Of a DNA stretch of 34,876 nt, positions 1 through 34,876 are shown piece after piece. The DNA comes from Actinomycetota bacterium (GTDB lineage Bacteria; Actinomycetota; Actinomycetes; S36-B12; UBA5976). The position numbers and the translations under genes were made by a program. Below the pieces are notes generated by a model. The model worked only from the letters and a program-made list of their open reading frames with translations. It had not been told where the DNA came from and ran no database searches. Position 1 is the stretch's first letter. Each line of letters starts with the position of its first letter. The DNA lies in NCBI GenBank assembly GCA_027730605.1, contig JAQCGN010000007.1, forward strand, positions 1-34,876, read 5' to 3'.

Positions 1-845
1 CATCTTTCTCCTGCTGAACCAAATCCTGCATTAATTGCGGCATCTGCAGTTAATTCAAGATCGGCATCAGGCAAAACAACCATATGGTTTTTGGCTCCAC
101 CTAAAGATTGAACACGTTTACCATTTTTTGTTCCTGTTTCATAAACATATTTTGCAATTGGAGTAGATCCGACAAATGAAATTGCCTTAACTTTTGGGTG
201 CTCTAATAAGCGATCCACTGCTACTTTGTCACCATTGATAACTGTGAAAACACCATCGGGTAATCCTGCTTCTTTCCAAAGTTTTGCTAACCAAATCGCA
301 GCACTTGGATCTTTCTCACTTGGTTTCAAAATAAAAGTATTTCCTGCCGCTATTGCAATGGGAAAAAACCACATCGGCACCATTGCTGGAAAATTAAATG
401 GGGTAATTCCTGCCACAACACCTACGGGTTGTCTTATGGAGTAAACATCAACACCGTTACTTACTCCTTCACTAAATCCACCTTTTAAAAGGTGAGGAAT
501 ACCACAAGCAAATTCAACGACTTCTTGACCTCGAGTTACTTCACCTAGTGCATCTGATAAAACTTTGCCATGTTCACTGGTAATTATCGCTGCTAATTCT
601 TCTTTTTTGTTGTTCAATAATTCTCTGAATTTAAAAACAATTTGAGCTCGTTTTGTTAATGAAGTATCACGCCACATAGGAAATGCTTTTGCAGCAGATT
701 CGATTGCTTCATCAATTGTGGATGTTTCAGCAAAATCAACTTCACCTGTTTTTAAACCTGTAGCAGGATTAAAAACTTCACCTTTTTTCTTAGCTGTACC
801 AGACCAACTTGCACCATTAATCCAATGAGTGATGTGGGTGGTCAT
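1..845 (-). CDS. mmsA: CoA-acylating methylmalonate-semialdehyde dehydrogenase, 3' part cut off by window edge
   Basis: The reading frame starts with ATG at 845, preceded by an AAAGGGGA ribosome site, and runs off the left edge after 281 complete codons. Visible aldehyde dehydrogenase signatures are the oxyanion Asn in GITPFNFP (N151), the NAD-binding stretch AISFVGSTPIA (about 221-231), and SLGGAKNH (about 247-254), where ordinary ALDHs have ELGGK with a catalytic Glu. Loss of that Glu is characteristic of the CoA-dependent MMSDH family. The last two bases of the window are TG, the start of codon 282, which by family should be the catalytic Cys after GSAGER. Family members convert methylmalonate or malonate semialdehyde to propionyl- or acetyl-CoA with NAD and CoA, in valine, inositol and beta-alanine catabolism. 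It lies 55 bases downstream of a flavoprotein oxidase in the same direction. Here it may handle a semialdehyde made by the aminotransferase at 13120, which is an inference. Confidence 0.93.
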   Translation of the reverse strand, partial: MTTHITHWINGASWSGTAKKKGEVFNPATGLKTGEVDFAETSTIDEAIESAAKAFPMWRDTSLTKRAQIVFKFRELLNNKKEELAAIITSEHGKVLSDALGEVTRGQEVVEFACGIPHLLKGGFSEGVSNGVDVYSIRQPVGVVAGITPFNFPAMVPMWFFPIAIAAGNTFILKPSEKDPSAAIWLAKLWKEAGLPDGVFTVINGDKVAVDRLLEHPKVKAISFVGSTPIAKYVYETGTKNGKRVQSLGGAKNHMVVLPDADLELTADAAINAGFGSAGER

Positions 846-900
846 TTGAAGTTATCCCCTTTAAAATTTAACGATTAATTTATCTTGGTCTTAAGCGTAA

Positions 901-2352
901 TCAGGAGTCAAAGCCTAAGCCTAACCAGTCAAGCAGTTTTAGCCACAAATTTCTTTTTCCCCCGTTGTGATCTGCTCTATCAATCGACCAGCGTGTCAAA
1001 TTTATTACCCAAGTCTTGAATGGCTCTGGTGGAAATGGCAATGGCTTGGTTCTGACCATGGATAGTTTGGTTCTTTCACTTTTTCTGCCATAAACCAAAT
1101 CTAAAAGAGTTAAAGCTGCAAACCTGGATGAACCAACACCTAAACCTGTGAAGCCTGCTGCGTAGGCAACTTTTCCACGCATTGATGTTCCCCAAAAAGG
1201 TGTGAACCTAGAACAAGTATCAATTGCTCCTCCCCATTTATGGGAGAAACCTATTCCTCTTAAACCTGGAAAAGTTCTATAAAGATGTTCTGCCAACATG
1301 ACAAACGATTCATCTGATTGTTCGTATTCTTTAATTACTTCGTTTCCATAGTGATAAACCGCATCATAACCACCCCACAGAAGTCTTTGATCTTTTGTCA
1401 TTCGGAAATAATGAAATTGATTAAATGCATCACTGCAGCCAAATGGTTCATTCCACCCAATTGATTGTTTTTGTTCTTCAGTTAATGGTTCTGTAACTAA
1501 TACATAGTCATAAACTGGGGCAATCATTCGATTAACTTTTGGGATTAAAGATGGAAATGCCCCTGTAGCCAAGATGCAACGTCTTGCTTTAACACTTCCC
1601 AATGCTGTTTTTAGTTTTACTCCGTTGACACTTTGATCTAGCTCTAATACTGGTGAGTTTTCATAAATTTCTACACCAAGTTTTAAAGCAACTTTTCTTA
1701 ATCCCCAAGCAAGTTTAGCTGGGTTTACTAAAGCACAATCGGCATCAAGCATAGCCCCTTTATAAAGAGGTGATTTAACATATTTTGAAAACTCTTGGGC
1801 GTCAAAAAAAGTAAAGTCTTCCCCATATTTTTTGGCTGTTGCTGTCATCTCTTTTAATTCATCAGCGTGCTCTTGAGTTATTGCCACATCAAATTCGCCA
1901 AACCATTCAAAGTCAGCATCGATGTTGTGCTCTTTTAAAAAGTCTTCAATTTCATCTAGATTTTCATGGCCTAATCTAACGAGCTGTGTTAATTCATGTT
2001 CCCATCTTCCATAACCATTAGGAAAACCATGAGTTAAGGATGCGGAAACAAATCCACCATTTCGACCTGCTGCACCCTCAGCAATTCTTTGAGAATCAAT
2101 TAAAACCACATCTAAATTTGGTTGGTGAATTTTGGCATTAATAACGGTCCATAAACCAGTAAAGCCACCACCAACAACTACTAAGCCTGTGGAAATATCT
2201 TTTGCTAAAGCCGGTGCTGCTTTTGGTCTAGATCTTGAATCTAACCAAAAAGATTTAGGTTTTGCCTTAGCAATTGCTTCTTTAGCTTCTTGGGACGTGA
2301 CTCGACCATAAGGAAAGTCATCACCCACAAAAGCGACTGCAGTTGCAGTCAT
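901..2352 (-). CDS. FAD-dependent oxidoreductase, DAO family (gamma-glutamylputrescine oxidase-like)
   Basis: A 483-residue cytosolic flavoprotein. The FAD-binding Rossmann motif VVVGGGFTGLW lies at residues 58-68, an acidic strand end (VLID) at about 83-86, and the DAO-family motif EGAAGRNGGF at 92-101. A second glycine-rich FAD contact (GFTGLGVG) lies near the C-terminus. Enzymes of this group oxidise the amine of gamma-glutamylputrescine, glycine, sarcosine or related amino compounds and release an aldehyde or imine and H2O2. The roughly 50-residue extension before the FAD domain is longer than in E. coli PuuB. The ATG start is preceded by GAGGTG at a good distance. The gene lies downstream of rnpB and upstream of mmsA, and is paralogous to the protein at 3040-4413. 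The pot transporter and the aldehyde dehydrogenase nearby make a polyamine-derived substrate likely, but the exact substrate cannot be read from sequence. Confidence 0.9.
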   Translation of the reverse strand: MTATAVAFVGDDFPYGRVTSQEAKEAIAKAKPKSFWLDSRSRPKAAPALAKDISTGLVVVGGGFTGLWTVINAKIHQPNLDVVLIDSQRIAEGAAGRNGGFVSASLTHGFPNGYGRWEHELTQLVRLGHENLDEIEDFLKEHNIDADFEWFGEFDVAITQEHADELKEMTATAKKYGEDFTFFDAQEFSKYVKSPLYKGAMLDADCALVNPAKLAWGLRKVALKLGVEIYENSPVLELDQSVNGVKLKTALGSVKARRCILATGAFPSLIPKVNRMIAPVYDYVLVTEPLTEEQKQSIGWNEPFGCSDAFNQFHYFRMTKDQRLLWGGYDAVYHYGNEVIKEYEQSDESFVMLAEHLYRTFPGLRGIGFSHKWGGAIDTCSRFTPFWGTSMRGKVAYAAGFTGLGVGSSRFAALTLLDLVYGRKSERTKLSMVRTKPLPFPPEPFKTWVINLTRWSIDRADHNGGKRNLWLKLLDWLGLGFDS

Positions 2353-2446
2353 TTAAAACACCTCGAAAAAATAGTTGGGGTAAGCCAAATACCGTTTAGT
2401 ATTTAACTTTTCTTTTACGATTAAGTTTCGTATTTATTTTTGAAAC

Positions 2447-2508
2447 AAAAATCGGTGATTACGGATCGCCAACGGCAACTAGGCCGTGCTTTGCGTCCGG
2501 CTCTCACC
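2447..2508 (-). terminator. Stem-loop plus T-run downstream of rnpB (terminator or structured RNA)
   Basis: On the minus strand, bases 2508 to 2454 fold into one long interrupted hairpin. Its pairs are GGTGA with TCACC (outer), CGGACGC with GCGATCCG (one bulged base), and ACGGC with GCCGT (inner, loop CTAGTT). It is followed two bases later by TTTTT at 2451-2447. It sits about 105 bases beyond the rnpB 3' end and about 95 bases before the flavoprotein start, so it could end the rnpB transcript or act as an attenuator. The GC-rich stem is strikingly different from the AT-rich surroundings. Confidence 0.5.
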
Positions 2509-2612
2509 CCTAACTAACTAGATAACCAAGTGCATGAAGCACTAATAAGACTATAAACCCGTCTACCCAATACGAGTCAAGTTTAAACCTTGATGTCCTC
2601 ACAAATTTAAAT
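2509..2612 (-). other. Intergenic stretch between rnpB and the stem-loop, with a possible promoter
   Basis: No gene is visible. On the minus strand there is TTGACT at 2580-2575, with TTTATA 17 bases downstream (2557-2552) or TATAGT 19 bases downstream (2555-2550). A small perfect hairpin follows (AGTGC and GCACT around TTCAT, 2544-2530), then a TAGTTAGTTAG repeat. This could be a promoter making a short structured RNA that ends at the 2447 T-run, or simply the rnpB 3' flank. Confidence 0.25.
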
Positions 2613-2998
2613 AAACGAGTTGATCTATAAGCCGGGTTCTGTCCTCATTGCTGAAGAGACAATCATCCATCTTGCATATGTATTGCTACATATGTCATGC
2701 GATCTACCTGTGAACTCGAACGAGCAGTTCTCAAACATTCACTCCATTGCAATTGCTTGCAACTTCTTGATCTTGCTCAAAAGTGGGGTTTGCATAGCCA
2801 CTGCAATCACTTGCAATGCTGGTGGTCTCTTACACCACCGTTTCACTCCTTACCAAAATTTCTTTTGGCGGTTTACTCTCTGTTGCACTGTTCCCGCGGG
2901 TCGCCCCGGGTGGATGTTATCCACCACTTTGCTCTTTAGAGCCCGGACTTTCCTCTGCCTAAATTGCTTTACGCAGCGATTGCCCGACCAACTCGTTT
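2613..2998 (-). ncRNA. rnpB: RNase P RNA (bacterial type A)
   Basis: Read on the minus strand, this is the catalytic RNA that matures tRNA 5' ends. The ends pair as P1 (AAACGAGTTG at 2998-2989 with CAACTCGTTT at 2622-2613). Universally conserved blocks are present: GAGGAAAGTCCGGGCTC near the 5' end, ACAGAGAGTAAACCGCC, GAGTGAAACGGTGGTGTAAGAG in split form with its paired ACCACC, and ACAGAACCCGGCTTATAG at the 3' end. Length is about 386 nt, within the type A range. A hairpin with CATATGTA and TACATATG arms (about 2676-2696) is in the position of a 3'-proximal helix. Exact ends are inferred from P1 pairing and may be off by a few bases. Open frames across it are chance frames. Confidence 0.97.
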
Positions 2999-3007
2999 AA
3001 TACTTCA

Positions 3008-3037
3008 ATTGTAGAACTAAGGCATTATGTTTAGTAA
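3008..3037 (-). promoter_or_regulatory. rnpB: Candidate rnpB promoter
   Basis: On the minus strand, TACAAT (3013-3008) lies a few bases upstream of the RNA 5' end and 18 bases after TTACTA (3037-3032). The -10 is good and the -35 weak. The element occupies almost the whole 41-base gap to the divergent gene at 3040. Confidence 0.35.
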
Positions 3038-3039
3038 TC

Positions 3040-4413
3040 ATGACTATGCCTCCAGCCTCCCTGTGGTGGGATTCGTTACCAAAACCATTACAAACAAGAG
3101 AATCACTAAACAAAGACATTGAAGTAGACGTTGCCATCATTGGAGCTGGCTATACCGGTTTATGGGCTGCTTATTATCTGCTTAAAAAATCACCAGGAAT
3201 AAAAATTGCCTTACTTGAATCCAACGTTGCAGGTTTTGGGGCAAGTGGACGAAATGGTGGATGGTGTTCAGCACTTTTTCCAGTTGGTCTTGACAAATTA
3301 GCTCAACAATCAAACAAAGAAAAAGCAATTCGCATGCAACAAATAATGTTTGAAACTGTTGACGAAGTAGGAAATGTTATTAAAAATGAAAATATTGATG
3401 CTGAATGGCAAAAAGGTGGAAGTTTTTCTATTGCCAGGGACAAAATTCAATTAAATCGTGCCATTGACGAAGTAAATCATTACAAAGAATGGGGATTTAA
3501 AGATTCAGATTACACATTCTTAGATGAGCATTCTGCAAAATCGAGAATAAATGCCTCTAACATAAAGGGTGCAACATTTACTCCACATTGTGCTGCAATA
3601 AATCCAGCTAAACTTGTTAGATCTCTTGCTGAGATTGTGAAAGCAAAAGGAGCACAAATCTTTGAAAACACAAAAGTATTGAGTTTTTCTAATAATGTGG
3701 CCACAACCCCTAATTCAAAGGTTAGTTATAAATACATAATTAATGCCACCGAAGGATACAGGTCAAATCTGCCTGGTCTAAAGAGAACTAGCATTCCTGT
3801 TTATTCATTAATGATTGCAACTGATGTGTTAAGTGAAAAAATTTGGAATGAGATTGGCTTAAATAACAGAGAAACTTTTGCTGACTATAGAAATTTAATT
3901 ATTTATGGTCAAAGAACAAAAGATAATAGATTTGCTTTTGGGGGCCGAGGTGCTCCCTACCATTTTGGTTCAAAAATCGACAACAAATTTGATATCCATA
4001 AACCAACACATGATGAATTACTCAGAACATTAGTTGAACTATTTCCTGTCATAAAAGGAGTTAAAGTAACACACTCTTGGGGTGGACCACTTTCTATTGC
4101 GCGTGATTGGGCGGCACACGTTTCACTTGATGTTAAATCAGGCATTGCAAGTGCAGGAGGATATGTCGGTGATGGAGTGGGGACTTCAAATCTTGCGGGT
4201 CGAACATTGGCTGATTTAATTCTTAAAAATGAATCAGAACTAGTTTCGATGCCATGGGTAAATCACAAATCAAAAAAATGGGACATTGAACCATTTCGTT
4301 GGATTGGTGTAAACGGGTCACTTAAATTAGCTGGGATTGCAGATTTGGTCGAAAAAAAATTCAAAAAAGAAACTTTTATTACTTGGTTATTGAATAAACT
4401 TCGAGGTCATTGA
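3040..4413 (+). CDS. FAD-dependent oxidoreductase, DAO family (paralogue of 901-2352)
   Basis: A 457-residue flavoprotein with the FAD-binding motif VAIIGAGYTGLW at 31-42, the acidic end of the second strand (LLES, 58-61), and GASGRNGGW at 67-75. The C-terminal GDGVGTSN matches the second FAD contact of the DAO fold. It aligns along its length with the 483-residue oxidase across rnpB, for example NIDAEW against NIDADFEW and INPAKLVRSL against VNPAKLAWGL, so the two are paralogues. The likely reaction is oxidative deamination of an amine such as a polyamine derivative, giving H2O2. No convincing ribosome site precedes the ATG, and only 41 bases separate it from rnpB, so a leaderless or near-leaderless transcript is plausible. 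The 3' end overlaps the convergent RNase HI gene by 7 bases. Confidence 0.88.
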   Translation: MTMPPASLWWDSLPKPLQTRESLNKDIEVDVAIIGAGYTGLWAAYYLLKKSPGIKIALLESNVAGFGASGRNGGWCSALFPVGLDKLAQQSNKEKAIRMQQIMFETVDEVGNVIKNENIDAEWQKGGSFSIARDKIQLNRAIDEVNHYKEWGFKDSDYTFLDEHSAKSRINASNIKGATFTPHCAAINPAKLVRSLAEIVKAKGAQIFENTKVLSFSNNVATTPNSKVSYKYIINATEGYRSNLPGLKRTSIPVYSLMIATDVLSEKIWNEIGLNNRETFADYRNLIIYGQRTKDNRFAFGGRGAPYHFGSKIDNKFDIHKPTHDELLRTLVELFPVIKGVKVTHSWGGPLSIARDWAAHVSLDVKSGIASAGGYVGDGVGTSNLAGRTLADLILKNESELVSMPWVNHKSKKWDIEPFRWIGVNGSLKLAGIADLVEKKFKKETFITWLLNKLRGH

Positions 4414-4841
4414 TTAAGTTCTGCGTCAAGAGCAATATTTAGTAATTCGTCAGCTAGCAGATTTTCCTCCCTAGATACCCAAACATATTTGACTTGTTCT
4501 TTGGGAAAAGCATTTTGCGCTTTGCCGACCAGATCTTTCATATTTTCATGCTTTATTTTCCAATTACCACTCATTTGTTCTACAACTAATTTGCTATCCA
4601 TTCGAACTTCAATTTCAGCATTTGCATCAATTCGATGGGCTGCTGTTAAACCTGCAACTAAACCACTATATTCAGCAACATTGTTAGTAGTGATTCCTAA
4701 AGTTTTTCCTTCTTTAAACAAAATTTCATTAGTCTCAGCATTTTTAACAAGACAGCCATAAGCTGCAGGACCAGGATTTCCCCTGGATCCACCATCAGCC
4801 TCAATTATTAATTTCAATTTCTCACCAAAATACATCGACAA
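4407..4841 (-). CDS. rnhA: Ribonuclease HI-type protein
   Basis: A 144-residue protein that should cut the RNA strand of RNA-DNA hybrids. The DEDD active site is visible: D16 in EADGGSRGNPGPA, E57 in AEYSGL, D82 in MDSKLVVEQM, and D131 in LADELLN. In many actinobacteria this domain is fused to a C-terminal CobC-like phosphatase; here the protein ends after the RNase domain. It is the last gene of a Nif3 / zinc-ribbon / RNase H series. Its start lies inside the 3' end of the zinc-ribbon gene (overlap 28 bases; an ATG at 4835 would give 22), which suggests translational coupling. The 3' end overlaps the flavoprotein gene on the other strand. Confidence 0.93.
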   Translation of the reverse strand: MSMYFGEKLKLIIEADGGSRGNPGPAAYGCLVKNAETNEILFKEGKTLGITTNNVAEYSGLVAGLTAAHRIDANAEIEVRMDSKLVVEQMSGNWKIKHENMKDLVGKAQNAFPKEQVKYVWVSREENLLADELLNIALDAELNQ

Positions 4842-5536
4842 TTTTCACATCTAATGATTTCCTCAGGGTCTATTGCATTAATCTTGCTAATTTCTGCCGG
4901 TGAAATTTGTATCTGACAAGAGCTACAGGTTCCATGACTAAATATTCCTGCTCCTATGCCGTGCTCTAGTCTGATTTTCTCATAAAGTTCTATTAGAGCC
5001 TCATCAATTTTTGACACAACTTCATTTCTTTCAGTTGTAAAAACTGAAATCTCACTATTCGCCTTACTGAAATCATTCTTAATCAAAGTATTTAATTGAC
5101 TTATCTCATCTTTTACTTGAGTCAATATTTCCTGCATCCCACTTTTTTTGTGCTCTAGATCTTCAATTTTTTCTAGTATGGAAATCTCTACTTCCTCTAA
5201 TTCTTTTTGCTTACGTTTTAATGTGCCAATTTCATGCTGAATTTGGGTCAAATCCTTGGCACTAGTTTCACCAGAATCTAGTCTTTCATTATCTTTTACA
5301 ACGCGTTTGGCGATGTTTTCCACATCAACTTCTGCTCTGGATAATTCTTTCTTTGTTTCACTTATTTGGGAATCATTTTCAACAATTGAGGCTTCAATAG
5401 AAGGAAGGCGCGCTGTCAATTCAGTTATCTTCATCAATTGAGGGTGGTTCTTCTTCTGGTGGTCAATTTTTCTAATATTTTGGTCAATTGCGTTTAAATC
5501 AATAAGTAATTTTTGTACTTCAACTTTGGCCTTCAT
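4814..5536 (-). CDS. Coiled-coil protein with C4-type zinc ribbon
   Basis: A 240-residue protein. Residues of about 1-190 are charged, heptad-like and rich in Glu, Lys, Leu and Ile, with no membrane segment, consistent with a long antiparallel coiled coil. The C-terminus carries a zinc ribbon with C204, C207, C230 and C233 (CSSC and CENC), plus an extra C235. The architecture matches the bacterial C4-type zinc-ribbon family (formerly DUF164), whose members commonly sit between Nif3-like and RNase H genes in actinobacteria. Its molecular role is not established; nucleic-acid binding or a scaffold are possibilities. The start overlaps the Nif3 stop by 4 bases. Confidence 0.87.
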   Translation of the reverse strand: MKAKVEVQKLLIDLNAIDQNIRKIDHQKKNHPQLMKITELTARLPSIEASIVENDSQISETKKELSRAEVDVENIAKRVVKDNERLDSGETSAKDLTQIQHEIGTLKRKQKELEEVEISILEKIEDLEHKKSGMQEILTQVKDEISQLNTLIKNDFSKANSEISVFTTERNEVVSKIDEALIELYEKIRLEHGIGAGIFSHGTCSSCQIQISPAEISKINAIDPEEIIRCENCRCILVRN

Positions 5537-6345
5537 GATTTTGTTGCCACACTGAAATCCCAGGAATCGGTCACTATCTCAGAGATGAGAATATTCACAT
5601 CAAAATTACTTTGACTAAAATCACTTTCAAGTTGTTTTTTAAGTTCTGGAAGCCATAACCATTCACTTGCCCAATGTGAAATCAAAATTAGAGCAGGTCC
5701 ATTCATAACTTTATTATCACTTATTGCATGATGCTTTAAATCAGCGGTAACAAACACATCAGCATCAGTTTGGCGAACCTCTGCTAAGAGTGATGATCCA
5801 GATCCCCCACACACAGCTACTTTTGATATTTCACTTTCCAGATTTCCACTTACCTGTATGGCACCTTTAGTTTTAGGAAGATTATGCCTTAACAAATTCA
5901 CAAATGTTTCTAAATTCATATTTTCATTTAATTCACCAATTCGTCCCATTTGCTCTTGTCCAAATCTTGTAACTTTTATTAAACCTAATTTTGCTGCAAA
6001 GGCATCATTAACCCCTCCTTCTGCGATATCTGCATTGGTATGAATGCAATAAAGTGCAATATTATTTTCTTCTAAAAGCATCTTTAATTCAATTCTTTTT
6101 TCTTGAATATCTGAAGACTCTTCTTCATCAAGAATTAATGGATGATGGCTAATTAAAAGCTGAGCGGATTCAGTTATCGCCTGTGAAACAACTTCGGGTG
6201 TCACATCAATTGTTAAAAGTATTTTTGTTACTTCAATTTGAGAATTATTAGTTGTTAACCCAACCCCATCCCATTCAAGAGCTAAAGTTTTTGGGTAACG
6301 TTTTTCGATTATTTCTGCCAACTTGGCAACAGTTGGTTTATTCAC
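5533..6345 (-). CDS. Nif3-like dinuclear metal-centre protein
   Basis: A 270-residue protein of the Nif3/YbgI family, which forms hexamers with a two-metal site per subunit. The exact reaction is disputed, although some members are annotated as GTP cyclohydrolase I type 2. Family motifs are EWDGVGL (24-30), SHHP (66-69), IHTNADIAEGGVND (101-114), and a C-terminal SHWASEW with metal ligands H224 and E228. I place the start at the GTG at 6345 because the conserved WDGVG motif then lies at the usual distance from the N-terminus. A longer frame reaches 6405 but runs through the tRNA-Val gene. The GTG begins one base after the tRNA 3' end, so no Shine-Dalgarno sequence is possible outside the tRNA. 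The 3' end overlaps the zinc-ribbon gene by 4 bases. Confidence 0.9.
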   Translation of the reverse strand: MNKPTVAKLAEIIEKRYPKTLALEWDGVGLTTNNSQIEVTKILLTIDVTPEVVSQAITESAQLLISHHPLILDEEESSDIQEKRIELKMLLEENNIALYCIHTNADIAEGGVNDAFAAKLGLIKVTRFGQEQMGRIGELNENMNLETFVNLLRHNLPKTKGAIQVSGNLESEISKVAVCGGSGSSLLAEVRQTDADVFVTADLKHHAISDNKVMNGPALILISHWASEWLWLPELKKQLESDFSQSNFDVNILISEIVTDSWDFSVATKS

Positions 6346-6346
6346 G

Positions 6347-6420
6347 TGGGCCCAGAGGGACTCGAACCCCCGACATCCGCCTTGTAAGGGCGGCGCTCTA
6401 GCCAACTGAGCTATAGGCCC
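6347..6420 (-). tRNA. tRNA-Val (anticodon UAC)
   Basis: A 74-nt cloverleaf on the minus strand. The acceptor GGGCCTA pairs with TGGGCCC, the D stem is GCTC/GAGC, the anticodon stem CCGCC/GGCGG encloses the loop CTTACAA (anticodon TAC), and the T stem is followed by TTCGAGT. The discriminator is A73 at 6347. CCA is not encoded. No clear promoter lies in the 47-base gap to the upstream peroxiredoxin gene, so it may be processed from the pot operon transcript. Confidence 0.97.
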
Positions 6421-6467
6421 GGATTAATTAATTTTCAACCCGAAATTTCTTGCATACGCAAATCTAT

Positions 6468-6926
6468 CTAAAGTGCAGAAAGAGCCAATCGATAGTCCGA
6501 GGTTTTACGCACTTCACCAGGGCTTGTTACAACTTTCCAACGAATAATTCCACTTTTATCAATCACAAATGTTCCTCGGTTAGCAAAACCCGAATCTTCC
6601 AAGAAAACTCCATAGGCTTTGCTGACTTGCCCATGAGGCCAAAAATCACTTAATAATGGGGTTGTCAATTCTTGCTGCTCGGCAAATATTTTTAGACTTG
6701 AACTTGGATCACATGAGATTGAAAGTATTTGAGTTTCATCATTAACAAAATCATTTCTTTCATCTCTTATCGTGCACATTTCTTCTGTACATTTTCCGGT
6801 GAATGCGAATGGATAAAACATTAATAAAACATTTTTCTTATTCTTAAAATCCCCTAAATTAACTATCTCACCAAATTGATTTTTAAGTGAGAAATCTGGT
6901 GCAGTATCCCCTACTTCTAAACTCAT
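6468..6926 (-). CDS. Peroxiredoxin (Bcp/AhpE type)
   Basis: A 152-residue thiol peroxidase that reduces H2O2 and organic peroxides. The thioredoxin-like fold is indicated by GDTAPDFSL at 6-14 and YPFAFTGKCTEEMC at 38-51. The peroxidatic Cys is C46. C51, five residues later, matches the resolving-Cys position of Bcp-type enzymes, while the FAFTG context is closer to actinobacterial AhpE. An Arg typical of the active site is present in GIIRWK. The ATG overlaps the potC stop by 4 bases, so it is translationally coupled to the transporter. H2O2 is the expected by-product of the DAO-family oxidases nearby, which gives a functional reason for the linkage (inference). Confidence 0.9.
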   Translation of the reverse strand: MSLEVGDTAPDFSLKNQFGEIVNLGDFKNKKNVLLMFYPFAFTGKCTEEMCTIRDERNDFVNDETQILSISCDPSSSLKIFAEQQELTTPLLSDFWPHGQVSKAYGVFLEDSGFANRGTFVIDKSGIIRWKVVTSPGEVRKTSDYRLALSAL

Positions 6927-7723
6927 ACTTTTGTTGCCCTTCTATTCTTACTAATTAAACTTGCCACAAGAATAAGTAGTAGTGAGCCTAAAAACATTAA
7001 GGAAGCTATCACATTAACTTGTGGTGGAATTCCTCTTAGCGCAGCACCCCAAATATAAATTGGAAATGTCACAATTCTTCCTGAGTTAAAAGTTGTGACA
7101 ATGAAATCGTCAAAAGATAGAGAAAACGAGAGCAACGCTGCAGCTAAAATTCCCGGTAATGCAATTGGAAAAGTAATATATCTAAATGTTTGCAACGGTG
7201 TTGCATAAAGATCCATTGCGGCCTGCTCTAGTTTAGGGTCCATTCCAGCTAATCGTGCATTAACGACAACTACAACAAAACTGATGGTAAATGTAATTTG
7301 AGCCAATAAAATTGTCCAAAATCCAAGTGGAATAAAAATATTTAAAAACAATGCCAAGAGTGATGCACCCAGAATAACTTCAGGAGTGGCTAGGGGAAGA
7401 AAAACTAACAAACTTGTTGTGCCACGACCTCTGTATCTATGTCTTATTAAAGCAAACGAAATCATAGTGCCAATAATGGTAGAAATAATTGTGACCAATA
7501 AACCAATTTGAATACTGGTTGAAAAAGCCCGACAAATAGTTTGATCACGACATATGTTTGTCCATGCGTCTAGTGAAAACTCATTCCAAGAAGTATTTTG
7601 GCGACCTTTTGGTTTGTTAAAAGACAGCAAAATAATCACGGCTAATGGCAGCATCAAATAAACTATTATCAGAACAGAGAATACTTGTAAGGTTTTTTCC
7701 CGGATTAATTTAATTATGAACAT
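6923..7723 (-). CDS. potC: Polyamine-type ABC transporter permease, PotC-like
   Basis: A 266-residue inner-membrane permease with about six hydrophobic helices. The cytoplasmic coupling (EAA) loop is EQAAMDLYATPLQTFRY, followed by the typical FPIALPGILAA helix. It is the last transporter gene of the potD-A-B-C set, 2 bases after potB and overlapping the peroxiredoxin gene. Its order and length match PotC of spermidine/putrescine importers. Specificity comes mainly from the binding protein, so related compounds cannot be excluded. Confidence 0.9.
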   Translation of the reverse strand: MFIIKLIREKTLQVFSVLIIVYLMLPLAVIILLSFNKPKGRQNTSWNEFSLDAWTNICRDQTICRAFSTSIQIGLLVTIISTIIGTMISFALIRHRYRGRGTTSLLVFLPLATPEVILGASLLALFLNIFIPLGFWTILLAQITFTISFVVVVVNARLAGMDPKLEQAAMDLYATPLQTFRYITFPIALPGILAAALLSFSLSFDDFIVTTFNSGRIVTFPIYIWGAALRGIPPQVNVIASLMFLGSLLLILVASLISKNRRATKV

Positions 7724-7725
7724 AA

Positions 7726-8616
7726 TTAGACCAAATCATCTGTTCCGGCTCGGCGAATATAGAGATAAATCATCACTAAAATTATGGCCATGAAAGTAAA
7801 TGAGAGTGCTGAAGCTGTTGGGTAATCTCTCAAATCAATAAATTGTGATTGAATCACATTTCCAATCATTTTATCTTTTATACTTCCCAACAACTCAGCA
7901 TTTATATAATCTCCTGATGCTGGTATAAAAGTAAGCAATGTGCCACTTATCACCCCAGGTATAGACAATGGCCAAACAACTTTCCAAAATCTTTGCGAAG
8001 GTGGAGAATATAAATCTCCTGCAGCTTCGATTAAACGTGGATCTATTTTTTCTAGTGATGTATAGAGTGGCAAAATCATAAATGGAAGAAAGTTGTAAGT
8101 TAAACCTGCAACTACCGCTAGAGATGTGTTCAAAATTCTATCTTGTGGTAATAAATTAAATGAATTAAGAAAACCAACTACTATTCCATCTCCTGAAAGA
8201 ATTGTTTTCCAAGCATTTGTTCTTAATAAAAAAGAGGCAAAAAATGGAGCAACAATAAGAACTAGCATCAAGTTTCGATATTTTCTTGCCCTAAATGCCA
8301 TGTAGTAAGCAATTGGGTATGCCAGTAGTAAACAGATAACAGTTGCAATACCTGAATATAAAAATCCCCTAAAAAACTGTGGGTAATATTCAACTAGAGC
8401 ACTTGAATAATTTGAAACTTTAAATGCAGGCAAAAAACCATCATCAGGACTAATTCCTGCTGGTTTTTGTAATGATGTTGCAAAAAGAGTAGAAAGTGGG
8501 AATATGAAAAATAAAAATAACCAACCTATACCGGGAAGTATTAATAAATATGGTGTTCGTTTTATTCTTCTTCTTGTAGGTTTAGTAATTATCGATTCTT
8601 GAGCAATCGACATCAT
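7726..8616 (-). CDS. potB: Polyamine-type ABC transporter permease, PotB-like
   Basis: A 296-residue permease. After a basic N-terminus (TKPTRRRIKRTP) come a first helix, an external loop of about 50 residues, and further helices. The EAA loop is EAAGDLYSPPSQRFWKV, followed by VWPLSIPGVISG, as in PotB/PotH. The start overlaps the potA stop by 4 bases (ATGA), which indicates coupled translation. It pairs with the PotC-like protein to form the membrane channel. Confidence 0.9.
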   Translation of the reverse strand: MMSIAQESIITKPTRRRIKRTPYLLILPGIGWLFLFFIFPLSTLFATSLQKPAGISPDDGFLPAFKVSNYSSALVEYYPQFFRGFLYSGIATVICLLLAYPIAYYMAFRARKYRNLMLVLIVAPFFASFLLRTNAWKTILSGDGIVVGFLNSFNLLPQDRILNTSLAVVAGLTYNFLPFMILPLYTSLEKIDPRLIEAAGDLYSPPSQRFWKVVWPLSIPGVISGTLLTFIPASGDYINAELLGSIKDKMIGNVIQSQFIDLRDYPTASALSFTFMAIILVMIYLYIRRAGTDDLV

Positions 8617-9746
8617 TCATCCCAAGATGTATCTAGACCTGCAGATAAATCATCATCTGGATTAAGCACAAATGAATGTCTAGGCTCCCAGGCAAGAGTT
8701 ACAGCTTGTCCTGGTCGGCCTAAATCAGTTGGATCAACGTTTTGCTCAAAAGCAGAAATTTCTTGACCCCAATTTGTAATTACTTCGTATTGAGTTGACA
8801 CACCCACAAATGCCGTTAACTTAATGGAGCCATTTATTTGATTTTTTGGTAATCCGGTTTTTCCTTGATCAACAATTTTAACTTTTTCAGGTCTTACCCC
8901 AAGAATAATTCGACCACTTCTAATATCTGTTGTAGCAAGAGGAACATAAAAAGTTGTGTCTTTGACTTTTACTACAAGTTCATCTCCTTCAATTCCTGCA
9001 ACAGTTCCTTCAAACAAATTTGTTTGCCCCAAAAAGTTAGCCACAAACACAGTTTTTGGGTGCTCATATATTTGAACAGGAGATCCCAATTGCTCAATTT
9101 TTCCTTCATTCATAACGGCAATGGTGTCAGCCATAGTCATTGCTTCTTCTTGATCATGGGTCACATGCACAAATGTGATTCCCACTTCAGTTTGAATTCT
9201 TTTAAGTTCTAATTGCATTTGTCGTCTAAGTTTTAGATCAAGTGCCCCTAAAGGCTCATCTAGTAACAAAACATCAGGTTCATTAATTAACGCTCGAGCA
9301 AGAGCAACTCTTTGCTGTTGACCACCAGATAATTGTTGTGGTTTTTTTTGTGCTTGTGTTGTTAGTTCCACCAATTCAAGCATGGCTTTTACTTGATCAT
9401 CAATATTTTCAGCTTTTTGCCTTCTTAAACCAAATGCCACATTTTCATAAATTGTTAAGTGTGGAAAAAGTGCATAACTTTGAAAAACTGTATTAACCCA
9501 ACGTTTATAGGGAGGCAAATTAGTGATGTCATCTGGTCCTAATTTAATTTGACCAGAAGTTGGTTCATCTAAACCTGCAACCATGCGCAGAGTGGTTGTC
9601 TTGCCACATCCTGACGGGCCCAGTAGTGCAAAGAATGAGCCCGCGGGAATGGTCAAACTTAAGTTATCGACCGCTTTAAAATCATCGAATGATTTAGTCA
9701 GATTTACTAAATGTAAATCCTCGACTTTCGGTCGATTACTTGCCAC
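8613..9746 (-). CDS. potA: Polyamine-type ABC transporter ATP-binding protein, PotA-like
   Basis: A 377-residue ATPase. Walker A is GPSGCGKT at 43-50, the ABC signature LSGGQQQR at 139-146, Walker B VLLLDEP at 159-165, and the D-loop GALD. The switch His is in THDQEEA. The C-terminal third is a TOBE regulatory domain with GVRPEKV and AWEPRHSFVL. The only possible start in this frame is the GTG at 9746. Its GGAG motif is just one base away, unusually close, so reinitiation after the potD stop (4-base gap) is likely. Confidence 0.95.
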   Translation of the reverse strand: MASNRPKVEDLHLVNLTKSFDDFKAVDNLSLTIPAGSFFALLGPSGCGKTTTLRMVAGLDEPTSGQIKLGPDDITNLPPYKRWVNTVFQSYALFPHLTIYENVAFGLRRQKAENIDDQVKAMLELVELTTQAQKKPQQLSGGQQQRVALARALINEPDVLLLDEPLGALDLKLRRQMQLELKRIQTEVGITFVHVTHDQEEAMTMADTIAVMNEGKIEQLGSPVQIYEHPKTVFVANFLGQTNLFEGTVAGIEGDELVVKVKDTTFYVPLATTDIRSGRIILGVRPEKVKIVDQGKTGLPKNQINGSIKLTAFVGVSTQYEVITNWGQEISAFEQNVDPTDLGRPGQAVTLAWEPRHSFVLNPDDDLSAGLDTSWDE

Positions 9747-9750
9747 GCTC

Positions 9751-10959
9751 CTAGTTGCCGATCAACTTTGCCCAAGCTTCGTTGTACTTAGCCTCTTGTT
9801 CAGAGGTAAGTGGCATTGTTGAATAGGCGCGTTTTAACAATTCATCTGAAGGAAAAATTAACTGATTTTCTGCCAAAGCAGGATCAGATTTCATTAATTC
9901 TTCTGCTGCACCATCAACTGGTGAGATGTATTGAACATATTCTGCCACTCTTGCTGCAACTACTGGGTCATAGAAGAAATTAATTAATTTCTCAGCATTT
10001 GTTTTGTGTTCTGCGCCTGCTGGAATTAGCATGTTGTCAACAAATTTTGACCCACCAGATTCTGGTAAATCAAATCCGAAGTCTTCACCTAATTGACCAA
10101 GATCTCCTGACCAACCAATAACAGCAATAACATCACCATTTTCCAATGCTGTTGCATATTCGTTTCCAGTGAAGGCTTGAATATGTCCATCATCAACTTT
10201 GGATTGCAGATAATCAATGGCTTTTTGGAATTCTGAATCACCAAATTGTGTTGGATCATTTCCTTGCCAGGAAAGAATCAATGGAATTGTGTCTAATAAT
10301 TCACTCAAGACCACAACTTGTCCTTTAAGTTTTGAATCAAAGAATTGATCCATTGATGTGATGGTGTCTGTGCCCAGAGTAGCTTTTAGTTTTGCTTTAT
10401 TCCAACCCAGGCCAGTAAAACCTGCTTGCCAAGGTAATGAGAATTTTCTACCTGGATCGAAAGCAACGTTTTTGTAAGCTTCATTCAAATTAGAAATGTT
10501 TGGAATGTTTGATTGATCTAGTTCCAAAGCGAAACCATTTTTAATCCAAATATTTGCCATGAAGTCAGTTGGGGTGACAATATCTCTTCCCAGCGGTGCA
10601 CCTTTGTCTAACAATGGTTTTTGTTTTGCATAAAATTCGTTGTTATCGTTGTAGTCTTCTATGTATTCAACAGCAATTCCAGTTTCTGCTGTGAAAGCTT
10701 CTAAATCTGGGTATGCTTTTGTGTCTTCATCAACTGGCATGTATAGAGGCCAATTTGACCAAACAACTTTTTTAGCAGACTCTGAATTGTCAACACTCTC
10801 TGTTGCTGGAGCTGCAGCATCTGTTGTTGATCCACCTGCACCACAGGCTGCGGCAACTGCTGCTGCACCACCAATGGCACCCGCTTGCAGAACTCTTCTT
10901 CTGGTTAGAAAAGGTCTAATTTCTGCTGGGATGTCTTGCAGTTTTTCTTTTTTACTCAT
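9751..10959 (-). CDS. potD: Polyamine-type substrate-binding lipoprotein with Tat signal, PotD-like
   Basis: A 402-residue extracytoplasmic binding protein. A twin-arginine motif (TRRRVLQAG, Arg 20-22) is followed by a short Ala/Gly-rich segment and a lipobox-like AAAC with Cys39, so it is probably exported by Tat and lipidated. The mature part has the PotD/PotF family pattern: VVWSNWPLYMP near the start, FEAFTAETGI-like text, DIVTPTDFM, and a C-terminal YNEAWAKLIGN. A strong AAAGGAG site precedes the ATG. It follows the aldehyde dehydrogenase gene by 39 bases. Polyamine binding is expected from the family, though the ligand pocket was not checked residue by residue. Confidence 0.92.
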   Translation of the reverse strand: MSKKEKLQDIPAEIRPFLTRRRVLQAGAIGGAAAVAAACGAGGSTTDAAAPATESVDNSESAKKVVWSNWPLYMPVDEDTKAYPDLEAFTAETGIAVEYIEDYNDNNEFYAKQKPLLDKGAPLGRDIVTPTDFMANIWIKNGFALELDQSNIPNISNLNEAYKNVAFDPGRKFSLPWQAGFTGLGWNKAKLKATLGTDTITSMDQFFDSKLKGQVVVLSELLDTIPLILSWQGNDPTQFGDSEFQKAIDYLQSKVDDGHIQAFTGNEYATALENGDVIAVIGWSGDLGQLGEDFGFDLPESGGSKFVDNMLIPAGAEHKTNAEKLINFFYDPVVAARVAEYVQYISPVDGAAEELMKSDPALAENQLIFPSDELLKRAYSTMPLTSEQEAKYNEAWAKLIGN

Positions 10960-10998
10960 TTTTGTTTTCTCCTTTTGTTGTAATTAATCTTGTCAGAC

Positions 10999-12450
10999 TT
11001 AGTTATCTATTTTGAACATTACATGCTTAATTCGTGTGTAATCTTCAAATCCATACATGGAAAGGTCTTTTCCATATCCTGAATGCTTAAAACCACCATG
11101 AGGCATTTCAGAAACCATTGGAATATGAGTGTTCACCCAAACTGCACCAAAATCAAGACCTTTGGCCATTCTCATAGAACGAGCCACATCTTTGGTCCAC
11201 ACACTTGAGGCCAAACCATAAGGAACACCATTGGCCATTTTTAAAGCTTCATCCTCATCACCAAATTTTTGTATTGTAATTACTGGTCCAAAAATTTCGT
11301 TTTGAATCATTTCATCGTCTTGTTTCAAATCTGAAACCACAGTTGGTTCAAAGAAATAACCTTTGTTTCCTTGCCTGTTTCCACCTGCTTGCACTTTGGC
11401 ATGATTTGGAACTCTATTTAAAAATCCTGTTACTTTTTCTAGTTGACTTGCATTATTTACAGGTGGCACAAATGAATCAGGATGTTTTGGACCATTAGCA
11501 AATGAGGTTTGAGTTTTCTTAGCTTGTTCACTTAATGCTGCAACAAAATCATCATAAACTTTTGCATGTGCCAAAACTCTTGTAGCCGCTGTGCAATCTT
11601 GACCAGCATTAAAATATCCGGCAATAGCAATCCATTCAGCTGCTGCTTGAATATCAGCATCTTCAAAAACAACAACGGGTGCTTTGCCACCTAATTCAAG
11701 GTGTACTTTTTTTACATCACTTGCTGCCGATTGTGCAACTTGCATGCCAGCTCTTACAGATCCAGTGATGGCAACCATTTGTGGAATTTTGTGTTCAACT
11801 AAAGCTTTGCCAGTGTTTCTATCACCTGTGACAACATTTAAAACTCCTGGTGGCAAAATACCTGAATCAGTTACTAACTCAGCAATTCTTGCAGTAGTTA
11901 CTGGAGTTGTGTCACTTGGTTTTAAAACAGTTGTGTTTCCTGCTGCAATTGCTGGTGCAAATTTCCACACAGCCATCATCATTGGATAATTCCAAGGGGT
12001 TACTTGACCAATTACTCCAATTGGTTCACGGCGAATCATTGAAGTATGACCCTTCATATATTCACCAGCTGATTTACCTTCTAGGTTTCTTGCCGCTGTT
12101 GCAAAATATCTGATTTGATCCAACATCGGACCAACTTCTTCAGCCATCGTTACCGAAATTGGTTTACCAGTATTTTCTGACTCTAGTGAAACAATTTCAT
12201 CAACATTTTTTTCTATAACATCTGCAATTTTCCATAACGCCATTGATCTTTCACTTGGAGTTGTTTCTTTCCAAGAAGTAAAAGCTTTAGCAGCTGCGTT
12301 ATAAGCAAGATCAACATCTTTTTCATTAGATAGTGCAGCCATGGCAAAAACTTCACCTGTAGTGGGATTTATTAAATCTGTGAATTGTCCAGAAACTGAT
12401 TCTTGGGATTTGCCATCTATGTAGTTTTTAACAACGCGTTTTTCAGCCAC
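10999..12450 (-). CDS. NAD-dependent aldehyde dehydrogenase, gamma-aminobutyraldehyde/betaine aldehyde type
   Basis: A 483-residue ALDH with a complete active site: N154 in TPWNYP, E252 in LELGGKAP, and catalytic C286 in FNAGQDCTAATR, plus an EIFGPV motif. The AGQDCTA context and the length fit the PatD/YdcW group, which oxidises 4-aminobutanal to GABA. This is the step after deamination of putrescine. It starts with GTG preceded by AAAGGAGAG at about 10 bases. It heads the minus-strand run leading into potD, and its start region faces the Lrp-type regulator, so control by that regulator is plausible. Substrate assignment rests on family resemblance plus the pot and aminotransferase neighbours. 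Confidence 0.88.
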   Translation of the reverse strand: MAEKRVVKNYIDGKSQESVSGQFTDLINPTTGEVFAMAALSNEKDVDLAYNAAAKAFTSWKETTPSERSMALWKIADVIEKNVDEIVSLESENTGKPISVTMAEEVGPMLDQIRYFATAARNLEGKSAGEYMKGHTSMIRREPIGVIGQVTPWNYPMMMAVWKFAPAIAAGNTTVLKPSDTTPVTTARIAELVTDSGILPPGVLNVVTGDRNTGKALVEHKIPQMVAITGSVRAGMQVAQSAASDVKKVHLELGGKAPVVVFEDADIQAAAEWIAIAGYFNAGQDCTAATRVLAHAKVYDDFVAALSEQAKKTQTSFANGPKHPDSFVPPVNNASQLEKVTGFLNRVPNHAKVQAGGNRQGNKGYFFEPTVVSDLKQDDEMIQNEIFGPVITIQKFGDEDEALKMANGVPYGLASSVWTKDVARSMRMAKGLDFGAVWVNTHIPMVSEMPHGGFKHSGYGKDLSMYGFEDYTRIKHVMFKIDN

Positions 12451-12468
12451 TTCTGTCGCTCTCCTTTA

Positions 12469-12598
12469 ATGAGCCAAAACAAGATTTGATAATTGAAACA
12501 CTAGCGAGAAGGCTCATGATTTGGAAACCCCCATATTCCTTTAAATAACCAACAATTGCCCATTAAATCGAACTTAATGCTACGAAATCCGTGGGCAA
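12469..12598. promoter_or_regulatory. Divergent control region with two inverted repeats
   Basis: The space between the aldehyde dehydrogenase and regulator starts contains two 7-base inverted repeats: ATGAGCC (12469-12475) with GGCTCAT (12511-12517), and TTGCCCA (12556-12562) with TGGGCAA (12592-12598). Arm spacing suggests DNA sites for an oligomeric regulator, such as the adjacent Lrp/AsnC protein, rather than tight RNA hairpins. No T-run follows either. Confidence 0.35.
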
Positions 12599-12622
12599 AT
12601 CCCCAAATGACAACGCTTTCCT

Positions 12623-12651
12623 TTGACAAAACCTCATATCCCTGCCAATCT
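12623..12651 (+). promoter_or_regulatory. Candidate promoter of the Lrp-type regulator gene
   Basis: A perfect -35 TTGACA (12623-12628) is followed 17 bases later by CAATCT (12646-12651), a weak -10, then seven bases to the ATG at 12659. This would give a leaderless mRNA starting at or next to the start codon. Confidence 0.4.
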
Positions 12652-12658
12652 AGAGGTC

Positions 12659-13123
12659 ATGAGCCGTAAATCTGCAGTTTTAATAGATGATATGTCACGC
12701 TCCATCATTGAACAGTTGCAATCAGATGGCCGAAAACCCTATGCCACAATTGGTAAATCCATTGGTTTAAGTGAAGCAGCAGTTAGACAAAGAGTCCAAA
12801 AACTTCTTGATACAAACGTAATGCAAGTAGTTGCTGTGACTGATCCATTACAAGTTGGGTTTAAAAGAGCCGCCATGATCGGGATAAATGTTGAAGGCGA
12901 TATTGAAAAAGTAAGCGATGCCCTGGCCAAACTTGAAGAAGTAAATTACGTGGTTGTGTGCGCAGGTGGTTTTGACATTTTAATAGAAGTTGTTTGTGAG
13001 GACGATGAGAAATTACTTTCAATTTTAAACAAAAGAATCCGAGCAATTCCAGGTGTTAATAGCACCGAAGCTTTTGTTTATCTAAAAATCAGAAAACAAA
13101 CCTATTCATGGGGGACAAAATGA
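12659..13123 (+). CDS. Lrp/AsnC-family transcriptional regulator
   Basis: A 154-residue regulator. The N-terminal winged helix-turn-helix covers residues of about 10-52 (DDMSRSIIEQLQSDGRKPY, then SIGLSEAAVRQRVQKL). The C-terminal RAM ligand-binding domain follows, with the conserved glycine-containing stretch VCAGGFDILIEV. An in-frame TTG at 12623 would add 12 residues. I prefer the ATG because that TTG forms part of a consensus -35 hexamer and because family members begin close to the DDxDRxI segment. It overlaps the aminotransferase gene by 4 bases and diverges from the aldehyde dehydrogenase. It probably senses an amino compound and controls both directions, as Lrp-type PatR/BkdR-like regulators do (inference). 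Confidence 0.9.
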   Translation: MSRKSAVLIDDMSRSIIEQLQSDGRKPYATIGKSIGLSEAAVRQRVQKLLDTNVMQVVAVTDPLQVGFKRAAMIGINVEGDIEKVSDALAKLEEVNYVVVCAGGFDILIEVVCEDDEKLLSILNKRIRAIPGVNSTEAFVYLKIRKQTYSWGTK

Positions 13124-14511
13124 CAACAACTGATCTACTAAACGGAGCACCAAACGCTTTGCAAGATGCTGCCAAGAATCACCTATGGATGTATTTCACT
13201 CGTCATGGAAACTTTGCTAATCATGATGTGCCAATGATTGTTCGTGGCGAAGGTTGTTATGTTTATACCGATAAGGGTAAAAAAATTATTGATGGCCTTG
13301 CTGGACTATTTACGGTTCAAATTGGACACGGTCGAACAGAATTAGGTGACGCTGCAAAAAAGCAATCAGACAAATTAGCTTTCTTTCCATTATGGTCTTA
13401 TGCCCATCCCATGGCAGCAGCTTTAGCAGAACGATTAGCTCATCTTGCCCCAGGAGATCTAAACAAAGTTTTCTTTACCTCCGGTGGTGGTGAAGCAGTT
13501 GAAACTGCCTGGAAATTAATCAAAAACTATTACAAATTAATAGGTAAACCAACTAAACACAAAATAATTAGTCGCGCACTCTCTTACCACGGCACATCCC
13601 AAGGTGCTTTAAGTATCACAGGAATTCCATTTGCAAAAATTCCATTTGAACCATTAGTTCCAGGAGGCCATAAAGTTCCTAACACAAACTTTTATCGTGC
13701 CCCTCAACATGTCAACCATGATGAAAAAGAATTTGGTATCTGGGCTGCAGATCAGATTGAGCAAGCAATTTTACTTGAAGGCCCAGATTCTGTAGCCGCA
13801 GTTTTCTTAGAACCGGTACAAAACTCTGGTGGTTGTTTTCCACCTCCCCCGGGTTATTTAGACCGTGTGCGAGAAATTTGCACCAGACATGATGTTTTAT
13901 TTGTGGCAGATGAAACCATCACCGCATTTGGTCGCATAGGTGAAACTTTTGCTATTAATCGTTTTGGTGTGCAACCTGACATTATTATTTGTGCAAAAGG
14001 ATTGACTTCAGGCTATGCACCAATGGGTGCCATGATTGCAAGTGATCGTTTATTTGAACCATTCTCAACAGGAACCTCAATGTTTGCACACGGTTCAACC
14101 TTTGGTGGACATCCAGTAGCAGCAGCAGTTGCGATGAAAAATCTTGACATCATGCAAGATGAAAAAATAAATGAACACGTTAGAGAAAAAGAGGGAATTT
14201 TTAGACAAACGTTGGAAAAACTCTATAACATTCCAATAGTTGGAAATATTCGTGGCGAGGGATTCTTTTACGGTATAGAGCTTGTGAAAGATCAAAAAAC
14301 ACGTGAAAGTTTTACTCCCCAAGAATCTGAAAGAATTCTAAGAGGTTTTATTTCAAATGAACTTTTCGAATCTGGAATCTACTGCAGAACAGATGATCGA
14401 GGAGATCCTGTTGTTCAATTAGCGCCGGCACTTATTGCAGATGAAAAACAATTTGGTGAAATCGAAGTTATTCTTAGGAATGTGCTTAGTAAAGCAAATT
14501 CTATGATTTAG
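13120..14511 (+). CDS. Class III PLP aminotransferase (putrescine / omega-amino acid:pyruvate type)
   Basis: A 463-residue fold-type I transaminase. The PLP lysine is K293 in ICAKGLTSGYAPMGA, with the PLP-contacting Asp in ADETITAFGR (D264) and the phosphate-binding SGGGEAVETA at 121-130. It resembles SpuC-like and taurine- or beta-alanine:pyruvate aminotransferases, which remove terminal amino groups from diamines or omega-amino acids. Linkage to the pot genes and the aminobutyraldehyde dehydrogenase favours putrescine or GABA. Linkage to mmsA also allows beta-alanine, which gives malonate semialdehyde. I use the ATG at 13120, coupled as ATGA to the regulator stop with GGGGG six bases upstream, rather than the ATG at 13108. 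The last 11 bases overlap the convergent glycosyltransferase gene. Confidence 0.9.
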   Translation: MTTTDLLNGAPNALQDAAKNHLWMYFTRHGNFANHDVPMIVRGEGCYVYTDKGKKIIDGLAGLFTVQIGHGRTELGDAAKKQSDKLAFFPLWSYAHPMAAALAERLAHLAPGDLNKVFFTSGGGEAVETAWKLIKNYYKLIGKPTKHKIISRALSYHGTSQGALSITGIPFAKIPFEPLVPGGHKVPNTNFYRAPQHVNHDEKEFGIWAADQIEQAILLEGPDSVAAVFLEPVQNSGGCFPPPPGYLDRVREICTRHDVLFVADETITAFGRIGETFAINRFGVQPDIIICAKGLTSGYAPMGAMIASDRLFEPFSTGTSMFAHGSTFGGHPVAAAVAMKNLDIMQDEKINEHVREKEGIFRQTLEKLYNIPIVGNIRGEGFFYGIELVKDQKTRESFTPQESERILRGFISNELFESGIYCRTDDRGDPVVQLAPALIADEKQFGEIEVILRNVLSKANSMI

Positions 14512-15448
14512 TTTTTAGTAAATAAGGTTTAAGTTTTCCTTCACGCATCACAAGCCTTAATTGAAATTCTGCAAGCAATCCAATCAAAATCATTTGCATT
14601 CCAAAAATTGTTAGAAAGCCGCCTACAGTTGGTAATGGGGTGTCAACAAAATCACTAATCCTTAAAATTTTCATCAAAATACTTGAAGAAATCATAAAAA
14701 TACCAAAAAATGAAAAAATTAATCCGGCTCCGCCCAAAAGATGGATTGGTCGCATTGCAAATTGAGCTTGTGCTCTAGCGACCAAAATATCCAAGATTAC
14801 CCTGTAAGTTCTACCTATTCCATATTTTGATTTCCCAGTTTTTCTCTCTCGATGATCCACAATTATTTCTGAAATCTTGGCACCTTGTAGACTTGCATAA
14901 GCGGGTAAAAATCTATGAATTTCTCCATAAATAGGAAAACCTTTTATGGCATTTTTTCTGTAAGCCTTAAGTGTACAGCCATAATCATTGAGTTTAACTT
15001 TCGTCCAAGATGAAATTAATCGATTTGCTAAATTCGAAGGAATTTTTCTCGATATATTTTTATCTTTTCTATTTTTTCTCCAACCCGATACACAATCAAA
15101 ACCTTCGTTGATTTCAGTAATTAATCTTGGAATATCATCAGGGTTATTCTGTCCATCCGAATCCATTGCCACAATTAAGTCATATTGTGCGTGGTCAAAT
15201 CCACATGCCATTGCGGCAGATTGACCAAAATTTCTAGCTAATTGGATGGGTTGAACTTTCTTCCACGATTGCGAAATTTGAACAATTTTTTCAAAAGTAT
15301 CATCAATAGATCCGTCATCAACAACAATCACCTCATAATTTTTGTATCTTTGATTTTCAAGAACATTTATTAGCTCTTCCAAAACAGAAGTGATGCATTC
15401 ACCTTCATTCAAAACTGGAAGTATTACAGAAATCTCTAATTCATCCAT
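14501..15448 (-). CDS. Polyprenyl-phosphate glycosyltransferase, GT2 family (GtrB/ArnC-like)
   Basis: A 315-residue protein. The N-terminal GT-A domain has SVILPVLNEGE (8-18), VVDDGS with the nucleotide-binding DDG (42-47), and AMDSDGQNNPDD with DSD at 96-98. QLARNFGQSAA, GCTLKAYR and a basic ERKTGKSKYG segment match the DPM1/GtrB/ArnC subgroup. Two C-terminal membrane helices follow (around PIHLLGGAGLIFSFFGIF and FLTIFGMQMILIGLLAEF). Such enzymes load a sugar onto undecaprenyl phosphate on the cytoplasmic side. The ATG at 15448 is chosen over the in-frame ATG at 15484 because AAAGGTGG lies eight bases upstream and the motif spacing is normal. It overlaps the asnB-like gene by 13 bases, implying coupled expression. 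Confidence 0.88.
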   Translation of the reverse strand: MDELEISVILPVLNEGECITSVLEELINVLENQRYKNYEVIVVDDGSIDDTFEKIVQISQSWKKVQPIQLARNFGQSAAMACGFDHAQYDLIVAMDSDGQNNPDDIPRLITEINEGFDCVSGWRKNRKDKNISRKIPSNLANRLISSWTKVKLNDYGCTLKAYRKNAIKGFPIYGEIHRFLPAYASLQGAKISEIIVDHRERKTGKSKYGIGRTYRVILDILVARAQAQFAMRPIHLLGGAGLIFSFFGIFMISSSILMKILRISDFVDTPLPTVGGFLTIFGMQMILIGLLAEFQLRLVMREGKLKPYLLKTKS

Positions 15449-17304
15449 TTTGCATACCACCTTTGAAAAATGAGAAAACTCCACAGTTCCTTACGGTAAT
15501 CATACCTGCCACTTAAATGCTGACGTTGCATTTGATTAATCAAAACATGGTCAAATAAGCCTTGATTATTCAAGTATGTGGGATTCATAAAATCTAGAAG
15601 TTGATCTTTTAATTCAAAATTCAACCATTTTGCTACTGGAACCCCAAGGCCATGTTTATTTTTTGCGATTAAGTAATCTGGAAGATACTTTCTCAGTACA
15701 TTTTTTAATATGTTTTTTGAGCCAATCCTACTTAATCTATGATTATCAGGAATTCGATTTACGAACTCAAACAAATCCACATCCAACAAAGGTGACCTTG
15801 CTTCAAGGCCATATCGCATGGTTGCACGGTCTACTTTAACTAAAACGTTATCACGCAAGTATGTAGCTAGATAACCGTATGAAATTTGTTGAGACTTTGA
15901 TTGAATTGAACCAAGAGATTCTAGTTCACTGAATATTCTTTTTTGTAATAGAGAATCGACGTTTGATATCTCGATAGATTTAATCAATTTTGGCAAATCT
16001 CTCCTAGTAAATGCGCCCCTCCACTCAAAATCTCTAAACCAGTAATCTTTTTCGTTTAATCCTCTACTTATTCGTTGAGCCTTGAAACCTAAATCAAAAT
16101 AGTTTCCCCTAGAAGGAATTTGATTAAGTATAAATTTGGTTGTACTAAAAAATGGTTTAAATACTTTCATGAGTTCCACATAGTTGTGAGCAATAAAATT
16201 AGGGTACCCCAAAAAGAGTTCATCGCCCCCATCGCCGGTCAACACTACATCAACATGCTCTTTGGCATATTTTGAAAGAATTAATTGGGGGATGATAGCT
16301 GGATCGGCTAATGGCTCATCGATACATTCGATAACAGAGTCTAATGATTCTTGTGCTTTTCTACTTACTATAGGTAACTCAATTATTTGATAACCAAATG
16401 AGTTAGCAATAGATTTTGCAGCAGCACTTTCGTCGTATGAATCATCGTCAAATTTTGCTGTAAAAATCTTTACATCTTTTCTACCCAGCGCAGAAATTTT
16501 CGCCAAAATTGTTGCACTATCAATTCCACCGGATAGAAATAAACCTATAGGCACATCGGCAATTAACCTTTTTTTTACCGAATCTCCAATTTTTAGATCT
16601 ACTTGATCAACTAAATTATTTTTATTGATACTCATGATTTCTAAATTGGGCTTCCAAAATGATGATTTGGTAATATTATGATTCTTATCTACTACAAGAA
16701 AATGACCGGCTTCAACTTTATAAATATTTGAATATATTGTTCCTGTATTTCCTACCGATTCTAATGAAAAATACTCAATCATCGAATCTGTGTTAATTTT
16801 TAATATATTTTTATGTACTTCTGCAATAGTCTTAATCTCTGATGAAAATATAAAAGAATTTTTATCTTGAAAAAAGTGGAGCGGTTTCTTTCCTATAGAA
16901 TCTCGTGCCAAAATTAAATTCTCATTATTTGAATCCCAAAGTGCTACCGCAAACATTCCCCTCAGTCTGCTAAAAATATTTGTTCCCCATTGTCGATAAC
17001 CATGAATAACAACTTCAGAATCAGAGTTTGATTTAAATTTGTGGCCTAATTGAATTAATTGTGACCTTAACTCGCGGTAATTATAAATCTCGCCATTGAC
17101 TATTCCAACCAATTGAGAATCATTAGAAAATATTGGTTGATTACCTTGGTCTAAATCTAGAACAGACATTCTTCGAAAAGCCAAACTTACGAACCCATCT
17201 TCGTATTCTCCTGAGTCGTCAGGACCTCGATGAATTAAAGTTTGAGAAAGTTTTTTCAACAATTCTCTATTTGGTTGGCCTAGAAAACCTGCTATTCCAC
17301 ACAT
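15436..17304 (-). CDS. asnB: Asparagine synthase-like glutamine amidotransferase
   Basis: A 622-residue protein with an N-terminal class II glutaminase domain: catalytic Cys2 in MCGIAGF, IHRGPDDSG at 24-32, NGEIYNYRELR at 70-80, and SDSEVV. A C-terminal ATP-pyrophosphatase domain carries the PP-loop FLSGGIDSAT at 256-265 and LTGDGGDELFLGY. Family members transfer ammonia from glutamine to a carboxylate through an adenylate. Length and domain order fit AsnB. Paralogues are common in surface-polysaccharide loci, where they may amidate sugar acids, and this gene is coupled to a glycosyltransferase, so a glycan role is as likely as asparagine synthesis. An ACAGGAA site precedes the ATG. Confidence 0.9.
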   Translation of the reverse strand: MCGIAGFLGQPNRELLKKLSQTLIHRGPDDSGEYEDGFVSLAFRRMSVLDLDQGNQPIFSNDSQLVGIVNGEIYNYRELRSQLIQLGHKFKSNSDSEVVIHGYRQWGTNIFSRLRGMFAVALWDSNNENLILARDSIGKKPLHFFQDKNSFIFSSEIKTIAEVHKNILKINTDSMIEYFSLESVGNTGTIYSNIYKVEAGHFLVVDKNHNITKSSFWKPNLEIMSINKNNLVDQVDLKIGDSVKKRLIADVPIGLFLSGGIDSATILAKISALGRKDVKIFTAKFDDDSYDESAAAKSIANSFGYQIIELPIVSRKAQESLDSVIECIDEPLADPAIIPQLILSKYAKEHVDVVLTGDGGDELFLGYPNFIAHNYVELMKVFKPFFSTTKFILNQIPSRGNYFDLGFKAQRISRGLNEKDYWFRDFEWRGAFTRRDLPKLIKSIEISNVDSLLQKRIFSELESLGSIQSKSQQISYGYLATYLRDNVLVKVDRATMRYGLEARSPLLDVDLFEFVNRIPDNHRLSRIGSKNILKNVLRKYLPDYLIAKNKHGLGVPVAKWLNFELKDQLLDFMNPTYLNNQGLFDHVLINQMQRQHLSGRYDYRKELWSFLIFQRWYAKWMN

Positions 17305-17371
17305 ATATTCCTGTCCAGTTTTCTATTTCTAGGCAAAATACCACGACCTAACCACAATCTAGACTAATGTA

Positions 17372-17400
17372 TAAACAATTTTATTAACAAGGCTTACAAT
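17372..17400 (+). promoter_or_regulatory. Candidate promoter of the epimerase gene
   Basis: TAAACA (17372-17377) lies 17 bases before TACAAT (17395-17400). This would give a short leader of about 25 bases containing GAGGA before the GTG at 17431. Confidence 0.35.
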
Positions 17401-17430
17401 AAGTTTAATGTCTCGAATGAGGATCTTTTT

Positions 17431-18363
17431 GTGATTAAAGTAGTTGTGACTGGAGCTTGTGGTTTTATTGGTTCTGCTATTACAGAAAAACTTATAAGCC
17501 AGGGATACTTTGTAGAAGGAATCGATAACCTTGATAATAACTTATATAGTAAAGAGGTTAAAGAAAAAAGACTTTCAAATTTACTTAATTTAAATAATTT
17601 TTCATTCAGTAATCTTGATTTAGCGATAGATAATCTTGATCAATCAATTGAGGGTTCTTCATATGTTATTAATGAAGCGGCATTACCTGGACAAGTTTTA
17701 AGTTGGGAAATATTTCCTAAATATGTTTCGGCTAATATTCTTGCAGTTGAAAAACTCCTAGAGAAATGCTTGAAATATAAAGTGAAAAAAGTAGTTCAAG
17801 CTTCTACATCATCTGTCTGTGGAAAGTTTGCAGTTGGAAATGAGGCAATACCAACAAATCCGATATCACCATACGGAATAACCAAATTGGCAGCTGAAAA
17901 CTTATATTATGCATTAGGTCTTAACTCTGATTTAAACTTTGCTATCTTAAGGTATTTTTCTGTTTATGGTCCAGGACAAAGACCCGACATGGCTGTTCAT
18001 AAGTTTTTAAAATTAATAAAAAGTAAGGGTGAGCTAAATATTACTGGTGATGGAACTCAAAGACGAGACCTAACATTCATTTCAGATGTAGTAGACGCGA
18101 CAATTTCTAGCATGAAATTTGAAGAGAGTGGTCAAATTTTTAATATCTCAGGAGGTAAGCAATATTCTTTAAATGAAATAGTTAATAAATGTTTTGAAGT
18201 AGTTGGTACTAAAGCAAATATAAATTACGTGAAAAGGCCAAAAGGAGATCAAGAGGAAACTTTTGGTGATAACTCAAAAGCTAGATTAAAACTGGGTTTT
18301 GACCCTAAAGTGGATTTAATACTAGGTTTACAGAAGCAACTAAGTAGTATGGCTAATGAATGA
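17431..18363 (+). CDS. NAD-dependent sugar epimerase/dehydratase (extended SDR)
   Basis: A 310-residue nucleotide-sugar enzyme. The NAD-binding motif TGACGFIG is at 7-14, a Ser/Thr-rich catalytic strand QASTSSVCG at 123-131, and the catalytic YGITK pair Y148/K152. It also has RYFSVYGPGQRPDM and a C-terminal GDNSKARLKLGFDP, typical of UDP-glucose 4-epimerase-like proteins. Substrate is undetermined (UDP-hexose or UDP-hexuronate). The start is GTG with GAGGA seven bases upstream. Its stop overlaps the next gene as ATGA, so it is coupled to the membrane protein. It diverges from the asnB-like gene across about 125 bases. Confidence 0.9.
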   Translation: MIKVVVTGACGFIGSAITEKLISQGYFVEGIDNLDNNLYSKEVKEKRLSNLLNLNNFSFSNLDLAIDNLDQSIEGSSYVINEAALPGQVLSWEIFPKYVSANILAVEKLLEKCLKYKVKKVVQASTSSVCGKFAVGNEAIPTNPISPYGITKLAAENLYYALGLNSDLNFAILRYFSVYGPGQRPDMAVHKFLKLIKSKGELNITGDGTQRRDLTFISDVVDATISSMKFEESGQIFNISGGKQYSLNEIVNKCFEVVGTKANINYVKRPKGDQEETFGDNSKARLKLGFDPKVDLILGLQKQLSSMANE

Positions 18364-20423
18364 ATTTAGAAAAAACACTTGAGAGTACCAGAAGAACTTA
18401 TCCTTACATATTCTTAATTTTAATAAATCTTATAGTTTTTTATAAATATTGGTTAGGAATTTCAACCCCACCATGGGATTTTTTAGGTGGCGGAATGGTT
18501 GAGCAATACAGATTTTATAAAGATGGAGGTTTTTTTAGCCCACCTTCATGGTTTCCTTACGCGTGGTTTGGAATCCCTGAATATCAAATGGTTCAGGATG
18601 GTGGCTGGTTCATTCCAGTTTGGATAACAGCTGAAATTTTTGGATGGTATCCAGCAAATGCTGCCCGCGTGCAAGCTTTGCTAGTTCTCTTTGGTGCGAT
18701 TGGTATGTATAAACTTTCATTTACTTTTGTTAAATCAAAATATTTGGCTACTATAGCTGGAACTTTATATTTATTTATACCTGTTTTTTACTCAAATGCA
18801 CAGCATTATTCTTCTGTTAGATCAGCTGCTTTTCTGCCTTGGGTTTTATTTTTCATTCATCCCGAAAATATTTCAAAAACACGTATTTCGGTTTTTTTAG
18901 GTTCCTTAGTTATTTTCCAAACAATTACAGGATCGTATCCTGGTAATTTAATTGCAACTTTTTATACGGTACTGATTTACTTTTTTGTTGTATGTATTTT
19001 TTCAAGCAATAATAAATATCAATATTTGAAATCACTATCTATAATGAGTTTAGCTGGTATTTCAATGGGTCTAATTCGTTATTTGCCAGTTATTCAATTG
19101 CAAGAAACTTTTCCAAGTGATGTGGGAAATCAAGCAGGAGTAAGGATTTATAATTTAGCGTATTTAATTTTCCCATTTATTGGAAAAGATTTGCCATATG
19201 AAGATCCAACTCTGAGAAGTATTTATATTGGTAGTTTTGCGCTGGCTGTTATTTTTTATTTGAATTATAAAAATAAGAAGTTAATTCCTTGGCTTACACT
19301 TTTTATTATGTCAACTATTCTTATGCTTTCAAATACTTTAAACACAGGTATTCGTGAGATTATTCCATTTATTAACATTAGTCGATTTGCAATTACTGAT
19401 TGGCGAAATACCTTCAATTTATCAGTAATTATGATTGTTATTTTAACAATAAAATATATTCAGGATCAAAAAGTTATAGACCACTTCAAGACTAGAATTT
19501 TGGCATTAGCAACATTGTTGGTCTTTATTAGCATTACCGCGTATCAGTCAGGGCAGTCAATTATAAATCTAGCGTTCTATTCTATCTTAACCATTATATT
19601 CTTTTTTTACTTTAAAAAAACCAGCATAAAAAGTAATTTAAGTAAATCTCTAACACTTGTTTTGATATCTTCTTCTGCAGTGCTTTTTGTTTTTCAAAAC
19701 AGTTTTTCGTGGATGACAACAGTAAAAGAACAGAATTTTAATATCTATAATAACACTTTTACCAATGTATTTGAGTACGTAAAATATCCTTTGAAATCTA
19801 GACCAGCAAGAGTTAGTTTTTTACCAACGCCCCTGACCCCTGAAAATTATAAAAATGACCAAAGATACAACAGGTTCTGGTTAACAGGAGGTTTTGGTGC
19901 CTTTGGCTATCACAACATTAAAGACATAGAGTCCTATTCAGCTCTTTTCCCGCGCTTAGAAAAAGAAAGTGATCCGGTCGTAAATTTTTTGCTTGCAAAA
20001 GGTAAGCAAGTAATTACAGATGGTAATCAAAACTTGGAACAAAAGCTTACAGATTGCACTGCTTCTATTTCTTGCCCCAATGATTTGGGAATAGAAGTTG
20101 CGCAACAAGTATTTGATAAAGAGCGTGAAGTTTTTAAAATTAAGTCTGAAAGAAGTTTCACAATGATACAAAATGAAATATATAGTCCAATCTGGTCTGG
20201 CACAGTTTGTGACGATCTAAAATGTGACAGTATTGCAACAAGTTCAACCCTTAAATCATTGAGGACATGGGATCTTCCTCCAGGTGATTACCTATTCACA
20301 ACTGAAGCAAAAACTCCACTGAATAATCAAAGGTGGATTCTATTTTGGTTTGGTTTGTCAATTGCTTTACTTTCAACTGCTAGGAGAAAATCTACTTTAG
20401 AATTGATGTACCACCGTCAATAG
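18360..20423 (+). CDS. Large multispanning membrane protein, YfhO-like / putative GT-C glycosyltransferase
   Basis: A 687-residue protein with roughly a dozen hydrophobic helices, a large soluble region of about 180 residues near the C-terminus (roughly 470-650), and a last helix just before a basic tail (STARRKS). Topology and composition resemble the YfhO family and GT-C glycosyltransferases. The first external loop is rich in Trp, Pro and Gly with acidic residues (PPWDFLGGG, MVQDGGW), the usual site of catalytic acidic residues in GT-C enzymes. It is translationally coupled to the epimerase and near a GtrB-like enzyme, so it may transfer a lipid-linked sugar outside the membrane (inference). 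The 3' end overlaps the convergent SDR gene by 32 bases. Confidence 0.7.
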   Translation: MNLEKTLESTRRTYPYIFLILINLIVFYKYWLGISTPPWDFLGGGMVEQYRFYKDGGFFSPPSWFPYAWFGIPEYQMVQDGGWFIPVWITAEIFGWYPANAARVQALLVLFGAIGMYKLSFTFVKSKYLATIAGTLYLFIPVFYSNAQHYSSVRSAAFLPWVLFFIHPENISKTRISVFLGSLVIFQTITGSYPGNLIATFYTVLIYFFVVCIFSSNNKYQYLKSLSIMSLAGISMGLIRYLPVIQLQETFPSDVGNQAGVRIYNLAYLIFPFIGKDLPYEDPTLRSIYIGSFALAVIFYLNYKNKKLIPWLTLFIMSTILMLSNTLNTGIREIIPFINISRFAITDWRNTFNLSVIMIVILTIKYIQDQKVIDHFKTRILALATLLVFISITAYQSGQSIINLAFYSILTIIFFFYFKKTSIKSNLSKSLTLVLISSSAVLFVFQNSFSWMTTVKEQNFNIYNNTFTNVFEYVKYPLKSRPARVSFLPTPLTPENYKNDQRYNRFWLTGGFGAFGYHNIKDIESYSALFPRLEKESDPVVNFLLAKGKQVITDGNQNLEQKLTDCTASISCPNDLGIEVAQQVFDKEREVFKIKSERSFTMIQNEIYSPIWSGTVCDDLKCDSIATSSTLKSLRTWDLPPGDYLFTTEAKTPLNNQRWILFWFGLSIALLSTARRKSTLELMYHRQ

Positions 20424-21156
20424 ATATACTTTGTCCTATTAGATAATCAGTCAAACTTCCCGAAGCACAATTAAAAACTACTTTTGCAATATCTTCAACT
20501 TCCCCAATATTTCCTAATGGTATGTTTTCTGAAACAAATTGCTCAAACAACTCTTCAGAATCTCCTTTTCGCCTGTTCCAAATACCATCTTCGGTCAATA
20601 TGTGACCTGGATTAATAATATTTACTCGTATCTGATTTCTGGATAGTCTCAATGCCTGATACTTTGCAAAAATATTTAGTGCACGTTTTGAGTAAGAATA
20701 AGCAAATGGTGCTCTCACGTTAAAATTATGTGCGATACTTCCAATGAAAATAATTGAACCTCCATTTTTACTATTTTCAATTAGTGGCAAGAGGAATTTA
20801 AACTGATTTACGGTATTTAAGAAATTTAATTTAATTAATTCTAAATTGCTTTCAAAAGTTGTGTCTATACCTCTAGTTCCAGTGCCAGAACCTATATTAA
20901 AAACAATACAGTCAAGTCTTCCCCAATTCTGATTAATATATTGAAATAATTCATTAGCTTTAGAATTGTTACATAAATCTGCAACCAATCCAATTGCAGA
21001 ATTTCCTCTGATGTTATTTAAATTATTTTGAATATCTTTCATTGCTTTTTGATTTCTTCCCGTAATGCAGACATCCCAATTCTCAGTGTGAAATTTTTCG
21101 AGAATTCCTTTACCAATTCCTTTAGTTGACCCTGTTACTAAAACCTTTTGGGTCAT
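20392..21156 (-). CDS. Short-chain dehydrogenase/reductase
   Basis: A 254-residue classical SDR. The cofactor motif TGSTKGIGKG is at 8-17, catalytic Ser in FIGSIAH, and Y-x-x-x-K as YSYSK in the PFAYSYSKRALN segment. The ending ISIDGGTSIL is typical of the family. The usual NNAG motif is replaced by FNIGSGTG. It is the last gene of the minus-strand sugar operon; its start overlaps the TIM-barrel isomerase stop by 4 bases. Probably it oxidises or reduces a sugar hydroxyl or keto group; the substrate is unknown. Confidence 0.85.
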   Translation of the reverse strand: MTQKVLVTGSTKGIGKGILEKFHTENWDVCITGRNQKAMKDIQNNLNNIRGNSAIGLVADLCNNSKANELFQYINQNWGRLDCIVFNIGSGTGTRGIDTTFESNLELIKLNFLNTVNQFKFLLPLIENSKNGGSIIFIGSIAHNFNVRAPFAYSYSKRALNIFAKYQALRLSRNQIRVNIINPGHILTEDGIWNRRKGDSEELFEQFVSENIPLGNIGEVEDIAKVVFNCASGSLTDYLIGQSISIDGGTSILK

Positions 21157-21986
21157 TTAAATTGCTCTAAAAGTTCTTGAGTGTATAAAAGTTGTTTTTT
21201 TGCAACCTCAATATCATTTTCCCCGCGCGCAGCCTGCATCGTTATCCCTCCGGCATATCTAATTTCATTAAGTTTCGAAAAAACAAGTTCAAAATTAGCA
21301 TTTCCCGAACCAAGTGGTACCGTCGTGCCCTTTAATTCTCGATCTTTCACATGAACATTTAGAATTTTGTGTCCATAGGCTTCAAGTTCTTTAACTGGGT
21401 CATAGCCTAATGAGGCACTGTTTCCTATGTCATAATTTGCTTGAACATGCTCTCGATTAATTCTTTCGAGTAAATTCTTAAAACTATTTGCATCTAAATC
21501 TGTTTCTAAAGATATTTTCATTCCAATTTCTTTTGCTAAATCAAATGCCTCCTGCATAGCATTAATGAGTTCATTCTTTTCATGTTCATTCTTGATTGAA
21601 GATGCATCTACAAACGGAATCTCTACACCAATTGCTCCAACTTCTTTACCATTTAATAATAGGTTATTTAAATATTCTATATTCTGCCTTAGAGTAATTT
21701 TTGACATTCGCACAAATGGTTGTTGCATAAAAATATCGGCACAAATAAAATCAATTCTTACGTCAGTTTCTGCGATTATATCTTTAATTTGCTCAATTCC
21801 AACCTCAGACATTAACGCATTAATCTCAATTGGATTTTCCACTATCCATTCGATTGCTGTGTAACCAATTTCCCTGGCAATATGAAATTCCTTTTGCCAA
21901 GTTTGCGCTGGGTAAGCTTGGATCTTTCCATTTATGCGTGGAGATAGTCGTCCTTGCATGATGCCGATTTGTTTAGTTAGGCTCAT
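21153..21986 (-). CDS. TIM-barrel sugar (phosphate) isomerase/epimerase, xylose isomerase-like fold
   Basis: A 277-residue protein starting near GIMQGRLSPR, with likely metal-binding carboxylates and His in ISLETDLD, ANYDIGNS and LNVHVKDR. These are characteristic of the AP endonuclease family 2 / sugar phosphate isomerase superfamily. The PLGSGNANFE segment after HVKDR is also typical. Substrates in the superfamily range from hydroxypyruvate to inosose and tagatose, so none can be assigned here. It lies 14 bases after the NeuB-like gene and overlaps the following SDR gene. Confidence 0.85.
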   Translation of the reverse strand: MSLTKQIGIMQGRLSPRINGKIQAYPAQTWQKEFHIAREIGYTAIEWIVENPIEINALMSEVGIEQIKDIIAETDVRIDFICADIFMQQPFVRMSKITLRQNIEYLNNLLLNGKEVGAIGVEIPFVDASSIKNEHEKNELINAMQEAFDLAKEIGMKISLETDLDANSFKNLLERINREHVQANYDIGNSASLGYDPVKELEAYGHKILNVHVKDRELKGTTVPLGSGNANFELVFSKLNEIRYAGGITMQAARGENDIEVAKKQLLYTQELLEQFK

Positions 21987-22000
21987 AATATTTTATGAAA

Positions 22001-22828
22001 TTACCAGTAGCGAAGTTTGGCTGCCACAGCCTTCTCAGCTTCTCCAAATTCTTTTTTTCCGCTACCTAAAGATTTCTCAACACTTCGCACTCCGCCAACT
22101 AACTGTTGAAGTCCTCGTTTTTCTAACGAGGCTGATTGATCAGATCCATACATTGCTCTATCAAGGGTGATGTGTCTTTCAATAGCGGTGACACCCATTG
22201 CTGCTGCTGCGATGGATGGAACTGGAGACACTTCGTGTCCGCTGTATCCAACTGGGCAATTATATTTTTCACTTAAAGTTTTTATCATATTTAGATTTAG
22301 ATCCTCTTCTGGGCAAGGGTAAACAGAAACTGTATGCATCAATGTGAATGCGCAACCTGCTTCTCTAAATATGGAAACAGCCGCATCTATTTCTGTGAAA
22401 GTTGCCATTCCTGTTGAAATAAATGTGTGAATCTTTTCAGATGCAACTTCTTTTAACAAAGGAATGTGAGTAAGCATTGCCGAAGCAATTTTGTTGTACT
22501 TACAGTTAAATTGTCTTAAAAATTTTTGACTTTCAACATCCCAAGCAGAAGCAAACCATTCAATACTTTTATTTTTGCAGTATTTGTCTATTTCTTTATA
22601 TTCATTTAGACCAAATTCTAAGCCTACTTTTTGCTCACGAGTAGTTTTGCCCCATGGACTTTCTCTCGGTGTATCTAGAACTGCTGGAGTGTAAACAATG
22701 TCAATTGTTCTTTTTTGAAATTTAACAGCATCACAACCTGCATCTTTTGCCATGTCAATCAGTTGTTTAGCAATGTCAATACTTCCGTTATGATTGATGC
22801 CAATTTCAGCAATAACAAAAATAGACAT
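22001..22828 (-). CDS. NeuB-family synthase (N-acetylneuraminate synthase-like) without SAF domain
   Basis: A 275-residue PEP-dependent aldol synthase. Motifs follow the NeuB TIM barrel: AEIGINHNGS (7-16), AVKFQKR, FISTGMAT, MHTVSVYPCPEEDLNL, VGYSGHE, and ERHITLDRAMYGSDQSASLE with the metal-binding His. The family condenses phosphoenolpyruvate with an N-acetyl-aminosugar to make sialic, legionaminic or pseudaminic acids. Usual length is about 340-350 with a C-terminal SAF (antifreeze-like) domain that closes over the neighbouring subunit's active site. Here the protein stops right after the barrel. It lies inside an operon of sugar-modifying enzymes, but no CMP-sugar synthetase gene is in the window. 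The product is unknown. Confidence 0.85.
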   Translation of the reverse strand: MSIFVIAEIGINHNGSIDIAKQLIDMAKDAGCDAVKFQKRTIDIVYTPAVLDTPRESPWGKTTREQKVGLEFGLNEYKEIDKYCKNKSIEWFASAWDVESQKFLRQFNCKYNKIASAMLTHIPLLKEVASEKIHTFISTGMATFTEIDAAVSIFREAGCAFTLMHTVSVYPCPEEDLNLNMIKTLSEKYNCPVGYSGHEVSPVPSIAAAAMGVTAIERHITLDRAMYGSDQSASLEKRGLQQLVGGVRSVEKSLGSGKKEFGEAEKAVAAKLRYW

Positions 22829-22873
22829 CTAATCCTCCAAGGACTTTAGAAAGTAAGTTTCCTTAATGAAAAC

Positions 22874-23692
22874 TTACCAAACACTTCTACCTCCGTCGGC
22901 TGAAATCACCGCTCCAGTCAAGTATGAAGAAGCCTGTGAGCATAAAAAGGCAACTAAGGCTTGATATTCATGAGGTTTGGCCATTCTGGCCATCGGAATT
23001 CTCTTGGTTATCTCATCTAAAAATTCTTGTGATTGATTTACTTCTACTCCTCCTGGACAAATCGCATTAGCTCTAACCCCTTGTTCTGGCCAATATGTGG
23101 CTAAATATTTTGTTAATCCGATTAATCCAGCTTTTGCAATGGAGTATCCAACCGGCTTTACAGGTTGCTCATTATCTTTTAATCCTTTTTGTTTATATAA
23201 GCGTTGATCGGGACCAAGTATTGCTAATTCTGAAGAAATATTCACAATTGTTCCGGATCCATTTTTTGCAAAATGAGTACCGAAAGTTTTACTACAAAGC
23301 ACTGCACCTAACAAATTTACATCTAATTCTTTTTGTAGATTAAGCAAAGTAACATCTTCAAATCTTGTTTTGTCTAAACCTTTATCGCTAACAACTGGGT
23401 TAATTGCCGCATTGTTAATTAAGGAATCAACTTTTCCGTATTTATTTACTAAATCTTTTAGTAAATTATCAATTGATTCTTGATTTGTTACATCTAGGTG
23501 ATATCCAACAGACTTTCCACCTATTTTATGAGCAACATTTTCAGCTGCTTTCAAATCTAGATCGGCAATAATAGCAACCCCTCCACAATGATTTATCGCT
23601 TCACCATGTTCCAAGCCAAGTAATCCAGCACCACCAGTAATCACCACTACTTTATTTTCTAAATCAAACCAATAGTTTTTTTCTTTTTTCAT
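22874..23692 (-). CDS. Short-chain dehydrogenase/reductase in sugar operon
   Basis: A 272-residue classical SDR. The cofactor motif is TGGAGLLG at about 20-27, with NNAAIN, catalytic Ser in NISSELA, YSIAK as the catalytic Tyr/Lys pair, and a C-terminal ISADGGRSVW. The insert between Ser and Tyr (DQRLYKQKG and on) is longer than in many SDRs and is seen in relatives from nonulosonate loci such as those with PtmA-like proteins; that comparison is from memory. Its ATG shares one base with the SIS gene stop (TAATG), so the two are coupled. It probably acts on a sugar intermediate. Confidence 0.87.
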   Translation of the reverse strand: MKKEKNYWFDLENKVVVITGGAGLLGLEHGEAINHCGGVAIIADLDLKAAENVAHKIGGKSVGYHLDVTNQESIDNLLKDLVNKYGKVDSLINNAAINPVVSDKGLDKTRFEDVTLLNLQKELDVNLLGAVLCSKTFGTHFAKNGSGTIVNISSELAILGPDQRLYKQKGLKDNEQPVKPVGYSIAKAGLIGLTKYLATYWPEQGVRANAICPGGVEVNQSQEFLDEITKRIPMARMAKPHEYQALVAFLCSQASSYLTGAVISADGGRSVW

Positions 23693-24300
23693 TATTTAAC
23701 TATCTTCAACTTTCCTTTTTCAATTAAGTAATCTTCAACTAATTCCATGACTATGTGACCAGCAGTGATATGCAGTTCTTGAATTCTTCCCGTAATTGAA
23801 GTTGGGGCAATAAATGAATAATCGCAAAGTGGTAAGGCAGGTCCCCCACTTCCACCAAGAAACCCAACAGTGACAATTCCAAGTTCTTTAGCCTTAGTCA
23901 AAGCTTTTAAGATATTAGGAGATTTGCCAGATGTCGTGATCCCGATGAGCACATCTCCTCTATTTCCCAGAGCTTCCACCATTCGCTCAAAAATAACTTC
24001 AAAACCCAAATCGTTTCCGCAAGCAGTTAGCGTGGAGGTATCCATTGCTAAGGCAATTGCGGGCAGTGTTTGTCTTGTGACATCAGGTCGAAGTCGGATG
24101 AGTAACTCCGCAGCTAAGTGTTGGGCGTCAGCTGCACTACCGCCATTCCCACACAAAAGAATTTTGTTTCCATTTTCAATAGCACCACCACAAATTTTTC
24201 CGATTTCAACCAAAGGGGCAATATGCTTATCCAACACTTCTTGGCGTGCACGAATGCCTTCGGCCAAAGCACTTTTAACAACCTCTACCGAATTGGACAT
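23692..24300 (-). CDS. SIS-domain sugar phosphate isomerase, GmhA-like
   Basis: A 202-residue protein with the phosphosugar-binding signature LLCGNGGSAADAQHLAAEL starting at about residue 48, then ITTSGKSPNILKAL and an H-x-x-x-E-like LHITAGHIVMELVED. These match phosphoheptose isomerase GmhA and related DiaA proteins. GmhA converts sedoheptulose 7-phosphate to a heptose 7-phosphate. The ATG at 24300 puts the CGNGGS motif at the usual distance; a GTG at 24315 and a TTG at 24348 are in frame but less convincing. It leads the sugar operon, so it could supply a heptose or another ketose-derived sugar to the SDR and NeuB-like steps (inference). Confidence 0.88.
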   Translation of the reverse strand: MSNSVEVVKSALAEGIRARQEVLDKHIAPLVEIGKICGGAIENGNKILLCGNGGSAADAQHLAAELLIRLRPDVTRQTLPAIALAMDTSTLTACGNDLGFEVIFERMVEALGNRGDVLIGITTSGKSPNILKALTKAKELGIVTVGFLGGSGGPALPLCDYSFIAPTSITGRIQELHITAGHIVMELVEDYLIEKGKLKIVK

Positions 24301-24425
24301 AAATCTAGTTTTCACCGACTCCTTGTGCTTAATTTCTCCTATAACCAAACGCTATACCCTGGGACCTGAGTTTCAAGTGATAATGTGGCGACTAGAGCAG
24401 TATTCCCATCAATTAAGAGGTAAAA

Positions 24426-25253
24426 ATGTCTAAAATGACCAAAGCACTCGTGGCATTAATTTTCTTCGCAACTCAAGCAATTGTAGTTGCTCCATCAAAT
24501 GCACTTCCAACTTTACACAAAAAGCAAACAAGTAATGTTAAAGCTTTATTCGCAGCGTTTGCTACAAGTAATCCAGACAAGATCGCAGCAGCTTCAGTAA
24601 AGTACACAAAAGCCGGATCGGCAGCTCGCAATTTTGCTGAAATGGTCAAGAATAATCACGCTACAATTAGATACTACAAATCTATTAATGTTTTTGGTAT
24701 GCCCTCTGGATTAACTGTCACCCCAGAAGCAAAAGGAAAATCAACATTAAAAGGTAAAACTGTAACCTTAAATAGTGTTAATGATGCATTTGATGGCAAA
24801 TATACCGCTTTTACATTTGATTCCAAAGGTAAAATATCTAACTTTAAAGTTGCCACAAATGCTGGAAAATCAAGCCGAAAGGTTTCTGATCGAATCTTTG
24901 CAATTAAGCAATCTGTAACATCTGGTGCAATGTTTGTTACCGGTGGTTATGTTTATAAGCAACCAGATGCAAAACTGTTTGTTCAAATGCAGGTTAAAAA
25001 CAATTCGGCCTCGTTGAAATCTTGGTCATATGCCAATGGTCGATTTGCCTCCGCCGAAAATAAGTATTACGCATCTTCGATTTCTCCAGTTGGATGCTTG
25101 TACCCAGGACAAACAGCATTTATGCAGGCAACGGTGTCTGACACACCAGTTGTTGTTGCAGGTACTGGTGCAGCATATGAAGCTCCAACATTTGAAGGTT
25201 GTGGAAATGGATCATCAAATGCCTCAAGTGTTTTCCGTTTCATCACTGGCTGA
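24426..25253 (+). CDS. Secreted protein of unknown function (paralogue of 33498-34313)
   Basis: A 275-residue Lys/Ser/Ala-rich protein with a Sec signal peptide (hydrophobic residues of about 7-22, likely cleavage after SNA at 26). There are no other membrane segments, lipobox or recognisable enzyme motif. The C-terminal half has KSWSYANG, a SPVGC Cys and an EGCGNGSSN Cys, possibly a disulfide. The same layout occurs in the secreted protein at 33498-34313 (KSWSYAKG, GPLGC, LSCTGNNSN). An AAGAGG site precedes the ATG. It diverges from the SIS gene and lies 29 bases upstream of fabD, although a functional link to fatty-acid synthesis seems unlikely. Function unknown. Confidence 0.8.
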   Translation: MSKMTKALVALIFFATQAIVVAPSNALPTLHKKQTSNVKALFAAFATSNPDKIAAASVKYTKAGSAARNFAEMVKNNHATIRYYKSINVFGMPSGLTVTPEAKGKSTLKGKTVTLNSVNDAFDGKYTAFTFDSKGKISNFKVATNAGKSSRKVSDRIFAIKQSVTSGAMFVTGGYVYKQPDAKLFVQMQVKNNSASLKSWSYANGRFASAENKYYASSISPVGCLYPGQTAFMQATVSDTPVVVAGTGAAYEAPTFEGCGNGSSNASSVFRFITG

Positions 25254-25282
25254 ATTAAGTAATTAATTAGTAGAGAAGTTAA

Positions 25283-26206
25283 TTGTTAAGCATCGTGACC
25301 CCTGGACAGGGGTCACAAATTGCAGGAATGCTCTCCCCTTGGCTTGTGGGGGATGAAAATATTAAATTGACGAATTTATTCTCGAGTGTTGCTGGTATTG
25401 ATTTGGGAGAACTTGGAACAAAAGCCTCCCAAGACGAAATAACTGAAACAGATATTGCTCAACCACTGCTCACAACTTTGGCACTCATTAGCGCAAGTGC
25501 ATTGAAATTAAAGAAAAGGGAAATTGTATTTGCAGGACATTCAGTAGGTGAATTCAGTTCATGCTCATTGGCAGGATATTTTTCGGCAACAGATGCAATA
25601 AGGCTTGTTGCAACGCGTGGGAAAGCAATGGCAATGGCTGCAACCAAGAATGCAACTGGAATGTCAGCTATTTTAGGTGGAGACAAAAATACAGTTATTA
25701 ATCAAATCCTAAAGTTTGACTTAGTACCCGCAAACGTAAACAGCGATGGACAAATCGCAGCCTCAGGCTTATTAACTAATTTAGAGAAATTATCAGCTAA
25801 TCCTCCCGAATCAACAAAAATAAGAAAACTTAATGTTGCAGGTGCTTTTCACTCTGAATTTATGAGATCAGCAGAGGATGAATTATCGAAAGCCTTCGAA
25901 AATGTTGATCTTCGAGAACCAACTTATCAATTCATTTCTAATAAAGATGGACAACTCATGAAAATAAAAGATGACATAAAGTCTGCCCTCGTGTCGCAAA
26001 TAACTTCACCAGTTCGATGGGATATGTGTCAAGCAACGATGAAGGAGCTAGGCGTTACTGGGATGTTGGAATTAGCTCCAGGTGGAGTACTAACTGGAAT
26101 TGCGAAACGAGAAATGCCTGGAGTAGAGCTATTTGCAATAAAATCACCCGAAGACATTCCTGCTGCGCAGGATTTCATTGATAAACATGCAAGGATTGAA
26201 GGATGA
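25283..26206 (+). CDS. fabD: Malonyl-CoA:ACP transacylase
   Basis: A 307-residue enzyme that loads malonate onto acyl carrier protein for fatty-acid synthesis. The N-terminal TPGQGSQIAGM contains the oxyanion region, the nucleophile is S87 in FAGHSVGEF, and the catalytic His is H190 in GAFHSEFM. The TTG start at 25283 is used because actinobacterial homologues begin with a similar M-L-x-I-V-x-PGQG; a GTG four codons later is the alternative. It is the first gene of a fabD-fabH-acpP-fabF operon and overlaps fabH by 4 bases. Confidence 0.95.
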   Translation: MLSIVTPGQGSQIAGMLSPWLVGDENIKLTNLFSSVAGIDLGELGTKASQDEITETDIAQPLLTTLALISASALKLKKREIVFAGHSVGEFSSCSLAGYFSATDAIRLVATRGKAMAMAATKNATGMSAILGGDKNTVINQILKFDLVPANVNSDGQIAASGLLTNLEKLSANPPESTKIRKLNVAGAFHSEFMRSAEDELSKAFENVDLREPTYQFISNKDGQLMKIKDDIKSALVSQITSPVRWDMCQATMKELGVTGMLELAPGGVLTGIAKREMPGVELFAIKSPEDIPAAQDFIDKHARIEG

Positions 26207-27204
26207 AAGAAATAAAAAACATGAGTCGCCCTAAAGGCTCAAGAGTTTCTGGTATTGGTGTTTACCGACCAAAAAGAAAAGTCACAAATGAAGAAATAGC
26301 TCCATTAATTGATTCATCCGACAAATGGATAAGAGAAAGATCTGGAATTATCCAAAGGCGATATGCCTCTGTTGAAGAAACAGTTGCGGCAATGGCAATT
26401 GCTGCTTGTGAAGAAGCTTTAAAGGATTCGAAGATATCTTCTACAGATATAGATTTAGTAATTCTTGCAACTGCCACAAACCCAGCACAACTACCAAATC
26501 TTGCAATGGAAATTGCAACAAAAATTGGGGCAACAAAAGCTGGTGCCTATGACATAGGTGCTGCTTGCTCAGGTTTTAGCTATGGGTTATCAATTGCAAG
26601 TCAAGCTGTTTTATCCGGAGAGTGCAGAAATGTTCTAATCGTTGGATCTGAGCGAATGACAGATTTTGTCAGCGAAAAAGATCGTGGAACAGCTTTTCTT
26701 TTTGCAGATGGTGCCGGTGCATTTGTGGTTTCCCCTTCTGAGAAAACAGAAATCAGTGCACCAACATGGGGTGCGGATGGAAACTTGAACGACTGGATTT
26801 GCATGACCAAAGATTGGCCTACTTACATGAATGAAAAAGATGGCGATTTTCCTGCTTTAAAGATGGAAGGTCAAAAAGTATTTCGCTGGGCAATTACTGA
26901 AATGGTGGGCGTTGCGCATAAAACGCTTGAAAAAGCTGGAATTGGAGTTGATGACCTAGGTGCTTTTGTGCCCCACCAGGCCAACCAAAGAATTACTGAT
27001 CACATCGCCAAATCTTTGAATTTGCCTCCCCACGTTGCCATTGCTCGTGATGGGGTAAACATGGGAAACACCACAGCTGCCACCATTCCCTTGGCTCTGG
27101 ACACATTGCGCCGCAATGGTGAAGTAAAGTCAGGTGACTTAGCTTTATTGATGGGATTCGGTGCTGGGCTCGCCTATAGCGGCCAAGTTATCGTGGTTCC
27201 ATGA
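26203..27204 (+). CDS. fabH: Beta-ketoacyl-ACP synthase III
   Basis: A 333-residue condensing enzyme that starts fatty-acid chains from acyl-CoA and malonyl-ACP. The catalytic triad is visible: C122 in GAACSGFSYGL, H257 in VPHQANQRI and N288 in MGNTTAATIPLAL. The ATG at 26203 overlaps the fabD stop and has AAGGA upstream; ATG 26221, giving a start at MSRPKGSR, is an alternative closer to actinobacterial homologues. It lies 47 bases before acpP. Confidence 0.95.
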   Translation: MKEIKNMSRPKGSRVSGIGVYRPKRKVTNEEIAPLIDSSDKWIRERSGIIQRRYASVEETVAAMAIAACEEALKDSKISSTDIDLVILATATNPAQLPNLAMEIATKIGATKAGAYDIGAACSGFSYGLSIASQAVLSGECRNVLIVGSERMTDFVSEKDRGTAFLFADGAGAFVVSPSEKTEISAPTWGADGNLNDWICMTKDWPTYMNEKDGDFPALKMEGQKVFRWAITEMVGVAHKTLEKAGIGVDDLGAFVPHQANQRITDHIAKSLNLPPHVAIARDGVNMGNTTAATIPLALDTLRRNGEVKSGDLALLMGFGAGLAYSGQVIVVP

Positions 27205-27251
27205 CGGTTTTCAGAAATACTGGAATCCGCCACTTTAAGAAGGGTAAGTAA

Positions 27252-27491
27252 ATGACCGACGAACAGATCGTTAGTGATCTTGCAGTAATTCTGAATGAAG
27301 TAGCTGGAGTTGACCAATCAAAAGTCTCTGCAGACAAATCATTCTTAGACGATCTAGAAGTTGACTCACTGAGCATGGTCGAAGTAGTCATGGCTGCCGA
27401 AGATAAATTCGGAGTGAAAATTCCTGACGAAGAGGTTAAGAATTTAAGAACTGTTGGTGATGCAGTTGCATTCATCAAAAAAGCTTCCTAA
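27252..27491 (+). CDS. acpP: Acyl carrier protein
   Basis: A 79-residue acidic four-helix protein. The 4'-phosphopantetheine attachment site is S39 in DDLEVDSLSM. It carries growing acyl chains for FabD, FabH and FabF. A GAAGGG ribosome site precedes the ATG, and the gene lies between fabH and fabF, as in Streptomyces-type operons. Confidence 0.97.
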   Translation: MTDEQIVSDLAVILNEVAGVDQSKVSADKSFLDDLEVDSLSMVEVVMAAEDKFGVKIPDEEVKNLRTVGDAVAFIKKAS

Positions 27492-27525
27492 AAAATATTC
27501 TTAATAATTTCAATTTGGGGTTAAC

Positions 27526-28758
27526 ATGTCTCGCCGCGTAGTTGTTACGGGTTTGGGAGCACTAACCCCAATTGGTAAAAATGTTTCAGAAACTTGGACT
27601 AACGCCTTAGCCGGTAAATCAGGCATTATAAAAATAAGTCAACCTTGGGCAGAAGGTTTAGCAGCACAAATTGCAGGTCTTGTCACAGTTGATCCTTTTG
27701 AGGTTTTAGACAGAGTCAGTGCTCGTCGAATGGATAGAAGTACGCAATTAGGTGTTATTGCTGTTAAGGAAGCTTGGGTTGACGCAGGATCTCCTGATAT
27801 TAATAAAGAGCGTTTAGGTGTTTTTTTTGGAACCGGAATTGGTGGGTTGACTACTGTTTTGGAACAATATGACATTTTAAATTCACGCGGACCGGATAGA
27901 GTTAATCCTTTGACGGTGCCAATGATTATGCCTAATAGTGCTGCGGCAATGGTTGGCTTAGAAGTAGGCGCAAGAGCAGGAGTACATTCTCCAGTTTCTG
28001 CTTGTGCAACTAGTGCTGAAGCAATTGCGGGTGCACTAGAAATGATTAGAAATAACAGAGCAGACATAGTTGTAGCTGGTGGAACCGAAGCTTGCGTTAA
28101 TCGTTTAGCCATTGCTGCTTTTGCATCAATGCGTGCCCTTTCGACCAAAAATAATGAACCACAAATAGCATCTCGTCCTTATGACATTGATCGAGATGGG
28201 TTTGTGATGGGTGAAGGTGCGGGAGCATTAATTTTGGAAGAAGAAGAACATGCATTAAAGCGTGGTGTAAAAATTTATGGAGTTGTTTCAGGTGCGGGAA
28301 TGTCATCTGATGGCTATCACATTGCAGCACCTGAACCAGAGGGTGCTGGAGCATCCAGAGCAATGGTAGCTGCCTTAAATGATGCAAACGCGAAAGCAAC
28401 AGATGTTGCCCACGTGAATGCGCACGCAACTTCGACTCCAGTTGGAGATATTGCTGAATATAAAGCTATGAAATCAGCGTTAGGTAATGCGCTAGACAAT
28501 GTAGTTGTCACTGCAACTAAATCAATGACTGGACATTTACTGGGTGGAGCAGGCGCAGTCGAATCTGTGTTCACAATAATGGGGCTCAAAGAAGGTTTGA
28601 TTCCTCCAACATTAAATTTAAAGAATCAAGACCCTGAGATTAAAATCAATGTTGCAAAAGACGAACCCTATAAACTTTCAGCGAACGCAAATTTTGCTTT
28701 AAATAATTCATTTGGTTTTGGTGGACATAACGTTTGTATTGCTTTTTCTAAGAATTAA
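27526..28758 (+). CDS. fabF: Beta-ketoacyl-ACP synthase II
   Basis: A 410-residue chain-elongating condensing enzyme. The active site is C160 in VSACATSAEA, H300 in NAHATSTPVGD and H337 in KSMTGHLLGGAGA, with K332 in the same motif. The C-terminal NNSFGFGGHNV is also conserved. A GGGG motif precedes the ATG. It is the last gene of the fab operon; its TAA stop interlocks with the TAA of the convergent DUF3145 gene in a shared TTAA (4-base overlap). Confidence 0.96.
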   Translation: MSRRVVVTGLGALTPIGKNVSETWTNALAGKSGIIKISQPWAEGLAAQIAGLVTVDPFEVLDRVSARRMDRSTQLGVIAVKEAWVDAGSPDINKERLGVFFGTGIGGLTTVLEQYDILNSRGPDRVNPLTVPMIMPNSAAAMVGLEVGARAGVHSPVSACATSAEAIAGALEMIRNNRADIVVAGGTEACVNRLAIAAFASMRALSTKNNEPQIASRPYDIDRDGFVMGEGAGALILEEEEHALKRGVKIYGVVSGAGMSSDGYHIAAPEPEGAGASRAMVAALNDANAKATDVAHVNAHATSTPVGDIAEYKAMKSALGNALDNVVVTATKSMTGHLLGGAGAVESVFTIMGLKEGLIPPTLNLKNQDPEIKINVAKDEPYKLSANANFALNNSFGFGGHNVCIAFSKN

Positions 28759-29276
28759 CCAGTTTTACTAATCCACTTAACAATTGAGCCTTGATGAGAT
28801 CTTCTAAACGGTTCGAGATCTTCATCCCATGGTGTACCCAAAAGAAATGCTAACTCGACTTCAAAAGGTTCATTTTCAATTCTAGTTCTTTCTAAAGCTG
28901 ATCGAAGTCTTGTCTCTGTGACAATAGTTTCACCTAAAGAGTTAATATCAGCCCTAAATATTCCTAAGTTTGGAGCAACTGCGTATCTTTCTCCACTTAT
29001 TTTTCCATTACCATCTTGAAAAACCTCGAGTCTTAACTTGGGCCATTTGCTCAAAACAGAAACTATTCGAGAACTCAAACTAATTGGTCCATGCCAATTT
29101 AAATTTGCCGAGAAAGCACCAGGTGCAATTTCTTGGGAACGCCAATCTAAATCTATTTTACTTTGAAATATGTCACTTAATGCCCAATCAACGTGCGTGC
29201 AAATACTTTTTGGGCATGAATATATTTTCATTTCACCTCGAACTTCTTGAGGTGAAACACTCACCACGTATTCCAT
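28755..29276 (-). CDS. DUF3145 protein
   Basis: A 173-residue soluble protein of the actinobacteria-restricted DUF3145 family. Recognisable features are CTHVDWAL (26-33), DLDWRSQEIAPGAFSANLNW, a GERYAVAPNLGIFRADI core, and the C-terminal LLGTPWDEDLEPFRR. Members are typically found next to the fab operon, as here, but have no known biochemical role. An exceptionally strong GGAGG site lies five bases before the ATG. Cys21 and Cys26 are present in the N-terminal part (CPKSIC). Confidence 0.88.
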   Translation of the reverse strand: MEYVVSVSPQEVRGEMKIYSCPKSICTHVDWALSDIFQSKIDLDWRSQEIAPGAFSANLNWHGPISLSSRIVSVLSKWPKLRLEVFQDGNGKISGERYAVAPNLGIFRADINSLGETIVTETRLRSALERTRIENEPFEVELAFLLGTPWDEDLEPFRRSHQGSIVKWISKTG

Positions 29277-29337
29277 ATTTCCTCCGATAACTAAGTGGCC
29301 TTCCCCAGCTGCTTAGTTTCTTATTCGGAGAATATGT

Positions 29338-30087
29338 CTACTTGTCTATGTTACTTTCCTTAGACACGCCGTTTTTAACACGGTGTCGAATAGTGTCCCA
29401 AATTATTTCACGAGCGTACTCTAGGCCATTTACGTGAGAGACTTCATCACCATAAAAAGTTGGTATAGGGATCTCGACGATTCGTTTTTTGGAAGCCAGT
29501 AATTGCAGAATTATTTGGGTGTCAAATCGAAAACCATTGCTAAGTGCACCTAAACCTAACTCTTTCAAGGTGTCAACTTTGTAGGCTCGATATCCACTAT
29601 GCCATTCCGAGAAGTTTTGACCTACCAATTTATTCTGAAGAAAGGTCAAAACTTGATTACCGACCCACTTGTATTTTGGCATTCCCCCTTTCAAGGCGTC
29701 TTTTTTATTAATCATTCTCGAGCCAAATACAGCATCTGCGTTACCCCTAATTAGTGGTTCAATCATTTGAGGTATGAATTCAGGAGCATATTGTCCGTCA
29801 GCGTGAAGTAATACCACAATATCCCAATTGTTTTGAATTGCCCATGAATAACCAAACTTTTGATTTCCTCCATACCCTAAATTAATTGGTTGAACTATAA
29901 CTTGGATTGGTAGACTTGAAGATTTTGCATACGCGTCCGCTTTTATTGAAGTTAAATCCTTAGAGTTATCATCACTTATCAAAATGGAATGAATCTTGGG
30001 TGTAAAAGTCTCTGGAATTCTACTTAGCGTAGATTCAATAGTAGATTCAGCATTATAAGCTATTATCAATATTCCAATCTTATTCAT
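29338..30087 (-). CDS. GT2 glycosyltransferase, DPM1-like
   Basis: A 249-residue GT-A fold enzyme without membrane segments. It has GILIIAYNAEST at 5-16, ISDDNSKD with nucleotide-binding Asp39/Asp40, and LLHADGQYAPEF with the metal-binding Asp97. The C-terminal part has HSGYRAYKV, FRFDTQI and EIPIPTFYGDEVSHVNG, typical of dolichyl/polyprenyl-phosphate mannose synthase-like proteins. Such enzymes make lipid-linked monosaccharides used as donors by GT-C membrane transferases. It is the last gene of an operon with two large membrane proteins and overlaps the preceding one by 4 bases. Confidence 0.88.
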   Translation of the reverse strand: MNKIGILIIAYNAESTIESTLSRIPETFTPKIHSILISDDNSKDLTSIKADAYAKSSSLPIQVIVQPINLGYGGNQKFGYSWAIQNNWDIVVLLHADGQYAPEFIPQMIEPLIRGNADAVFGSRMINKKDALKGGMPKYKWVGNQVLTFLQNKLVGQNFSEWHSGYRAYKVDTLKELGLGALSNGFRFDTQIILQLLASKKRIVEIPIPTFYGDEVSHVNGLEYAREIIWDTIRHRVKNGVSKESNIDK

Positions 30088-31787
30088 TTATTGAAGTCCC
30101 ACACTAAGTACTTTTCATCAACATATTGCATTTCTCCAACAACTTTTGGTTTGGTAAATTCATAATCTTGTTCTGCCATGAAATTAATAACACTATTCAT
30201 TGAAGCACGATCACTCACCCAATAAACTCTTGGGTCTTCAATTATTGATTGAATGATATTCATAGGATCTAGTCCTAGTTTCTCGGCTCTCTGGTCCCAA
30301 TGAGGCGAGAAATTATGCCAGCCGAATGTAAAAATTCTATTTTCAACTTCAAACTTTTCAAATTCATATGGCGAAATCCAATTATTTCTAAATTGAGAGG
30401 CATTTCCAACAAATATTGAGTCTTTTGGAAACTTACTTAGATACTCAACCTGACTTAACCAGAACACATTAGGTGCGCCTGCTACTTTAAATCTTAAATA
30501 TTGGCCTTGAGGAATTGACTGATTTATTATAAAAACTAGAACTATAAGACCAATTATAAAAAGACTTGAATTTTGAACATTTTTTTCTATTTTAGGAGCA
30601 AAAAAATTACTTACCAAACTCACTAAAATAGCTAAAAATATCACAGAGACTTGAACTCTTTCTGGCTGTCGTAAAAAACCAGCAACATAGATCATGATTA
30701 GGTACAAGATTAGATACGCTATTCCAGCCAACATCAAATAAGAAAATATATTTGAAAATGACTTGAATAGATATAAAATGAAAAATAATAAAATAAGCAT
30801 TAATATTCCATCAAATCCAAAATTAGTTTTCGGATTAAAAATTTTCAAATGGGATTCAGATAAAAATTTATATAGATTTACTTCTCGGTTTTGGTTCGTA
30901 TTTAAAATTAGTGACTTCAGCTTATCAACACTATAATACGACCTATCAATTGCATTATAGTTTACAAATACTTCGGCTGATGATTTAGTCCACCCAAACT
31001 TTGTCGGATTTTCAAGAAGAAGTCTTTCTGGCTCGTTTGCTTGAATCTTGTATCTTGCAGCCTCCCAATCTTTATAGCTACTCCAATTTGAATTATTTTT
31101 ATAGTAGTTTCGTTCTACGATAGTATCTATAGTGCCAGCAAATCCTAAGATAAATATGAATGCGAGAAAAATTTTATAATTATTTTTAATAAATGACTTT
31201 TGGTGCCATATTGAATAAGCTAAAAAAGGGGTAGCTACAGCCGTCCCAAGTAAAAAAGATTCTGGCCTCATAAAGTAAGCAAATAGGTATACTAAAAGCA
31301 GTATATACGATCTAAAATTCAATTTATTTAATTGTATGATTTTGGCTAAATAAATAAGAGAAGAAAAACTAAGTAAAACTGAGGCTGCAGTATAAGTTGG
31401 GTTTGGGATAAACCAAAGTAGGTGCAAAAAAGAAGTAATTGCAAAACCTGCGATTGAGAATAAATCATTTGATCTAGACGCTAAAATTCCAATTAGTAGC
31501 CATGAAAAAACTGTTGAAGAAAGTAAGACAATTGAAAACCAACTAATCTCTGGTAAGAATTTATATAGACTTGAAACTATGAATCCAAAAGTAATTTTTG
31601 GGGTTGCTGAACCTCTCACCATAAACTCTTGTTGACCTGTGTAGAATCCCGATAACCAATTTTCCATAATCACGTCGTCGTTAACGCCAAAAGTTTGTTT
31701 TGTCGAATTGAAGATAATTGCTGAACTAGCCAATAAGTATGCAAGAACTAGTAAGTCTCTTATGACATTATTAAAGTATCTAGTCAT
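30084..31787 (-). CDS. Multispanning membrane protein, putative GT-C-type transferase (tandem paralogue 1)
   Basis: A 567-residue protein with a first helix at about 10-27, then an external loop with VNDDVI (N36, D37, D38), LSGFYTG and RGSATPK, and about ten more helices. A soluble C-terminal domain of about 150 residues contains FVGNASQFRNNW, FGWHNFSPHW and EDPRVYWVSD. No known family was recognised with confidence. The layout of a membrane helix, an acidic loop, a helical bundle and a C-terminal domain fits GT-C glycosyltransferases that use polyprenyl-phosphate sugars, and a DPM1-like gene is coupled to its 3' end. It is clearly paralogous to the protein encoded just upstream, whose gene it overlaps by 8 bases. 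Function is inferred. Confidence 0.72.
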   Translation of the reverse strand: MTRYFNNVIRDLLVLAYLLASSAIIFNSTKQTFGVNDDVIMENWLSGFYTGQQEFMVRGSATPKITFGFIVSSLYKFLPEISWFSIVLLSSTVFSWLLIGILASRSNDLFSIAGFAITSFLHLLWFIPNPTYTAASVLLSFSSLIYLAKIIQLNKLNFRSYILLLVYLFAYFMRPESFLLGTAVATPFLAYSIWHQKSFIKNNYKIFLAFIFILGFAGTIDTIVERNYYKNNSNWSSYKDWEAARYKIQANEPERLLLENPTKFGWTKSSAEVFVNYNAIDRSYYSVDKLKSLILNTNQNREVNLYKFLSESHLKIFNPKTNFGFDGILMLILLFFILYLFKSFSNIFSYLMLAGIAYLILYLIMIYVAGFLRQPERVQVSVIFLAILVSLVSNFFAPKIEKNVQNSSLFIIGLIVLVFIINQSIPQGQYLRFKVAGAPNVFWLSQVEYLSKFPKDSIFVGNASQFRNNWISPYEFEKFEVENRIFTFGWHNFSPHWDQRAEKLGLDPMNIIQSIIEDPRVYWVSDRASMNSVINFMAEQDYEFTKPKVVGEMQYVDEKYLVWDFNK

Positions 31788-33489
31788 TCTTAATGAATTT
31801 CCAAACTACGTATTCTTCTCCAAGGTGTGACATAACACCCACTTTAACGGGATTGCTGAATCTATAATTCTTTTCTCGCATAAATTGGCCGATATAATCC
31901 ATAGTCATGGCATCTGAAACCCAATAAACTCTTGGATCCTCGATTATAGAATCAATTAATTTATCAGGATTTAAGCCAAGATTTTCGACCCTTTTCACCC
32001 AATGAGGGGAAAAACTGTGCCACCCGAAGGACAAAATACGATTTTCTACTTCATCTCTATCTGAAAGGTAGGGAGTGCGCCAGTTATTTCTAAACTGAGA
32101 TGCATTACCTACAAATATAGAGTCATCAGGAAAACTTGATAAGTATCGAATTTGTTCGTTCCAGAAAAATACTGTTGACTTCTGAATTTTAGTCATAAGA
32201 TTTCTTGCTTGACTAGCTGAATTTACTACAATTAAAACTAAAATCAATAAACTTAAAAGATGTAAGTCGTTTAGTTTTGACTTTGCTATATCTTTTTCTT
32301 TAGGATCGAAAATAAATGCTACAAAACTTAATAAAATAGATAAGAAAATTACCGAGACCTGGACTCGTTCAGGTTGGCGAAGAAAGCCTGCAACATAAAG
32401 CATAATTATATATAAAATCCCTAAACAGAAAAATGTCAAGATAAAATAGTTTTTTATTTGGGGAATTGATAAAACTAGAAATAGTAAATAAAATAGAGGA
32501 ATTAGACTGATAAGATTCGGCCACTCCCAATTAGATCTGCTATCAAAGATTTTTTGATGTGCTTCTAGTAAAAAAATTGCATCAATATTTATTTTGGTAT
32601 TATCAAGATCTCGAGTAAGTTTTTGTAATTTATCTGTATTAAAACTGTCTTTATCAAGAAAATTATAAGATTTAAAGAGTTCAACCTCTGGAGAGGACCA
32701 ATTGAATTTAGATGGATTCTCACTAATCAACTTTTCGGCAGCATTACCTTGAATTTCATATCTTGCGCTCTCCCATTCTCTATAGCTAGCCCAATTAGTA
32801 TTCTTTTGATAAACAATTTTTTCTAATCCTGAATCTAGTAATATAAAAGCGCCAGTTAATATAATAAGAATTGAAAGTTTTTTGTATGTAATATTGATTC
32901 TTGCAGTTGTCTTTTTTATGCCATAAATAATAAATGGAATCGAAACTGCTGTTCCTAAATAGAAAGATTCCGGTCTTATGAAATATGCAAAAACGTACAA
33001 CAATACTATGAACACGACCGTTAGACTAAATCTTTGATTAAGCAGACTATCCGAAAAATAAATTAGTGCCGAAAAACTCAAAATAACCGCGGCAGCTGTA
33101 TAAGTTGGACTTGGGATAAACCATATTAAATGTAAAAATGAAATTAATGCAAAAGAAATTAAAGCAAAAGCACTTTTACTTTTTAGGGTTAACAATCCTA
33201 ACAGATACCAACTTAATACGGTTAATATCAAGAGAATTATTGAAAACCAATTAACCTGTGGTATCCAGTCATATAAACTTGAGACAAATAGACCAAAAAT
33301 TAATTTTGGAGTAGCCGAACCTCGTATCATAAATTCTGGTTTTCCCGTGTAAGCACCAGATAACCATTCCTGAATAATCACATCATCATTGACGCCATAA
33401 ATTTGACCAGTAGTAGAAAACACAAAAATTGTAACAACTACAAAATAAGCAATAAGTAAAACGTTATTTCTTAAATTACTGCGCAGCAA
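31780..33489 (-). CDS. Multispanning membrane protein, putative GT-C-type transferase (tandem paralogue 2)
   Basis: A 569-residue protein matching its downstream neighbour over the whole length: VNDDVI (N34, D35, D36), LSGAYTG, RGSATPK, PSPTYTAA, FRQPERVQVSVIFL in divided form, FVGNASQFRNNW, and EDPRVYWVSD. Hydrophobic helices alternate with short loops up to about residue 415, followed by a soluble C-terminus. The middle region (about 210-310) is the most divergent, which may reflect different sugar or acceptor specificity. It starts 8 bases after the secreted-protein gene, so secretion and putative glycosyl transfer appear co-expressed. Function not known. Confidence 0.72.
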   Translation of the reverse strand: MLRSNLRNNVLLIAYFVVVTIFVFSTTGQIYGVNDDVIIQEWLSGAYTGKPEFMIRGSATPKLIFGLFVSSLYDWIPQVNWFSIILLILTVLSWYLLGLLTLKSKSAFALISFALISFLHLIWFIPSPTYTAAAVILSFSALIYFSDSLLNQRFSLTVVFIVLLYVFAYFIRPESFYLGTAVSIPFIIYGIKKTTARINITYKKLSILIILTGAFILLDSGLEKIVYQKNTNWASYREWESARYEIQGNAAEKLISENPSKFNWSSPEVELFKSYNFLDKDSFNTDKLQKLTRDLDNTKINIDAIFLLEAHQKIFDSRSNWEWPNLISLIPLFYLLFLVLSIPQIKNYFILTFFCLGILYIIMLYVAGFLRQPERVQVSVIFLSILLSFVAFIFDPKEKDIAKSKLNDLHLLSLLILVLIVVNSASQARNLMTKIQKSTVFFWNEQIRYLSSFPDDSIFVGNASQFRNNWRTPYLSDRDEVENRILSFGWHSFSPHWVKRVENLGLNPDKLIDSIIEDPRVYWVSDAMTMDYIGQFMREKNYRFSNPVKVGVMSHLGEEYVVWKFIKND

Positions 33490-33497
33490 TTGTTAGA

Positions 33498-34313
33498 CTA
33501 CTGAACAATAAATGGAACTTTTATTTCGTTTGAATTATTTCCTGTGCAACTCAGAAAAAATGGTATTACAAATGTAGAAGTTGTATTTTTGACAATTGTT
33601 GCAACAGAGGATGTTGTAGCCTCTATGACAGTTTTACCGCCTGTGTTAGTGCACCCCAAAGGACCCGTAACAACGTTATGATTAACTCCACTTGCATCTC
33701 GAATGTATCCCTTTGCGTATGACCAGGATTTAAATCCACCAAAATTGTTATTAAAATCTACTTGTATAAATGAATAATTGGTGGGTAACTTCCAGTGAAT
33801 ACCACTTTTTATTTCAGTTCCACTTTCATTGTAATTTATTGTCAAATATTTAATATTACCTTTTATAGAGATAAATTTATTATTTGTCGTTTTGACTTTA
33901 AAACTTGAAATCTTTTTAGATTTTGAAAGAACAAAATCTTTATAGGATCCATCTATTGTGTCAAATGAAGAATCTAAAGTTATGACTCCACCTTTAGACT
34001 TAGATACTTTACCTGGTGCGTCATGTGCTGTTGGACTAACATTGCCATGAATATCTAAAATTTTTAAGTACTCAGTTCCGTTAAAATGATTTATAATCAT
34101 CTTAGTAAATACATCTGCACTTGAATTTGGAACAACATATTTTTTCCTGGCAGCTTCAATTTTTAATGGTTGGGCACTTTTGATCGCCGCAAAGTACTTG
34201 TCAATATTCGATGACGGATGTGCAATGGCAACTTGGGAATTGAGTGCCATCATGATCGCCACAATTGGCGCAATAGTTTTCATTTTGGAAACTTTATCGG
34301 CAAACCTCATCAT
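33498..34313 (-). CDS. Secreted protein of unknown function (paralogue of 24426-25253)
   Basis: A 271-residue protein with a signal peptide (hydrophobic residues of about 13-30, cleavage probably after AIA at 31). The mature part is rich in Lys, Ser, Asn and Thr, with no recognised domain. A C-terminal region with KSWSYAKG, GPLGC and LSCTGNNSN aligns with the 24426 protein, including two conserved Cys. The ATG at 34313 or the next codon has AGGA about eight bases upstream; an internal Met11 is possible. A weak promoter (TATAAG at 34344-34339, with TTCGAG inside the tRNA T arm as -35) could drive it, or it may be read through from the tRNA. It leads the operon of the two large membrane proteins and could be their target or partner (inference). 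Confidence 0.78.
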   Translation of the reverse strand: MMRFADKVSKMKTIAPIVAIMMALNSQVAIAHPSSNIDKYFAAIKSAQPLKIEAARKKYVVPNSSADVFTKMIINHFNGTEYLKILDIHGNVSPTAHDAPGKVSKSKGGVITLDSSFDTIDGSYKDFVLSKSKKISSFKVKTTNNKFISIKGNIKYLTINYNESGTEIKSGIHWKLPTNYSFIQVDFNNNFGGFKSWSYAKGYIRDASGVNHNVVTGPLGCTNTGGKTVIEATTSSVATIVKNTTSTFVIPFFLSCTGNNSNEIKVPFIVQ

Positions 34314-34348
34314 CGTCCCATTCCTAGTTTTTCTCTATCTTATATGCG

Positions 34349-34422
34349 TGGGGCGACTGGGGCTCGAACCCAGGACCGACGGATTATGAGTCCGTAGCTC
34401 TAACCAACTGAGCTATCGCCCC
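34349..34422 (-). tRNA. tRNA with CAU anticodon (elongator Met or Ile2)
   Basis: A 74-nt cloverleaf on the minus strand. The acceptor GGGGCGA pairs with TCGCCCC, the D stem is GCTC/GAGC, the anticodon stem ACGGA/TCCGT encloses CTCATAA, and the T stem CTGGG/CCCAG encloses TTCGAGC. The discriminator is A73 and CCA is not encoded. G1 pairs with C72, so it is not an initiator tRNA. Sequence alone here does not separate elongator Met from the lysidine-modified Ile tRNA. Confidence 0.95.
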
Positions 34423-34477
34423 TTAAAATGGCGTTGTTGTGCACGTTGAGGCACAAGTATATGCAACCCTAGTACAC

Positions 34478-34876
34478 GTGAGTTTTACCAAAAAATTTAC
34501 GATTTGGGTGACGATTGCTGAGATATTCCAGCTGCTTTATCTCTGGAATTACTTGCCAATTGCAGAATCAGCCGTTTATGGGACAAATGACGATGCCCTT
34601 ATTGCAAGCATTTCGAGCGGACAATTAACGGGCACCCCCGAAGGACATTTAATATTCATTAATCCAATTCTTAGTTTCCCAATGGCATGGTTGCAGTTAA
34701 TTTTAAGCGATTTAAATATTTATACTTTGGCACTAGTGCTATTAGTTACTCTTTCATTTTCTCTAATATTTGCTTTAATTATGGTTCAAAATAATATGCG
34801 ATATGAATCTAAAATAATATTATTAATTTTTTGGTTTTTATCAACAATAACATTTATTAGTTGGTATGCTCTAGCT
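34478..34876 (+). CDS. Divergent member of the GT-C-like membrane family, cut off by window edge
   Basis: An open frame from GTG at 34478 to the window end gives 133 residues with no stop. An in-frame GTG at 34439 would add 13 residues, but the later start puts the first motif at the same distance as in the relatives. After a first helix (about 8-32) comes VYGTNDDALI (N37, D38, D39), then SISSGQLTG, TPEGHLIF, NPILSFPMAWL and two hydrophobic helices. Spacing and order match the VNDDVI, LSG-x-YTG, PEFM and ATPK-x-x-FG layout of the two tandem paralogues at 30084-33489, though identity is lower. It is transcribed divergently from the tRNA. The remainder lies outside the window. Confidence 0.75.
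   Translation, partial: MSFTKKFTIWVTIAEIFQLLYLWNYLPIAESAVYGTNDDALIASISSGQLTGTPEGHLIFINPILSFPMAWLQLILSDLNIYTLALVLLVTLSFSLIFALIMVQNNMRYESKIILLIFWFLSTITFISWYALA

Follow-up and report, generated by a model that had tools for sequence, protein, structure and literature searches.

Do the GT2 glycosyltransferase gene and the two adjacent membrane-protein genes at positions 29338-33489 of the window, which is the entire contig G000:C36 (34,876 nucleotides) of a small, low-GC, streamlined actinobacterium (genome 1.24 Mb, 88 contigs), form a surface glycosylation module, and which of their neighbors belong to it? We judge that these genes probably constitute an acquired cassette for extracytoplasmic glycosylation, a reading in which the fold, the chemistry, the donor, the acceptor and the flippase step are all predicted from sequence. 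The features on which the argument turns are as follows.

28755-29276, reverse strand: DUF3145 gene (PF11343, E=1e-46), bordering the insertion site of the cassette on the side opposite the secreted gene.
29338-30087, reverse strand: GT2 glycosyltransferase, 249 aa, soluble and DPM1/AglJ/PpgS-like, a putative polyprenyl-phosphate-sugar synthase.
30084-31787, reverse strand: TM-A, a 567-aa GT-C-like membrane protein with NDD at residues 36-38 (31674-31682).
31780-33489, reverse strand: TM-B, its 569-aa GT-C-like paralogue, with a TTG start, NDD at residues 34-36 (33382-33390) and further conserved residues R172 (32974-32976), R375 (32365-32367) and W490 (32020-32022).
33498-34313, reverse strand: signal-peptide protein of 271 aa that flanks the cassette outside the mobile unit and belongs to a multicopy family found throughout the genus.
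34348-34422, reverse strand: tRNA-Met, separating the secreted gene from the third family member.
34439-34876, forward strand: N-terminal 146 aa of a third member of the family, divergent from tRNA-Met, with NDD at residues 50-52 (34586-34594).

The open reading frame listing reproduced the operon order and gene positions reported in a preliminary description of this DNA. TM-B and TM-A overlap by 8 bp, TM-A and the GT2 gene by 4 bp, and 8 bp separate the secreted gene from TM-B, an arrangement of overlapping or near-touching genes consistent with a single transcript. The GC content of TM-A, TM-B and the secreted gene (0.31-0.33, against 0.40-0.43 in the fab genes) is similar to that of the remaining membrane-protein genes of the window, and composition by itself is therefore no proof of transfer. 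A second surface-glycan region lies at 14501-24348 of the window and encodes a TM-anchored GT2, an AsnB-like protein, an NDP-sugar epimerase, SDRs, a NeuB-family synthase, a SIS-domain protein and a 687-aa polytopic membrane protein with no Pfam match.

TM-A and TM-B are 49% identical and 70% similar over 566 residues, in agreement with their earlier description as full-length paralogues. The third copy, which opens at about 34439 on the forward strand and runs off the contig end, matches TM-B pairwise only over the 23 aa of the motif; a profile of the 31-member family nevertheless matches it with E=2e-16 at 34493-34867, which identifies it as a true family relative, and its best single relatives are found in the Lachnospiraceae. 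The proposed divergent paralogue on the other strand thus holds, though cut by the contig end, and the G-x-N-D-D and SG-x-x-TG motifs occur in all three copies, whereas the "Pro-rich block" that had been noted after the first helix proved to be no conserved feature of the family.

Searches of Pfam, NCBIfam and PHROGs returned no model matching TM-A or TM-B above threshold, and none of the 31 family members matches a Pfam model at a meaningful score, including PMT_2 (PF13231) and YfhO. A sequence search of the PDB gave no match for the membrane proteins, and hhalign comparison with PMT_2 (GT-C) proteins yielded a signal no better than that of unrelated membrane-protein controls. The nearest named model is NF047440 ("putative glycosyltransferase"), which describes the LA_3751/LA_3752 family of Leptospira; four of the 31 members weakly match its TM region (best E=1.1e-7), but the best score of 31 bits is far under the cut-off of 200, and the window family is not a member. 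A literature search found no paper on DUF6056, DUF6020 or LA_3751. The membrane family hence appears to be undescribed in the libraries searched (Pfam, NCBIfam, PHROGs), while the kind of system it would belong to is already known.

Close relatives are rare. The order (166 genomes) holds one intact homologue, 24% identical, in the sister genome G005, and a second genome of the same order, G004, carries a probable decayed copy. This copy (contig C22, about 5675-6574; E=1.2e-4) contains ten stops, was left out of the counts as a probable decayed member and has a tRNA-Asn on one side and an E1-type pyruvate dehydrogenase-like gene on the other; a tRNA also adjoins the start of the third copy in the window. 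Elsewhere among the 395 genomes of the class, the family profile found short partial matches only. A match in G465 was rejected as an unrelated membrane protein. A single-protein scan of genome contigs, scans of viral contigs and tblastn against plasmids and phages recovered zero relatives. The seed for the family profile came from scanning a DNA pattern for YG-x-NDD...SGxxTG over the genome contig collection, in which one of nine matches, from a Lachnospiraceae MAG, was real and eight were due to chance. Seeded with this relative, the profile detected members in 20 of 150 Lachnospiraceae genomes; the family is common in some gut bacteria.

The alignment of the 31 members (numbered here after TM-B) shows D35, R172 and R375 to be invariant and D36 to be kept in 30 members, while N34, D36, G45, G49, Y73, T131, R243, D248, N483 and W490 are each retained in about 90% or more. 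Poor conservation of the two first-loop aspartates, which would have spoken against the GT-C assignment of the preliminary description, was accordingly not observed. Hydropathy averaged over the alignment reveals 11 main hydrophobic segments, with TM boundaries placed by eye from the plot. With the N-terminus placed inside, K+R make up 20-33% of each predicted inner loop and 5-10% of the long outer loops. In this topology, the diacid falls within a predicted first outer loop (EL1, between TM1 and TM2) of about 52 aa, R172 within a short outer loop between TM5 and TM6, and R375 within the outer loop between TM9 and TM10, five to six residues before TM10; a predicted EL4 of about 106 aa lies between TM7 and TM8, and the protein ends in a predicted outer C-terminal domain of about 140 residues.

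The published GT-C layout comprises a DD in EL1 and a long EL4 between TM7 and TM8 (PMC7801869; see also PMC8035078, PMC11127046), as well as a strictly conserved EL5 Arg in front of TM10 that binds the lipid phosphate (PMC7801869). By analogy, R375 would be the counterpart of this donor-phosphate-contacting Arg. The same procedure applied to a set of PMT_2 (GT-C) proteins from the same order recovered an Asp that follows TM1 and never varies, a long loop late in the sequence and, eight residues ahead of a late helix, an Arg that is equally invariant. AlphaFold runs from three and four input sequences produced low-confidence models (pLDDT 43 and 38). The GT-C-like architecture proposed for the membrane proteins is supported, on the basis of hydropathy, by the 11-TM EL1/EL4/EL5 pattern, the diacid and the outer Arg residues. 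Comparison with characterized GT-C enzymes (ArnT, PMT/TMTC, ALG6, AftD, GT136) points the same way: these likewise present an 11-TM pattern, a long EL1 with Asp-Asp, a long EL4 between TM7 and TM8, an Arg before TM10 and an outer C-terminal domain, although the window family, with its predicted GT-C fold, has no detectable sequence or profile similarity to the solved members or to PMT_2.

The conserved residues also bear on how the two paralogues might work together. Their adjacent, overlapping genes of equal length, and the tandem family members also present in G574, G703 and G665, are compatible with TM-A and TM-B forming one heterodimer in the manner of Pmt or Emb pairs, in which the two share an active site or one of them acts as a regulatory partner. 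Both copies, however, retain the diacid and both invariant Arg residues, and most homologues are single genes, leading us to regard an arrangement of this kind as unlikely.

The window GT2 matches PF00535 (E=6e-23) and, in both cases under the cut-off, the NCBIfam models for AglJ (3e-22) and PpgS (4e-15), and its best PDB match is the dolichol-P-mannose synthase 5mlz (E=2.4e-10). It aligns with the catalytic domain of AglJ, PpgS and archaeal DPM synthase over most of its length, with scores under the equivalog cut-offs. Hydropathy analysis detected no hydrophobic segment or TM helix in this protein. With its frame overlapping that of TM-A, a candidate polyprenyl-phosphate-sugar synthase is encoded together with a GT-C-like gene.

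We then compared gene neighborhoods (same strand, within 2 kb) at 20 Lachnospiraceae loci with those of 51 long control ORFs, the controls being drawn from stretches of mostly the same genomes and the loci being uncorrected for relatedness, so that the p-values serve as a guide. A GT2 gene neighbors the family at 10 of 20 loci versus 6 of 51 controls (p=0.001), a DegT aminotransferase gene at 10 of 20 versus none of 51 (p=4e-7), and a GNAT acetyltransferase gene at 7 of 20 versus none of 51 (p=6e-5). The possibility that homologues never neighbor glycosyltransferases, which would have undermined the proposed module, is contradicted by the first of these counts; no GT2 lies within 2 kb of the relative in G005, the closest in the genus (24% identity). 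The adjacent Lachnospiraceae GT2s, of about 315 aa, are TM-anchored by a C-terminal hydrophobic hairpin, the same hairpin seen in CsbB/GtrB-type donor synthases. DegT and GNAT genes beside the family suggest that many Lachnospiraceae members may transfer an N-acetylated amino-dideoxysugar; the window cassette carries neither gene, and its sugar may therefore differ. One Lachnospiraceae locus combines genes with the Pfam names DegT, GNAT, GT2, DUF6020, Wzy_C-like, acyltransferase and GtrA, and ABC transporter genes are also carried by Lachnospiraceae loci. Beside the family in the Lachnospiraceae, membrane proteins of the DUF6020 type (PF19484) turn up repeatedly (for instance at 12664-14568 of locus L066) and look like further uncharacterized members of the same glycan loci.

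The mixed content of these loci, with Wzy_C-like, DUF6020, acyltransferase and ABC transporter genes, and the lack of any sequence or profile link to a characterized GT-C enzyme would both be expected if the membrane proteins were instead another polytopic envelope protein (a polymerase, a ligase or a surface-glycan exporter) found within glycan clusters by chance. Yet the invariant first-loop Asp, the invariant outer Arg residues and the 11-TM EL1/EL4/EL5 pattern reproduce the GT-C layout, and direct adjacency to GT2 donor synthases is frequent, which makes this explanation improbable. Architecture and gene context lend good support to the pairing of a putative GT2 donor synthase with a predicted GT-C transferase.

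The secreted protein has a 31% paralogue at 24426-25253 of the window, beside fabD and with no glycosyltransferase genes, and the genome holds additional copies. Every one of the seven genus genomes contains this family (about 270 aa), with one to four matches each and usually several, and all other genera of the taxonomic family lack it. Its distribution does not follow that of the GT-C-like genes, an intact membrane homologue being present in only two of the seven genus genomes. G005 has a relative of the secreted gene (39% over the portion available) that directly adjoins DUF3145-fabF-fabH-fabD; neither a GT2 nor a membrane gene intervenes. This empty site indicates that the mobile unit is GT2-TM-A-TM-B, inserted between the secreted gene and DUF3145. 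The boundary comes from this single comparison, as DUF3145 did not turn up in the five remaining genus genomes. The earlier suggestion that the secreted protein is a dedicated acceptor glycosylated by TM-A and TM-B, attractive insofar as 8 bp separate its gene from TM-B and a shared transcript is probable, is very improbable given the genus-wide spread of its family, the paralogue beside fabD and the G005 gene that abuts DUF3145 with the cassette absent.

Taking as observed the genes, their paralogy, the conserved residues, the topology pattern, the linkage of homologues and the presence or absence of the cassette, we infer the following route for the acquired glycosylation cassette. On the cytoplasmic side, the GT2 would move a sugar from a nucleotide donor onto polyprenyl phosphate, and a putative flippase would turn the lipid-linked sugar over. 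TM-A and TM-B would be GT-C-type transferases of 11 membrane helices each, in which the NDD of the first outer loop would serve catalysis and outer Arg residues would bind the phosphate of the lipid; the long loop between TM7 and TM8 and the C-terminal domain would both lie outside. The two proteins would put the sugar on a surface glycan or glycoprotein, whether jointly as a pair or separately, each with an acceptor of its own. The cassette itself has no flippase, and no GtrA flippase was found in the seven genus genomes; GtrA is present near one Lachnospiraceae family member.

Multi-component transmembrane glycosylation systems (CsbB/GtcA/YfhO, GtrA/GtrB/Gtr(type) and GacI/GacK/GacL) likewise place a GT2 donor synthase beside a polytopic protein, likewise carry a diacid in the first outer loop of that protein and, as the cassette would, produce a variable, strain-specific surface decoration. 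In contrast with these systems, the window GT2 is soluble and has no C-terminal TM hairpin, the cassette is devoid of a flippase in a genus whose seven genomes yielded no GtrA, and the Pfam models PMT_2 and YfhO both fail to match the membrane protein.

A broader proposal, which we hold to be evenly balanced between right and wrong, is that these proteins define a GT-C family that is as yet unclassified and marked by a diacid-Arg-Arg signature of its own. The family would be widespread in the Lachnospiraceae beside DegT plus GNAT amino-dideoxysugar genes and polyprenyl-phosphate-sugar genes, and a streamlined actinobacterium would have acquired it in the form of a swappable three-gene cassette that alters its surface glycan. 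If this is true, a membrane family with no Pfam or NCBIfam name, encoded by roughly one in seven of the sampled Lachnospiraceae genomes, would gain a function open to testing through mutation of three to five residues. It would also show a small-genome actinobacterium swapping its surface decoration by means of a compact GT2-GTC-GTC cassette, and such swapping may bear on phage sensitivity and strain diversity.
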